Origin: an uncultured Algibacter sp.
GTDB taxonomy: Bacteria > Bacteroidota > Bacteroidia > Flavobacteriales > Flavobacteriaceae
Reading direction: 5' to 3'
Assembly: GCF_947487575.1 (NCBI RefSeq)
Contig: NZ_CANKXG010000007.1
Span: forward strand, 62,001 to 126,000
DNA: 64,000 bases
The notes under the pieces were generated by a model. The model ran no database searches. It was not told the origin of the DNA and saw nothing but the letters and a program-made list of their open reading frames with translations. Of this stretch, positions 1-64,000 are shown piece by piece (the stretch's first letter is position 1; the number at the start of each line of letters is the position of its first letter). Both the position numbers and the translations under genes were made by a program.

Positions 1-1443
1 TTGTAGATGACTTTTGTTTAGACCACCAACGTATAGAACAATATCCGCCTTTTTAGCAGTTTCAATGGCCTGTACCCTAAGTGAATCTTGATTTAGTTTT
101 GAAGGAATAATATCATCGTACACAGAAGGTCCAGTATGGTAGCCCATAGCATGAATAATTTTTGCCTTCTTATAGCGTTGTTTCATACCTTCAAGTGGTG
201 AAATTTCAAATTGAGGTTTTAATTCAGACGAACCTCCACCAGCAGTCATAGAGCGTGTAGCATTTTCTCCAATAACAGCAATAGTAAGTCCTTCTTTATC
301 TTCAATAGGGAAGAAATTGTTTTCGTTTTTTAATAAAACAATACCTTCTTGGGCTACACTTCTAGCAACATCATGATGTGCTTTAGTATTTATTCTTCCA
401 AAGCCTCTATTCTGTTTTAAAGTGGTGCGAAACATTAGTCGTAAAATACGTCTTACTTTATCATCAACAACAGATTCTTTAATGTCTCCATTTTTTAGGG
501 CTTTTAAAAACGCTGATGCTAGATAGTAATAGTCATAATGATTTGAAGTTGTAGTACCTAAACCATCAGTTCCTGTTCCCATTTCTAGATCTAAACCGTT
601 TATGGCAGCTTCCATAGTATCATGGGTTGAACTCCAATCGCTAATTACTACACCATCATACCCCCAATCTCCTTTTAAAATAGTTTTAGTGAGTAACTCA
701 TGGTGAGTTGTATATTGTCCTCTAAACTTGTTGTAAGCTCCCATAATTGCCCATACATCGGCATCTTGTACTGCAGCTTTAAAGGCAGGTAAATAAATTT
801 CATGTAATGCTCTGTCACTAGCTTCAACATTAATGGTACTTCTCCAATGTTCTTGATTATTTAAGGCAAAATGTTTCACACAGGCAGCTACATTGTTTTT
901 TTGTACACCTTTAATATAAGGTACTACCATTGTAGAAGCCAGATATGGGTCTTCTCCTAAATATTCAAAGTTTCTTCCATTAAGAGGAGTTCGGTAAATA
1001 TTTACACCAGGCCCTAAAAGGACATCTTTTTCTCTGTAAAGTGCTTCTTCTCCAATACTTTTACCAAATTGAGAAGCTAAGTTTGGGTTAAAACTAGCTG
1101 CTAAACAAGTAAGCGCAGGGAAAGCTGTTATAGAATCATTGGTCCATCCAGCATAATCCCAAGAATCCCAACTAATTTCTGCTCTAACGCCATGAGGGCC
1201 GTCAGACATCCATATTTCTGGAATTCCAAGTCTTTCAACACCTTTGGTGCTAAATTTAGATTGTGCATGACACATGGCTACTTTTTCTTCAAGAGAAAGT
1301 AAAGGCAGGATACTATCAATTTTTTTTTCTATTGAGTTTGCACTAGTGTTACTAGGTAATTCGTTTTGAGAGATTATAGAACTAAATGTAAATAGTGTAA
1401 ACAGTAGTGCTAAGTTGTAATGGTACTTGAAAGTAATATTCAT
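1..1443 (-). CDS. Glycoside hydrolase family 3 beta-glucosidase-like protein, partial (C-terminus off the left edge), with N-terminal signal peptide
   Basis: Own translation of the minus strand from the CAT at 1441-1443: MNITFKYHYNLALLFTLFTFSSIISQ... then ERLGIPEIWMSDGPHGVR, LGPGVNIYRTPLNGRNFEYLGEDPYLA, VAACVKHFALNNQE, GYDGVVISDWSSTHDTMEAAINGLDLEMG (GH3 nucleophile SDW motif). Absent from the ORF track because it is open at the edge. Confidence 0.93.
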   Translation of the reverse strand, partial: MNITFKYHYNLALLFTLFTFSSIISQNELPSNTSANSIEKKIDSILPLLSLEEKVAMCHAQSKFSTKGVERLGIPEIWMSDGPHGVRAEISWDSWDYAGWTNDSITAFPALTCLAASFNPNLASQFGKSIGEEALYREKDVLLGPGVNIYRTPLNGRNFEYLGEDPYLASTMVVPYIKGVQKNNVAACVKHFALNNQEHWRSTINVEASDRALHEIYLPAFKAAVQDADVWAIMGAYNKFRGQYTTHHELLTKTILKGDWGYDGVVISDWSSTHDTMEAAINGLDLEMGTGTDGLGTTTSNHYDYYYLASAFLKALKNGDIKESVVDDKVRRILRLMFRTTLKQNRGFGRINTKAHHDVARSVAQEGIVLLKNENNFFPIEDKEGLTIAVIGENATRSMTAGGGSSELKPQFEISPLEGMKQRYKKAKIIHAMGYHTGPSVYDDIIPSKLNQDSLRVQAIETAKKADIVLYVGGLNKSHLQ

Positions 1444-1694
1444 GAATTTTTTTGATTTTTTTTTAAAATGAAGTTATTAATTGAGTCTTGAATTCTTATT
1501 AGGATTAATGTAAAAGTAGTATTTACACAATTATAAAATTAAAACTAATCAAGCATTTTTTGTAAATACAATAAGTTATTCTTTTAATATTTAATTGTTT
1601 TTTCTTAAACGATATTAATTAGCCATGACTTTTGTCATACAATTTCACTCTTTGGTTTGGTAACTTTAAAAAACTAAATTAAAACTAGAATGTC

Positions 1695-2114
1695 ATGATA
1701 AGAAAAGCACCAATTTCAATGATAATGACTCAGGATGTCATAACATTAAAAAAAACAGATAATTTAGAAACTGCTGAACAATTATTTAAGAAGCATAAAA
1801 TAAGGCATATTCCTGTTGTTAATATTAATACAATTATAGGTATGCTTAGCTATACCGATTTACTTAGATTAAGCTTTGCAGATGTTACAAATGATAATGA
1901 TACCTCTGCTGATGTTATGATATATAATACTTTAACTATAGGGCAAGTAATGAAAAGAAGTGTTATTTCTGTCTCTCCATCTAACTCGATAAAAGAGGTC
2001 GCTAAAATTTTAGCAACTAAAGAGTTTCATGCGCTTCCAGTAGTTAGTAAGAACACTTTAGTTGGTATAGTAACAACTACAGATTTGATTAATTATTTAA
2101 TTAAGCAGTTTTAA
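1695..2114 (+). CDS. Tandem CBS domain protein
   Basis: Two CBS repeats: MTQDVITLKKTDNLETAEQLFKKHKIRHIPVV...IGMLSYTDLL and VISVSPSNSIKEVAKILATKEFHALPVV...LVGIVTTTDLI. Confidence 0.9.
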   Translation: MIRKAPISMIMTQDVITLKKTDNLETAEQLFKKHKIRHIPVVNINTIIGMLSYTDLLRLSFADVTNDNDTSADVMIYNTLTIGQVMKRSVISVSPSNSIKEVAKILATKEFHALPVVSKNTLVGIVTTTDLINYLIKQF

Positions 2115-2198
2115 ATTAATTTGTTAATCTATCATGCGTTACAAGTAGTTTTTAAGAAATAGTATAGTTTACTCTAATTGTATAATTTAAACTTAAGT

Positions 2199-2304
2199 GC
2201 AGAATTATTATTTAAGCAATATAAAATCTGGGATATCCCTGAATGTCTACAGGTGTAATAGTGGTTGCGCTAAATTTTACAGATTTATTAAACTGTTTTT
2301 TTTA
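2199..2304 (+). pseudogene. Remnant of a CBS-domain gene (short out-of-frame duplicate of the upstream CBS gene)
   Basis: Frame at 2199: AELLFKQYKIWDIPECLQV-stop (cf. AEQLFKKHKIRHIPVV in the intact gene). A second frame then gives GVIVVALNFTDLLNCFF-stop (cf. LVGIVTTTDLINYLIKQF). Confidence 0.55.
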
Positions 2305-2312
2305 AAATATAT

Positions 2313-2975
2313 CTAAGAATTAGCAATAGCTCTTAAATTTTTAATGGTTTCTTGTTGGTTAGTACTTTTAAAAATATAACTGCCAGCAACCAAAACATCC
2401 GCACCAGCATCAACTAATTGTTTGGCATTTTTATTAGTAACGCCACCATCAATTTCAATTTGTGTTGTTGCTCCTTTACGAGTAATTAATTCTTTTAATT
2501 GCTTTACCTTATTATAAGTATTCTCAATAAAATTTTGACCTCCAAAGCCAGGGTTAACACTCATTATACATACTAAATCTATGTCATTAATAGTATCTTC
2601 CAGAAGGCTAATATTTGTGTGTGGGTTTAGGGCAACACCAGTTTTCATGCCTTCAGTTTTAATAGCTTGTAGTGTGCGATGTAAATGAGTGCAAGCTTCA
2701 TAGTGCACCGTTAAAACATCACTACCTAAATTAGCAAATGTTTTTATATATCTATCTGGATCTATAATCATTAAATGTACGTCAATGGTCTTGTTTGCAT
2801 GTTTAGCAATAGCTTTTAAAACAGGCATTCCAAACGAAATATTAGGTACAAAAACCCCATCCATAATGTCAATATGAAACCAATCAGCATCGCTATTATT
2901 TACCATTTCTATATCACGTTGAAGATTAGCAAAATCTGCTGCTAAAATTGATGGGGCAATGAGTTTTGAAGACAT
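2313..2975 (-). CDS. rpe: Ribulose-phosphate 3-epimerase
   Basis: LIAPSILAADFANL, HIDIMDGVFVPNISFG, DVHLMI, MSVNPGFGGQNFI, EIDGGVT motifs. Confidence 0.97.
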   Translation of the reverse strand: MSSKLIAPSILAADFANLQRDIEMVNNSDADWFHIDIMDGVFVPNISFGMPVLKAIAKHANKTIDVHLMIIDPDRYIKTFANLGSDVLTVHYEACTHLHRTLQAIKTEGMKTGVALNPHTNISLLEDTINDIDLVCIMSVNPGFGGQNFIENTYNKVKQLKELITRKGATTQIEIDGGVTNKNAKQLVDAGADVLVAGSYIFKSTNQQETIKNLRAIANS

Positions 2976-3020
2976 GATATTAAATTTTTGTTTTACAAAA
3001 ATAAGAGTTTAATAAATGAG

Positions 3021-3431
3021 TTACCCCACAGTTCTTATAAAATTTTCCGCCATAATAATGAGTTTGTTTGCAATTTTATGATTAGCATTTTTTAGCCAAT
3101 TTAAGTAGTCATGTAATTCTATAAATTCATTACTACTTCTTACAACTGTAAAACCAAAATTATAATCTGCAAAAATGCGCGTTTCTGTATTTATATTTAT
3201 AACCTTTATAATGTTTTTATGCCTTTTGTCTTTTATTATGCGTTCATATGTCTTGTCAACATCTTCTTCATGACCTTCTAAAACCTGAAGATAATTTCCT
3301 TTGTGATAAATTAAAATACCCGAAATATTATTTTTTAAATTATTCTTTTTTGCTTGTGCATATAAATCTTTTACATTTTTGGGTGCCTCTTGCTGATTAG
3401 AGTCACTCATATAACAAATGGTTTTTAGCAT
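3021..3431 (-). CDS. BLUF-domain (FAD blue-light sensor) protein
   Basis: ICYMS N-terminal Tyr, KKNNLKNNISGILIYHKGNYLQVLEGHEEDVDKTYERIIKDKRHKN pattern of BLUF domains. Confidence 0.85.
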   Translation of the reverse strand: MLKTICYMSDSNQQEAPKNVKDLYAQAKKNNLKNNISGILIYHKGNYLQVLEGHEEDVDKTYERIIKDKRHKNIIKVININTETRIFADYNFGFTVVRSSNEFIELHDYLNWLKNANHKIANKLIIMAENFIRTVG

Positions 3432-3481
3432 TATTGATTATTAGTGGTTGGTTATAGTTCTCTAAAATAAGCAAAAAAATA

Positions 3482-3510
3482 AACCCGCGGTAATCAGCCG
3501 CGGGTTCTTT
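3482..3510 (-). terminator. Rho-independent terminator of rpoD
   Basis: Perfect stem AACCCGCGG-taatcag-CCGCGGGTT, followed by a T-rich run in minus-strand orientation. Confidence 0.8.
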
Positions 3511-3583
3511 CATCAATCAAAAAACGAACAGTTATGTTTTGTAACTGTTGTTACCTTAATTTAGTCGTAATTTTTAATAATTA

Positions 3584-4447
3584 CTAACCTAAATATGTTT
3601 TTAATATTTTACTTCTAGACGTATGTTTTAATCTACGTATAGCTTTTTCTTTAATTTGTCTTACACGCTCACGAGTTAAATCAAATGTTTCACCAATTTC
3701 TTCAAGTGTCATTGGGTGTTGGTTTCCTAAACCAAAGTACAAACGAATCACATCTGCTTCACGAGGTGTTAATGTTTCCAAAGCACGCTCAATTTCTGTA
3801 CGTAAAGACTCATGCAATAATTCTTTATCAGGATTTGGCGACTCACCAGAATTCAATACATCATATAAGTTAGAATCTTCACCTTCAACTAAAGGGGCAT
3901 CCATACTTACGTGGCGTCCAGAATTCTTCATAGATTCCTTAACATCATTAATAGTCATATCCAACTCTTTTGCTATTTCTTCAGCAGAAGGCGGGCGTTC
4001 ATGACTTTGCTCTAAAAAAGCAAACGTTTTATTAATCTTATTAATAGAACCAATTTTGTTTAATGGTAAACGTACAATACGCGATTGTTCAGCTAAAGCT
4101 TGAAGAATCGATTGACGAATCCACCAAACAGCATAGGATATAAATTTAAAACCACGAGTTTCATCAAAACGTTGTGCAGCTTTAATTAACCCTAAATTAC
4201 CTTCATTAATTAAATCAGGTAAAGTAAGCCCTTGGTTTTGGTATTGCTTAGCTACAGATACAACGAAACGTAAGTTAGCCTTAGTTAACTTCTCTAAAGC
4301 TATCTGATCGCCAGCCTTAATACGTTGTGCTAATTCAACTTCCTCATCAGCTGTAATCAAATCAACCTTACCAATTTCCTGTAGATATTTATCTAACGAC
4401 GCAGTTTCTCTATTAGTAACCTGCTTCGTAATTTTAAGTTGTCTCAT
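3584..4447 (-). CDS. rpoD: Primary sigma factor RpoD/SigA (short Bacteroidetes type)
   Basis: [55 protein letters not shown]-terminal [29 protein letters not shown]. Confidence 0.97.
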
Positions 4448-4496
4448 CTAATGTTTCCTGAATTTAATTGTGAATAAATAGGTCGTTCAATAGTTA

Positions 4497-4523
4497 TACG
4501 AACAAAAGTTACATTTTGTTACA
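4497..4523 (-). promoter_or_regulatory. ECF-sigma-like promoter motif upstream of rpoD
   Basis: Minus strand TGTAAC-N17-CGTATAAC about 50 bp upstream of the rpoD start. Confidence 0.35.
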
Positions 4524-4602
4524 AAAAAGATTAAAATATTTTCAATCCCTTAGTAATTAGACACTAAAAACACAAAAAAGTCACATTCATTATAATTATT
4601 TT

Positions 4603-4693
4603 GGGCATTACCCACAAGGGGTCGGGCTTTCCGCTGCAAGTCCTCGCACCTCCTGCGTCGGGCTGTGGGCTTTCCACTACAATCCCTAATGCG
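4603..4693 (+). repeat. Dispersed GCGTTA/TAACGC repeat, copy A
   Basis: GGGCATTACCCACAAGGGGTCGGGCTTTCCGCTGCAAGTCCTCG...GGGCTTTCCACTACAATCCCTAATGC; related copies elsewhere in the window. Confidence 0.85.
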
Positions 4694-4832
4694 CTCACTC
4701 TTACGGCTCACTCAAAATTCAAAAAAAACATTTTAAATTGCTGTTTATTAGTTAGTTGTAGTTTTAGCATTATTTTATATAAACTTAGATGTTAACATGT
4801 AAAGCAATAGAAATTTATCCGACAAAGAATCT

Positions 4833-5984
4833 ATGAAAAAATCAATACTTATAATAACATTTGCAGTATGTATTAACATTAGTTGCGAAAAAGAAGAAGA
4901 TGATTTATTCGATATAAACGCCGTAAGAACGCCACCACTTATTACCGCTCCTAATAATTTTGTAGACCCCAAGTTAAATCAACAAGCAAAAGATTTATAT
5001 GGTAGATTAATAAATATAACCCAAAAGGGGATAGCTTTTGGCCAACAGCAACCCTTTGGCACAGGAACTGATTTTTCAGTACCAAACCAATTACAACCAG
5101 ATTTCTTTGATGTTACAGGAGACTTTCCGGCCATAGCTGGTTTCGATTTAGAAGAAATTAGTCTCCAATCAGATTCAAATACTCCTGAATCTTTTCTAGA
5201 CAAATTCATTAATAGATTTACTAAAGCAGTAATAGAAGCACACGAAAATGGAAGTATTATAACCATAAGTTGGCATCATATTAATCCGCAAGGTTTTGAT
5301 GCAAACGGAATAGAAAATTTTGACGGAGTAGTAGCTAAGTTTTTAGAAGGCGGTGAATTCCGTCAAGAATATATTAAGCGTCTATCTCGAGCCGCAAGAT
5401 TATTAAATAATTTAGTAGACGCTCAAGGTAATTCCATACCAGTATTGTTTAGGCCTTGGCATGAAATGAATGGAAGCTTCTTTTTTTGGGGAGATGGTTT
5501 TAGAACAACAGACGATTATATCCAACTCTGGAAAGACACTATTAAAATCTTATCTGAAGATTTTAATGTTCATAACCTTATTTACGTTTACGCACCTAAC
5601 TTAATTTCTAATAGATCAGAATACTTAAGAAACTATCCAGGAGACGAATTTGTAGATATGTTGGGCATTGATGTCTACGATTTTAGAAATAGAAATTTTT
5701 TAAATAACGCCATAAGAAATTTACAAATTGTAGAAGATATAGCCACAGAGAAAAACATGCTTTTCTCACTTACGGAAACAGGCTTAAAGAATGTTGTAGA
5801 TAATAATTGGTGGACACAAAGTTTATATAAAGCGATTAGAAGTAGCAGTATTAGTTATGCTATGATATGGAGAAATGATATGACCATATTTTTTCATGCA
5901 CCCTTTCTTGGTCATCCATCCGAAGGTGATTTTAATGAATTTTTAGATAAAGAAATTATATTATTAAGTAGTGATATTGAGTAA
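4833..5984 (+). CDS. GH26 family beta-mannanase-like lipoprotein
   Basis: Lipoprotein signal ...INISCEKEEDD; AFGQQQPFGTGTDF, GDFPAIAGFDLEE, ITISWHHINPQG, VLFRPWHEMNGSFFFWG, LIYVYAPN, MLGIDVYD, LTETGLKN are GH26-typical. Confidence 0.9.
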   Translation: MKKSILIITFAVCINISCEKEEDDLFDINAVRTPPLITAPNNFVDPKLNQQAKDLYGRLINITQKGIAFGQQQPFGTGTDFSVPNQLQPDFFDVTGDFPAIAGFDLEEISLQSDSNTPESFLDKFINRFTKAVIEAHENGSIITISWHHINPQGFDANGIENFDGVVAKFLEGGEFRQEYIKRLSRAARLLNNLVDAQGNSIPVLFRPWHEMNGSFFFWGDGFRTTDDYIQLWKDTIKILSEDFNVHNLIYVYAPNLISNRSEYLRNYPGDEFVDMLGIDVYDFRNRNFLNNAIRNLQIVEDIATEKNMLFSLTETGLKNVVDNNWWTQSLYKAIRSSSISYAMIWRNDMTIFFHAPFLGHPSEGDFNEFLDKEIILLSSDIE

Positions 5985-6059
5985 AAAGACTTTCTGAAAA
6001 TTTTTGAGTAAGTTGAATATGTATTAACTTATTTCAAGACTAATATTTTTTAAACAAGA

Positions 6060-6086
6060 AAAAGCCCATCAAATTTGATAGGCTTC
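6060..6086 (-). terminator. Terminator of the GT2 gene
   Basis: Minus strand AAGCCTATCAAATTTGATGGGCTTTTTC hairpin plus T-run. Confidence 0.7.
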
Positions 6087-6111
6087 TAATAGTTTGAAAT
6101 TCTAACAATAA

Positions 6112-7548
6112 TTATTTCTTCTCTGTCAAACCACGAGTTAACCAACCCCGTCTATTAGCTGTAGCTATCGCATAAGGTGTAATCCAAAAGAGGCCGAATG
6201 TATATAAAATACTGTATGAGTAAGCCCAAAAACCTTCAAATGACTTATAGCTATTAGCAAAAAATAGTACTGAAAATGTTGAAAAAATTAAAATGCTAAC
6301 TAAAGTGGATCCTAAAAATAACAACGGATGTACTAAAACAAAAAACAGCATAAAAATAACCAATGGATAACTGATTAATATTTTTAAAAACTGACTAATA
6401 AATAAGGAGCGAATTCCGAATTTAGATCCAGATCTAAAATTGGTAAAAACAAATTTTGACATTTCAAGATTTTCACGAACATTACTGCGTCCCCATCTAA
6501 TAAACATTTTGTATAAACCTGGATATTCTTCTGGAACATTAGTATATGCCACTGCGTTTTTTTGAAATAAAACATGTTTTCCTTGCTTTAAAATCATGTT
6601 GGTCATGGCGCGGTCTTCTCCAATATCACTTGGTTGACCCATAAAAGTCTGATTAATCCATTGTGGTAAACAGTTGTGAACAGCAGTACTTCTATATGCA
6701 GCCAAAGCTCCAGGTGTGCATAATACGGAATTCAAATTACTTTCAGCAGAGCGTACAAATTCAAAACTCAACACGAAACTTACATCTAGCATTTTTGGTA
6801 GCATCTCTTTTGTATTGTTTAAAACACGAATGTTTCCAGCTACTGCGCCACAATTTTTATCTTTTACAAAAGGACTCACTAAATGTCTAATAGTGTCGGT
6901 ATTTACTATAGAATCACTATCAACAGTAATGAAAATGTCACCACTACCAACGTTAAAACCGCGGTATAGTGCATGACGTTTTCCTTTGTTTTCAGGCTGT
7001 TTAAAAATTTCTAAACGATTACTTAATTTTTTTTTAGCATCAATAATCCAATCCCAGGTATCATCTAAACTACCATCATCAATTGCAATAATCTCTAATT
7101 TATCTTTTGGATAATCACTTTTCTCTAAACTCATTATTGTATCCCAAACCTGTTTACCTTCATTATAAGCAGGTACTATAACTGTGCAGGTTGGTAATTC
7201 TTCATCTGATACAGACTTAATAGGTTTGTATTTATAGTAGTTATACGCTATATAAAGAAACATAATTGCTTTATAAACAAGCAAAATTAAGCCAACAATA
7301 CCGAAAACAGCACCTAAAGTTGAATCCATACGATTTGCATTAAATTCTTCAAAATCATTATGAAAAACCGAGAAAGAATAAATGCCTAGTGCAATCAATA
7401 AAAAAGTACCTAGAAGAATAATTTTATTTTGAGGGTTCTCTGTTTTTCCATTATTATGAAAAAGTCTACTTATATAGTTCTCTATTGTATTGATTTTACT
7501 TTTTGCATTTGATTTAATTTTAGAAGGATTAATTTGGGGGGTAGACAT
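6112..7548 (-). CDS. Membrane glycosyltransferase family 2
   Basis: CTVIVPAYNEGKQVWDTI, IAIDDGSLDDT, FITVDSDSI, GEDRAMTNMIL, IRWGRSNVRE (Q/RxxRW-like), multiple TM helices. Confidence 0.9.
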   Translation of the reverse strand: MSTPQINPSKIKSNAKSKINTIENYISRLFHNNGKTENPQNKIILLGTFLLIALGIYSFSVFHNDFEEFNANRMDSTLGAVFGIVGLILLVYKAIMFLYIAYNYYKYKPIKSVSDEELPTCTVIVPAYNEGKQVWDTIMSLEKSDYPKDKLEIIAIDDGSLDDTWDWIIDAKKKLSNRLEIFKQPENKGKRHALYRGFNVGSGDIFITVDSDSIVNTDTIRHLVSPFVKDKNCGAVAGNIRVLNNTKEMLPKMLDVSFVLSFEFVRSAESNLNSVLCTPGALAAYRSTAVHNCLPQWINQTFMGQPSDIGEDRAMTNMILKQGKHVLFQKNAVAYTNVPEEYPGLYKMFIRWGRSNVRENLEMSKFVFTNFRSGSKFGIRSLFISQFLKILISYPLVIFMLFFVLVHPLLFLGSTLVSILIFSTFSVLFFANSYKSFEGFWAYSYSILYTFGLFWITPYAIATANRRGWLTRGLTEKK

Positions 7549-7699
7549 GAATTTTTTTAGGATTTTATTTATATATGTATTTACGTTGGTAATATCTGTT
7601 TAGATTTTTTTAAATATTTATTTAAGAATAAATTTTTGATTCTGTTTCCGTGGATAATGATTTGTAGAAAGTAATAACTTTTACACTTTAAGAATGAAG

Positions 7700-7742
7700 C
7701 AAAAAGAATCCCTGAATAGAATTAATTCTATTCGGGGTTCTT
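7700..7742. terminator. Hairpin/terminator-like structure
   Basis: GAATCCCTGAATAGAATTAATTCTATTCGGGGTTC imperfect long stem flanked by A/T runs. Confidence 0.5.
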
Positions 7743-7942
7743 TATTAAAATTTAGATGTTGAAAAAAATCAACAAGAATTCTCAATGTTTAAATAGTATT
7801 TTTGAAGTGGTTATTTAAGGGGGAATTTGATTATTTGAAGCATCATCAAAGATAATAATAGCAAGAAGAGTATATAGGCAAAGGAATTGTTGGTGTTTAT
7901 GATACTGTAGATAATATTCAATTTAGAATCCTAAAGAACTAA

Positions 7943-7980
7943 AAAAAGCCTGTTTTTCAAATTTTGAAACAGGCTTTTAA
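7943..7980 (-). terminator. Terminator downstream of pnp
   Basis: AAAAAAGCCTGTTTTTCAAATTTTGAAACAGGCTTTT symmetric stem. Confidence 0.8.
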
Positions 7981-8000
7981 TATTATAATCTAAAAAAGAA

Positions 8001-10268
8001 TTAATCTTCCTTTTTATCTCCTCTAGGTCTTCTATCGTCTCTACGATTATCTCTACCTCTGTTATCACGTCCACGGTTATCTCTACCTCGATTGTTATCT
8101 CTTGGTGGTCTTTCAACATAACCTTCTGGTTTTGGTAAAATAGCCTTACGAGATACTTTTTCCTTACGCGTACGTTTGTCTATACCAAAGTATTTTACAT
8201 CAAATACATCGCCCATGTTTACAACATCGCTTACATTTTCAGTACGTTCCCAAGCTAATTCACTAACGTGTAATAATACTTCGTTTCCTGGTGCTTCAAC
8301 ATATTCTACAACAGCACCAAAGTCAAGCATCTTAATCACTTTAACTTCGTAAACACTACCCACTTCAGGTTTAAATAATATAGCATCAATTTTTGCCATA
8401 ACAGCATCAATACCTTTACTGCCAACACCTAAAATTTCAACAATACCCTCTTCAGTAACAGGATCTTCGTTAATAACGATAGTGGTTTCAGTTTCTTTTT
8501 GCATTTCCTGAATCACTTTTCCTCCAGGACCAATTAACGCACCAATAAATTCGTTTGGTACACGTCTTGAAACCATAGTAGGAGCGTGGTCTTTAACTTC
8601 GTTATTAGGAGTTTCAATAGTTTCGGTAATTTTACCTAAAATATGTAAACGACCATCACGAGCTTGTTTTAAAGCATTTACAAGAATTTCGTATGACAAT
8701 CCTTTTACTTTAATATCCATTTGGCAAGCTGTAATACCATCAGCAGTACCAGTAACCTTAAAGTCCATATCTCCTAAGTGATCTTCATCACCTAAAATGT
8801 CAGAAAGCACAGCGTATTTTCCAGAGTCAGCATCAGAGATTAATCCCATAGCAATACCAGAAACAGGTTTCTTTAATTGTACCCCTGCATCCATCATTGC
8901 CATAGTACCAGCACAAACGGTTGCCATAGAAGACGAACCATTAGATTCTAAAATTTCAGAAACTACACGAACAGTATAAGGGCAATCATCAGGAACCATA
9001 CCTTTTAAAGCACGTTGTGCTAAATTACCGTGTCCAACCTCTCTACGAGACGTTCCACGAATAGGTCTAGCTTCACCCGTGGAAAAAGGAGGGAAGTTAT
9101 AGTGTAAATAGAAACGCTCCTCACCTTCGTAAGATGGCATATCTATTTGATTAGCTTCTCTACTTGTACCTAAAGTAACCGTAGCCAGTGCTTGAGTTTC
9201 CCCACGCGTAAATATAGACGAACCGTGTGTAGAAGGTAAATAATCAACCTCACACCAAATTGGTCTAATCTCATCTGTTTTACGTCCATCTAAACGTAAA
9301 CCTTCATTTAAAGTTAAATCTCTAACCGCAGCTTTTTCAGCCTTAGAGTAATATTTAGAAATTAACCCACCAAAATCTTCTTGTTCTTCTTCAGAAAAAG
9401 AGGCTTTAATTTCTTCTTTAATTTCACCAAATGCAGCGCTACGTTCATGCTTTGCAGAACCAGCTTGTGCTACAGCATATACTTTGTCGTATGCCATGTC
9501 GTGGATTTTCTGAGCTAAATCAGCATCTTCTCTTTCTGGCTCATACTCACGTACTTCTTTTTTGCCGAAAGCTTCAGCTAATTTTACTTGAGCAGCACAT
9601 TGTACTTTAATGGCCTCGTGTGCAAACTTAATGGCTTCAGTCATTTCTTCTTCAGAAATCTCATCCATTTCACCCTCAACCATCATCACAGAATCAGCAG
9701 AAGCTCCAATCATCATATCGATGTCAGACTCTAATAATTGTGCTCTAGTTGGGTTTATTACGAATTCACCATTAATACGACCAACTCTAGCTTCAGAGAT
9801 TGGGCATTCAAATGGAAAATCAGATAATTGAATAGCCGCTGAAGCAGCTAAACCTGCCATAGCATCTGGCATAACATCATCATCATGAGACATTAATTGA
9901 ATCATCACCTGAGTTTCAGAATGATAATCTTTAGGGAATAACGGACGTAAAACGCGGTCTACTAAACGCATCGTTAAAACCTCTCCGTCACTCGGTCTAG
10001 CTTCTCTTTTGAAGAAACCTCCAGGGTAACGCCCTGCAGCAGCAAATTTTTCTCTGTAATCTACTGTTAACGGTAAAAAGTCAACATCTGCTTGTCTGTA
10101 ATTGGAAACAACTGTACATAATAACATACATTTTCCAGATTGCACAACAACGCTTCCGTGCGCTTGTTTTGCTAATTTTCCGGTTTCAATAGAAATTTCT
10201 CTACCGTCTCCTAGGTCAATGACCTCTTTAAAAACTTTTGGAATCATAAATTTTTTCTTGTAATTCAA
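8001..10268 (-). CDS. pnp: Polyribonucleotide nucleotidyltransferase (PNPase) with RGRDN-repeat C-terminal tail
   Basis: RNase PH domains ([48 protein letters not shown]), KH ([21 protein letters not shown]) and S1 domains; tail [29 protein letters not shown]. Confidence 0.98.
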
Positions 10269-10369
10269 GCGTAAAATTGCTCAAATCATGTTAAACAATG
10301 GTCGTTGTGTTGTGTGTAGTTATTGTGTGTGTGACCAATGAAAAACTATAACTAGCTTCTTCTATGTTT

Positions 10370-10453
10370 GTCATTGCGAGTCACGCTTTTTTGCGTGATG
10401 TGGCAATCTGCTCCTTTTGGAAAGATTACCAAGTCGTTACTCTTCGTAATGAC
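10370..10453 (+). repeat. Dispersed GTCATTGCGAG element, complete copy
   Basis: GTCATTGCGAG...TCACGCttttttGCGTGA...CTTCGTAATGAC; ends are inverted repeats (one G/T mismatch) with an internal perfect hairpin; partial copy at 45877. Confidence 0.7.
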
Positions 10454-10476
10454 GTCGTAACGTATTTAAATTATTT

Positions 10477-10574
10477 GGGCGTTACCAATCCCGATAGCTA
10501 TCGGGAGGTCGGGCTTTCCACTATATCTTTTTTGAATAAAAATCAAAAAAGGATGCCGCTTCAATCCCTAACGC
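10477..10574 (+). repeat. Dispersed GCGTTA/TAACGC repeat, copy B
   Basis: GGGCGTTACCAATCCCGATAGCTATCGGGAGGTCGGGCTTTCCACTATATCTTTTTTGAATAAAAATCAAAAAAGGATGCCGCTTCAATCCCTAACGC. Confidence 0.88.
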
Positions 10575-10582
10575 AAAAAATA

Positions 10583-10617
10583 AAAAACCACGCAAAAAGC
10601 GTGGTCTTTTATTTTTT
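10583..10617 (-). terminator. Terminator/attenuator between rpsO and pnp
   Basis: ACCACGC-aaaaa-GCGTGGT stem with flanking A/T tracts immediately 3' of rpsO. Confidence 0.75.
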
Positions 10618-10621
10618 AAAT

Positions 10622-10891
10622 TTATTTTCTTAAATTTAATTCTTTAACTATCGCACGATATCTTAAAATATCTTTCTTAGTTAAGTAATCAAGTAAGCTT
10701 CTTCTTTTACCTACTAATTTTACCAAAGAACGCTCTGTGTTATAATCTTTACGATTGTTTTTTAAGTGTTCAGTTAAGTGGTTAATTCTTTCTGTAAATA
10801 ATGCAATTTGTCCTTCTGCAGAACCAGTATCCTTTGCGTTTTTACCGTGTTTTTTAAAAAGTTTCTCTTTTCCTTTTTGATCTAAATACAT
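10622..10891 (-). CDS. rpsO: 30S ribosomal protein S15
   Basis: MYLDQKGKEKLFKKHGKNAKDTGSAEGQIALFTERINHLTEHLKNNRKDYNTERSLVKLVGKRRSLLDYLTKKD; start placed at MYLDQ rather than the upstream ATG in the ORF track. Confidence 0.96.
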   Translation of the reverse strand: MYLDQKGKEKLFKKHGKNAKDTGSAEGQIALFTERINHLTEHLKNNRKDYNTERSLVKLVGKRRSLLDYLTKKDILRYRAIVKELNLRK

Positions 10892-11019
10892 GCTAATATT
10901 ATTGTAAATGATTTTTATGTACACGAAAGTCTGTCTTTCGAGCGGCAAATATAGTGATTTTTAATGATTTGCAAGAGCTATATAGTAAAAAGAAAGAGTT
11001 GTGTTGTTAAATCATTTTT

Positions 11020-11877
11020 TTATGCTCTTAGGGGTTGATTTAATATCAAATCAAGATACTGATTTACCTTGTTTTTTAAGTCTTTACGTAGGGTAATAAA
11101 ATCTAAGAAACCGTGTTCAAGTAAAAACTCTGAAGTTTGGAAACCTTCTGGTAATTCTTTTCCTGTGGTGTCTCTTACAATGCGAGGTCCAGCAAAACCT
11201 ATTAAAGCTCCTGGTTCACTTATATTTATATCGCCTAACATAGCAAATGATGCTGTTGTACCACCAGTTGTAGGATCCGTACATAACGAAATATATGGTA
11301 GTCCAGCATCTGCTAATTGCGCTAATTTTACTGATGTTTTAGCTAATTGCATTAATGATAATGCAGCCTCCATCATACGTGCACCTCCAGATTTTGATAT
11401 AACCATTAATGGTAAATTATTCTTTAAAGCATAATCTGCAGCTCTAGCAATTTTTTCACCAACCACACTACCCATAGAGCCACCAATAAAAGAGAAGTCC
11501 ATACATGCAACAACTAAATTTTTGCCTTTAGATTTTCCAACAGCTGTTCTTACTGCGTCCTTAAGTTTTGTTTTAGATTGAGCCGCTTTTAAGCGTTCTG
11601 GATATTTTTTAGTATCCTCAAATTTAAGAGGGTCTTTAGATTCTAAATTGGTGTCTAGTTCTTTAAATTTATTGTCATCAAAAAGGATTTCAAAATACTC
11701 TTTACTTCCAATTCTTACATGGTAACCATCCTCAGGGCTTACATAAAAATTTTGCTCTAACTCTTCTGTGTCAACAATTTTACCTGTTGGAGATTTGTAC
11801 CACAAACCTTTAGGTGTGTCTTTTTTCTCTTCAGTAGTAGTTGTAATTCCTTTTGTTTTTCTTTTAAACCAAGACAT
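11020..11877 (-). CDS. accD: Acetyl-CoA carboxylase carboxyltransferase subunit beta
   Basis: [86 protein letters not shown]. Confidence 0.97.
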
Positions 11878-11957
11878 AATAAATAACGTTTTTTAGTGCT
11901 TTTAAAAATTTTAAAAGCCAAGGGTTAAACCTAAATGTTTATGTATTATTGAAAATT

Positions 11958-12078
11958 GCGTTAAGGGTTTTCGTCGTTCAATTATCTATCGATAATCTTA
12001 ACCTTTTTACTAAAGTAAAAAGATATAGCGGAAAGCCTAACCACAAAATTAAACCTTTTTTTAATTTTGTGGTAACAC
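11958..12078 (-). repeat. Dispersed GCGTTA/TAACGC repeat, copy E (diverged)
   Basis: Minus strand GTGTTACCACAAAATTAAAAAAAGGTTTAATTTTGTGGTTAGGCTTTCCGCTATATCTTTTTACTTTAGTAAAAAGG...AACCCTTAACGC. Confidence 0.75.
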
Positions 12079-12136
12079 ACTACTGATTTTATTAATTTAA
12101 TAATCGTAAAAATCTGTTTTTTAGGTTTTTAAATTC

Positions 12137-12171
12137 AAAAAAGGTTCTGCGAATTGCAGAACCTTTTTTGC
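12137..12171 (-). terminator. Terminator of fbaA
   Basis: AAAAAGGTTCTGCGAATTGCAGAACCTTTTTT hairpin. Confidence 0.85.
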
Positions 12172-12196
12172 GTTTTTGTAGTAAAAATACCTTAAA

Positions 12197-13264
12197 TTAT
12201 AAAGTATTTACATTATTTAAATCTTCAAATGCCTTTTTTAAACGAGCTACAAATGTTTTTTCACCTTCGCGTAACCAAACTCTTGGGTCGTAGTATTTTT
12301 TGTTTGGAACATCATCTCCATCTGGGTTTCCAATTTGAGCTTTTAAATACTCAGATTTATTGCCCATATAATCTCTAATACCACTCATAAATGCATATTG
12401 TAAATCGGTGTCTATATTCATTTTAATTACACCGTAGCTTATACCTTCTCGAATTTCTTCAACAGTAGAACCTGATCCACCGTGGAATACAAAATCGATA
12501 TGATTATGCTCTACTCCATATTTTTTTGAAATATGTTCTTGAGAATTTTTTAAGATTTTTGGAGTTAACTTTACGTTTCCTGGTTTGTAAACACCATGAA
12601 CGTTTCCAAAGGCTGCGGCAATAGTGAATTGAGGACTTACTTTACTTAATTCTTCATAAGCATAAGCTACTTCTTCTGGTTGCGTGTATAATTTAGAATC
12701 GTCAACATCAGTGTTATCTACTCCATCTTCTTCACCACCTGTAATACCTAATTCAATTTCTAAAGTCATGCCCATTTTAGACATTCTTTCTAAATATTGC
12801 TTACAGATTTCAATGTTTTCTTCGATAGGCTCTTCCGAAAGGTCAATCATATGAGAACTAAATAATGATTTACCAGTTTCTTTAAAGTGAATTTCACTTG
12901 CGTCTAATAACCCATCAATCCAAGGCAATAATTTTTTAGCACAATGATCTGTATGTAAAATTACTGGAACTCCATAAGCTTCGGCTAGGGTATGTACATG
13001 TTTTGCGCCAGCAATGGCACCTGCAATGGCTGCATTTTGCCCATCGTTGCTTAGACCTTTACCTGCATTAAATTGTGCGCCTCCGTTTGAAAATTGGATA
13101 ATTACTGGGGCGTTTAAATCTCTTGCAGTTTCTAAAACACCGTTTATAGTATCTGAACCGATAACATTAACTGCTGGTAAAGCATAATTATTAGCTTTTG
13201 CATGGTTGAAAATAGCTTGTACTTCCTTACCGGTAGCTACTCCTGGTTTTATATTGTGTCCCAT
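12197..13264 (-). CDS. fbaA: Class II fructose-bisphosphate aldolase
   Basis: YALPAVNVIGSDTINGVLETA, HTDHCAKKLLPWIDGLLDA, FGNVHGVYKPGNVKL, FVFHGGSGST, MNIDTDLQYA. Confidence 0.97.
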   Translation of the reverse strand: MGHNIKPGVATGKEVQAIFNHAKANNYALPAVNVIGSDTINGVLETARDLNAPVIIQFSNGGAQFNAGKGLSNDGQNAAIAGAIAGAKHVHTLAEAYGVPVILHTDHCAKKLLPWIDGLLDASEIHFKETGKSLFSSHMIDLSEEPIEENIEICKQYLERMSKMGMTLEIELGITGGEEDGVDNTDVDDSKLYTQPEEVAYAYEELSKVSPQFTIAAAFGNVHGVYKPGNVKLTPKILKNSQEHISKKYGVEHNHIDFVFHGGSGSTVEEIREGISYGVIKMNIDTDLQYAFMSGIRDYMGNKSEYLKAQIGNPDGDDVPNKKYYDPRVWLREGEKTFVARLKKAFEDLNNVNTL

Positions 13265-13469
13265 TTTTTAAAATTAAATATGATTTCTTATTAGATAAGT
13301 ACCAAAAGTAATCAATTTTTAAATAATTTGTGTTTGTTTTTTAGGTTGAAAACATTAAAATAACACTAAAACGTTATAGTGTTTTGGGTGGCACTAGATT
13401 ATTTCAGTAGTAGGAAAAACGATTGTAAATGAAATCTTAATTAAGATAATTGACTGTTTTTTTTTGTTT

Positions 13470-15995
13470 TTAAAATGGATAGTTTATACCAATGTTGTAA
13501 ACAGCATTTGAAAAATTATAGTCGTTAAACCATCTGTTTGCGTCTCTATACGAAGGGTCGTAGGTTTTAAAACCAATATCAAATCTAAATACAACAAAAC
13601 TTAAATCATAGCGTAAACCAAAACCTGAGCCTACAGCAATATCTTTCAATGAGTCGAGTCCAGAAAATGTAGCTCTGTCATCTTCAACGTTGTCTAAAAC
13701 ATTCCAAATATTTCCAATATCGACGAAAATGGCACCGTTTAAATTACCAAAAAGATTGAAACGTTGTTCTGCACTCAATGCTAGTTTTAAGTTGGCTTCA
13801 TTGAATTCATTGGTTGATTCAGAACTACCTGGACCTAAACTATATGCAGACCAAGCACGATTATCATTAGGCCCGCCTCCAAAAAAACTTTTCGAAAAAG
13901 GAATACTATTTGAATTTCCATAAGGAATGGCAATACCAAAAAACGCTCTGGTTGCGATTACATTTTTTTTACCTATATCCCAGTGTTTAATAAAATCAAA
14001 TTCTGTTTTAACGTATTGTGAATATGCGACATCAAAAAGTTGGTAACGGTCATTACTGTCTTTTTTAAACCCAAGAAGATTTGAAGCACCGGCTATTAAA
14101 TTACCAGCTATCTCTAATTTAAAACGAAATATTGAAAAATTATTATCAAATAAATTTTTACGATTATCTTTTGTAAAACTAAAGGCGGAAGAAAGAATAA
14201 GGTTATCTTCTGTTAGTCTTGATTTACGTTCATCTATACCATTAATTGTTACTAATTGAGTACTAGAAATATCATCTGGTTTAGGTTTGGTTAATGCATA
14301 ATCTATAAATGTGTTTGCTTCAACTGGAACATCTAAATCCCTGTCAGCACTTATGTAGCCTATGTCTTGAGCTATTTCATTTAATGAGCTAAATGAGTTC
14401 GTATATACTCGAAAATAGTTATCTGTGTTTAAGTTTCTTACATATTGAATATTAAATAAATCTAATCTATTCGTAACTTTTGTGTTTGGGTACCAGTTGT
14501 AGCTAAAATTACCATTAAAACTTTGTTTGTCTAAACCAATATTAGTTTGACTCGTAATAGCTAAGCCTATATTAGTAGTTGGTGACATATGTTTTGGGAT
14601 AATATTCTCTGTGTAAAAAGGAGAAAATATTCTTGGAATCGTTAGATTTAAATCAACACCGTATTCATTGATATCAAAAAATGGGTCACCATCAACTTTG
14701 GCGTCATCAGATGCTCCAATAGATGCGATACCAGATATTTCTAAGGTTTCGGCACCTCTAAAAACATTTCTAATTTGCAAACTTGGGTTTAATGAAAATC
14801 CAATAGATTGGATATTACTTTTTGATACATCTGCACTAAAATCTAAGTTAAACTTTTTTAGAGGTGTTAATCGAATAGTGCTACTTAATGTATTATCAGG
14901 GTTTTCAATATGTTCAATATTTGGGTATTTAAATGTACGAAGTTCGTTAATATATCTATATGTTCTTGTTCTATCAAGATCTCTGAAAAATTTCCCAGGA
15001 GTTATAAAAACAGCATCGGTTAAAGCTTTGGGACGAAAACGCATTTCACTATAACTATATAGTTTGTAACCACCATAGGAAATAGAGTCTTGAAATGGTT
15101 TGTCTCTATTCTCAAAAGTGTAGTCTGTTATTATTCTAACATCATTTATATGAAATATTTTGAATGGTTCTCTTCTTATTGAGTCTGGAGTTCTTACAGC
15201 TCTATCTTGAATTTTAATTGCAACGTTTACATTTTTATTAGTACCTATGGTGTCCATTTCAAAAGTGATATAATCTTTTTTGAAATGAAATATTCCGGAG
15301 TTTCTCAATTCACTAGAAATTCTTTCTTGCTCTAGTTCAAAATTACTAGTTTTATATTGCTCCCCTTTTTTAATTATTGTATTTTTTTTAATTTTTTTAT
15401 ATAGAGAATCAACAATGGGAGATTTTACAACTTGAGAAATAGAGTCGATTAAAAATGCTGGGCCAGTTTCAACTTTATAGGTAACTTTAGCACGTTTGTT
15501 TTCTTTTTCTTCAATATTAGACTCGGTTTCAACATTAAACCAGCCATTATTAAAGTAGTAATCTTCAAGGCGCTTAGAAGAACGTTTTGTTTTTTCTTCA
15601 CTTACAATGGTAGGTGCTTCGCCTGTTTTTTTGAGCCAATTATTAAAACCAACAACCGATGCTTTTAATTTATCAATTTGTTTTTTAGAATATCTTTTTT
15701 CTAAACGTTTTCTTCGTTTAGGTTTTTTGTCTAACCAAGCTTCAAAAATTGAATCCCTATTTTTCCTTGCTGTATTGTAAAGGTGTAGCCTTAATGGCAT
15801 ACCAAGTATTTTTCTATTAGGACTTTGGTATAATAGGTTGTTTAAAGTTTCAGTATTGTTTTTTTTGTTATTTACTATTATAGAATTTTCAGTAAGTAAA
15901 TGTTCGGTTTCAGAAACTCTCTTTACGGCATCACAAGAATAAAGATAACCCGAAAGTAATACTAAGATGAATATGTTTGAGAGTTGTTTTTTCAA
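13470..15995 (-). CDS. Omp85/BamA-superfamily outer membrane lipoprotein (TamL-like)
   Basis: Lipoprotein signal (LSGYLYSCDAVKRV), POTRA-like region, C-terminal barrel with FFGGGPNDNRAWSAYSLGPGS and GSGFGLRYDLSFVVFRFDIG. Confidence 0.88.
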   Translation of the reverse strand: MKKQLSNIFILVLLSGYLYSCDAVKRVSETEHLLTENSIIVNNKKNNTETLNNLLYQSPNRKILGMPLRLHLYNTARKNRDSIFEAWLDKKPKRRKRLEKRYSKKQIDKLKASVVGFNNWLKKTGEAPTIVSEEKTKRSSKRLEDYYFNNGWFNVETESNIEEKENKRAKVTYKVETGPAFLIDSISQVVKSPIVDSLYKKIKKNTIIKKGEQYKTSNFELEQERISSELRNSGIFHFKKDYITFEMDTIGTNKNVNVAIKIQDRAVRTPDSIRREPFKIFHINDVRIITDYTFENRDKPFQDSISYGGYKLYSYSEMRFRPKALTDAVFITPGKFFRDLDRTRTYRYINELRTFKYPNIEHIENPDNTLSSTIRLTPLKKFNLDFSADVSKSNIQSIGFSLNPSLQIRNVFRGAETLEISGIASIGASDDAKVDGDPFFDINEYGVDLNLTIPRIFSPFYTENIIPKHMSPTTNIGLAITSQTNIGLDKQSFNGNFSYNWYPNTKVTNRLDLFNIQYVRNLNTDNYFRVYTNSFSSLNEIAQDIGYISADRDLDVPVEANTFIDYALTKPKPDDISSTQLVTINGIDERKSRLTEDNLILSSAFSFTKDNRKNLFDNNFSIFRFKLEIAGNLIAGASNLLGFKKDSNDRYQLFDVAYSQYVKTEFDFIKHWDIGKKNVIATRAFFGIAIPYGNSNSIPFSKSFFGGGPNDNRAWSAYSLGPGSSESTNEFNEANLKLALSAEQRFNLFGNLNGAIFVDIGNIWNVLDNVEDDRATFSGLDSLKDIAVGSGFGLRYDLSFVVFRFDIGFKTYDPSYRDANRWFNDYNFSNAVYNIGINYPF

Positions 15996-16168
15996 AAGGG
16001 TTTTTGTTAACTTAAAATGTGTAGTGTTAAAAGATTATGTTCATTAAAATATCCTTAATTAGGAATCAAAAATACATTTTTTTACTCTTAAAAAATATTT
16101 AAATAGCCAGTCTGTTAGCTTATCTTATTAATAATTCCTTTTCTTTATAAAAAATTAATGATAGTTGC

Positions 16169-16888
16169 ATGCTTTCTAAAAGTCAAATAAAATTAATAAC
16201 GAGTTTAAAGCAAAAAAAATATAGACATCAACATGGTTTTTTTGTTGTTGAAGGTGTTAAAACAATAAAAGAGCTTTTGCAGTCTAATTTAGAACTTAAC
16301 AAATTATATACTACAGAATCCTTCAATATTAATGCCAAAGACGAAGTTATTATTTCAGAAATGGATTTAAAACGTATTAGTTTTTTAACCACACCGAACA
16401 AGGCGCTGGCTGTTTTTAAAATACCTGAACCAAAACCCATTGATAATTCTGGATTGGTTATAGTACTCGATTCCATAAGAGATCCAGGGAATTTAGGTAC
16501 AATTATTAGGTTATGTGATTGGTTTGGAGTAAAAGAATTAGTTTGTAGTACAGAAACGGTTGATTGTTATAACCCTAAAGTTATTCAGGCAACTATGGGG
16601 TCTATTACTCGAGTTAATATTAGTTATATTGATTTAATTTCATTTTTAAAGACAAGTAAACTACCTGTTTTTGGTGCTTTTATGGAGGGTGAAAATGTTT
16701 TTAAAAAGAAATTACCTAAAAAGGGCATTTTAGTAATGGGTAATGAAGCAAATGGTGTTTCAAAAGATGTTGAAGCAGTTATTACTGAAAAAATTTCTAT
16801 TCCAAGGTTTGGGACTCTGCAAGCTACTGAAAGTTTAAATGTTGCTACTGCAACTGCTATTTTACTGAGTGAATTTAGAAGAGGTTAA
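16169..16888 (+). CDS. TrmH/SpoU family RNA 2'-O-methyltransferase
   Basis: FFVVEGVKTIKELL, VVLDSIRDPGNLGTIIRLCDWFG, LVMGNEANGVS, IPRFGTLQATESLNVATATAILLSEF (SPOUT knot motifs). Confidence 0.95.
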   Translation: MLSKSQIKLITSLKQKKYRHQHGFFVVEGVKTIKELLQSNLELNKLYTTESFNINAKDEVIISEMDLKRISFLTTPNKALAVFKIPEPKPIDNSGLVIVLDSIRDPGNLGTIIRLCDWFGVKELVCSTETVDCYNPKVIQATMGSITRVNISYIDLISFLKTSKLPVFGAFMEGENVFKKKLPKKGILVMGNEANGVSKDVEAVITEKISIPRFGTLQATESLNVATATAILLSEFRRG

Positions 16889-16952
16889 CCGTTTATCCTA
16901 TTTGGTTAATAAATCTTTTGCCTTGACATTACGCAACTTACCAAAAATATGT

Positions 16953-17684
16953 CTACTGAAATGTAAAATTAATAAACACCCCACGAGTTTGCATGCCAGC
17001 AATATTACCTGTCCAAGGACTATTTGGGTCTTCATCTCTAATGAGTTCATCATTTATGCCAAAAAGGCCACGGATGGAGGGTGTAAATTTGAAGTTGTAT
17101 AGATAGAAATCAATACCAAAACCTAATTCATAAAACAAAGAGTTTTTTGTTGTTCTGAATTGTCCATTATTATTATCTTCAGGATTATCCTGATTACTTG
17201 AGAGGTTAAGCGCTGTTGAAAAACCACCCACAATAAAAGGCTTGAAATTATTAATACGCTTAGTCGAAAATTTAACCAAAAGCGGTATATGTATGTATGT
17301 TGATTTTACTTCCCTAATTATATCTGACTCCTTTACATCAGGAATACCTTGAAACCATTCTTGATTGTAATACAACTCTCTTGTTGTAATTAATAAACCA
17401 GGTTCTAAACGTATATCTATAAAATTGTTAATTCTTAAATTACCTATTAACCCAACACTAAAACCCGGGCTTTTCTTTACGTAAATATCCTGTAAATCTG
17501 CTTCATAATCAAAGTTGAAATCGTAGCTGTTAATCCCTAAGAAATATCCCCAGCGTAGACGGTTATTATCTGTAGAACCCCGACCTTGATTGGCATCATA
17601 GTTTATTTTTTCTTTTTTAAAAAGCTGAGCACTAGAAGTTTCAACGATTAACAAAAATGATATTAATGCAAAAAAGTATTTCAT
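16953..17684 (-). CDS. Outer-membrane beta-barrel protein, PorT-like (type IX secretion associated)
   Basis: Signal peptide, barrel-like strands; location directly downstream of ubiE matches the flavobacterial porT/sprT arrangement. Confidence 0.75.
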   Translation of the reverse strand: MKYFFALISFLLIVETSSAQLFKKEKINYDANQGRGSTDNNRLRWGYFLGINSYDFNFDYEADLQDIYVKKSPGFSVGLIGNLRINNFIDIRLEPGLLITTRELYYNQEWFQGIPDVKESDIIREVKSTYIHIPLLVKFSTKRINNFKPFIVGGFSTALNLSSNQDNPEDNNNGQFRTTKNSLFYELGFGIDFYLYNFKFTPSIRGLFGINDELIRDEDPNSPWTGNIAGMQTRGVFINFTFQ

Positions 17685-17689
17685 GCGTA

Positions 17690-18415
17690 TTACTTAGATG
17701 ATTTATAAATTGTTGCCACACCTAATGTTTGTGGAAAATCTTCAACATTTATAAACCCAATATTACGTAAAATATTGTTCAGAGCTTCTCCAAACGGAAA
17801 AACAGATGCAGATTCACATAAATATTTGTAAGCGCTTCTGTCTTTAGAAAAAGCTTTACCAATAAGAGGTAAAATGTTTTTTGTGTAGAAATTGTAGCCT
17901 TGTTTATATGGTGTTTTAGTTGGCATGGAGGTTTCTAAAATTACAAAAGTACCTCCTGGCTTAAGGACTCTAAAAATTTCTTTAAGTCCGTTTTCAAGAG
18001 TTTCAAAGTTTCTAACACCAAAAGCAACCGTTATGGCATCAAATGAATTATCCTTAAAAGGCATATTTTCAGAATCACCTAAAATCATTTCTATCTTAGA
18101 CTCTAAACCTTTCTTTTTAATTTTTTCCTTTCCAATGTTCAACATGCCACTACTAATATCAAAACCCACAATTTTTGTGGCATTAGTTTCTGCAAGATTA
18201 ATAGCTAAATCACCCGTTCCTGTGGCAATATCTAAAATGGTGTCAGGATTAGTTTCCTTAACGATTTTAACTACTTTTTTTCGCCATTTAATATCAATTC
18301 CAAAAGAAATTACACGGTTTAAGCCATCGTAATCTTCAGAAATGGTATCAAACATTTTTGTTACCTGTTCTTTTTTACCTAAATCACTGTTTTTATATGG
18401 CTTTACTTTTGACAA
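17690..18415 (-). CDS. ubiE: Demethylmenaquinone methyltransferase
   Basis: [85 protein letters not shown]. Confidence 0.97.
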
Positions 18416-18500
18416 ATCTTAAAAATTTTGAGCAAAGATAAACTTTTAAGAAAGCATTACATAGCAGGATTATAATTAATTATATTGAATTGATTTCATG

Positions 18501-18528
18501 TTGAGATATCTAATTTATAGTATATTTG
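18501..18528 (+). promoter_or_regulatory. Bacteroidetes sigma-A type promoter of trkA
   Basis: TTG...TATATTTG (-7 consensus TAnnTTTG) about 26 bp before the trkA ATG. Confidence 0.45.
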
Positions 18529-18553
18529 TACTACTTTTTATGATAATTAAACA

Positions 18554-19903
18554 ATGAAGATAATTATTGCTGGAGCTGGTGAAGTGGGCTTTCATATAGC
18601 AAAACTACTTTCTTACGAGTCTCAAGAAATAACCCTAATAGACCCAAACAAAAAAAGTTTAGAGTATGCAAATACCCATCTAGATATTCGAGTTGTTAAG
18701 GGGGATGCTACATCAATTGCTATTTTAAAAGACGCACGTATTGATTCCTGCGAATTATTTATAGCAGTAACATCTAGTGAAACTACAAATATAACAGTGT
18801 GTGTGTTAGCAAAGCAATTGGGGGCTCAAAAAACTATTGCCAGAATTACTAATACGGAGTTTATTCATTTTAAGGATGAAGTTGGTTTTACAAAATTTGG
18901 TATTGATGAATTGATTTCGCCAGAAGCTTTAGCAGCTTCAGAAATTGAGTTGTCGCTAAAACAATCTTCTTTTAATGAGAATTATGAATTTGAAGATGGA
19001 GCACTTACTATGGCGGGATTAACACTTCCTAGGGCAGCATCTTTTGTTGGTAAAACGGTTAAAGAAGCCGCCGATATTTTTCCCGAAATACACTTTGTGC
19101 CCATAGCTATTCAGCGTTATGGAACCCAATATACTATTATTCCAAGAGGAGATACAAAGTTTAAACGTGGCGATAATGTCGTGTTTATTACATCAGAAGG
19201 TGGTGCAGATGAACTTTGTAGACTTACAGGCAAAATTAATAGAGATATTAAAAATGTGATGATTTTAGGTGGTAGTGAAATATCCTATAAAACGGCTAGG
19301 GACTTAAGTGATAAAGGATTAAATGTGAAACTATTTGAAGGAAATAGAGAAAGAGCATTTGAAATTGCAGAAGAATTAACAAAGGTGTTGGTAATTAACA
19401 GTGATGGGCGAAATGTCGATCTGCTTGATGAGGAAAATATTAGCGAAATGGATGCCTTTATTGCAGTTGGGCCCAATTCTGAAACAAATATAATGTCTTG
19501 TTTAGTTGCAAAATCCAAAAGTGTTAAAAAAACCATTGCACTGGTTGAAAACATGGATTATTTTGATTTGTCTCATTCTATTGGTATTGATACTTTAATA
19601 AATAAAAAATTATTAGCAGCAAATAATATTTTTAGATACATACGCAGAGGCGAAGTTGTAGCTATGACTAAGCTTAGTAATTTAAATGCTGAGCTGTTAG
19701 AGTTTGAGGTAAAAGGAACATCTGCCGTTTGTAATCAAGTAATTAAATCTATAGATTTTCCTAGAACTGCTATTATTGGAGGTGTTATTAGAAACGGTGT
19801 TGGAATGATTGCTCTTGGTAGTTTTAAAATTCAAGAAGGCGATAGGGTTGTAGTATGTTGTTTGTTGAAATCCATAAAGCGTGTTGAAAAATTATTTATT
19901 TAA
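18554..19903 (+). CDS. trkA: Trk potassium uptake system, peripheral NAD-binding subunit
   Basis: Two TrkA-N/TrkA-C modules: MKIIIAGAGEVGFHIAKLLS, NVMILGGSEISYKTARDL. Confidence 0.96.
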   Translation: MKIIIAGAGEVGFHIAKLLSYESQEITLIDPNKKSLEYANTHLDIRVVKGDATSIAILKDARIDSCELFIAVTSSETTNITVCVLAKQLGAQKTIARITNTEFIHFKDEVGFTKFGIDELISPEALAASEIELSLKQSSFNENYEFEDGALTMAGLTLPRAASFVGKTVKEAADIFPEIHFVPIAIQRYGTQYTIIPRGDTKFKRGDNVVFITSEGGADELCRLTGKINRDIKNVMILGGSEISYKTARDLSDKGLNVKLFEGNRERAFEIAEELTKVLVINSDGRNVDLLDEENISEMDAFIAVGPNSETNIMSCLVAKSKSVKKTIALVENMDYFDLSHSIGIDTLINKKLLAANNIFRYIRRGEVVAMTKLSNLNAELLEFEVKGTSAVCNQVIKSIDFPRTAIIGGVIRNGVGMIALGSFKIQEGDRVVVCCLLKSIKRVEKLFI

Positions 19904-19930
19904 AATAACTTCAAAGAAACAGTTTGTCAA

Positions 19931-21424
19931 TTGAAACTCAATTATAAAATTATTTTTCATTTTTTAGGATTGTTACTATTGTTTAATGGTGGCTTTATGC
20001 TATTGTCAGCACTTATAAGTTTAATTTATAATGATGGTGTAACATTTCAAATATTTCTTGCAGGCATTATTACATTAGTTGTAGGTGTTATTAGTATGGC
20101 TTTTACTAGGCATCATAAAAAAGAAATGAATAAGCGAGAAGGTTATATAGTTGTAACCTTTGGATGGGTAATTATGTCATTAACAGGCACCTTGCCTTAT
20201 ATATTTACAGAAAGTATACCAAGTTTTACAAATGCATTTTTCGAAACTATATCTGGCTTTACTACAACAGGGGCATCAATTCTAAACGATATTGAAGCCG
20301 TGCCTAAAGGCGTATTGTTTTGGCGAAGTTTAACACATTGGATTGGTGGTATGGGAATTATAGTATTAGCCATTGCTATTTTGCCATTATTGGGTATTGG
20401 TGGCATGCAACTTTTTGCTGCCGAAGCACCAGGGCCAAGTGCAGATAAGTTACATCCCAGAATTACAGATACAGCAAAACGTTTGTGGCTTATTTATTTT
20501 GGCTATACTGCTGCAGAAACGCTACTTTTAAGTGTTGCAGGTATGTCTTTTTTCGATGCTATTAACCATTCTATGTGTACGCTTTCAACAGGAGGGTTTT
20601 CTACTAAAAATGCAAGTGTTGCTTATTGGAATGGGCAACCTATCATACAATATATTATTATATTGTTTATGTTTTTGGCAGGAACTAACTTCGTACTCAG
20701 TTACTTTGCTTTTAAAGGGAAAGTTCAAAAAATAATAAAAGATGAAGAGTTTAGATTGTACTTTTCATTTATTACCATATTTACTATAATAGCATCTGTA
20801 ATTATTTATTTCCGAGCAGATATAAGCCAATCCTCAATTGTTCATCCTATGATTTGGGGAGAAACCGAAAGTGCTTTTAGGCACGGTATGTTTCAAGTCA
20901 TATCGGTAATAACAACAACCGGATTTGTTACGGCAGATTATACATTATGGACGCCATTTTTAATGGTTTTCTTTTTTGGTCTTATGTTCTTAGGAGGCTC
21001 AGCAGGAAGTACTTCGGGTGGTGTAAAAGTGGTGCGTCATTTAATACTAATTAAAAATAGTTTTTTAGAGTTTAAACGTACGTTACATCCAAATGCTATT
21101 GTTCCTGTTAGGTATAACAAAAAAGCCATTAATAGATTTATTGTTTTCAATGTACTAGCATTTTTTATTCTATATATGTTGTCTTTTATTATTGGTTCTC
21201 TAGGCTTTTCTATGATGGCAATCGAGTTTAAATCTGCCATTGGTTTAGCTGCATCTACCCTAGGGAATGTGGGGCCTGCTTTAGGCGATTTCGGACCAGT
21301 AAATAATTACGCGGCATTGCCTGCAATAGGTAAGTGGTGGGCATCCTTTTTAATGCTCATTGGGCGTTTAGAACTTTTTACGGTACTCATTTTATTCACA
21401 CCTTTTTTTTGGCGAAATAGATAA
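19931..21424 (+). CDS. trkH: Trk/Ktr potassium uptake membrane subunit (TTG start)
   Basis: ISGFTTTGASILNDIEAVPKGVLFWRSLTHWIGGMGIIVLAIAILPLLGIGG, LGGSAGSTSGGVKVVR, ASTLGNVGPALG. Confidence 0.96.
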   Translation: MKLNYKIIFHFLGLLLLFNGGFMLLSALISLIYNDGVTFQIFLAGIITLVVGVISMAFTRHHKKEMNKREGYIVVTFGWVIMSLTGTLPYIFTESIPSFTNAFFETISGFTTTGASILNDIEAVPKGVLFWRSLTHWIGGMGIIVLAIAILPLLGIGGMQLFAAEAPGPSADKLHPRITDTAKRLWLIYFGYTAAETLLLSVAGMSFFDAINHSMCTLSTGGFSTKNASVAYWNGQPIIQYIIILFMFLAGTNFVLSYFAFKGKVQKIIKDEEFRLYFSFITIFTIIASVIIYFRADISQSSIVHPMIWGETESAFRHGMFQVISVITTTGFVTADYTLWTPFLMVFFFGLMFLGGSAGSTSGGVKVVRHLILIKNSFLEFKRTLHPNAIVPVRYNKKAINRFIVFNVLAFFILYMLSFIIGSLGFSMMAIEFKSAIGLAASTLGNVGPALGDFGPVNNYAALPAIGKWWASFLMLIGRLELFTVLILFTPFFWRNR

Positions 21425-21449
21425 TTTACATTTATTATTTAATTTTTTT

Positions 21450-21526
21450 TGGCGTTACCCAAAGGGTCGGGCTATCCGTTGCGAGTCCTCGTTTCTACGG
21501 GCTTTCTATTACTATTCCTAACGCAG
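21450..21526 (+). repeat. Dispersed GCGTTA/TAACGC repeat, copy C
   Basis: TGGCGTTACCCAAAGGGTCGGGCTATCCGTTGCGAGTCCTCGTTTCTACGGGCTTTCTATTACTATTCCTAACGC. Confidence 0.8.
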
Positions 21527-21621
21527 ATGTTATCTGCTAATTTGTTGATTATCATGAGTAAGGGTGTTACATTTTTTTAAGTAACTCGTCTAAATTATAT
21601 AACCAATTAAAATCATCAATC

Positions 21622-21876
21622 ATGGAATTAGTATTATCATCAAAAAATTTTAAACACTTATCTAATCAAAAAGAAGACTTAATTATTGAGCCTTCAGGGT
21701 TTTTAACTTCAGAATATAAAAATGTCGTTAAGTCAAGTTATAAAACAAAAAACTCAACTTCAATTTTTGGGATTAAGCAACGTATAAAAAGCAGAAATTT
21801 TATAACAAGTCGTGTAGCAGAAACAACTGTAAAATTATCTTTGTTTCTTACTATAATACTTTTAATTTTTAATTAA
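21622..21876 (+). CDS. Small hypothetical protein with C-terminal TM segment
   Basis: 84 aa ORF; hydrophobic C-terminus VKLSLFLTIILLIF. Confidence 0.5.
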   Translation: MELVLSSKNFKHLSNQKEDLIIEPSGFLTSEYKNVVKSSYKTKNSTSIFGIKQRIKSRNFITSRVAETTVKLSLFLTIILLIFN

Positions 21877-21990
21877 TAGATTATTACAGTCTGTAACATT
21901 TTATTAAAATATGCTACATATAAATAAAGAAGTATCCTTTTTACTTTTTCGCTTAACTTCGAAATCGTTTTACTTTTAAATTTAGAAATT

Positions 21991-22281
21991 ATGGGTGGAG
22001 AAGGCTCAATTATGGCTGCTAATAATTCTTTAAAGAATAACAGATGTCTTTTGTCAAAAAGAAGAGAAAAGGGTGCTTTAGGTGGTGGTTATGCCAATAT
22101 TGAACTTAAAGAATTACCAAAGTCTACACCTGAGAAACTGTTAGAAATTAGGCAAAGACTTAAAAGAGAAAATAAAAATGCTAGAATCAAAAATATAGCA
22201 TTATTTCTAGTATTAATTTTTGGTACGGTTGCTTTGGTTCTATCATTTAACACAATAAAAAAAGCCACTAAAATTATTTAG
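21991..22281 (+). CDS. Small membrane protein
   Basis: 96 aa, MGGEGSIMAANNSLKNNRCLLSKRREKGALGGG... charged N-terminus and one TM helix; terminator at its 3' end. Confidence 0.65.
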   Translation: MGGEGSIMAANNSLKNNRCLLSKRREKGALGGGYANIELKELPKSTPEKLLEIRQRLKRENKNARIKNIALFLVLIFGTVALVLSFNTIKKATKII

Positions 22282-22292
22282 TGGCTTTTAAA
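22258..22292. terminator. Bidirectional terminator
   Basis: AAAAAAAGCCACTAAAATTATTTAGTGGCTTTTAAAAA between convergent genes. Confidence 0.8.
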
Positions 22293-22315
22293 AATTTAGA
22301 ATTTTATAAGTTTTA

Positions 22316-23500
22316 TTAACTCACAACCTCCTTAATACGCTTTATAGCTTCAATAATTTGTTCTTGCGAAGCTGCATAAGAAATTCTAATACAATCAGGA
22401 TTTCCAAAAGCTTCACCAGTTACAGTTGCTACAAGAGCTTCTTCTAATAAATACAAAGAAAAATCAGTAGCGTTATTTATGGTTTTACCACGTAACGTTT
22501 TTCCAAAATAATGTGTTACATCTGGGAAAATATAAAAAGCACCATCAGGAGTATTTGCTTTAAACCCTTCAATATCATTTACTAAACCTAATATTAAATC
22601 ACGGCGTTCTTTAAACTCGTCAATCATATATTGAACACGAGAAGGCGATTCATTCAAAGCAGTAATTACAGCACGCTGAGCAATACAGTTAGCACCACTA
22701 GTCATTTGCCCTTGCATTTTATTGCAAGCTCTAGCAATTTTTTCTGGAGCACCAATGTAGCCAATACGCCATCCAGTCATTGCAAATGCTTTTGATACAC
22801 CATTAACAGTTATGGTGTTGTTGTACATATCGTCAAATTCAGCCATACTTGCATGTCCATCACCGTAGTTTATATGCTCATATATTTCATCAGAAACCAC
22901 ATATATATTTGGATGCTTAACTAAAACGTCAGCTAACCCTCTTAATTCAGCATTACTATAAACAGATCCACTTGGGTTACAAGGAGAACTAAGCCAAATC
23001 ATTTTTGTTTTTGGCGTAATAGCAGCTTCAAGTTGACTTGGAGTCATCTTAAAATCCGTGTCAATAGAAGTTTTGATTTCTACTGGCACGCCATCATAAA
23101 GCTTTACAATATCAGAGTAGCTAACCCAGTAAGGACAAGGTAAAAGAACTTCATCGCCTGCATTAAGCATTACTCCAGCAATGTTTGCTAAAGATTGTTT
23201 AGCTCCTGTAGAAACAACAATTTGTGATGGAGTATACGTTAAGTTATTATCACGTTTAAACTTAGTGATGATAGCGTCTTTTAATTCACCATAACCATCA
23301 ACAGGTGTATAAGAATTGAAATTATCATTAACAGCTTGTATAGCAGCTTCTTTAATAAAATCGGGCGTATTAAAATCAGGCTCTCCTAAACTTAAGCCAA
23401 TAATATCTTTTCCTTCGCCTCTAAGTTCTCTTGCTTTTGCTGCCATTGCTAAAGTAGCAGACGTAGCCATGTTTAAAATTCTATCAGATAGTAATTGCAT
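22316..23500 (-). CDS. Class I pyridoxal-phosphate aspartate-type aminotransferase
   Basis: GEPDFNTPDFIKEAA, NSYTPVDGYGELKDAI, WLSSPCNPSGSVYS, VVSDEIYEHINYG, VNGVSKAFAMTGWRIGYIGAP. Confidence 0.95.
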   Translation of the reverse strand: MQLLSDRILNMATSATLAMAAKARELRGEGKDIIGLSLGEPDFNTPDFIKEAAIQAVNDNFNSYTPVDGYGELKDAIITKFKRDNNLTYTPSQIVVSTGAKQSLANIAGVMLNAGDEVLLPCPYWVSYSDIVKLYDGVPVEIKTSIDTDFKMTPSQLEAAITPKTKMIWLSSPCNPSGSVYSNAELRGLADVLVKHPNIYVVSDEIYEHINYGDGHASMAEFDDMYNNTITVNGVSKAFAMTGWRIGYIGAPEKIARACNKMQGQMTSGANCIAQRAVITALNESPSRVQYMIDEFKERRDLILGLVNDIEGFKANTPDGAFYIFPDVTHYFGKTLRGKTINNATDFSLYLLEEALVATVTGEAFGNPDCIRISYAASQEQIIEAIKRIKEVVS

Positions 23501-23531
23501 TTGTGATTGTATATTTATCGTATGTTAAATG

Positions 23532-24629
23532 TTAAGCTAAACTAGGAGGTTTCTGACCTAGCATTTTTAGTTGATTGTAGTGTTCTGAAACAGCCTGCCA
23601 AAACGTATTATACTCATTGTATGGTAAGCTAAATTCTTGAGCAGTTTCTTTTACTATTTTGGCAATTTTACTGTAATGTACATGGCTAATGTTAGCAAAC
23701 AAATGGTGTTCTACTTGTCTGTTTAATCCACCAGTATAAAATTCAGCTAACCAGCTTTTTGGAGAAAAATTAGATGTTGTAAATAATTGGTGAATAGCCC
23801 AAGTATTTTTCATGTTACCGTTTTCATCTGGTAATGGCATTTCTGTATTAGGCATAACGTGCGCCAATTGGAATACAACACTTAATATAATTCCTGCCGT
23901 ATAATGCATTACTATAAAACCTATTAAAACTTCCCACCAAGCAAAACCTAACGATAATGGTAAAACCACCCATAAAGAGTAATAAACTATTTTACCTATA
24001 ATAAGTTTTGTCCATTGCGTTGCTGGATGAGGTAATTTGCCGTAAGCTAATTTTCTTTTTAAGTAGTTATATGTTTGTATAAAATCTGTAGTAATAGCCC
24101 AATTTGCAGTTAATAATCCATATAAAAAGAACGCGTAGTATTTTTGATATTTATGAAACCTAAACCATTTTGCATGTTTTGAAAATCTGATAATTCTACC
24201 AGCATCAATATCTTCATCATGTCCTTGAATGTTTGTATATGTATGGTGTAAAACATTGTGCTGTACTTTCCAATTATAGTCATTTCCGGCTAAAATATAA
24301 ATACTACTACCCATTAATTTGTTAACCCATTTTTTACTAGAAAAAGAACCGTGATTAGCATCATGCATTACATTCATACCAACACCAGCCATGCCAACAC
24401 CAACTATTACCATACCTAGTATTTGTGCCCAACCTGGTAAGTCTATAGTTAAGATTAAAATTGCAGGAACTAGTAATAATGAAAACATTATAATAGCTTT
24501 TGTATATAGTTTCCAGTTTCCAGTACGTTTTAAATTATTTTCTTTAAAATAATCGTTAACACGTTTGTTTAGTGTTTTAAAAAACTTTGCAGAGTCTTTT
24601 CTTGAAAATGAAAGCGCTTGTTTAGTCAT
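23532..24629 (-). CDS. Fatty acid (acyl-CoA) desaturase
   Basis: Histidine boxes HDANHGS, HNVLHHTYTN, NRQVEHHLF; start placed at MTKQALSF. Confidence 0.93.
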   Translation of the reverse strand: MTKQALSFSRKDSAKFFKTLNKRVNDYFKENNLKRTGNWKLYTKAIIMFSLLLVPAILILTIDLPGWAQILGMVIVGVGMAGVGMNVMHDANHGSFSSKKWVNKLMGSSIYILAGNDYNWKVQHNVLHHTYTNIQGHDEDIDAGRIIRFSKHAKWFRFHKYQKYYAFFLYGLLTANWAITTDFIQTYNYLKRKLAYGKLPHPATQWTKLIIGKIVYYSLWVVLPLSLGFAWWEVLIGFIVMHYTAGIILSVVFQLAHVMPNTEMPLPDENGNMKNTWAIHQLFTTSNFSPKSWLAEFYTGGLNRQVEHHLFANISHVHYSKIAKIVKETAQEFSLPYNEYNTFWQAVSEHYNQLKMLGQKPPSLA

Positions 24630-24768
24630 GCTATTAACTTTAATATGATTAATTATAAATTGTTGATCATACCTGTGGCAAAGATAGGTATAAACCAATT
24701 GAAGTAATACCATTTTTTTGTAAAAATATGTGCATAAATAGTATACTTTTGTTCAAAATTTAACATAT

Positions 24769-25398
24769 ATGGAACTCATTTTAAAGTATTTTCCTAACCT
24801 TACGGAAGACCAAATACTGAAATTTAAAAAACTTGAATCTTTATATCAAGATTGGAATTTAAAGATTAATGTAGTCTCTAGAAAGGATATTGATGAGTTA
24901 TATATGCGCCATGTTCTACATTCCTTAGGTATAGCTAAAGTTATTAATTTTAAAGATGGGGCAAAACTGCTAGATGTTGGTACAGGCGGAGGTTTTCCTG
25001 GAATTCCATTGGCTATTTTGTTTCCTGAATGTTCATTTCATTTAGTTGATAGCATTGCAAAAAAACTAAAAGTAGTAGATGAGGTTGTTGCGGGGTTAGG
25101 TTTAACAAATGTTAAAACAACACACAGTAGGGTAGAAGAAATTAAAGGGAATTTCGATTTTATTATAAGTAGGGCAGTAGCTGCAATGCCAACATTTGTG
25201 CATTGGGTAAAAGGTAAAATAGCAAAGGAACAAAACCACGCACTCAAAAACGGAATTCTATATTTAAAAGGAGGTGATTTGTCAGAAGAATTAAAGGATT
25301 ACAGAACTACAACAATTTATAATTTAACCGATTTTTTTGAAGAAGATTTTTATGAAACTAAAAAAGTGGTACACCTTCCAATGAAATTTAAAGGATAA
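24769..25398 (+). CDS. rsmG: 16S rRNA (guanine527-N7)-methyltransferase
   Basis: LYQDWNLKINVVSRKDIDELYMRHVLHSLGIA, LLDVGTGGGFPGIPLAILFPE, FIISRAVAAM. Confidence 0.96.
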   Translation: MELILKYFPNLTEDQILKFKKLESLYQDWNLKINVVSRKDIDELYMRHVLHSLGIAKVINFKDGAKLLDVGTGGGFPGIPLAILFPECSFHLVDSIAKKLKVVDEVVAGLGLTNVKTTHSRVEEIKGNFDFIISRAVAAMPTFVHWVKGKIAKEQNHALKNGILYLKGGDLSEELKDYRTTTIYNLTDFFEEDFYETKKVVHLPMKFKG

Positions 25399-26358
25399 CT
25401 AATCCATTTTAGCCAAACTAATTATTGAATTATTGAAATAAAAGTATTGATTTTGAAACCAAAAGGTGTTACTATACTGTTCAATACTTGATAATTTTTT
25501 ATTAGGTATGATTATAGAATTCGCTCTATCAAAATATATTTTTGCTTGTACTAATTCATTGTTCTTATTATGTGCCATTGCTAGTCCTAAATAGGCATCA
25601 AAATCCATAGCATCAAACTTTATGGCTTCGTTAAAGTCAGAAATGGCATCATTGAATTTACCTAAAAAAAGATTTGAAGCACCCCTGTAAAAATAACCAA
25701 AAGCATTGTTTCTGTTGAGTCTTAGGGATTTTGTTAAATCCTTGTTTGCTTCTTGGTAATACTTAATGTCCATTAAAAACGCACCACGATTGTAATAGTT
25801 ATTGGCATTAGGCGCTATTAAAATAGCTGTAGAGTAATCGGTTAAAGCATTTTTAAATTGTTCAATAGCTTTATAAGCCGAAGCTCTTAAAATATAGGTT
25901 TTTGGGTTATTAGGAGCTTGTTTAATAACACTAGTAAAATCTTTAATAGCACTTTCGTATTCTTCTAAGTCAAGTTTTACGCAAGCCAGGCTGTAAAGTG
26001 CATCAATAAAATTTTCGTCAAGAATAAATGCTTTAGCATAATCTTCTTTTGCTCCAATAAAATCTTTTATACTGTATCTGGAATTTCCTCTGTTAAAATA
26101 GGTGTCAGCATCAGGTTCTTCAATTATTATTTTTGAATAATCAACAATAGCGCCATGGTAATTTCCTAAGTCGTTTTTGGCAATGGCTCTATAGAAATAG
26201 GCGTCTAGGTTTTTAGGTTCTTCTGCGATAACTTGATTAAGAAGCTTAATTTTGTCGTTAAGGTCTGTGGTTCTAACCGCCTTTCTTAATGCCTTTTTTG
26301 CTTGCCCAAAAGAAAGTAAAGGAATGATAGTTAATAAAGTTATTAATAGTCTTTTCAT
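25399..26358 (-). CDS. Secreted tetratricopeptide repeat protein
   Basis: Signal peptide MKRLLITLLTIIPLLSFGQ and repeated TPR units (AYFYRAIAKNDLGNYHGAIVDYSKII...). Confidence 0.85.
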   Translation of the reverse strand: MKRLLITLLTIIPLLSFGQAKKALRKAVRTTDLNDKIKLLNQVIAEEPKNLDAYFYRAIAKNDLGNYHGAIVDYSKIIIEEPDADTYFNRGNSRYSIKDFIGAKEDYAKAFILDENFIDALYSLACVKLDLEEYESAIKDFTSVIKQAPNNPKTYILRASAYKAIEQFKNALTDYSTAILIAPNANNYYNRGAFLMDIKYYQEANKDLTKSLRLNRNNAFGYFYRGASNLFLGKFNDAISDFNEAIKFDAMDFDAYLGLAMAHNKNNELVQAKIYFDRANSIIIPNKKLSSIEQYSNTFWFQNQYFYFNNSIISLAKMD

Positions 26359-26670
26359 TAGCAATATATGCATCAAATAATATGCCATTTATAAAAATTA
26401 AAGTTAGCACTATTTTTTTGATGTTTTAAGCTAAGAAAACATCTTTTTATTCATCTCTAAATTATTTTGGTTTAGTCTCAAGATTTTTTTTTGTAATATA
26501 TATCCTCTTTTTATTTATTTAAAATAAGATTATTGTTATAAATAAAATGATTTTAGTGTGTTTTATCGATTTTTTATTGTGTTATGACGATAATTTATGT
26601 TATACTTGTGTAGCGATTATTTTAAATTGCTAGTCTCTCAATTAAAATTTAATGCCCAAAAATAGTTTAA

Positions 26671-29600
26671 ATGAGACAGTACATACCACCCACCCTTTTT
26701 CAAAAAAACGTTTTTGTATTCTTTATTTTTATAGGATTAAATTATACCTTATTTTCTCAAACGGCCGATTTTAAGGTACAGCATATTCAAGATGAAGTTG
26801 GAAATACTGGTGAAACAAATACGAGTTTTACTGCAGTGAATTCATTAAACAGTGTCGTTGAATTGGCTAATAGTAATAGAAAAACTCATGGTGGGCCTCA
26901 AACACATAGTGGTAATCGCCCTGGAGATGATATGGCAGGAGCTAGACAGCTTACTGCTGCTGGTACTTTAACTTATTACAGGGAATCGAGTTCGGATAGT
27001 AGAGATATGCGTTTTAATACTTCTATATGGGAATATATTGGAGCATCTGGAGGAGATAATGAGTTAATAGTTAGAGGAAGGTATGCCGTTAATTTAAATG
27101 GAAGTACTAATAGTGTAGCGCAAGCGATAGCAGGCGTTATAAACGCAAATAAATGTATACCTTTTGTAACAGGAATAATGAATAGTGCCACATCACAAGA
27201 TGCGGATTCAGCCACAGCTGTAGCTTATTTAGAAGATGCAACGACTTTAAGAGTACAGAAGGGTTCCAATGGAAACAATGTAACAGTATATATTACACTT
27301 GTTGAGTTTACAGGAATTAATTGGACGGTTTTACATGGAGATTCTGGAAATTCAAGTGCAGATTCAGGAACAATTACATTGAATGACGGTGCAGACGGGA
27401 CGGGAACAGCAACAAATGTTTCAGACTGGAGTGAAGCAATAATTTTTAGTCATTTCAGAGCAGATACGGGAGCCAGTGGTGTTAACGATGCTATTTCTGA
27501 TTTATGGCCAGTTACTGATCCTGGATCAAACAATCAAAGTGTAGATTGGACTTTTCATAGCAATCATGATTCTGCAGGAACCAATAGGCATTTTATACAT
27601 GTTCTTACCAATACAGGATTGAATGTTGTGCGCTTTCAAAATACTTCAAGAAATGCTGGGGAAACAGCAATAGATATTACATCCGCCGGTTTAAGCGATA
27701 TACATCAAGCACTTATTGTTGGGTCATCATCTTCAAGTGGAAGAGGTACAGCCTATGGAAGAGGATGGAGAAATTATTATCTAAATTCTACCACAGAGGC
27801 TGTGCATTGGGCGCATAGAAATAATAATACTTTATCTCACGAGATTCAAATTATCGATTTAAGTGGTTTACAAACTACATTTACTGGGCCTGAAATAAAT
27901 GTGAAAGGTAATGGTGTAAATATTCCAGATGGCAATACAGCTATTTCATTAGTGGACGATACTGATTTTGGTCAATTAGTGGTTACAGGAACTGCATCAG
28001 AATCTCATACATTTACCATTCACAATCAAGGTACTAGTGATTTAACATTAGATAGTGCTAGTCCTTATGTAGTAATAACTGGGGCCACCGCTGATTTTAC
28101 ATTAACGGCAAATCCATCAACACCAATAACCTCTGGTGGAAGTACAACGTTTACAATTACTTATGACCCGATTACAGCAGGCTCACATACAGCTACAGTT
28201 TCAATAGCTAATAATGATACAGATGAAAATCCTTATACGTTTCTCATATTCGGTAGGGGAGAGTATTGTGGTGGTGCTGGTGATTTAACTTTTGATACTA
28301 GTGTGACTTATGTGGCTTTCAATACACTTAGTAATGCTGATAATGAAATTCCAAAAGATAATCCTTTTGAAGATTTCACGTCAATGTCCACTAATGTTTA
28401 TAGAAATGCAACTCACAACTTTACAGTTAGAGTAAATACTGATGGTAATAATACCGTCTATACTAATGTTTGGATGGACTGGAACAACGATGGGGATTTT
28501 GATGACCCTGGTGAGGAATATGATATGGGGTCTGCAACTAATGTTTCAGATGGAGCAACCACTAATTCTCCTTTAGCTATTACAATTCCTTCTGATGCAG
28601 AGATTGGTTCAACCGGAATGCGAGTTGGAACAAAGATATCAGCATATCCAACTAGTTGCGAATCTGGTTTTAACGGTGAAGTTGAGGACTATTCAATTAA
28701 TGTGGTTGATTATTTAATTGATTTTGATGGTGTAAATGAGTTTATTGATGTTGGAGATAATCATGATTTAACAAGTTCTTTTTCTTTGGAAGCATGGGTG
28801 TTGCAAGAGTTGGCAGTAGCTCAAGGAACAATAATATCAAATGGAAACATTGATGCAACTTTACAAACAGGATACCATTTGTCAATACAAAGTGGCTATC
28901 CAAATTTAACTTGGTATGATAACTCAAATAATGAGATTATAAACATAACATCACCGTATTTAATTCCTAATAATGAATGGCATCATATTGCCGCAACTTA
29001 TGATGGAGTCGATGCAAAATTATATATTGATGGAATAGAAGTGGTATCTGGAGCAACTGTTACAGCTCCATCAAGTACAGTGCAAAGTTTTAAAATTGGT
29101 GCTGAAACTGTAAACTATGCTACAACCCCTTTACAAGCGAATTTTTTCGATGGAGCAATACAAGAAGTACGTGTTTGGGATGTGTCATTATCTGAAGATC
29201 AAATTAGAGAAATGATGAACCAACATATTGAACAAAACGGTACAAGCATTAAGGGGTCTACAGTACCTTTAGATATTTCAGGAGGTTTGCTATGGAGTAA
29301 TCTATTGGGATATTATCCTTTGGATTCCAATACTGCATTTGATAGCTCAGACTATAGTGTGGATGGGACGCCTATGAATATAAAATTAATACAATCAGTT
29401 TCTGCTCCACTACCTTATGAAACCGATGGAGATAGTGATTGGGATGCTAGTACAACTTGGTTAAATGGTGATGATGTATACATACCAAATTCTATAGGTG
29501 TGGATGCAAGTACCACTATTGATTGGAATATTGTGGAATTAACAAATGATGTAAGTTCTGGGGATAGGGACATTACATTAAATAGTTTAGTAACCATAGC

Positions 29601-31386
29601 AGGAACACTTACCATTGCAAATCCAACCGAATTTTTAGATGAGGCAAATTCAGGTCATAGTTTGACAGTCTCTAATTATTTGGAACTTGATGGAATTATT
29701 GATTTGGTTGGTGAGTCACAGTTGGTACAGACCGAAGGAAGTGTCCTTGATGCCAGTAGTGGCGGTTATATTGAAAGAGATCAGCAAGGGACAGCTAATG
29801 GTTATAACTATAATTATTGGTCTTCGTCAGTAAGTCATCTTGGTGGAGATGTGGATGTTAGAGGGACTGGTATAGCGGCAACAAATGCCAATTATACTAT
29901 AAGCGGAGAAATTAATGACGGCTCATTATCGGCATTTTATCAAGACCTGTTGTTTAGTGATGATGTTGATGGAAGCGGTTCTATACCTCCTCCAGGATTC
30001 GCTAAAACTATAAGTACGGCCTGGCTGTATAAGTTTTATGGTGAGTCAGACAATTATTATGCTTGGAATAAAATTGATGAATCGACACCTATACTCCCAG
30101 GGGAAGGATTTACAATGAAAGGAACTTCAGGTTCCATTCCAATTTCAACAAAACAAAATTATGTATTCACAGGACTACCATTTAATGGAGATATTACATT
30201 GGAATTAGATAATACTTCTCTTGAGATAGCTAGGTTAATTGGAAACCCTTATCCATCGGCTATTGATGCCACCGAGTTTATTTTGGATAATATGAGTATT
30301 GCAGATGGAGGAAATAATACAACCGGAACAATTTTTAACGGAGCATTATATTTTTGGGACCATTTTGGTGAGCAAAATTCACATGTATTAAAAGACTATG
30401 TGGGTGGCTACTCAACACGTAATTTGATAGGTGGTGCTATCGCAATTTCAAATGATTCTAGAATTGATGATAATATGGCAGCAGGAACAAAAATTCCTGG
30501 ACAATACATTCCAGTGAATCAAGGTTTCTTCGTGTCTACCGCTTTAGATGGTTTTGATAATGATAATGGAATGCCAATAGCAACAGTAGATGGTGGGGAT
30601 ATTGTTTTTAAAAATAGTCAACGTGTTTTTGCAAGAGAAGATGGTTCAGCTTCAATATTTGTAAGACCATCAAATGCAAAAAAAGAAAGTACTACGTCTA
30701 ATAATGAAGATAATACACCTAAAATTAAATTAAAGTATATCTCTCCAAAAGGTTATCATAGACAAATAGTTTTAGGTGCAAATGAAAATGCATCAGAAAG
30801 TTTTGATATTGGCTATGATGCTTTTATGATAGATGTGGGTGAAGAGGACATGTATTGGTATTTTGCTAATAGTAAATTTGTAATTCAAGGTGTTAATAAG
30901 TTTGAAGATACTCAAGAATTTCCATTAGGATTGATAGTTAAGGAAGCTGGAATTATAAAAATAAATTTGGATGAACTGGAAAACATAAATAAAAATATGG
31001 CAGTTTATATTAGAGATTATGTAACAAACGAAACATATAATATTAAAAATAATTCTTTTGAGTTGTTTTTAGAGCCTGGTAATTATAATGATAGATTTGC
31101 ATTAGTTTTTAACAGTGCGTCACTCGATGTAGAAGAAAATAACGGGCCAATAGCCGATATTCGGGTGTATTATATTAAGGAATCATCACAATTAAAAATA
31201 ACAAATAAAAAGAATATTCATTTATCGAGTATAGATTTGTATAATATTTTAGGTCAAAACATAACTTCTATAAAGTTAAATTCAACTAAAGATGAATCTA
31301 TTAAACTAAATGTTTCAGCTGGCGCTTATATTGTTAAAATCAAAACAGAGAAAGGGAATCTAAGTAAAAAAATAATTACTGAATAG
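26671..31386 (+). CDS. Large surface/secreted protein with choice-of-anchor-type, GEVED and LamG-like domains and a T9SS C-terminal sorting domain
   Basis: WMDWNNDGDFDDPGEEYDMGSA...GEVEDYSINV; LIDFDGVNEFIDVGDNHDLTSSFSLEAWV...; C-terminus SSIDLYNILGQNI...SAGAYIVKIKTEKGNLSKKIITE. Confidence 0.9.
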   Translation: MRQYIPPTLFQKNVFVFFIFIGLNYTLFSQTADFKVQHIQDEVGNTGETNTSFTAVNSLNSVVELANSNRKTHGGPQTHSGNRPGDDMAGARQLTAAGTLTYYRESSSDSRDMRFNTSIWEYIGASGGDNELIVRGRYAVNLNGSTNSVAQAIAGVINANKCIPFVTGIMNSATSQDADSATAVAYLEDATTLRVQKGSNGNNVTVYITLVEFTGINWTVLHGDSGNSSADSGTITLNDGADGTGTATNVSDWSEAIIFSHFRADTGASGVNDAISDLWPVTDPGSNNQSVDWTFHSNHDSAGTNRHFIHVLTNTGLNVVRFQNTSRNAGETAIDITSAGLSDIHQALIVGSSSSSGRGTAYGRGWRNYYLNSTTEAVHWAHRNNNTLSHEIQIIDLSGLQTTFTGPEINVKGNGVNIPDGNTAISLVDDTDFGQLVVTGTASESHTFTIHNQGTSDLTLDSASPYVVITGATADFTLTANPSTPITSGGSTTFTITYDPITAGSHTATVSIANNDTDENPYTFLIFGRGEYCGGAGDLTFDTSVTYVAFNTLSNADNEIPKDNPFEDFTSMSTNVYRNATHNFTVRVNTDGNNTVYTNVWMDWNNDGDFDDPGEEYDMGSATNVSDGATTNSPLAITIPSDAEIGSTGMRVGTKISAYPTSCESGFNGEVEDYSINVVDYLIDFDGVNEFIDVGDNHDLTSSFSLEAWVLQELAVAQGTIISNGNIDATLQTGYHLSIQSGYPNLTWYDNSNNEIINITSPYLIPNNEWHHIAATYDGVDAKLYIDGIEVVSGATVTAPSSTVQSFKIGAETVNYATTPLQANFFDGAIQEVRVWDVSLSEDQIREMMNQHIEQNGTSIKGSTVPLDISGGLLWSNLLGYYPLDSNTAFDSSDYSVDGTPMNIKLIQSVSAPLPYETDGDSDWDASTTWLNGDDVYIPNSIGVDASTTIDWNIVELTNDVSSGDRDITLNSLVTIAGTLTIANPTEFLDEANSGHSLTVSNYLELDGIIDLVGESQLVQTEGSVLDASSGGYIERDQQGTANGYNYNYWSSSVSHLGGDVDVRGTGIAATNANYTISGEINDGSLSAFYQDLLFSDDVDGSGSIPPPGFAKTISTAWLYKFYGESDNYYAWNKIDESTPILPGEGFTMKGTSGSIPISTKQNYVFTGLPFNGDITLELDNTSLEIARLIGNPYPSAIDATEFILDNMSIADGGNNTTGTIFNGALYFWDHFGEQNSHVLKDYVGGYSTRNLIGGAIAISNDSRIDDNMAAGTKIPGQYIPVNQGFFVSTALDGFDNDNGMPIATVDGGDIVFKNSQRVFAREDGSASIFVRPSNAKKESTTSNNEDNTPKIKLKYISPKGYHRQIVLGANENASESFDIGYDAFMIDVGEEDMYWYFANSKFVIQGVNKFEDTQEFPLGLIVKEAGIIKINLDELENINKNMAVYIRDYVTNETYNIKNNSFELFLEPGNYNDRFALVFNSASLDVEENNGPIADIRVYYIKESSQLKITNKKNIHLSSIDLYNILGQNITSIKLNSTKDESIKLNVSAGAYIVKIKTEKGNLSKKIITE

Positions 31387-31426
31387 TTGTTTTTAGTTTA
31401 GCCAAATTAGGTCTAAGTGTCAGTGA

Positions 31427-32674
31427 TTACCAAGTTTTATTAAGTAAGCCAATCCTTTTTTTTGTTAAATATTGTTTTTCAAGCGTATTTGTAACCGTAT
31501 CTAAGGCCAAATCAATGTATTTAATGGCTTTGTTTATTTCGTTAATGTTTGCATAATAATCTGATTTGGTGGCATAAAATAAATAGGCACGCTGTTCAAA
31601 ATCTTTAGGTTTTATATTTCTTAAATGATTTTTTGCAAGGTCGTAATCTTTCTTTTGCATGCACACTACAGCCATGGTTAAAACATGAATTGGGCTGGGT
31701 TGTATTATGTTTAAGCATTGATACCAATAGTGAATTTTTTCCCAGTTTGTATCTTCAAATCGAGAAACACGTAAATGTTCGGCAGCAATGGCGGCTTCAT
31801 AGTGATAGCAAGAAAACTCAGAGTATTCAACAGCTTTATTCATCATGGTGTTTCCTAATTTGATTAATGGAAAATACCACTTGCTTCTATCTTGAGTTTT
31901 TAAATCCAGAAGTTCATTTGCAGAATTGGTTTTAGTTTCTAATCGTGATGCATGAAAGCACATTAGGGCACACAACGCATAAACATCAGGTGTTCTGGTA
32001 AGCTTGTTTTTTAAGAGCATTTGAGTTAATCTAATGGCTTCGCCACACAGCTCTTTTCTAACTAATTTTTCTTTTTTGTTGGAATGAAAACCTTCATTAA
32101 AAATAAGGTATAACACTTCCATAACACTTTCTAAGCGAATTTTAAGTGATTTCCCTTGAGGAATTTTAAATTTAATATCTGAATTCTGAATTGCTTTTCT
32201 AGCTCGAAACAAACGTTTTTTTACAGTCTCATCTTTGGTAAGTAACGCCGATGCTATTTCTTTTATGTTAAACCCCGAAACCGTTTTTAAAGCAAACGAA
32301 ATTCTGTCTCTTGGGTCTAGTTTTGGGTGGCATGCTGTAAAAATCATACGCAGTTGGGCATCCTCAATTTCCGTGTCTAAAAACAAATCGTTTATGGCAA
32401 TACTATCTGTGCCTTGATTAATGTTTGGTAGGTAATTTTGCTCGGTTTTTAATTTTCTAAAAATATCAATAACTCTATTTTTGGCAGCTTTAATTAACCA
32501 AGCTTCTGGATTTTCAGGTTGTTTGTTTCTCCAACTTAAACTTGCTTTTATAAAAGTGTCTTGTACCGCATCTTCTATGATATTAAGATACTTTAACCCG
32601 AAAATTCGAGTTAAAACAGAAACCATCTTTCCGCTATGGTGGCGAAAAAGATGGTCTATAAGTTTAGTTTCCAT
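31427..32674 (-). CDS. ECF sigma factor with C-terminal helical/TPR extension (ECF42-like, DUF6596)
   Basis: LFRHHSGKMVSVLTRIFGLKYLNIIEDAVQDTFIKA, FTACHPKLDPRDRISFALKTVSGFNIKEIASALLTKDETVKKRLFRARKAI, LYLIFNEGFHS. Confidence 0.92.
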   Translation of the reverse strand: METKLIDHLFRHHSGKMVSVLTRIFGLKYLNIIEDAVQDTFIKASLSWRNKQPENPEAWLIKAAKNRVIDIFRKLKTEQNYLPNINQGTDSIAINDLFLDTEIEDAQLRMIFTACHPKLDPRDRISFALKTVSGFNIKEIASALLTKDETVKKRLFRARKAIQNSDIKFKIPQGKSLKIRLESVMEVLYLIFNEGFHSNKKEKLVRKELCGEAIRLTQMLLKNKLTRTPDVYALCALMCFHASRLETKTNSANELLDLKTQDRSKWYFPLIKLGNTMMNKAVEYSEFSCYHYEAAIAAEHLRVSRFEDTNWEKIHYWYQCLNIIQPSPIHVLTMAVVCMQKKDYDLAKNHLRNIKPKDFEQRAYLFYATKSDYYANINEINKAIKYIDLALDTVTNTLEKQYLTKKRIGLLNKTW

Positions 32675-33021
32675 TAGCGGTCAAATACCATGATTTCACG
32701 AATTTCTACAGTGCCATCCAAATCGTAGTCTGGATAATCTTCTGCAATTATAACAACGTCATCAAAGTTTTTGGCCTGTACGGTGTAATAACCTCCAACT
32801 ATTTCCTTTACTTCAGCCGAAGTTAAATCAGTAACCGTTCTGTTTTTGCCAACCACCCTTCTTATCTGTGGTGTTAAAGCTTCTCCTCCTTTTAAAATGC
32901 CTTGTTCTTGCATTTTGTTGCCCCAAGCAAACCATTTTTCCATTCTGGTTTGTAATTCTTCAGGGGATAATCCTAAATCAGTGTAATCGGCTCCGGTAAA
33001 AATCATCATAAATTCTTTCAT
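32674..33021 (-). CDS. YCII-related/DGPF-domain protein
   Basis: MKEFMMIFTGADYTDLGLSPEELQTRMEKWFAWGNKMQEQGILKGGEALTP...VEIREIMVFDR; overlaps the start of the ECF42-like gene. Confidence 0.9.
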   Translation of the reverse strand: MKEFMMIFTGADYTDLGLSPEELQTRMEKWFAWGNKMQEQGILKGGEALTPQIRRVVGKNRTVTDLTSAEVKEIVGGYYTVQAKNFDDVVIIAEDYPDYDLDGTVEIREIMVFDR

Positions 33022-33109
33022 AATTATATATTTTAAAGTTTATACCTGTAAGACGTTTGCCAAAATATAAAAGGGGACAGGTTTTTCAAATTTAATTTAT
33101 TTTTATTTA

Positions 33110-33150
33110 GGTGTTACTTCAATAATGGGTGCTGCTTCAATCTTTAGCGC
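33110..33150 (+). repeat. Degenerate, internally deleted GCGTTA/TAACGC repeat, copy F
   Basis: GGTGTTACTTCAATAATGGGTGCTGCTTCAATCTTTAGCGC resembles the two ends of copy B. Confidence 0.45.
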
Positions 33151-33345
33151 GAAAAAAGGAAATGATTAAAAACGCTTTAATTATTCGGGAAGTTCGTTTA
33201 ACGTTGTTAAGTATGATTTAGTTGCATGGTTAAGTAACTAATTTAGTAAACAAAAACAAACGCGATAAAATTCCGAGGGAATTTTTCAAATAAGTACTTG
33301 CCTAAGCAATGAATTATACACATCTTAAGTTTGTAATCACTAAAT

Positions 33346-33984
33346 TTAATCTTTTGGCCTTGATGGTGGACTAAAATAGTTTTCATCAATTAAAAGTATT
33401 TTCAAATCCCTTTTGTTTGTAATTCGATAATAAGTTTCTGTAAGTTGATTTAAGATGTTAGGCAGATTATTAAATTCATTTTTATCATCATACTGAATAC
33501 ATATCGTTAGCTTTTCTGAGCTTTCACTTAAGTCTAAATTTTTCCCATTATTTTCAATATCTTTTTTTAAAACATTCTCTAAATTATCTAAAGAAATACC
33601 AGATTCATTGTTTTTACTAATCTTATTATTATAGATTCCAATTGCATTTTTAAGTTTGATAAATCTAATAGAATCTTCTTTCAGACAAGTGTTTCTGAAA
33701 TAAATGGTTTTAATTTTACCGTCTGTTGTTGAAGTTATTTTCGGTATACTATCATTACAGATTATTTTTTCAATTCGATTAATTAGGTCAATCCAGTTTT
33801 CGAAATTATTAACGTTTAATTCAACGCCTAGACTATCATTTTGTCTATTCCACTTTCCAAATTCCATTTGAACCAAGGTCGTTTCTTTTTGTGTTGACTC
33901 TTTTTCTTTTTTGTCAGTGTTTCGACACCCGATTATTGTTAAAATTAGTATAACAGAAAAAGATACTTTAATTTTATTTACCAT
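33346..33984 (-). CDS. Hypothetical lipoprotein
   Basis: MVNKIKVSFSVILILTIIGCRNTDKKEKE lipobox; no recognised domain. Confidence 0.65.
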   Translation of the reverse strand: MVNKIKVSFSVILILTIIGCRNTDKKEKESTQKETTLVQMEFGKWNRQNDSLGVELNVNNFENWIDLINRIEKIICNDSIPKITSTTDGKIKTIYFRNTCLKEDSIRFIKLKNAIGIYNNKISKNNESGISLDNLENVLKKDIENNGKNLDLSESSEKLTICIQYDDKNEFNNLPNILNQLTETYYRITNKRDLKILLIDENYFSPPSRPKD

Positions 33985-34103
33985 TTCGTTTAGCTTGTAT
34001 GTACCACAATGTTCCACTGATAAAAAATCGTTTCAATGTTTTTTATCAAGTGTTAAACGAAGTTAGCTAATTTTTCTTACAAAGCAAAGTGTGTGTTTCA
34101 TAA

Positions 34104-34139
34104 AAAAAGAGACTGTCTAAATTTAGACAGCCTCTTTTA
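34104..34139 (-). terminator. Terminator of pruA
   Basis: AAAAAAGAGACTGTCTAAATTTAGACAGCCTCTTTT. Confidence 0.8.
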
Positions 34140-34167
34140 TAAATCTATAGTTTCTCGTTTAAGAGAT

Positions 34168-35796
34168 TTATTCTCCCAAAAATGGATATCTATAATCCGT
34201 TGGTGTAACAAAAGTTTCTTTAATCATTCTAGGCGATACCCAACGTAATAAGTTTTGAGCACTACCTGCTTTATCGTTTGTTCCTGATGCCCTTGCTCCT
34301 CCAAATGGTTGTTGTCCTACAACAGCTCCTGTTGGTTTGTCATTAATATAGAAATTTCCAGCAGCGTTTTGTAAGGCCTCCGTAGCTTGTGTAACGGCAT
34401 ATCTGTCTTTTGATATAATGGCACCTGTTAAAGCATATTCGCTAGTTTCATCAACAAGTTTTAAAGTTTCCGCGTAAGCGTCATCTTCATAAACATAAAT
34501 AGTAATTACAGGGCCAAAAAGCTCTGTACGCATGGTGGTGTATTTTGGGTCTTTGGCAAGAATTACAGTAGGTTCAATAAAATACCCTTTACTTTTATCG
34601 TAATTACCACCGGCAATAATGTTTGCATCAGTATCCGCTTTTGCGCCATCAATAAATTTAGCTAATTTATCAAAAGAACCTTCATGTATAACAGCAGTAA
34701 TAAAATTACTCATATCTTCAGGAGAACCCATTTTTAGTGACTTAACATCTTTCAAAACAAATTTCTTTACATCACTCCATAAGCTTTTTGGAATATAAGC
34801 CCTTGATGCTGCACTACATTTTTGTCCTTGAAATTCGAAAGCGCCACGAACTATTGCTGTAGCCACTTGTTTTGCATTAGCTGATTTGTGAGCAACAATA
34901 AAATCTTTTCCGCCAGTTTCTCCAACAATTCTTGGGTAAGTTTTATAATTGTGGATGTTGTTTCCAATTTGCTTCCAAAGTTCTTTAAATATGAACGTAG
35001 AACCCGTAAAGTGTAAACCAGAAAAATCTGGACTAGCCATTACTGTATTTGTAATCATCACTGGGTCACCAAACACAACATTAATTACACCAGGAGGCAC
35101 GCCAGCTTCTTCAAATACATCCATAATTACTTTTGCAGAATATACTTGGCTATCACTAGGTTTCCAAACTACAACATTACCCATTAAAGCCATGCATGCT
35201 GGTAAATTTCCAGCAATGGCAGTAAAGTTAAAAGGTGTTACGGCATAAGTAAAACCTTCTAACGGACGGTATTCTATTCTATTCCAAGCATCATTTGTGC
35301 TTTCTGGTTGTTCCATGTAAATGTCGGTCATAAACTGAACATTAAAACGTAAAAAATCTATAAACTCACAAGCAGCATCAATTTCTGCTTGGTGGATGGT
35401 TTTAGATTGCGCAATCATAGTAGCAGCGTTTATTTTAGCTCTATATGGGCCAGCAATAAGTTCGGCTGCTTTTAAAAAGATACCTGCACGTTGTTCCCAT
35501 GGTATTTGAGACCATGTTTTTCTAGCTTCTAAAGCGGTAGAAATAGCATCTTCAACATGCGATTGTTCAGCTAAATGATATGTTCCAACAATGTGTTGGT
35601 GGTTATGCGGTGGAGACATGGTTCTGGTGTTTCCAGTTTTTACATCCTCACCATTAATATATAAAGGAACATCAGTTTTGCTATTAAACATAGCTCTATA
35701 AGTCTTTAAAACTGCATCGCGTTCTGGTGATCCAGGAGCATAAGATTTTACAGGTTCATTAACCGCAACTGGCACATTAAAAAAGCCTTTTCCCAT
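34168..35796 (-). CDS. pruA: L-glutamate gamma-semialdehyde (1-pyrroline-5-carboxylate) dehydrogenase
   Basis: ISTALEARKTWSQIPWEQRAGIFLKAAELI, VTPFNFTAIAGNLPACMALMGNVVVWKPSD, VGETGGKDFIVAH, FEFQGQKCSAASRAYIP, QPFGGARASGTNDKAGSAQNLLRWVSPR. Confidence 0.97.
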   Translation of the reverse strand: MGKGFFNVPVAVNEPVKSYAPGSPERDAVLKTYRAMFNSKTDVPLYINGEDVKTGNTRTMSPPHNHQHIVGTYHLAEQSHVEDAISTALEARKTWSQIPWEQRAGIFLKAAELIAGPYRAKINAATMIAQSKTIHQAEIDAACEFIDFLRFNVQFMTDIYMEQPESTNDAWNRIEYRPLEGFTYAVTPFNFTAIAGNLPACMALMGNVVVWKPSDSQVYSAKVIMDVFEEAGVPPGVINVVFGDPVMITNTVMASPDFSGLHFTGSTFIFKELWKQIGNNIHNYKTYPRIVGETGGKDFIVAHKSANAKQVATAIVRGAFEFQGQKCSAASRAYIPKSLWSDVKKFVLKDVKSLKMGSPEDMSNFITAVIHEGSFDKLAKFIDGAKADTDANIIAGGNYDKSKGYFIEPTVILAKDPKYTTMRTELFGPVITIYVYEDDAYAETLKLVDETSEYALTGAIISKDRYAVTQATEALQNAAGNFYINDKPTGAVVGQQPFGGARASGTNDKAGSAQNLLRWVSPRMIKETFVTPTDYRYPFLGE

Positions 35797-35947
35797 AATA
35801 TTTGATTTTTTGTTATTGAATTTTCAGTAAATGTGCTACAAATTTACGAATTATTAAATGATAATTTAAATTTTACAGTTCTTAAAAGCGCGTTAAATTT
35901 TATTTATTTTTTGTAAGTTGCCAAAGCGTTTTAAGACTACGTTTTGT

Positions 35948-36670
35948 ATGTGTACAGTTACAATAATTCCCGTTGGTAATAATGATTTTGTGTTAACAAC
36001 AAATAGGGATGAATCACCAGAAAGAGTATCTTTAGTTCCAGATTTTTATACTATTGAGGATACTAAATTGTTGTTTCCAAAGGATAAAATGGGAGGCACT
36101 TGGATTGGTGTAAGTGAAAAAAACCGTGTGATATGTGTTTTAAATGGTGGTTTTGTTAAACATGAAAGGCAATCAAGTTATAGGAAAAGTAGAGGTATTG
36201 TGGCCAACGATTTTATGGTTTCAAATAATATAGTTGAAACTGTTGAAGGTTATAACCTTGATAATATTGAACCGTTTACCATTGTAATTGCAGATTGGAA
36301 TAATGGATTGAAATTCTACGAACTTGTTTGGGATGGTAAATACAAGCATTTTATTAAATTACCTTTTGATTCGCGAATTTGGTCATCTTCAACACTATAT
36401 TTTGAAGGAATGCAAAGAGAGCGTCAGCAATGGTTTGAAAATTTTGAAGCTTTAAATGGTTTGAATGCTGAATCGCTTTTGAATTTTCATAAAAAAAAGG
36501 ATGTTGAAAATATGGAATATGGCATTATCATGAATCGTGGTTTTGTAAAAACAACAAGTATTACACAAGTTAAAAAGCAAGGAAGTGATATAAGTATGCG
36601 CTATGAGAATATTGAGAAAGAAACAATTACTACTAAAACCTTCAACCTTCCAGAGGTAGTTAATGGATAA
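35948..36670 (+). CDS. NRDE/TANGO2-family protein
   Basis: MCTVTIIPVGNNDFVLTTNRDESPER...DKMGGTWIGVSEKNRVICVLNGG; start moved to the MCTV methionine. Confidence 0.9.
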   Translation: MCTVTIIPVGNNDFVLTTNRDESPERVSLVPDFYTIEDTKLLFPKDKMGGTWIGVSEKNRVICVLNGGFVKHERQSSYRKSRGIVANDFMVSNNIVETVEGYNLDNIEPFTIVIADWNNGLKFYELVWDGKYKHFIKLPFDSRIWSSSTLYFEGMQRERQQWFENFEALNGLNAESLLNFHKKKDVENMEYGIIMNRGFVKTTSITQVKKQGSDISMRYENIEKETITTKTFNLPEVVNG

Positions 36671-37661
36671 TACAGGTATTATTTTAACATTGGCATATCC
36701 AGATACTATTGTTATGGTTTCTGAAGAATGGTTTTCTCCTTTTTTAAGGTTTTTAGGCGTTGGAAAAAAGGATTATTTACGTGCTGGTCATGCTGCTTTG
36801 GTTTTGATTGATAAAGAAACTGGTGTTTTAGAATACCATGATTTTGGACGTTATATAACTTCTGAGCCTAACGGACGCGTAAGAGGTCGTGATACTGATA
36901 ATGAATTACATTTTCCGATTAAAGCTGAAATTGAAAATGATACAATTTCTAATTTAGATACTATTCTTGAGTTTCTCGGCACACATCCAAAACTTACGCA
37001 TGGTGATGGGAAATTGGTGGCTTCGGTTTGTAAAACTGTTAATTACCAAAAAGCGCGAACACATATTACTAAAATGCAAAATAAACATTTTATAAGGTAT
37101 GCAGCGTTTATTAAAGATGCTTGTAATTGTGCACGTTTTGTAACAGATACTTTAATTGCTTGCGTAACAGATTCTAAGATAAAAAAGAACCTTGAAAATT
37201 CTAAATGGTTTACGCCAAGTACAGTTGGTAACGTGTTGCTTGCTGATACTGAAAACCATTCTTATACCATTTCAGAAACTGGTTTGATATCTAAATTTGA
37301 AGGTTCTCAAAAGAGTGAAAACTTGCGTTGTTTTTTAGATAGACTGAAAGACCATGAAGTTAATTTGGTCGGAACTCAAAAACCTAAACCTGTTGATGGT
37401 TTACATGAAAGAGCACAATGGCTTTCTGGTATTGCCGCTGGGGCTTGGTTTGAGTTACATAAAACAGATCATGATGTAGAATATCATTTTAAGCGTATAT
37501 CTCCTTACGGGAATATTGATGTACATGATACTTTTATTGTTGAAGATGATTCTTTTGATTACGATTTAGAATTTGAATTTATCCATTATTCTAATTGTAA
37601 GTTCTTTCATGTGAAACAGAATGAGAAAGTTTTTAGGTTTGAACGAAAGTTTGAATTTTAA
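36663..37661 (+). CDS. Conserved hypothetical protein with possible papain-like (NlpC/P60-related) fold
   Basis: GHAALVLIDKETGVLEYHDFGRY and NCARFVTDTL suggest separated His and Cys motifs; overlaps the upstream NRDE gene by 8 nt. Confidence 0.6.
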   Translation: MDNTGIILTLAYPDTIVMVSEEWFSPFLRFLGVGKKDYLRAGHAALVLIDKETGVLEYHDFGRYITSEPNGRVRGRDTDNELHFPIKAEIENDTISNLDTILEFLGTHPKLTHGDGKLVASVCKTVNYQKARTHITKMQNKHFIRYAAFIKDACNCARFVTDTLIACVTDSKIKKNLENSKWFTPSTVGNVLLADTENHSYTISETGLISKFEGSQKSENLRCFLDRLKDHEVNLVGTQKPKPVDGLHERAQWLSGIAAGAWFELHKTDHDVEYHFKRISPYGNIDVHDTFIVEDDSFDYDLEFEFIHYSNCKFFHVKQNEKVFRFERKFEF

Positions 37662-37672
37662 ACGTGTTACTT

Positions 37673-37767
37673 ATGCGTTAGAGATAGAAGAGGAAAGTCC
37701 ACAGCGAGGTACCAGCGAGGAGGACTTGTAACGAAAAGCCCGACCCTTGTGTGGTAACGCCCAAATA
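37673..37767 (-). repeat. Dispersed GCGTTA/TAACGC repeat, copy D
   Basis: Minus strand GGGCGTTACCACACAAGGGTCGGGCTTTTCGTTACAAGTCCTCCTCGCTGGTACCTCGCTGTGGACTTTCCTCTTCTATCTCTAACGC. Confidence 0.85.
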
Positions 37768-37773
37768 AAAAAC

Positions 37774-38160
37774 CTAGTTTATTGCAAAAGGTGCGCTCAG
37801 CTTAAATGTTGGGATAGTAACTTGAAATTTTTTGGTAGTTGTAAAGTTTACCATATTGTAATGCCCTTGCATAGCGCCAAACGGTGAGGTTAATAAACAA
37901 CCTGATGTGTAGGTGTGAGATTCACCTGGTTTAAGTACAGGTTTTTTACCTATAACGCCTTCGCCAGAAACAGTTTCGATGTTGTTTAAGGCATCTAGAA
38001 TTTCCCAATGGCGTGCATTGAGTTGCACAGAATCTTTGCTTTGGTTTTCGATAGTTACGGTATATCCAAAGGCGTACTGTATTTTATAGTTTTTATAAAA
38101 CGAACCCTCGAAAGTAGTTTCGACCGAGATTTTTATGCCTTTTGTAACCTGTTGAACCAT
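37774..38160 (-). CDS. apaG: ApaG domain protein
   Basis: YAFGYTVTIENQSKDSVQLNARHWEILDA...GEGVIGKKPVLKPGESHTYTSGCLLTSPFGAMQGHYNMV. Confidence 0.96.
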   Translation of the reverse strand: MVQQVTKGIKISVETTFEGSFYKNYKIQYAFGYTVTIENQSKDSVQLNARHWEILDALNNIETVSGEGVIGKKPVLKPGESHTYTSGCLLTSPFGAMQGHYNMVNFTTTKKFQVTIPTFKLSAPFAIN

Positions 38161-38329
38161 TGATGTGCAAAGTATTAACGTGTGCTAAAATAATAAATAT
38201 TAAGTGGTTAACGTAAATTTTAACGTGTTTGATGGAAAAATTAGATGAAATGCATTTTTAACCCGCAATAATTGCTAAATATCTATTTAAGCGATTGTTA
38301 ATACTAGCTTATTGAGTATTTAATGCTAC

Positions 38330-39586
38330 TTAATTTGAAATATTGATGGATGAAATTTCGTTAAAACCAATAATTCTGTCATAACGCGCACCCAAATCTC
38401 TGTAATAAACTAAAACTTTATAATTGTTTTCTGTTTGCCAAAAGTTACCGCTTATGGCGCCTTCGTTAAGGATTTCGTTTTTGTTAACTTTAACATATTT
38501 ATAATTATAAAACCCTTGTTTTAGTTTTATACTGGTTTCATAAATTCCATACTGCGGATTGAAGACCATTTTGTTATAATCTTCTAGCGCATAATTATTG
38601 TAATTCCCATAAACATAAATGTTTTCTCCGTTAATTAACTCTGGAAGTTTTAAGGAAAAGTGAACTTGTACATAATCTGCTTCAATAGAAACGTCATCCC
38701 TGTCAATGGCCACAATTTTAAATTGTCCATTAATATCAGGATTGTAGGTATAGGGTAAATTATTTCTTGCAATATCAGTATATAAAAACGATTGATAAAT
38801 ATCTTCTAAAGCTATTGATTGTACGCGGTTTGTTGCTGCTCTTACATCTTTAGTTTCAAAAAACAGATATTCGTTTCCTGCAGGAAACGAGGTTTCTTTA
38901 ATGTATCTATAAATTAGTTTATTGCCAATGGTGTATTGTGGCTTTAGGTTTGATATGGAAGTGTTTAAGTTCCTGTTTTGAATGATTAATGTTTTTACTG
39001 TTTGCTGTGGGTTGTTTATTTGTCTATTAGTAGCAATTTCGATATCTACAGTTTGAGTGGTTTCTATGTTGCTTACATCTCGTGATCTTTTAATGGCAAT
39101 ACCAGGAGTAACTATATTTTCAAAAATCATGAATTTTCTTGAAAAAACTAGGTCGCCATAGGAGTCATAAATTGAAATAATATAATTGCCAGATACTTTT
39201 AAGCGTTTTGTTTGTTGATTAGGTATAGATAGCTTGTAATGCGAATACATTTGAAACGTATTAAACGAGTTTGTGTAGTCTTGAATTCTAAAATTATCAA
39301 CACCTAACATAAACTCTGGTTTTACGAGAACAGATTTCTTCCAATTATAATCGTAATGTTCAATTTTATAATAAAAATCGGGTTCTTCTGAAACAAGAGC
39401 ATCAAATTCTAGGTAAAACGCTTCACCTAATTCGATTATTGGTAATTCTCCTAAATTACTATTATTACTTTTAAAAGTGATTGACTTTATATAATCAGGA
39501 GGATTTACCTCTGCTACTTGAGCATAAACAAACCCAGTTGCAATAAAACAAAACCATTTTAAGAAAAATCTGAAAGACATTAGCAT
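38330..39586 (-). CDS. DUF5103 protein, T9SS plug-like
   Basis: Signal peptide then PPDYIKSITFKSNNSNLGELPIIELGEAFYLEFDALVSEEPDFYYKIEHYDYNW...; start assumed near MLMSFRFFLKW. Confidence 0.82.
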   Translation of the reverse strand: MLMSFRFFLKWFCFIATGFVYAQVAEVNPPDYIKSITFKSNNSNLGELPIIELGEAFYLEFDALVSEEPDFYYKIEHYDYNWKKSVLVKPEFMLGVDNFRIQDYTNSFNTFQMYSHYKLSIPNQQTKRLKVSGNYIISIYDSYGDLVFSRKFMIFENIVTPGIAIKRSRDVSNIETTQTVDIEIATNRQINNPQQTVKTLIIQNRNLNTSISNLKPQYTIGNKLIYRYIKETSFPAGNEYLFFETKDVRAATNRVQSIALEDIYQSFLYTDIARNNLPYTYNPDINGQFKIVAIDRDDVSIEADYVQVHFSLKLPELINGENIYVYGNYNNYALEDYNKMVFNPQYGIYETSIKLKQGFYNYKYVKVNKNEILNEGAISGNFWQTENNYKVLVYYRDLGARYDRIIGFNEISSINISN

Positions 39587-39642
39587 GTGTTTTTTGTAAA
39601 TATAATCAAATTTAATGCCTAAAAAATATAATGAAAATTTAA

Positions 39643-39654
39643 GCAAACGTTTGC
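39643..39654. promoter_or_regulatory. Perfect 12-bp palindrome GCAAACGTTTGC (LacI-family operator-like)
   Basis: Sequence GCAAACGTTTGC in the divergent plug/nqrA intergenic region. Confidence 0.5.
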
Positions 39655-39746
39655 GTATAAAATTAAACTTAATTTATTATGAAAACTGTATATTTAATTT
39701 GTATTTTTGCACCGATTTTTAGACAACTAATTTCAATAAAATAAAT

Positions 39747-41111
39747 ATGTCAAACGACATTCGTATTAAAAAAGGTCTGGACATTAAACTTATTGGTGAA
39801 GCTGAAAAAACCGTTGAACAAGCGGTTATCAGTAACTACTGCACCGTAAGACCAGAAGATTTTCATGGTGTTATACCAAAACTTGTTGCAAAAGAAGGAA
39901 CCTCAGTTAAAGCTGGAGGGACTTTGTTTTTCGATAAATCTCAAGAATTGATAAAATTTTTATCACCAGTTTCTGGGAAAATAGTTGAGGTAGTTAGAGG
40001 GCCTAAAAGACGCATTGATGCCATTAAAATAGAGGCTGATAAAGCACAAACATTTGAAGACTTTGGAAAGTTTGATATTGATGCTTCAAAACCAGATGCT
40101 ATTAAAGCACATTTGTTAGCTTCTGGATGTTGGCCATTTGTAAAACAGCGTCCGTATGATGTGATTGCAAACCCTGAGAAATCACCAAAAGCAATATTTG
40201 TTTCAGGATATGCTAGCGCACCATTGGCAGCCGATTTAGATTTTACCTTACAAGGAAAAGAAGTGGAATTGCAAGCTGCAGTTTCAGCTTTAGGTAAATT
40301 AACTGAAGGTAGCGTGCATGTATCTGTTGGTAACAATGGAAATTCACCACTTGCAGGTTTAAAAGGTATTACTTTGCATAAAGTTTCTGGACCACATCCA
40401 TCAGGAAATGTAGGGACACTAATTAATAAAATTGACCCAGTTAATAAAGGCGAAGTTGTTTGGACAGTTAGTCCACAAGACTTAGTTATTATTGGCGAGT
40501 TGCTTTTAACTGGAAAATTTAATGCAGAGCGTATTGTAGCTTTAGCTGGTTCTTCTGTTGAAAAACCAAGATATTTTAAAACAATTGCTGGTAGTGAAAT
40601 TGCTACTTTAATTTATGATAAAGGTGTTTCTAAAGATGCTAGAAGTAGTGATTATCGCATTATTTCAGGTAATGTTTTGTCAGGAAAAGAAATACAACCA
40701 AGTGGAAGTTTAGATTATTATAGTAATGTAATTACTGTAATTCCAGAAGGTGATGATTATGAGTTATTTGGTTGGAATAAACCAGTTTTTAATAAAATAT
40801 CGACATCTAGAGCCATGACGTTTTCTTGGTTGAATCCTAAGAAAAAGTACGACTTAAATACCAATACAAATGGTGAGCATAGAGCATTTGTTACTACAGG
40901 AACCTACGAAGAGGTTTTTCCATTGGATATTTTTCCAATGCAGATTTTAAAGGCTTGTATGTATCAAGATTTAGATGAGATGGAAGCTTTGGGTATGTAT
41001 GAGGTTGCTCCAGAAGATTTCGCATTAACAGAATTTGTATGTGTGTCTAAGCAACCACATCAAAAAATAATACGAGAAGGTTTAGACTTAATGTTAAAAG
41101 AGATAGGGTAA
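39747..41111 (+). CDS. nqrA: Na(+)-translocating NADH-quinone reductase subunit A
   Basis: Full-length NqrA signatures: IKKGLDIKLIGEAE, GTSVKAGGTLFFDK, ISGNVLSGK, FPMQILKACMYQDLDEMEALGMYEVAPEDFALTEFVCVSK. Confidence 0.96.
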   Translation: MSNDIRIKKGLDIKLIGEAEKTVEQAVISNYCTVRPEDFHGVIPKLVAKEGTSVKAGGTLFFDKSQELIKFLSPVSGKIVEVVRGPKRRIDAIKIEADKAQTFEDFGKFDIDASKPDAIKAHLLASGCWPFVKQRPYDVIANPEKSPKAIFVSGYASAPLAADLDFTLQGKEVELQAAVSALGKLTEGSVHVSVGNNGNSPLAGLKGITLHKVSGPHPSGNVGTLINKIDPVNKGEVVWTVSPQDLVIIGELLLTGKFNAERIVALAGSSVEKPRYFKTIAGSEIATLIYDKGVSKDARSSDYRIISGNVLSGKEIQPSGSLDYYSNVITVIPEGDDYELFGWNKPVFNKISTSRAMTFSWLNPKKKYDLNTNTNGEHRAFVTTGTYEEVFPLDIFPMQILKACMYQDLDEMEALGMYEVAPEDFALTEFVCVSKQPHQKIIREGLDLMLKEIG

Positions 41112-42349
41112 TGAGTTTAAAAAATAAATTACACGTTTTAAAAAGAAAGTATAGAAGTAAAAAAATGGCACCTGCATTTAATGCAATCCATACCTTTTTA
41201 TACTTGCCAGATGAGACCACACATAATGGAACTCACATTAAAGCAGCCGACGATTTAAAACGTACCATGAATACAGTAATTATGGCTATGGTGCCATGTT
41301 TATTATTTGGTATGTTTAATGCGGGTTACCAACATCATTTAGCTTTAGGTGAAATTCAAGCAGTAGCTGGAAGCTTTTTTAGTGCTGAGTTTTGGACGCT
41401 TGATAATTTCATGGTTGGTTTCTGGAAAATTATTCCATTGGTAATTGTATCCTATGGTGTAGGTCTAGGAATAGAATTTATATTCGCCATTATTAATAAA
41501 CATGAAGTTGAAGAAGGGTATTTAGTAACAGGAATGTTAGTACCACTTATTGTACCTGTAGATATCCCATTATGGATGCTTGCAGTTGCTGTTATCTTTG
41601 GTGTTGTTATTGGTAAAGAAGTTTTTGGAGGTACTGGAATGAACATTCTTAATCCAGCATTAACTATTAGAGCCTTTTTATTCTTTGCTTATCCAACATG
41701 GATGAGTGGTGATAAGGTTTGGGTTCATGGAGCTGATCCTAGAGTTCAAGATTTAGCAGCAGGAGCTCAACCTGATGCTATTTCTGGTGAAACTATATTG
41801 GGTAGTTTAGCTCAGAATAATTCCAGTATGATTGATACTACTACAGATATTTGGAATGCATTTTTAGGGTTTATTCCAGGTTCAATTGGTGAAACATCAA
41901 CACTATTAATTCTATTAGGAGGATTGTTCTTAATCTTTTCTAAAATTGGAAGTTGGAGAATTATGTTATCCTCAGTAATGGGGGCTATTGTAATGGGGCT
42001 TATTTTTAATTTTGTTGCAGATTCGGGAATGATTTCTGAAAGCAGTAAATTTTATGGATTAATGAATACAACATTCTGGCATCACTTACTTATTGGTGGT
42101 TTTGCTTTTGGTACTGTATTTATGGCTACTGATCCAGTAACGGCATCACAAACAAATAAAGGAAAATGGATATACGGTTTCTTAGTTGGTTTTATATCAA
42201 TTATGATTCGTGTATTTAACCCAGCATATCCAGAAGGTGTTATGTTAGCTATTCTATTAATGAATGTATTTGCACCAACTATTGACCATTATGTGGTTCA
42301 AGGAAACGTGAAAAAAAGGATGAAACGTTTAAAAGTTAAAACAGCATAA
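41111..42349 (+). CDS. nqrB: Na(+)-NQR subunit B
   Basis: GGTGMNILNPALTIRAFLFFAYP, SGETILGSL, FGTVFMATDPVTASQT. Confidence 0.96.
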   Translation: MSLKNKLHVLKRKYRSKKMAPAFNAIHTFLYLPDETTHNGTHIKAADDLKRTMNTVIMAMVPCLLFGMFNAGYQHHLALGEIQAVAGSFFSAEFWTLDNFMVGFWKIIPLVIVSYGVGLGIEFIFAIINKHEVEEGYLVTGMLVPLIVPVDIPLWMLAVAVIFGVVIGKEVFGGTGMNILNPALTIRAFLFFAYPTWMSGDKVWVHGADPRVQDLAAGAQPDAISGETILGSLAQNNSSMIDTTTDIWNAFLGFIPGSIGETSTLLILLGGLFLIFSKIGSWRIMLSSVMGAIVMGLIFNFVADSGMISESSKFYGLMNTTFWHHLLIGGFAFGTVFMATDPVTASQTNKGKWIYGFLVGFISIMIRVFNPAYPEGVMLAILLMNVFAPTIDHYVVQGNVKKRMKRLKVKTA

Positions 42350-42351
42350 TT

Positions 42352-43098
42352 ATGGCAGTTAATACAGATAAAAATTCATATACAATACTATTTGCTGTAG
42401 CAATGGTATTAATAGTAGGCTCATTGTTAGCGTTTACAGCATCATCATTAAAACCTGCAATTACTGAAAATAAACGTATGGAAAAGCAGCAGAATATTCT
42501 GTATGCTATGGGGGTAAATGAAAATGAAGGAACAAGTAGAGAATTTATCTCTACAGATAAAGTTGCTGAAGCGTTTTCAAAATATATAAAAAAACAATTA
42601 GTTATTGATACAAATGGTGGTTCAGAAGAAGATACTGAAGCTTATTTAATTGATGTTAAAAAGGAACAAGCAAAAGCTAAAAATGGAGAAACAAGACGTT
42701 TGCCGTTATTTGTTGGAGAGAAAGATGGTAAAACATTTTATATTGCTCCAATTAGAGGTAAAGGGCTTTGGGATGCTGTTTGGGCTTATATAGCTTTAGA
42801 TAAAGATATGGTTGTTCAAGGCGCATTTTTTGATCATGCTGGTGAAACCCCTGGTTTAGGAGCAAATATTAACCAGCGTTTCTTTATGGATGATTTTACA
42901 GGAGAACGATTACTTTCAGATAACGGTACTTTTAAAGGTATTGCTGTTGCAAAAGGGAACAATGATCCTAAAAACTTAATTAAAGATGATCATGAAGTAG
43001 ATGCCTTAGCTGGAGCAACAATAACTGGTGATGGTATTTCGGCAATGATTAAAGCTGATTTAAAACTGTATTTACCTTACTTTAAAAATTTAAAATAA
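42352..43098 (+). CDS. nqrC: Na(+)-NQR subunit C
   Basis: GKGLWDAVWAYIAL, DHAGETPGLGANI, VDALAGATITGDGISAMI (covalent FMN attachment SGAT/AGAT-like motif). Confidence 0.95.
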   Translation: MAVNTDKNSYTILFAVAMVLIVGSLLAFTASSLKPAITENKRMEKQQNILYAMGVNENEGTSREFISTDKVAEAFSKYIKKQLVIDTNGGSEEDTEAYLIDVKKEQAKAKNGETRRLPLFVGEKDGKTFYIAPIRGKGLWDAVWAYIALDKDMVVQGAFFDHAGETPGLGANINQRFFMDDFTGERLLSDNGTFKGIAVAKGNNDPKNLIKDDHEVDALAGATITGDGISAMIKADLKLYLPYFKNLK

Positions 43099-43099
43099 T

Positions 43100-43744
43100 A
43101 TGGGACTACTTTCAAAAAAAGACGCAAAGTTAATAACAGACCCGTTAGCAGATAATAACCCAATTACTATTCAAGTATTAGGCATTTGTTCTGCATTAGC
43201 AATCACTGCTGAACTTAAAGCTTCTCTAGTAATGGGTATAGCTGTAATGTTTGTATTAGGAATTGGTAATGTGGTAATTTCTTTAATGAGAAATATTATT
43301 CCTTCAAAAATTAGAATCATTGTGCAACTTATTGTGGTTGCTGCTTTGGTAATTATTGTAGATCAAGTATTAAAAGCTTATCAATACGAATTAAGTAAAA
43401 CTTTGGCTGTATTTGTAGGATTAATTATTACAAACTGTATCATTATGGGACGTTTTGAAGCTTTCGCTTTAGCAAATGGACCTTGGAAATCTTTTCTTGA
43501 TGGTATAGGTAATGCTTTAGGATACGCAGTTATTCTTTTAATCGTTGGTTTTTTTAGAGAACTTTTAGGTTCAGGAACTTTATTTGGTATTCCAGTACTA
43601 GGAGATGCAATCGAAAAAACTGGAGTATACTCTATAGGTTACGAAAATAACGGATTCATGTTGATGCCGCCAATGGCGTTAATAGTTGTAGGTTTAATTA
43701 TCTGGGTACAGCGCAGTAGAAATAAAGCATTAATCGAGGATTAA
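43100..43744 (+). CDS. nqrD: Na(+)-NQR subunit D
   Basis: NPITIQVLGICSALAITAELKASLVMG, TNCIIMGRFEAFAL, FFRELLGSGTLFGIPV. Confidence 0.96.
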   Translation: MGLLSKKDAKLITDPLADNNPITIQVLGICSALAITAELKASLVMGIAVMFVLGIGNVVISLMRNIIPSKIRIIVQLIVVAALVIIVDQVLKAYQYELSKTLAVFVGLIITNCIIMGRFEAFALANGPWKSFLDGIGNALGYAVILLIVGFFRELLGSGTLFGIPVLGDAIEKTGVYSIGYENNGFMLMPPMALIVVGLIIWVQRSRNKALIED

Positions 43745-43810
43745 TTAGTAAACAGTATGAAGTCTTAAGTAAATATTCGCTTATTTAAGATGAAACAAAA
43801 AAAGTAAAAA

Positions 43811-44533
43811 ATGGAGCACATAGAATTATTTTTTAAGTCAATTTTTATTGATAATATGGTGTTTTCGGTATTCTTAGGTATGTGTTCATACTTAGCAGTA
43901 TCTAAAAAAGTTGCTACAGCAGTAGGTCTTGGTGCAGCTGTAATATTTGTATTGGCAATTACAGTGCCTTTAAACTGGTTATTGGATCAATATTTATTGC
44001 AACCTGGAGCTTTAAAATGGTTAGGAGAAGAATATGTAGATTACGATTTGAGTTTTCTTTCTTTTATAATGTTTATAGCAACCATAGCAACTATGGTGCA
44101 ATTGGTAGAAATTGTAGTTGAGAAATTCTCACCATCACTTTATAACTCTTTAGGTATATTTTTACCACTTATTGCAGTAAACTGTGCCATTTTAGGAGGG
44201 TCATTATTTATGCAATCTCGTGAAATTGAAACTTTAGGTTTAGCATTTAATTATGGTGTGTCTTCTGGTATTGGATGGTTTTTAGCCATTTTAGCCATTG
44301 CAGCCATTCGTGAAAAAATTAGATATAGTAATGTGCCAGCACCTTTAAGAGGTTTAGGAATTACATTTATAATTACAGGACTTATGGGAATTGGTTTTCT
44401 AAGTTTTGGAGGGATGTTAACTGGTGGTGATGAAGAAGAAGAACAACCAGCCACAGAAACAGCCATAGACGTTGAGAAATTAGAAACTGAAAAAGCTAAG
44501 GAATTAGCTGATAACACTAAAATAGTTAAGTAG
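43811..44533 (+). CDS. nqrE: Na(+)-NQR subunit E
   Basis: [76 protein letters not shown]. Confidence 0.96.
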
Positions 44534-44534
44534 T

Positions 44535-45845
44535 ATGATGATTTTAGCAGCAGGAACAACAGGAACAGTTATAGCAACAGTTGTAGCGTTTTTAATAATC
44601 ACGCTAGTACTTGTTAGTTTATTACTTTTTGTAAAACAAAAACTATCGCCATCTGGTCCAGTAAAAATCACTATTAATGGTGAAAGAGAAATAGAAGTTG
44701 CATCTGGAGGTAGTTTATTATCTACTTTAGGAGCTCAAAAAATATTTTTGCCATCAGCTTGTGGTGGTGGTGGAACATGTATTCAATGTGAATGCCATGT
44801 ACTATCTGGTGGAGGTGAAGCTTTGCCTACTGAAACACCTCACTTTTCTAGAAAAGAATTGGCACATGGTGCACGTTTATCATGTCAGGTAAAAGTAAAA
44901 CAAGACATGGATATTACCATTCCGGAAGAAGTATTTGGTATTAAAAAATGGGAAGCTACGGTTGTACGTAACTATAATGTAGCCTCATTTATTAAGGAGT
45001 TTGTTGTTGAAATTCCTGAAGATATGGGTTACAAAGCAGGTGGATATATTCAAATTGAAATTCCGCCATGCGAGGTGAAGTATTCAGATATGGATATTAC
45101 AGCGCATCCTGAAGAACATGATACACCAGATAAATTTCAAACAGAATGGGACAAATTTGGTTTATGGCCTTTAGTAATGAAAAATACAGAAACTATTGAG
45201 AGAGCATATTCTATGGCTTCTTATCCTGCTGAAGGACGCGAAATTATGTTAAACGTTCGTGTGGCATGTCCACCATGGGATAGGGCTAAAAATGGATGGA
45301 TGGATGTTAATCCAGGTATTGCTTCATCTTATATTTTTAATCAAAAACCAGGTGATAAAGTAACTATTTCAGGACCTTATGGTGAATTTTTTATCAACGA
45401 GTCTGATAGTGAAATGCTTTACGTTGGTGGTGGTGCAGGAATGGCACCAATGCGTTCACACTTATACCATTTATTTAGAACTTTAAAAACTGGACGTAAA
45501 GTTACGTATTGGTACGGTGGACGTTCTAAACGTGAGTTATTCTATTTAGAACATTTTGAAAAATTAGAAAAAGATTTTCCAAACTTTAAGTTCTACTTAG
45601 CATTATCCGAACCTATGGAAGAAGACAATTGGAAAGTAAAAGAAGATATTGATGCACCTGGTGATGGATTTGTTGGATTTATTCACAATTGTGTGATTGA
45701 CAACTATTTAAGCAAGCATGAGTCGCCAGAAGATATTGAATTATATTTCTGTGGGCCGCCATTAATGAACAAAGCTGTTCAGAAAATGGGTGAAGATTTT
45801 GGTATCCCAGATGAACACATCAGATTTGATGACTTTGGAGGCTAG
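44535..45845 (+). CDS. nqrF: Na(+)-NQR subunit F
   Basis: 2Fe-2S CGGGGTCIQCECHVL, RAYSMASYPAE-type FAD motif, VGGGAGMAPMRSHLYHLFRTLKTGRKVTYWYGGRSKRELFY, ELYFCGPPLMNKAV. Confidence 0.97.
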   Translation: MMILAAGTTGTVIATVVAFLIITLVLVSLLLFVKQKLSPSGPVKITINGEREIEVASGGSLLSTLGAQKIFLPSACGGGGTCIQCECHVLSGGGEALPTETPHFSRKELAHGARLSCQVKVKQDMDITIPEEVFGIKKWEATVVRNYNVASFIKEFVVEIPEDMGYKAGGYIQIEIPPCEVKYSDMDITAHPEEHDTPDKFQTEWDKFGLWPLVMKNTETIERAYSMASYPAEGREIMLNVRVACPPWDRAKNGWMDVNPGIASSYIFNQKPGDKVTISGPYGEFFINESDSEMLYVGGGAGMAPMRSHLYHLFRTLKTGRKVTYWYGGRSKRELFYLEHFEKLEKDFPNFKFYLALSEPMEEDNWKVKEDIDAPGDGFVGFIHNCVIDNYLSKHESPEDIELYFCGPPLMNKAVQKMGEDFGIPDEHIRFDDFGG

Positions 45846-45876
45846 GCGGATTGCTAAGCGAATATTATTCATTTAG

Positions 45877-45910
45877 GTCATTGCGAGCAAAGCGTGGCAA
45901 TCTTTTAAAT
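45877..45910 (+). repeat. Truncated GTCATTGCGAG element
   Basis: GTCATTGCGAGCAAAGCGTGGCAATCTTTTAAAT resembles the left half of the 10370 copy. Confidence 0.5.
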
Positions 45911-45929
45911 CAAATCAAAATTATATTAA

Positions 45930-45960
45930 AAACCAACTCTTATCGAGTTGGTTTTTTTAT
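45930..45960 (+). terminator. Terminator of the nqr operon
   Basis: AAAACCAACTCTTATCGAGTTGGTTTTTTTA. Confidence 0.85.
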
Positions 45961-45980
45961 GACTTTATTTCTAAAATGTT

Positions 45981-46430
45981 TTAAACTAATTCAAACTTAG
46001 CTTTTTTATTTTTAACCTCAAATAGCTTCGTGTAATCCATCACGTTTGCAACACCATCCAATTCACATAAAAGCTTGATTACTTCGGACAAACCATTAAA
46101 TAAAATATCCTTATCCGTTGGATTTTTTGGTTTAAAATTTTTATGATGAAGCGGTAATTGAAAACCACAACCTTGTAAAAAGGAGGCTTCAATTTTAAGT
46201 AAATCCAATGGGGAATAGCCATTAAATTTTCTGCCTAAGTTTTGATGGATTATACCTACATAGTTGAGTTTTAAATTACCATGAAAATCTGATAGATGTT
46301 TCCAGCTATCGGTATTATCTAAAATGTTTCCTACGGCACATTGCTTACAACACTCTGGATTTAAGGTGTTGTTATGAAAAGCGATATATAGTTTTTTTAT
46401 AGCAGATTCTATACGAGAAGTAGTCTTCAT
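45981..46430 (-). CDS. Conserved hypothetical, often linked to the nqr locus in flavobacteria (from memory); Cys-rich PECCKQC motif
   Basis: KKLYIAFHNNTLNPECCKQCAVGNILDNTDSWKHLSDFHGNLKLNYVGIIHQNLGRKFNGYSPLDLLKIEASFLQGCGF. Confidence 0.7.
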   Translation of the reverse strand: MKTTSRIESAIKKLYIAFHNNTLNPECCKQCAVGNILDNTDSWKHLSDFHGNLKLNYVGIIHQNLGRKFNGYSPLDLLKIEASFLQGCGFQLPLHHKNFKPKNPTDKDILFNGLSEVIKLLCELDGVANVMDYTKLFEVKNKKAKFELV

Positions 46431-46541
46431 GAGTTAGATTTTTACTTAAAATTACTGAAAACCTGAATTTCATCAGTGAATAAATTCTTAAATTTTTCAT
46501 AATAAAGTAAGAAGTTAGTCTAATTAAGCGTTAGTTTTTAT

Positions 46542-47411
46542 ATGAAAAATGCGTTTAGAATTCTAGTTTTATTAGTGTTGCTATTGGTTTTATTTATTCA
46601 ATTTAAACCTACTGAAAATTCTATTAAGACTATCGCTACTAGAATTAGTACACCCAGTTTAATTAATAAAGATAGCCTTACAATAAAATCAAGAATTAAT
46701 CTTCCCAAAGGTTATAAAAGGGTAGTGTATCCAAGTCAATCATTTCAAGAATATTTAAGAAATTATAAGCTAAAACCGTTTGGAACAAAAATAATTAATT
46801 ATGATAATACCAATTATTTTTGGCAAGGTGGACACATTGGAATACTTGAAATCCCTGTGCCAAAGAATGGGTTACAACAATGTGCTGATGCTTTAATTAG
46901 AATTAGAAGTGAATACTTGTGGGATAAAAATAGAAAAGATGAAATAGGATTCAATTTTACAAGCGGGCATTATTGCTCATGGAAACAATATGCTGAAGGT
47001 TACAGGCCAAAAATAAAGGGTAACAAAGTGTCGTTTCATAAAACCGCTTCAAGTAATCCTTCAAAAGAAAACTTCTATAAATATCTGAATTTAATTTATA
47101 TGTATTCAGGAACTTTGTCGCTTTATTATGAACTTCCAAAAATTAATTCGGCTAAAGACTTGAAAATTGGCGATATGCTCATTAAGGGTGGTTCGCCTGG
47201 GCATATTGTAATGGTTTGTGATGAAGCTATAAATGGTAAAGGGGAGAAATTATTTCTATTGTTTCAGGGTAATACACCTGCGCAGAGTGTACATTTAGTT
47301 AAAAACCTTGAAGACTCGAATATATCGCCATGGTATCAACTCAAAAAAGATGCAGTTATACCTGTTTCTAACTATACTTTTGGGAGTGCTAAGTTTGTAA
47401 GGTTTAAATAA
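46542..47411 (+). CDS. DUF4846-like protein
   Basis: Signal anchor, LPKGYKRVVYPSQSFQEYLRNYKLKP, YFWQGGHIGILEIPVPKNGLQQCADALIRIRSEYLW, GDMLIKGGSPGHIVMVCD. Confidence 0.85.
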   Translation: MKNAFRILVLLVLLLVLFIQFKPTENSIKTIATRISTPSLINKDSLTIKSRINLPKGYKRVVYPSQSFQEYLRNYKLKPFGTKIINYDNTNYFWQGGHIGILEIPVPKNGLQQCADALIRIRSEYLWDKNRKDEIGFNFTSGHYCSWKQYAEGYRPKIKGNKVSFHKTASSNPSKENFYKYLNLIYMYSGTLSLYYELPKINSAKDLKIGDMLIKGGSPGHIVMVCDEAINGKGEKLFLLFQGNTPAQSVHLVKNLEDSNISPWYQLKKDAVIPVSNYTFGSAKFVRFK

Positions 47412-47433
47412 GCCTATTTCTTGTTAATTAAAA

Positions 47434-47460
47434 TGCTCACATTTTTAATTTGTTTTGATG
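47434..47460 (+). promoter_or_regulatory. TGATGACATTTT-N10-CGATG-type promoter element, site 4
   Basis: TGCTCACATTTT-TAATTTGTTT-TGATG, 34 bp upstream of the 47494 ATG. Confidence 0.45.
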
Positions 47461-47493
47461 TTATATTATATATAACAATTAAAGCTATTAATT

Positions 47494-49446
47494 ATGAAAA
47501 GAATTATACTTTTTACAATGTGTTTTGCATTCGCATTTACAAACTTAAATGCGCAAGATTATAATCAGGTGATTTTTACAGGAGAAGGAGGTAGTGATGC
47601 TTGGGAAGATCCTGAAAATTGGCGTAGAGGAGGAGACCCCACACTTCCTGGGGTGCCAGAATCAGGTGATGATATTTTAATTGATGGATATTCTGTGTAT
47701 TTTAATGGTCTTGGCTCAATTCCTCTTAGTCAAGAATATGGAACTTTAGAGTTACGGTTTGGCGCTCACTTATTCACGCAAGGAGATTTTAATCTTACAG
47801 GAGATTTTATTGTAGATGCGTCAAGTACTTTTGAGGTTATTGTTCAAGATATTGATTTATTTAAAAAAGTAACATGTTCATATTTTTCTTTTGTTGGAAA
47901 ATTGAATTTAATTTTTTTAGGATATGCACCGCAAATAGGAGATAGTTTCCAGGTTATTGAAGGTGAACATCAATTTTGTCCCTCAACATCACCTTATGAA
48001 AATTTTAATACAGATTTTGAAACCATATTAACAGCTCAATGTGGTGCAGATGGTTATGGTTTAAGTGTAGAGGTTCTAGGGATTAATTATACAACTTCTA
48101 CTTCATGGGATGGAGAGGGAAATGATAGTGATTGGGATAATCCTGCCAACTGGGATCCTAATGGTGTTCCAACAGCAAATTCAAGAGTTATAATTAATAA
48201 ACCAGGTGCTGGTGGCTATGTAAGAACAAAAGGGGCTGGTGTAACGGTTGTTAAAAATATTATATTGGGAGCTAATAATACTTTAGAAATAAATGGTGAT
48301 TTACTTGTTGATAAGTTTGTTTCTGTTAATAAAGGCGCTACTTTTTTATGGCAAGGGGGTAAAATTTATAGTAATGACTCTAATAATCAATCTGGAATAA
48401 CAGCTTATGGAAATATAATTCTAGATGGACCTGGGACTAAAGAATTAGATACTAATTTTTATATGATATCCTATTTTGAAGATATAAATCACAACCAAGG
48501 AGATTTAAACATCAATGATGGTTATGTAAGGATGTTTAACTATAATAGTTATAATATTAATGGAGATGATATTAGTATAGGTTATACAAGTGGTGATAGA
48601 CATGAATTAACTATTAGTGTTGTAAGTCAACTTAAGAAAACAGCAGGGACTGGTAGCTCTTCAATTAATTTAACAACATTTATAAATTATGGAGATATTA
48701 TTAGTGAATCTGGCACATTGGTTATAAATGGCGATTTGCAAACAGGAGAATTTGAAGAATATATTGATGGACAACTCGTAGAGTATATAGGAAGCTACGG
48801 AGGTAGCGGAAATGTTCAATTCCCAGAGGGCTTTGTTCTAGATGGAGAAATTGCTCCGGGAAGTTCTCCCGGTATTTTAACGGTTGTTGGAGATTTAACA
48901 ACATCATCTGAAGCAACTTTTGAGATTGAAATTGATGGTACTATTGCTGGCACACAATATGACCAAGTTTTAGTTACAGAAAATGCAATACTAGAAGGAG
49001 AAGTTATTGTTACATTAGGTTACTTGCCAGCAAACGATGCGAGCTTTGAAATTTTAACATCTACTGCAATTTCTATTTGTAACCTTCCAGAAACAGTTTC
49101 TGCAAGTTTTAGTGGTACACCCTATACATTTACCGTGGAGTGTTTTAATAATTCGGTTTATTTAAATGGACCAGGTGCTACACTTTCTAATTCAGAAAAT
49201 ATATTAGATGAATTAACAATATATCCTAATCCAGCTATTAATGTTTTAAATATAAAATCTAGTTTGATTAGTAAAGGTAATTGGCAACTAATTAATCAAT
49301 TAGGACAAGTTGTAAAAGCTTCAATATTTGAAGCTGATGAAATTAATATTTTTGTTAATGACCTTGAAACAGGTTTATATTTCTTTAAGATTGAAGATGA
49401 AAATTTAGATGCTACAGTAACTAAACGGATAGTAATATCTAACTAA
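47494..49446 (+). CDS. Secreted beta-helix/autotransporter-repeat-like protein with T9SS type A sorting domain
   Basis: Signal peptide; EIAPGSSPGILTVVGDLTTSSEATFEIEIDGTIAGTQYDQVLVT; C-terminal LTIYPNPAINVLNIKSS...LETGLYFFKIEDENLDATVTKRIVISN. Confidence 0.9.
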   Translation: MKRIILFTMCFAFAFTNLNAQDYNQVIFTGEGGSDAWEDPENWRRGGDPTLPGVPESGDDILIDGYSVYFNGLGSIPLSQEYGTLELRFGAHLFTQGDFNLTGDFIVDASSTFEVIVQDIDLFKKVTCSYFSFVGKLNLIFLGYAPQIGDSFQVIEGEHQFCPSTSPYENFNTDFETILTAQCGADGYGLSVEVLGINYTTSTSWDGEGNDSDWDNPANWDPNGVPTANSRVIINKPGAGGYVRTKGAGVTVVKNIILGANNTLEINGDLLVDKFVSVNKGATFLWQGGKIYSNDSNNQSGITAYGNIILDGPGTKELDTNFYMISYFEDINHNQGDLNINDGYVRMFNYNSYNINGDDISIGYTSGDRHELTISVVSQLKKTAGTGSSSINLTTFINYGDIISESGTLVINGDLQTGEFEEYIDGQLVEYIGSYGGSGNVQFPEGFVLDGEIAPGSSPGILTVVGDLTTSSEATFEIEIDGTIAGTQYDQVLVTENAILEGEVIVTLGYLPANDASFEILTSTAISICNLPETVSASFSGTPYTFTVECFNNSVYLNGPGATLSNSENILDELTIYPNPAINVLNIKSSLISKGNWQLINQLGQVVKASIFEADEINIFVNDLETGLYFFKIEDENLDATVTKRIVISN

Positions 49447-49506
49447 ATTTAATTGTATTTTATCAAGATGAATTCTAAGAAAGAGTTGCTAGAAATAGTA
49501 ACTCTT

Positions 49507-52500
49507 TTACTTTTTACGAGTTTTAATAATATAAATTGTGGCAAGTATAAGTAATAAGGCACTTAGTAAATACCAAATAATGTTTGAAGTTGTATTTAAA
49601 CTTATGGGGTTAGTGTCTCCTATTAATACCAATCCAGCCCAGTATTGTGGATGAACAACTCTTCCTTCACTTTTATCAATATAATCTAGTTTTGCTTGCT
49701 GTAGCGCTTTGTCTTTGGGTAGTCCTTTTTTTATATTATCATAAAACAATTGTATGATTTTAGAACTAGACTGTTCGTCAATTTTCCATAGACTTGTTAA
49801 AATACTCTCACTACCAGCGTAGTTAAAAGCATGTGCTAGAGATATCATCCCTTCTCCCGTTTGATACGTAGGTTTTCCTGTTTCACAAGCAGTTAAAATG
49901 GCAAGGTTAGAGTTTAAATTTTCATTGTAAATTTCATAAGTGTATAGCGAGTTGTCTTCATCTTCAATATTCTTAGCAAATATTAAACGAGATAATTCGG
50001 GAGATACGTTATTAGATTCAGCATGAGTACCAATATGAATAATTTTATGTTCGTTAGCTTCATTTTTGAAAATTTGTTTTGAAGCATTTTCATTTATAAA
50101 ATAATCTCCATTAAACAGTCTAGAATAGGCTTTGGCTAAATCTACACTAAATGGCTGGGGTAATAGCGTAAGGTATGTTTCATCAATGGATAGAGAGTCT
50201 TGTATAGCAACGCTATAATTTTGTTTCATTTTGTCATTAAACTCTGGCGCAAAAGCAATGAAGTCTTTTTGGAAGTTTATTGGATTTTTTTGAGCATCTA
50301 ATAAAAGCAAACTGTAATTGTATGAAATAGTATAGTTTGAGAGCAAGCTATTTGTGCCTAACTCTTTAAACGATTTTACTTTTGCAGGTGTTAAGCTTTC
50401 AAAGCTTAAATTAAATAATATACCGTCAGGAATAATAATTACATGGTCTGTGGTTATTTCCTTTTCAAAGGGCTGCCATAGTTGATGGTATAGCATATGT
50501 AATTTGCTACTCGTCGATTCAAGGTCAGATGGATTTTCTGATAGTTGAGAAATAAGGTTTTCAATGTTTCTGCTATCTAGTTTGAATATTTTTTTTTCTT
50601 GATTATTAATAACTGCGGCATATAATTCATTTTCAATGAATATGTAGCGCAAAACAGTGCTATGCTTTGGAATGTTTTCGTGAAGATTATTTAAAGGTTC
50701 TTCAATAGTTGCATAGCGCATCTTATAATATTTTGGATAGAAGGTTTTTAAAGAATCTAGAAAAGTTGTCCATTTATTATTGTTTTCAATAAGGGATTGG
50801 ACGGGATTATTCTCCTGTTCTTCAAAATTAGAATTTTGCAGCTTTCTAAGCATGTTTTCTCTTTCTATTACTCCACTTGGAATATCTGTAAAAGAAATTG
50901 ATTTTTTAAGGTTTAGGCGTGCTCGTATTCTATTATATAAAGCAGATTCATGAAGACTTATTGTTTTGTTTAAATACCTTGGATTATTTGTTAGTTGATA
51001 TAATTCAAGGTTTATTTTTTTTGCAAAATTAAAGGCTTCATAATTGTTATCTATCAACCTATTTACATCTATTACACTTGTTATTAATGCTCTTCTTTCT
51101 TCCAAAGTATGTATAGCTTTTTTAACATCTATTAGAATGTTCTTCAAGAACAAGCTGTCTTTAGTTTTTGATAATTGGTATCTTGATTTTGCGTTAAGAA
51201 TTAATACTTCCGCTTTATATCCTTCAAAATGTGATTTGTCATAACTGTTTTTAACGGTGTCGTTGTACTTTTCATATAAAGCGATACTTTTTTTGCTCCA
51301 TTCTAAACTCTCCTTATAATTATCTGTGAGCATTGATGTTTTAGCTAGCGCTACTAGCACAATATTTATTAAATTACTTTGTTCACTTTTATTTTTTAGG
51401 AAGTAATTATAGGTGTTTTTTAAAATTGAAATGGCCTGTTTTTTTTCATTCATTGTAGCTAATACCAAAGATAAATTCGTAATAACAAATAAACGATCTC
51501 TACTGTATTCATTTGGATGAGCTTTTTGATGAAAATGATTACTTAATTCTAAATATTTTTTTGCATCTTCATAGTTTTTTAACTCTTTGTTAATAAGTCC
51601 TTTATTATAATACATGTTGGCTTTTGTAACAAAATTATCCCCTGGTATTTTATTAACTATAATTTCTGCTTCATTTAATAATGATAATGAATATTTAAAT
51701 TCTTTTAGTGGGATTATCACTTCGGCAAGTACTGTAATTGCAGAGAAGTTTTCTAAGCTATTAGGTAATAAATTTTCTTTAGCATGTTTATAGGCTATAC
51801 CACTTATTTTTTTTGATTTTTCAAAATCACCTAAATCAAAATAAAGACTTGATAAATTTCGATATGCTAAAGATAGATTTCGTTGTACACGAAAGGTTAA
51901 TGGATGATTATGAGTGCTATTTAAAAACTCTTTATATAATTTTATGCTTTCTTGAATGAGTAGCATGGCTTCAGCGTATTTACTCTGACTCTGTTTTAGT
52001 AAAACGATATTAGATTTTATGGATGCTGGAAAATATAATCTATTTTCTGGGTTGTCATCCATTTCAATAGTACTTTTTAAGCTCGTTTGGTAATAATGAT
52101 AAGCACTATCAGGTTTTGAAGTAAAGTACATTAAAGCACCAAGGTAATTGTAAACTCTTGCAGATATCTTGAATTTTTGAGACGGATTTTTTTTAATAAT
52201 TTTTAACGCATCCCGTGTATGTTGTTCAAAGAGGTTTATATTTCCAGTTCTTAAAGCATATTCGCTTAAACGGTAGTCTGAATTTAATATGGGTTCATTA
52301 TCATTCTGTTTTAAAGCTATTACTTTAGATTGTTTTGCATAATCATAAGCTTTTTGTGGATTTCCTTGCTCATTAAATAATTTGGATAAATCTATTTTTA
52401 TTTGATGTCTTGACTTTAATGTTAAAGCGTTCTTTTCTAATTTTTTTGCTAAATCTAAACTTTGTTTTATTGTTTTATCTTTATTAATTATTGATAGCTC

Positions 52501-52734
52501 AATCTTTCCAAGGATATACACGTAATGAGATAAAGTGTCATAATTTTTATTTGCTAGATAATATTCAATTTGTTTATTAAGCTCTGTTTTAGCCTTGTCC
52601 AGAGAATCGGTATTTACTAGTTTTTGGACGTATGCAATATCTGAGATAGAATTATTTTGTGCCTGAAATTCAAACATAAAAAAAAACATAAACACTAAAA
52701 ATATGTTTTTATAAAACGAATGCAATTTAATCAT
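49507..52734 (-). CDS. Exported TPR protein with C-terminal CHAT (caspase-like) protease domain and terminal TM anchor
   Basis: Signal MIKLHSFYKNIFLVFMFFFMFEFQAQ; TPR repeats; CHAT His motif KIIHIGTHAES and Cys motif LAILTACETGKPTYQTGEGMISLAHAFNYAGSESILTSLWKIDE; TM near C-terminus IIWYLLSALLLILATIYIIKTRKK. Confidence 0.93.
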   Translation of the reverse strand: MIKLHSFYKNIFLVFMFFFMFEFQAQNNSISDIAYVQKLVNTDSLDKAKTELNKQIEYYLANKNYDTLSHYVYILGKIELSIINKDKTIKQSLDLAKKLEKNALTLKSRHQIKIDLSKLFNEQGNPQKAYDYAKQSKVIALKQNDNEPILNSDYRLSEYALRTGNINLFEQHTRDALKIIKKNPSQKFKISARVYNYLGALMYFTSKPDSAYHYYQTSLKSTIEMDDNPENRLYFPASIKSNIVLLKQSQSKYAEAMLLIQESIKLYKEFLNSTHNHPLTFRVQRNLSLAYRNLSSLYFDLGDFEKSKKISGIAYKHAKENLLPNSLENFSAITVLAEVIIPLKEFKYSLSLLNEAEIIVNKIPGDNFVTKANMYYNKGLINKELKNYEDAKKYLELSNHFHQKAHPNEYSRDRLFVITNLSLVLATMNEKKQAISILKNTYNYFLKNKSEQSNLINIVLVALAKTSMLTDNYKESLEWSKKSIALYEKYNDTVKNSYDKSHFEGYKAEVLILNAKSRYQLSKTKDSLFLKNILIDVKKAIHTLEERRALITSVIDVNRLIDNNYEAFNFAKKINLELYQLTNNPRYLNKTISLHESALYNRIRARLNLKKSISFTDIPSGVIERENMLRKLQNSNFEEQENNPVQSLIENNNKWTTFLDSLKTFYPKYYKMRYATIEEPLNNLHENIPKHSTVLRYIFIENELYAAVINNQEKKIFKLDSRNIENLISQLSENPSDLESTSSKLHMLYHQLWQPFEKEITTDHVIIIPDGILFNLSFESLTPAKVKSFKELGTNSLLSNYTISYNYSLLLLDAQKNPINFQKDFIAFAPEFNDKMKQNYSVAIQDSLSIDETYLTLLPQPFSVDLAKAYSRLFNGDYFINENASKQIFKNEANEHKIIHIGTHAESNNVSPELSRLIFAKNIEDEDNSLYTYEIYNENLNSNLAILTACETGKPTYQTGEGMISLAHAFNYAGSESILTSLWKIDEQSSSKIIQLFYDNIKKGLPKDKALQQAKLDYIDKSEGRVVHPQYWAGLVLIGDTNPISLNTTSNIIWYLLSALLLILATIYIIKTRKK

Positions 52735-52746
52735 ACGATTAAAAAT

Positions 52747-53487
52747 TTACGGTTTCAGTTTTGCTATAATTGCTTTGGCAGTGTCAGTTTCACTTAAGTC
52801 AAGGTGCTTTTTAGCAAGCTCAACGTTACCTTCTTTTAAATAGGCTAATCCTAAATAAAGATAGGCCTCATCTAAAAAAATAAAACCATCTTCTGCTTCT
52901 ATTGATCGCTCTAAAAAAGGAATGGCGTCATTTATATTTTTATTAGCCAAATGGGCTACCCCTAAAAAATAATTTAGAGTGTCATTTTCAGGTTTTTTTT
53001 CCTGTAAAACCTTCCATTTATCAATTGCTATATTATAGTCGCCATGTTTATAGTTTACCATGGCGTCATAAAATGCAAAATTATTAGTGCTACCCATGGT
53101 TGTAGGTAAACCTGGATCTGGTTTAAAATAGTTGGTATATAGTTTTTCGTTTTTTGGAGAGCTGAAAAACCAAATTCCCCCAATGGCTAAAACAAGAGCA
53201 GCAGCTACTGCAATTTTGCTAAAATTTAAAAACCTTACTTTACCACGAATTGGTTTTTTTATGATGGTTTGTGGAATAGCTTCATGAAACTCATCAAGTT
53301 GTTCTTTTAAAGTTTGTGCTTCAATGCCTTTTAGCATCGTTTCAACATCTTTAACTTTAGTTTTGAACTCCTTGTCAAGTTCAAGAAGTTGATTAAAATC
53401 TTTCAATTCTTGAATTGTCATAGAACCATTTATGTAACGTTCTATAATTTCTAGTAATTCTTGTGATATTTCGCTATTATCTTTCAA
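52747..53487 (-). CDS. Single-pass membrane TPR protein (candidate anti-sigma factor)
   Basis: About 95 aa N-terminal cytosolic region, TM IAVAAALVLAIGGIWFF, then TPR units; lies directly between the ECF sigma and CHAT genes. Confidence 0.8.
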   Translation of the reverse strand: MKDNSEISQELLEIIERYINGSMTIQELKDFNQLLELDKEFKTKVKDVETMLKGIEAQTLKEQLDEFHEAIPQTIIKKPIRGKVRFLNFSKIAVAAALVLAIGGIWFFSSPKNEKLYTNYFKPDPGLPTTMGSTNNFAFYDAMVNYKHGDYNIAIDKWKVLQEKKPENDTLNYFLGVAHLANKNINDAIPFLERSIEAEDGFIFLDEAYLYLGLAYLKEGNVELAKKHLDLSETDTAKAIIAKLKP

Positions 53488-53490
53488 TGT

Positions 53491-54069
53491 CTAATTATTG
53501 TGTACTAATACCATGGCACGTAATTTTTCCATACAACGGTATTTTTTATTTCGAGCTGTGTTTTCTTCAATTTTTAGTTCTGATGCAATCTCCTTCAATG
53601 ATTTTTTTTCAAAATAGAAAATGCTTAAAAGTTGTTTACATGGTTGCCCCAAATTTTTAAAAGTTTCCATGGCTAATTTTAGTTTGTTACTTTTTAAGTC
53701 AGTATCTTCATCATTATTAGTCTCATCCTTTATAAAGGTTAATGTTTCATAATCTAAAGACTTAGAGTTTCTAAAAGATTTGGACCTCAAAACATCCATC
53801 CACTTGTTTTTTGCTATTTGATATAGATAGCCTTGTAAAGCAGTGTCATTTTTAGGAATAAACTTATCATTTTTTATTTGTGTCCAAACCGAAATAAAAG
53901 CTTCTTGGTAAATATCCTTAGCATGTTCAATTGAACCACTATTTTTAAGAATTAAGAACTCCACTTTTTTATAGTTTGTTGTGTAAAAGTGTTTTAAAAT
54001 ATCTGATTCATTTGATTTTATTGCACAAACGAGTTCAGATTGACTTAATAAATTTATTGACTTCCCCAT
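53491..54069 (-). CDS. ECF-type RNA polymerase sigma factor
   Basis: LKHFYTTNYKKVEFLILKNSGSIEHAKDIYQEAFISVWTQI, LQGYLYQIAKNKWMDVLRSK, CKQLLSIFYFEKKSLKEIASELKIEENTARNKKYRCMEKLR. Confidence 0.93.
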   Translation of the reverse strand: MGKSINLLSQSELVCAIKSNESDILKHFYTTNYKKVEFLILKNSGSIEHAKDIYQEAFISVWTQIKNDKFIPKNDTALQGYLYQIAKNKWMDVLRSKSFRNSKSLDYETLTFIKDETNNDEDTDLKSNKLKLAMETFKNLGQPCKQLLSIFYFEKKSLKEIASELKIEENTARNKKYRCMEKLRAMVLVHNN

Positions 54070-54085
54070 GAATTAATAGCTAAAG

Positions 54086-54116
54086 GAAAGATACAATTAT
54101 TTCATTTTATAGCAAA
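54086..54116 (-). promoter_or_regulatory. Housekeeping (SigA-type) promoter of the ECF-TPR-CHAT operon
   Basis: Minus strand TTTG-N19-TATCTTTC (consensus TTTG-N~19-TAnnTTTG) just upstream of the ECF gene. Confidence 0.5.
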
Positions 54117-54265
54117 CACTTACACTACCAAAGGGCTAATATTTCGGTTATCTACTTTTATCAAATATTTTAAATTGTTTTGGTAGAACATTGATTATGT
54201 TTTTACCTTGTTTTATAAATTCGTTAATTCTTTTAGAATATACTACCAGACATAAAATGATTTAT

Positions 54266-55024
54266 TTATCCTTGGCCTACAATTATAGTTAATCTTGCTG
54301 TAGATACTATAGATTTATAATAACTTTGAGCATCAGCAAAAGCTGACATTGGCCCACTACCTGTGGATGTATTAGCATGATAAAGCCCTGGTGAGAACTC
54401 AGTTAAGTGACTAGCACCAGATCCTACATTATTACCTTGTCTTATAGAGTCTCCTAGTTTCCAGAAATATGTTCTTCCTACATTAGAAGGAATAACATCT
54501 GGTGTGTAATCTAAAATTTCGAGATGATAGCTTATAGCATTGTCTACCGCGGGTACTTCAAAATAGGCTACTATACCATAGTCTCCAGATCCTTCCCAAT
54601 GCCTATATTCAATATTTAATGTTTTAACAATAACCTCTGGTTCTGTTGTAAAGAAAAATGGAGCTTGAGATGTACCTCCATTATTATCTCTAGCTTCTAT
54701 ATAACCTTCATAATTAGTTTCTGGTTCTAGCTTAGAGAACGTATATGTTAAACCTGTATTACCAGATGCTATTTCTTGTTCTTCTAAAATAATGGCATAT
54801 GTAATAGTATCTTCATCTGGATCAATAGATTCTGTCCATTCTATTGTAGCACCATTTACGGTTGTTTCAATCGTATTTGCAGAAAATATACCAGGATTGG
54901 AATTGTTTGGATCATTTTCGGTTGTTGAACAACTTGTAATTAGGAAAGTGAAAAAAGCGATTAAATGAAATGTTATTTTTTGTGATGTGTTCATTTTTAG
55001 TGTTTTAAAATTATTGATTTTCAT
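54266..55024 (-). CDS. Lipoprotein with fibronectin type III-like domain
   Basis: LITSCSTTENDP lipobox; TTVNGATIEWTESIDPDEDTITYAIILEEQEIASGNTGLTYTFSKLEPETNYEGYIEARDNNGGTS. Confidence 0.8.
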   Translation of the reverse strand: MKINNFKTLKMNTSQKITFHLIAFFTFLITSCSTTENDPNNSNPGIFSANTIETTVNGATIEWTESIDPDEDTITYAIILEEQEIASGNTGLTYTFSKLEPETNYEGYIEARDNNGGTSQAPFFFTTEPEVIVKTLNIEYRHWEGSGDYGIVAYFEVPAVDNAISYHLEILDYTPDVIPSNVGRTYFWKLGDSIRQGNNVGSGASHLTEFSPGLYHANTSTGSGPMSAFADAQSYYKSIVSTARLTIIVGQG

Positions 55025-55030
55025 AGTTTT

Positions 55031-55816
55031 TTATTGAATATTTGGGTTGTCAGGTTCACGGTCATAAATATCTGGAGTGCCATCATTATCTCTGTCGGAA
55101 AGTGATCCTCCACCGACTAATAATTGATTGCTAAGTGGTAAGAAGATATCTAAAACTAGTCTATCAAATTCATTTGTTGGTCCTGCTGAAACAGATGAAG
55201 TCACAGAAAAATTACCAAAAGGAAGCTCTTTTACATTTATCCAAACTATGGCAGTAAACCTTCCGAATCTTAAAAATCGAGACGCATAAATAAAATTAAT
55301 ACCACTGAAACTTTGTGGTACATTAATAGAGCACACCACATCATCAATGCCATTAAAATCATAAGTATTTAACATGTTATCGATAACTACTTTCATGATA
55401 TCATTAACACCGAAATTTGGAGGATATGTAGAACTAGGAACATAATCCCAGGTAACAGCACCATCATTTCTGTCGATATCAATACCCAATGGAAATGGTG
55501 CGTTTGCTATTAAAGGCCTAGATTCCTCACCCTTATAACCTTGCGGTAATGTTATTACGAATAGAGGTGAAGAATGTGGGAACGGTAATAATTGTGGGTT
55601 TTGTAATATAGGTACTTGAGTTAATGGTATAACGCCAGTTTGAGCATATTTATAGTAAGCTCCAGTTGGACCTGTAAGTGTGTTATTTCCATTTCCATTT
55701 ACGCATGTTGTTTGAAAATTTGCAAGACCATTTTGGTTATTATTGATATCATTTGTACTGCATGATAGTATGGCTAGCAGAGTAAGTATAGAACTATATA
55801 ATTTTATAAGTTTCAT
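55031..55816 (-). CDS. Hypothetical lipoprotein with C-terminal Asp-rich calcium-binding-like motif
   Basis: LLAILSCSTNDINNN lipobox; C-terminus SDRDNDGTPDIYDREPDNPNIQ. Confidence 0.75.
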   Translation of the reverse strand: MKLIKLYSSILTLLAILSCSTNDINNNQNGLANFQTTCVNGNGNNTLTGPTGAYYKYAQTGVIPLTQVPILQNPQLLPFPHSSPLFVITLPQGYKGEESRPLIANAPFPLGIDIDRNDGAVTWDYVPSSTYPPNFGVNDIMKVVIDNMLNTYDFNGIDDVVCSINVPQSFSGINFIYASRFLRFGRFTAIVWINVKELPFGNFSVTSSVSAGPTNEFDRLVLDIFLPLSNQLLVGGGSLSDRDNDGTPDIYDREPDNPNIQ

Positions 55817-55843
55817 AATATATTGTTTATGGTTTTATTAAAA

Positions 55844-55870
55844 CATCGTAATCAAATTAAAATGTCATCA
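55844..55870 (-). promoter_or_regulatory. TGATGACATTTT-N10-CGATG promoter element, site 2
   Basis: Minus strand TGATGACATTTT-AATTTGATTA-CGATG upstream of the 55816 lipoprotein gene. Confidence 0.55.
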
Positions 55871-55872
55871 TT

Positions 55873-57003
55873 TTAATTTTCAATTTCATATTCAGTCCAT
55901 TCTTGATTGTTCATTGAATTATCAATATTTGGGTTGTATAGCGCATTATCTGTTCCTATATATTCATTGTTATTATTGCCGTAATAATGATTGTTGTGTC
56001 CTTCTACTTGATAAGTTTGACCCGTATTTGGGTTGGAAACTGTGTTTCTTTCCCAAATACCGCTATTTATTGTTTTTGAATGTCCAGCATCATTAATATT
56101 ATTTCTACGTTTCCAGCTTTCATGACTATCATCTAACATAGAACTATATGTGTTTCCTGTGTTTCTTATTGCTTGTCCTTGCAATCTAATTGCAGCCATA
56201 CGTTGTTGATGCCCCGCATTACTTTGTTTCGATAAATTTGAATAATGATTATTATTAGCTTTAACCCATTCGGCATTTATTTGAAAGTTTACTAAAGCGT
56301 TTATAAAATCTTTTTTAGCTTGCTTATAAATGTTCTTAGGAGCGCCCATGGAGTTTAAGGTGTAGCCCCAGTCCATACCGCCAATGGTAGTGTATTGATT
56401 TGTGAAATAACGAATAATACCAATTGATATGCTTCCATCTTTATCTTCCCACTCCGTAGCTATACACTGATATTGTTTGTTTTCAGGGCTAGCTTTAAAC
56501 AAATAGCTATCAAAGCGTTTGTCAAATTTGGCGAGTTGAGATATTGGAAATTGATTTACCAAACGCAACCCTTGAGATTCTGCATAAGGCTTTAAATCTT
56601 CTTGAATAACTCTATTAATATTTTTAGGGGGTTTAACATTGCTTCCACTCTGTTTAGCATATTGGTTGCGTTGCGGATTATTTGAATAAAAATGAGATAT
56701 AAAACGCTCTCCATATACCTTTACTCCGTTTTTAGATTCAAATAAAATACCTTCTTTAGTATTGTTGCTTTTATTCCATGCTTTAGGAATAGGCATAACA
56801 CCTACGGGCATGCCAAACTGTTTGCTCATTACCTTATAGCCTTTTAGCTTACTGGTGTTTGTTGGTTTTTTTGTGGTTTGATTGTCGCTATTGTAAGTCC
56901 TAGAATTAATATTAAATTCTGCAAAATCGTTGTTTTCTTTTTGTTGTCCGCAGGAAAAAAATAAAACTGTTATCAAGGCAAAGAAGTAAATAGATGTTTT
57001 CAT
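55873..57003 (-). CDS. Hypothetical lipoprotein
   Basis: MKTSIYFFALITVLFFSCGQQKENND lipobox; no recognised domain; start set at MKTSIYFF. Confidence 0.75.
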   Translation of the reverse strand: MKTSIYFFALITVLFFSCGQQKENNDFAEFNINSRTYNSDNQTTKKPTNTSKLKGYKVMSKQFGMPVGVMPIPKAWNKSNNTKEGILFESKNGVKVYGERFISHFYSNNPQRNQYAKQSGSNVKPPKNINRVIQEDLKPYAESQGLRLVNQFPISQLAKFDKRFDSYLFKASPENKQYQCIATEWEDKDGSISIGIIRYFTNQYTTIGGMDWGYTLNSMGAPKNIYKQAKKDFINALVNFQINAEWVKANNNHYSNLSKQSNAGHQQRMAAIRLQGQAIRNTGNTYSSMLDDSHESWKRRNNINDAGHSKTINSGIWERNTVSNPNTGQTYQVEGHNNHYYGNNNNEYIGTDNALYNPNIDNSMNNQEWTEYEIEN

Positions 57004-57041
57004 AAGGGTAGTGTATAGATTATTAATCATTTATACTATCT

Positions 57042-57068
57042 CATCGAACGTATTTAAAAATGTCATCA
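57042..57068 (-). promoter_or_regulatory. TGATGACATTTT-N10-CGATG promoter element, site 1
   Basis: Minus strand TGATGACATTTT-TAAATACGTT-CGATG upstream of the 57003 lipoprotein gene. Confidence 0.55.
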
Positions 57069-57147
57069 TTTAAATTGAAAAAAGACAATCAATATAAGCC
57101 CAAATGTGCTTTACTTGTTAAGTAAAAGCCATGTTTGTTAAACTAAA

Positions 57148-57175
57148 AAACCACCGTATTTAGCGGTGGTTTTTA
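57148..57175 (-). terminator. Terminator of the outer-membrane barrel gene
   Basis: ACCACCG-tatttag-CGGTGGT with A/T tracts. Confidence 0.8.
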
Positions 57176-57211
57176 ATTTACAAATGAAGCTGTGATTTGC
57201 TTTCATCAAAT

Positions 57212-57874
57212 TTAAAAGAAAAAATATCCTACTGAAAGCATAAATAGGCTGTTTTTTACATTTTCACTACTGTCTGAAGAAATATTTGATAAACCAAAAT
57301 TATAACGTGCAGATATATTTATACCATTTTCCAATTTGTATCCTGCTCCTATACCAAATGAAATATCGGTACTATTAAAAAAATTAGATATATCTTGCTC
57401 TATAGCGTTATTGGAAACAGCTGATGAATTAGCATTTGATGATTTGGCATTTGTTGCTCTTTCTGAAGAGCCTGTAGTGGGTGTATTAGTGTTGCCTCCA
57501 GTATTTATATTATCTACTTGAATAGTTGCAGATAATAAGTAGCCAATTTGAGGCCCAGCTTCTATACTTAATTCTTCGTTTACATAATACTTCCCAATTA
57601 TTGGAAGGTTTAAATAATTTAGAGTACCAGTTCCATTAGCTACTTTATAACCTTGTGAAGAAAATAAAAGTTCTGGTTGTAAGTAGAATTCAGTTGATAA
57701 AGGGATTTCTGCCATACCCCCAAAATGAAGAGCTGTCCTGCTTCCTGTACTTTTAATATCTCCAGATGCTGAGGCGAAGTTAATTCCACCTTTTGCTCCA
57801 AATTTTATGTCTTGTGAATTTACAGTTAATACAAGACTTAGAATTACAATTGTTGTTACATAAATTTTTTTCAT
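57212..57874 (-). CDS. Outer-membrane beta-barrel (porin-family) protein
   Basis: MKKIYVTTIVILSLVLTVNSQDIKFGAKGGINFASASGD...LSVGYFFF; terminal aromatic strand; Asn/Ser/Thr-rich loop. Confidence 0.85.
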   Translation of the reverse strand: MKKIYVTTIVILSLVLTVNSQDIKFGAKGGINFASASGDIKSTGSRTALHFGGMAEIPLSTEFYLQPELLFSSQGYKVANGTGTLNYLNLPIIGKYYVNEELSIEAGPQIGYLLSATIQVDNINTGGNTNTPTTGSSERATNAKSSNANSSAVSNNAIEQDISNFFNSTDISFGIGAGYKLENGINISARYNFGLSNISSDSSENVKNSLFMLSVGYFFF

Positions 57875-57969
57875 TGGTTTGATTTTTAAATTAGTATTTA
57901 TTTTTAATTGAATTATGTTATTACGTTTCATTGATTTTTAGTTGAGTTATGTTTAGGTTATTTCTTTTT

Positions 57970-57996
57970 CATACAAATAGTTTGAAAATGTCATCA
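57970..57996 (-). promoter_or_regulatory. TGATGACATTTT-N10-CGATG-type promoter element, site 3
   Basis: Minus strand TGATGACATTTT-CAAACTATTT-GTATG upstream of the barrel gene. Confidence 0.5.
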
Positions 57997-58026
57997 AGAA
58001 AATATCATTTATAGTATTTTTGTAAA

Positions 58027-58404
58027 ATGAGTAAGCCATTAACAGAGCAAGAATTGCATAATCTAGCCATGAATCATGTTGGTAAGGATTTAGAACAGAG
58101 GGGGTTTGAGTTTATAGCTGTAAATAGCAAATTGAAAAAACACCCACAATTTGTTTGTATTGATAAAAACAAACAATATTTTTTTGTTATTGTTCGTGCT
58201 GTAATACTTCCTGAAAACCCAAATAATTATGATGTGGTTTGGATGGAGTCTTTTAAAAGTCACGCTCGAGAGAAAGATGCAAAAGTCCTGTATGCTGGTG
58301 TTGGTATTGGAAGTACTGAAGGCGAAAAGGAACCTATTTACTTAAATCAAGATTATTTATTAGAGTATAATGGTATTCAGGTTTTAGAAACTAATTTAAA
58401 TTGA
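58027..58404 (+). CDS. Conserved hypothetical, directly upstream of apbE
   Basis: 125 aa MSKPLTEQELHNLAMNHVGKDLEQRGFEFIAVNSKLKKHPQFVCIDKNKQYFFVIVRAV... Confidence 0.75.
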   Translation: MSKPLTEQELHNLAMNHVGKDLEQRGFEFIAVNSKLKKHPQFVCIDKNKQYFFVIVRAVILPENPNNYDVVWMESFKSHAREKDAKVLYAGVGIGSTEGEKEPIYLNQDYLLEYNGIQVLETNLN

Positions 58405-58420
58405 AAAGAAATATTAAAAA

Positions 58421-59401
58421 ATGAATAAATTTTTATTGGGGTTATTACTTCTTGCAATTAGTTTTTCATGCAAACAAAATACTAAAAACACAAAACTTGC
58501 TGGCGCTGTTTTTGGAACAAGTTATTCTATTATTTATAACTCTAATGTTAATTATCAAATTCAATTTGATAGTTTGTTTTATGCAATTAATAAGTCAATG
58601 TCTACTTATCAAGTTAATTCAGATATTTCAAAACTTAATAGAAATGAATCCTTTGAAATTGATGAACATTTTGTGAAAGTTTATGATGCTTCAAAAGAAA
58701 TTTTTGGACTAACAGAAGGTGCTTTCGATCCTACAATTGGCAACGTAGTTAATGCATGGAAATTTGGAGCAGAAAACATTATTGAAGATATAGATAGTTT
58801 AAAAATTGATAGCTTAATGCAATATGTAGGATATGATAAAACATATCGACTTGAAAATACTATAAGAAAAGCAAATCCAAATGTGTATTTAGAATTTAAC
58901 GCTATCGCTAAAGGGTATGCTGTAGATGTTATTAGTGAGTTTTTGGAAAGTCAAAGAATAAATAATTATTTAGTTGAAATAGGTGGAGAAATAAGGGCTA
59001 AGGGTCTTAATTTAGAAAATCAAAAAAACTGGAAAGTTGGTTTAGAAGAACCAAATTTTGAGGGAGAACAATCTATTTTAAAGGCCATTAGTTTACATGA
59101 TGAAGCTATGGCAACTTCTGGCACATACAGAAAATTTAAAATTGATAAAAATGGTAAGCGTTATGCGCATATAATTGATACAGATACTGGCTATCCAAGT
59201 AAAACAAATTTGCTAAGTATAACGGTAATTACTGAAGATTGTATGACGGCTGATGCTTATGCTACTGCTTTTAAATCTATGGGTATTGAAAAAGTTAAAA
59301 CCTTTTTGAAGACCCACCCCGAACTTAAGGTGTTTTTAATTTTTGAGAATGACAAACAAGAATTTGAAACACTTGCCTTAAATGGGTTCTCGGTAGACTA
59401 G
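58421..59401 (+). CDS. apbE: FAD:protein FMN transferase
   Basis: GAVFGTSYSIIY, INKSMSTYQVNSDISKLN, GAFDPTIGNVVNAWKFG, FNAIAKGYAVDVISEFL, VEIGGEIRAKG, ATSGTYRKF, HIIDTDTGYP, TADAYATAFKSMG. Confidence 0.96.
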   Translation: MNKFLLGLLLLAISFSCKQNTKNTKLAGAVFGTSYSIIYNSNVNYQIQFDSLFYAINKSMSTYQVNSDISKLNRNESFEIDEHFVKVYDASKEIFGLTEGAFDPTIGNVVNAWKFGAENIIEDIDSLKIDSLMQYVGYDKTYRLENTIRKANPNVYLEFNAIAKGYAVDVISEFLESQRINNYLVEIGGEIRAKGLNLENQKNWKVGLEEPNFEGEQSILKAISLHDEAMATSGTYRKFKIDKNGKRYAHIIDTDTGYPSKTNLLSITVITEDCMTADAYATAFKSMGIEKVKTFLKTHPELKVFLIFENDKQEFETLALNGFSVD

Positions 59402-60166
59402 TTATTTAAAAACTACAGGAATAATTTCGCCTTTAGCCAAACAAAAATTTTCTATCACTTCCTCGGAAAGAGAACTTGTATAGTCAACTTCTTCAACTTT
59501 AAAACCAATACCTCGAAGCTTATCAAAATAATCACGCCCATATACACGAACATGGTCATATTGACCAAATATTTTAGCACGCTCTTTTTTATCTGTAATG
59601 CTATTATCCTCAAAAGTAACTTCTCTTTTTAAATCTTGAGGAATTTGAAAAACACCCATACCACCAACTTTCAAAATACGATATAATTCTTGCATTGCTT
59701 TGGTGTCCTCTGGAATATGCTCTAAAACATGGTTGCATAAAATAACATCAAACTCATTGTCTTTAAAAGGAAGGTTACAAATATCTGCTTTTACATCTGC
59801 TAAAGGTGAATTTAAATCTGTTGTAACATAATTTAAATTACTCATGTTTTTGAAGCGTTTATAAAACGCTTGTTCAGGAGCAAAATGAAGCACTTTTAAT
59901 TTTTCTGAAAAGAACTTCGTTTCGTTTTGAAGATATAGCCAAAGTAATCTATGGCGCTCTAAACTTAATGTTGATGGAGATAACACGTTATTGCGTTGGT
60001 TGCCATAACCATAAGGTAAAAAGGTTCTAAAACTTTTGCCATCAATAGGATCTGTGAATTTGCCTCCTTTTAAAAAAAATGCTAAAACTGGGCGAATTAC
60101 ATAGCTTAACCTTATAAGTAAAGGTCTAGGAACTATATTGAGAATAGTCTTAAAAAGGCGTTTCAT
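59402..60166 (-). CDS. Class I SAM-dependent methyltransferase
   Basis: LHFAPEQAFYKRFKNM, YVTTDLNSPLADVKADICNLPFKDNEFDVILCNHVLEHIPEDTKAMQELYRILKVGG. Confidence 0.92.
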   Translation of the reverse strand: MKRLFKTILNIVPRPLLIRLSYVIRPVLAFFLKGGKFTDPIDGKSFRTFLPYGYGNQRNNVLSPSTLSLERHRLLWLYLQNETKFFSEKLKVLHFAPEQAFYKRFKNMSNLNYVTTDLNSPLADVKADICNLPFKDNEFDVILCNHVLEHIPEDTKAMQELYRILKVGGMGVFQIPQDLKREVTFEDNSITDKKERAKIFGQYDHVRVYGRDYFDKLRGIGFKVEEVDYTSSLSEEVIENFCLAKGEIIPVVFK

Positions 60167-60168
60167 GC

Positions 60169-60987
60169 TTAAAGCACTAAAGCTTTTTGTCTGAATTCTT
60201 CTTCTTCATTAGAAGTAATTCCTAAAGCTTCATAAATATATGCAAACGTTGAAAGCAATTCAGGTTTGCCATCAATTAAAGCAACATCATGCTCAAAGTG
60301 TGCGGAGGGTTTATTGTCTTGAGTAGTTATTGTCCAACCGTCTCTATGTTGCTTAATCCTATGTGTTCCTAAATTAATCATAGGCTCAATGGCTACTACC
60401 ATGCCTTCAATAAATTTTTTGCCTCTACCACGTTTTCCGTAGTTTGGCATTTCTGGGTCTTCATGCATTTTGCTGCCTAAACCATGACCAACTAATTCGC
60501 GTACCACACCATATCCATGATCTTCACAATATTTTTGAATGGCATAACCAACATCGCCAACACGATTATTGGCTTTAAATTCTCTTATACCTACATATAG
60601 AGATTCTTTGGTTACTTGTAATAATTTTTCTGTTTCGGGGTCAATATCTCCTACTGCAAATGTATAGGCATGATCACCATAAAAACCATTTTTTAAAGCA
60701 CCGCAATCTATTGAAATAATATCGCCTTCAACTAAAGGATTTCCATTTGGAATGCCATGTACTACCTGTGAATTAGGGCTCATACAAAGCGTATTTGGAA
60801 AATCATATAATCCTAAAAATCCAGGGATTGCGCCATGGTCTCTAACACATGTTTCAGCTATTTTATCTAATTCAAGCGTTGTTACTCCAGGTTTTATTGC
60901 CTTAGCTAATTCGCCTAAAGTCTTAGATACGATTAATGCACTTTCTCGCATTAATTCAATTTCCTCTTTTGTTTTAACAATAATCAT
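60169..60987 (-). CDS. map: Type I methionine aminopeptidase
   Basis: MRESALIVSKTLGELAKAIKPGVTTLELD, GDIISIDCGALKNGFYGDHAYTFAVG, LVGHGLGSKMHEDPEMPNYG, GMVVAIEPMI, HFEHDVAL. Confidence 0.97.
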   Translation of the reverse strand: MIIVKTKEEIELMRESALIVSKTLGELAKAIKPGVTTLELDKIAETCVRDHGAIPGFLGLYDFPNTLCMSPNSQVVHGIPNGNPLVEGDIISIDCGALKNGFYGDHAYTFAVGDIDPETEKLLQVTKESLYVGIREFKANNRVGDVGYAIQKYCEDHGYGVVRELVGHGLGSKMHEDPEMPNYGKRGRGKKFIEGMVVAIEPMINLGTHRIKQHRDGWTITTQDNKPSAHFEHDVALIDGKPELLSTFAYIYEALGITSNEEEEFRQKALVL

Positions 60988-61028
60988 AAATATAATAATA
61001 GGAGTACAAAGATACTTAAAAAGACAAT

Positions 61029-61448
61029 TTATTTAAATAATCTAAAAAAGCCTTTCCTTTTTTCGGGAATAGGGGGTGTTGAATTTGTTAGCATTTGATA
61101 AACTTCTCCCCAGCCTGGAAAACCACCTATGTTTCTATCATCAATAAATAAATCTGCGTTTATTTTTCTACTAATGTCATCTGTGTATTCTTCTTCGGTA
61201 AAACTTTTGTTTACTGCATAAAAACGGATACCATTATCCTCACAAAATTTAACAGCTTCATCAAGTTTGTCACCACATCTGTAAGTCCATAAAATGAGAC
61301 GATGACCATCTTCCTGAAGCTTTTTTAAAGTTTCAAAAGCAAATAGAATAGGTTTTCCTATTTTTGGATATGCATCTTCAACAACAGTACCGTCAAAATC
61401 AACAGCAATAATAAGAGTATCGTTAAAATTCATTTCGTTTAGGGGCAT
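61029..61448 (-). CDS. Small HAD-like hydrolase
   Basis: IIAVDFDGTVVEDAYPKIGKPILFAFETLKKLQEDGHRLILWTYR...INADLFIDDRNIGGFPGWGEVYQ. Confidence 0.88.
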   Translation of the reverse strand: MPLNEMNFNDTLIIAVDFDGTVVEDAYPKIGKPILFAFETLKKLQEDGHRLILWTYRCGDKLDEAVKFCEDNGIRFYAVNKSFTEEEYTDDISRKINADLFIDDRNIGGFPGWGEVYQMLTNSTPPIPEKRKGFFRLFK

Positions 61449-61485
61449 TAATTACCCTGTAAAGTTAATTATTTCTATTTTATCG

Positions 61486-62997
61486 TTAAACTAATGCGTG
61501 TTGAGTCATTGCTAGAGGTTGTTCAACATTCATGAGTTTTAATATTGTCGGTGCCATATCTCCTAAAACACCATCTTTAATTTCTTTTAACTCATTATCA
61601 ATTAAAATAACGGGAACAGGGTTTGTTGTATGTGCCGTATTTGGAGAGCCATCAGGGTTTATCATGGTTTCACAGTTTCCATGATCTGCTATTAAAAGTG
61701 TGGTGTATCCATTGTTTAAACCAGTAGTTACAACATCTTTAACACAGGCATCAACTGCTTCGCAGGCTTTAATTGCTGCTTCCATAACACCAGTATGTCC
61801 AACCATATCACCATTTGCAAAGTTTAAGCAAACAAAGTCAACATCGCCTTTTTCAAGTTCGGGTACAAGAGCATCCTTTAATTCGTAAGCACTCATTTCT
61901 GGTTTTAAATCGTAAGTTGCTACTTTCGGTGAGTTTTTAAGAATGCGAGATTCTCCTTCAAAAGGTTTTTCTTGCCCTCCAGAAAAGAAAAATGTAACAT
62001 GTGGGTACTTTTCTGTTTCAGCAATTCTAATTTGCTTTTTACCGTGTTTAGCTAATACTTCTCCTAGTGTTTCAGTAATATTGTCTTTATTGAAAATAAC
62101 CTTTATTCCATTAAATGCATCGCTGTAATTTGTTATGGTTACATAGTACAAGTCGATTTTTTTAGTATTGTACTCAGGGAAATCTTTTTGATTTAACATT
62201 TCGGTTAATTCACGACCTCTGTCCGTTCTGAAATTAAAAAAGATAACAACATCATCCTTTTCAACTTTGGCAACAGGTTCATTATTATTTGTAATAATTA
62301 ACGGTTTGATAAACTCATCAGTAATATCGTTATCATAATTGACTTGAATTTTTTCAGTTGGATTTGTTGTTTTAGTACCAACTCCATTTACTATAGCATC
62401 ATAAGCTAGTTGTACACGTTCCCAACGATTATCTCTATCCATTGCATAATAGCGTCCTGTAATGGTAGCTATTTTTGTTCGTGTACCTTTAATATGGTTT
62501 TCCAAATCTTCAACATAGCTTTTTCCTGATTTAGGATCTACATCTCTACCATCGGTAAAAGCATGTACAAAAGAGTTTACTCCAGCTTTATTTGCTGCAT
62601 CAATAAAACCTTTTAAGTGGTTAGTGTGAGCATGAACACCTCCATTACTTAGTAGCCCTAAAAAGTGAACATTTTTATTATTGTCTGAAGCATATTTTAA
62701 AGCATCAACTAATACCTTTTCATCCTTTAAAGTGTCTTTTTCTATGGCTAAATTAATTTTAGCTAAATCTTGATATACAATTCTACCAGCACCTAAATTC
62801 ATGTGTCCTACTTCACTATTTCCCATTTGGCCTTCTGGCAGACCAACGTGCAAACCATCTGTGCGAAGTGTTGCATAAGGGTATTTTTTATATAAAGAAT
62901 CTATGAATGGTGTGTTGGCATGATCGATAGCAGAAACTTTTGGGTCTGGAGAATTTCCCCAACCGTCAAGAATCATTAAAATAACTTTTTTGTTCAT
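61486..62997 (-). CDS. gpmI: 2,3-bisphosphoglycerate-independent phosphoglycerate mutase
   Basis: MNKKVILMILDGWG, GQMGNSEVGHMNLGAGRIVYQDL, GLLSNGGVHAHTNHL, FTDGRDVDPKSG, GRYYAMDRDNRWERV, ADHGNCE; start set at MNKKV. Confidence 0.97.
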   Translation of the reverse strand: MNKKVILMILDGWGNSPDPKVSAIDHANTPFIDSLYKKYPYATLRTDGLHVGLPEGQMGNSEVGHMNLGAGRIVYQDLAKINLAIEKDTLKDEKVLVDALKYASDNNKNVHFLGLLSNGGVHAHTNHLKGFIDAANKAGVNSFVHAFTDGRDVDPKSGKSYVEDLENHIKGTRTKIATITGRYYAMDRDNRWERVQLAYDAIVNGVGTKTTNPTEKIQVNYDNDITDEFIKPLIITNNNEPVAKVEKDDVVIFFNFRTDRGRELTEMLNQKDFPEYNTKKIDLYYVTITNYSDAFNGIKVIFNKDNITETLGEVLAKHGKKQIRIAETEKYPHVTFFFSGGQEKPFEGESRILKNSPKVATYDLKPEMSAYELKDALVPELEKGDVDFVCLNFANGDMVGHTGVMEAAIKACEAVDACVKDVVTTGLNNGYTTLLIADHGNCETMINPDGSPNTAHTTNPVPVILIDNELKEIKDGVLGDMAPTILKLMNVEQPLAMTQHALV

Positions 62998-63171
62998 TTT
63001 TTTTGTTAAAATTTTAAAACTAAACAAAGATATGAAACTTAGTTATAAATGAAGCAATAAACCCTTTGAAATGCCTTATTTATTAAGGATTTAGCATAAT
63101 TATCAATAGTGGCTATTTTAGTTAACAATGTGTGAAATAAACGTTAAAAATGTGTTATATCTTAATTTTTG

Positions 63172-63197
63172 TGTAACAGATAGAATTTATTATCGTC
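63172..63197 (+). promoter_or_regulatory. ECF-sigma-like promoter motif upstream of the ankyrin gene
   Basis: TGTAACA...CGTC with TAAC-N16-CGTC spacing, about 54 bp upstream of the ATG. Confidence 0.35.
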
Positions 63198-63250
63198 TCT
63201 TTAGTATATCAAAAAACATAAATCAATAAATCAAATTAAAATCTTTCATC

Positions 63251-63658
63251 ATGAAAAAAACAATCATTATTTCCGCAATCGCATTATGCTTTTCAATTGT
63301 ATCTGTTAATGCAACTCCTGAAAATTCAACTATTAATTATGAAGTAGGAGCTTTTTTTAAAGTGAATTCTTTTTGTGTTTCTATTGCAAAAGGCGATTTA
63401 GAAACAGTTCAAAAATTAATTAGTAGAGGTGCAGATGTTAACGAAGTATCCAATGGAATGACTCCTGTTATGTATGCTGCAAAATTTAATAGAACGGATA
63501 TTTTAGAACTTCTAATTACTCATGGGGCTAATTTAAAAGTAAAGTCTAATAATAAAATGACAGCTTTAAAATATGCAAAAATACATGGCGCAAAGGATGC
63601 TGAAGCTATTTTAATTAAAGCTATTGCTGATGCAAAACAAGCTAAAAAAAGAAAATAA
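63251..63658 (+). CDS. Secreted ankyrin-repeat protein
   Basis: Signal MKKTIIISAIALCFSIVSVNA; SIAKGDLETVQKLISRGADVNEVSNGMTPVMYAAKFNRTDILELLITHGANLKVKSNNKMTALKYAKIHG. Confidence 0.92.
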   Translation: MKKTIIISAIALCFSIVSVNATPENSTINYEVGAFFKVNSFCVSIAKGDLETVQKLISRGADVNEVSNGMTPVMYAAKFNRTDILELLITHGANLKVKSNNKMTALKYAKIHGAKDAEAILIKAIADAKQAKKRK

Positions 63659-63692
63659 TTATAGAAATTAATAATTATTTGAGTTAGTCACT

Positions 63693-63727
63693 CTAAAAAA
63701 AGCCTCGTTTAACGAGGCTTTTTTGTG
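63693..63727. terminator. Terminator between convergent genes
   Basis: AAAAAAAGCCTCGTTTAACGAGGCTTTTTTG. Confidence 0.85.
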
Positions 63728-63744
63728 TTATATTGAAATTGATA

Positions 63745-64000
63745 CTATTGATTTTTGTATTTAATTATGGCTTCTTCAATTTTTTCAATCCTATTATCAG
63801 GGTCTGGGTGAGTGCTTTTAAATTCTGGAACCCGATTTGGTCCAGCTGCACTTTTTAAAATTTCCATAACACCTATCATCTCTTTCGGATTATAACCTGC
63901 TTTAATCATAAATTTAACGCCAAGATCATCACTTTCCAATTCATCATCTCTTCCATTAGTTAATAATGTATTTTGACCAATTCCACTTACTAATCCGCCC
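63745..64000 (-). CDS. M48-family metalloprotease, partial (N-terminus off the right edge)
   Basis: Translation continues past the ORF-track start: GGLVSGIGQNTLLTNGRDDELESDDLGVKFMIKAGYNPKEMIGVMEIL...FKSTHPDPDNRIEKIEEAI (M48 ExxxD and STHPxxxxRI motifs). Confidence 0.85.
   Translation of the reverse strand, partial: GGLVSGIGQNTLLTNGRDDELESDDLGVKFMIKAGYNPKEMIGVMEILKSAAGPNRVPEFKSTHPDPDNRIEKIEEAIIKYKNQ

Follow-up and report, generated by a model that had tools for sequence, protein, structure and literature searches.

An operon for an ECF sigma factor, a one-TM TPR protein and an exported TPR-CHAT protein in Algibacter: a candidate envelope proteolysis switch

INTRODUCTION

Why a sigma factor should be encoded with a caspase-like protease that is predicted to lie outside the cytoplasm is the question raised by three minus-strand open reading frames (ORFs) at positions 49507-54069 of the window, the 64,000-nucleotide stretch of uncultured Algibacter sp. 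DNA analyzed here. A first-pass annotation, made from the letters alone, had described an ECF sigma factor, a one-TM TPR protein and an exported TPR-CHAT protease and had proposed a protease-gated sigma switch. The coordinates, the strand and the intergenic gaps of 3 and 12 nt that it gave for the three ORFs were all borne out. Here we ask what the three proteins are, whether their genes belong together in other genomes, and which mechanism the arrangement would support (Table 1).

Table 1. Features of the operon and its surroundings, with positions in the window
Feature	Position	Strand	Basis
ECF sigma factor, 192 aa (sigma2 + sigma4)	53491..54069	-	TIGR02937
Probable membrane anti-sigma factor (middle protein), 246 aa	52747..53487	-	TM, TPR, AF2 model, sub-cutoff anti-sigma matches
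Parts of the middle protein: helical anti-sigma-like domain, residues about 1-88; TM, residues 89-110; periplasmic linker; TPR domain, residues 137-244
Candidate cleavage/recognition linker, middle protein residues 117-134, YTNYFKPDPGLPTTMGST	53086..53139	-	mostly predicted coil, conserved
Exported TPR-CHAT cysteine protease (predicted), 1075 aa	49507..52734	-	PF12770, invariant dyad, AF2 model
Parts of the CHAT protein: signal peptide; TPR superhelix; CHAT domain, residues 745-1040 (His904, Cys950); TM, residues 1052-1070
385-aa lipoprotein, conserved neighbor on the upstream side of the sigma gene	55873..57030	-	homologues in 13 related loci
650-aa T9SS-exported protein, convergent to the operon	47494..49446	+	Por_Secre_tail
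Sigma operon upstream region	54070..54265	-	TTTG-N16/17-TTGTATCTTTC common to relatives

RESULTS

The sigma factor and the TPR-CHAT protein

The first gene encodes an ECF sigma factor, as had been annotated: its product scored 76.1 bits with TIGR02937, for which the cut-off is 42.9, and Sigma70_r2 was found above its cut-off while r4 fell just under it (23.5 against 24.1). The sigma2 and sigma4 regions are present and sigma3 is lacking, which is the ECF architecture. Among the 17 sigma matches in the same genome, two were of the operon type, with 227 and 211 bits, and the next best reached 82 bits.

The CHAT domain of the third product was recognized by PF12770 (E=3e-41, 142 bits versus a cut-off of 24), and a signal peptide, TPRs and a C-terminal TM segment were all predicted. 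The IGTHAE and TACETG motifs are present, so that the description of an exported TPR-CHAT protein with a C-terminal anchor stands. The first-pass annotation had further noted an intact His/Cys pair; in our alignment of anchored CHAT homologues, His900, His904 and Cys950 were invariant in all 56. Judged by its sequence, the protein looks like a cysteine protease. Its AF2 model (pLDDT 85) resembles human separase and the TPR-CHAT chain of Craspase (7xsq chain B), and Foldseek also returned DdvA by way of the helical repeats. The TM-scores to these structural relatives were modest, as would be expected if the superhelices differ.

The middle protein as a probable anti-sigma factor

The middle protein has a single predicted TM segment at residues 92-110 and TPR matches at residues 146-230, in agreement with the earlier description of a one-TM protein with TPRs behind the membrane segment. 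Its TTG start is plausible, as relatives begin at the same position and 18 of 60 use TTG. The AF2 model (pLDDT 89) contains helices at residues 9-20, 25-37 and 39-70, followed by the TM segment (residues 89-108), a mostly coiled linker and the TPRs. Based on the charges around the TM segments, we infer that the N-terminus of the middle protein is cytoplasmic and its TPRs periplasmic, and that the CHAT domain of the third protein is periplasmic too.

To characterize the N-terminal domain, we aligned it alone and scanned 24 members singly against protein family models. Anti-sigma models were the commonest matches, all of them under the curated cut-offs: zf-HC2 in 7 members (best 3.7e-4), the NCBIfam anti-sigma model NF052375 in 8 (best 1e-3) and PRK13920, an anti-sigmaE model, in 4 (best 5e-5). 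The N-terminus of the window protein by itself matched none of these three models, and together with the TM segment it matched NF047528, an anti-sigma family, at 9e-4, again below the cut-off. A search of the PDB with the domain profile returned short chance matches at best and no solved anti-sigma factor, and Foldseek with the model of the whole middle protein found the TPRs.

Two known types of regulator were considered and set aside. A zinc-type anti-sigma factor (zf-HC2/ZAS) was rejected because the N-terminal alignment has no conserved Cys or His; anti-sigma domains without zinc do exist. A FecR-type regulator was rejected because the periplasmic FecR domain is absent (no FecR match) and TPRs stand in its place.

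The gene follows directly after the sigma gene, and the predicted topology fits an anti-sigma factor, as does the N-terminus with its weak, sub-cutoff family matches. The earlier assignment of the middle protein as the anti-sigma factor is accordingly upheld as likely, and its N-terminal part is very probably a non-zinc anti-sigma domain, which would bind the sigma factor.

At three loci (L215:5296-6868, L216:5586-7206 and L217:5783-7373), a sigma gene is followed by a gene whose product shares this N-terminal domain and has a TM segment. In these partners, the place of the TPRs is taken by a trypsin-like peptidase whose His/Asp/Ser triad is intact, and they are probable anti-sigma factors with a built-in protease. 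The fusion indicates that this N-terminal domain is used together with proteases.

Linkage of the three genes across genomes

The Algibacter genome (3.5 Mb in 35 contigs, 99.9% complete) holds exactly two CHAT proteins, two TPR proteins and two sigma factors of the operon type, and all of them fall into two trios. The second complete operon (L033:4063-8627), which was absent from the first-pass annotation, encodes a CHAT protein 48-49% identical to the first.

The contig search from a two-sequence CHAT alignment returned mostly close relatives. The association was counted over 96 CHAT genes from Bacteroidota neighborhoods. A sigma/TPR pair was found within 6 kb of 60 of the 73 CHAT genes with a C-terminal TM segment, compared to 4 of the 23 without one. 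The fairest subset for this test comprises loci L083-L122, chosen by Pfam CHAT alone, in which 17 of 20 anchored CHAT genes had a pair within 6 kb versus 2 of 19 unanchored ones (Fisher p=3.4e-6). The linkage is more than chance.

The gene order varied among loci, being collinear with the CHAT gene last, convergent or divergent; the maps gave sigma-TPR-CHAT order for L146-L148, L150 and L152 and a convergent arrangement for L038, L039 and L043. The single-operon form occurs in Algibacter, Mariniflexile, Winogradskyella, Psychroserpens and Xanthomarina and, outside Flavobacteriaceae, in Algoriphagus, Aquiflexum and Mongoliibacter. A cross-genome search for the trio had been suggested as a check, and the three-gene association is indeed kept, with several arrangements of the genes, in Flavobacteriaceae, Cytophagales and other Bacteroidota. 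Two CHAT/TPR loci, L034 and L042, had no adjacent sigma gene. At L127, L138 and L141, two tandem CHAT genes lie behind the sigma/TPR pair.

In the reverse direction, the middle protein served as the starting point. Its 34 full-length homologues in a class-wide sample, unevenly spread in that two genomes contributed ten or more copies each, included 18 with a CHAT gene within 6 kb and 16 with none. Sigma/TPR pairs thus make up a wider family, in which CHAT is a common but not an obligatory companion. In genomes G418 and G486 (L185-L211), sigma/TPR pairs are expanded to ten or more per genome, many of them with no linked CHAT gene. Distance correlations among the sigma factor, the anti-sigma domain, the TPR domain and the CHAT parts were similar for all pairs, and no TPR-CHAT coupling was singled out.

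Genes and signals around the operon

Two further neighbors had not been recorded in the first-pass annotation, namely the genes for the 385-aa lipoprotein and for the convergent 650-aa T9SS-exported protein. In eight loci, including the paralogous operon L033, a homologue of the lipoprotein gene precedes the sigma gene by 56-126 nt; in the window it is located farther upstream. Between it and the sigma gene, at 54266-55816, are two genes for lipoproteins of 252 and 261 aa, whose conservation among relatives is patchy. Homologues of the 650-aa protein adjoin the operon in 9 loci, and the convergent arrangement recurs in several relatives, some of which share no wider synteny. A terminator-like hairpin at 49479-49508 separates this gene from the operon, and the gene is probably a transcript of its own.

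Upstream of the sigma gene, the TTTG-N16/17-TTGTATCTTTC dyad was found in 9 of 30 regions, versus a maximum of 4-5 in shuffled sequences. This motif looks like the Bacteroidota housekeeping promoter of the -33/-7 type (TTTG, TAnnTTTG), and it therefore provides no evidence of autoregulation. In other clades, the neighbors of anchored CHAT genes encode PKD lipoproteins, subtilase lipoproteins (L045:1893-3206, L051:5575-6876) and a small aspartyl protease (L088:7724-8161). Such neighboring lipoproteins, exported proteins and proteases may be sensors, substrates or targets.

The juxtamembrane linker

Although most of the middle protein's linker is predicted to be coil, its conservation (1.74 bits) equals that of the N-terminal domain (1.72) and the TPRs (1.68). 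In 59 of 60 homologues, the linker contained R/K or M with a small residue directly after it, a count that alone proves little, since so short a pattern easily arises by chance; its fixed position within each clade is notable. The candidate position is M131-G132 in the window protein and R/K-S/G in other clades. Clan CD relatives such as separase and metacaspases cleave after Arg/Lys. In the type III-E CRISPR system, deletion of M427 in Csx30 abolishes Csx30 cleavage (PMC10028731). The motif did not discriminate between CHAT-linked and CHAT-less pairs. As the CHAT-less pairs mostly keep it, this motif just outside the membrane can be put forward as a candidate cleavage site only; either a distant CHAT protein serves those pairs, or CHAT is not the cutter.

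DISCUSSION

A proposed mechanism and its alternatives

Given the genes observed and their linkage, the intact dyad, the topology predicted and the anti-sigma-like sequence, we consider the chance about even (roughly 0.5) that the operon is a cell-envelope regulated-proteolysis sigma switch. The cytoplasmic N-terminal helical domain of the middle protein would keep the sigma factor at the inner membrane in an inactive state, while the juxtamembrane linker and the TPR domain would be exposed in the periplasm. The exported TPR-CHAT protein, anchored via its C-terminal TM segment, would sit alongside as a cysteine protease of the separase/Csx29 kind. An envelope signal might be received by its long TPR superhelix, perhaps via a neighboring lipoprotein or the TPRs of the middle protein, upon which the activated CHAT protein would make the site-1 cut in the linker. 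A general site-2 protease of the M50 type, which nearly all bacteria possess and of which this genome has one, would then complete the cleavage together with cytoplasmic proteases and free the sigma factor. Sigma binding, the cleavage and its site, the signal and the regulon are all what we infer in this scheme.

The same genes could be read as a self-contained sigma/anti-sigma pair that senses by way of its own TPRs, of a lipoprotein or of some other site-1 protease, the CHAT protein being an output of the regulon that acts on other envelope proteins. That about half of the sampled pairs have no linked CHAT gene and still carry the linker motif speaks for this reading, as does the fact that CHAT is a separate transcript in the divergent and convergent loci and lies near PKD lipoproteins, subtilases or an aspartyl protease. 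However, the existence of single operons and the specific association with anchored CHAT proteins suggest action at the membrane of the anti-sigma factor, and we regard the self-contained pair as possible but unlikely. Alternatively, the CHAT protein might control the anti-sigma factor by binding without cutting, or hold the system off until a ligand arrives. Both proteins contain TPRs, and Csx29 binding to Csx30 can be uncoupled from cleavage (PMC10028731); against this stands the dyad, whose catalytic residues were lost in none of 56 homologues, which is unexpected in a pure scaffold and renders a binding-only role improbable.

The type III-E CRISPR defence employs a CHAT protease, and by analogy the operon could serve defence or cell suicide, with the CHAT protease as the toxic effector and the sigma factor controlling expression only. 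However, the protease is predicted to be periplasmic, PADLOC gave no noteworthy match for the operon and its upstream neighbors, and no clustered repeats were present in 44000-62000; we judge this explanation very improbable.

Significance

If cleavage were confirmed under the envelope-switch reading, bacterial caspase/separase-type proteases would play a general part, beyond CRISPR, in relaying signals across the membrane to transcription. A function would also be suggested for many unexplained anchored CHAT genes and sigma-adjacent TPR proteins in Bacteroidota. In the literature covered, which was largely open-access and did not extend to the central paper on ECF classification, there was no description of an exported, membrane-anchored TPR-CHAT protein with a TPR anti-sigma factor. 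The association of ECF54 with CHAT (PMC8999054) and the Craspase mechanism, in another compartment, are already known.

Comparison with known systems

The statement in the first-pass annotation that no characterized system has this composition needs correction, as both the Csx29/Csx30/CASP-sigma system (PMC10028731) and the ECF54-CHAT neighborhood (PMC8999054) exist. DdvA (PDB 8rot), reached via the helical repeats of the CHAT model, is similar in kind, being a transmembrane anti-sigma factor of solved structure that includes a region of helical repeats, but the overall TM-score is low (0.21-0.24) and the N-terminal domain of the middle protein has no sequence match to DdvA. Like the proposed switch, the RseA/DegS/RseP system has a one-TM anti-sigma factor whose N-terminal domain lies in the cytoplasm and which extends into the periplasm, and the proposed order of a site-1 and then a site-2 cut is the same. 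Unlike DegS, the putative site-1 protease here is a clan CD cysteine protease encoded by an adjacent gene, not a PDZ serine protease.

ECF54 group sigma factors have CHAT and subtilase genes nearby, and proteolytic control has been proposed for them (PMC8999054). The likeness to this group is one of neighborhood content, an ECF sigma factor with CHAT, together with the subtilase lipoproteins at L045 and L051. ECF54 is described as having no anti-sigma factor (PMC8999054), whereas the operon here includes an anti-sigma-like TPR protein.

A close parallel in composition is Craspase, in which the TPR-CHAT protease Csx29 cuts Csx30, the inhibitor of CASP-sigma (PMC10028731). In both cases, a TPR-CHAT protease, a sigma-inhibiting protease substrate and an ECF-like sigma factor are encoded together, the role of substrate being presumed here for the one-TM TPR protein as the counterpart of Csx30. 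Craspase differs in being cytoplasmic and RNA-triggered via Cas7-11, whereas the CHAT protein of the operon is exported and membrane-anchored. Membership of type III-E CRISPR itself was set aside, as the operon has no CRISPR-like repeats around it in 44000-62000 and no PADLOC match. We suggest tentatively, with somewhat less than even confidence, that the operon represents a widespread periplasmic, non-CRISPR counterpart of Craspase, in which an anchored separase-like protease would serve a family of TPR anti-sigma factors as their dedicated site-1 protease and would cut at the conserved motif (R/K/M)-(G/S) just outside the membrane. This would be a caspase-type envelope pathway, present in several copies in some Bacteroidota genomes, and Csx29/Csx30/CASP-sigma would then seem to be a parallel to an envelope switch, or an offshoot of one in the cytoplasm.
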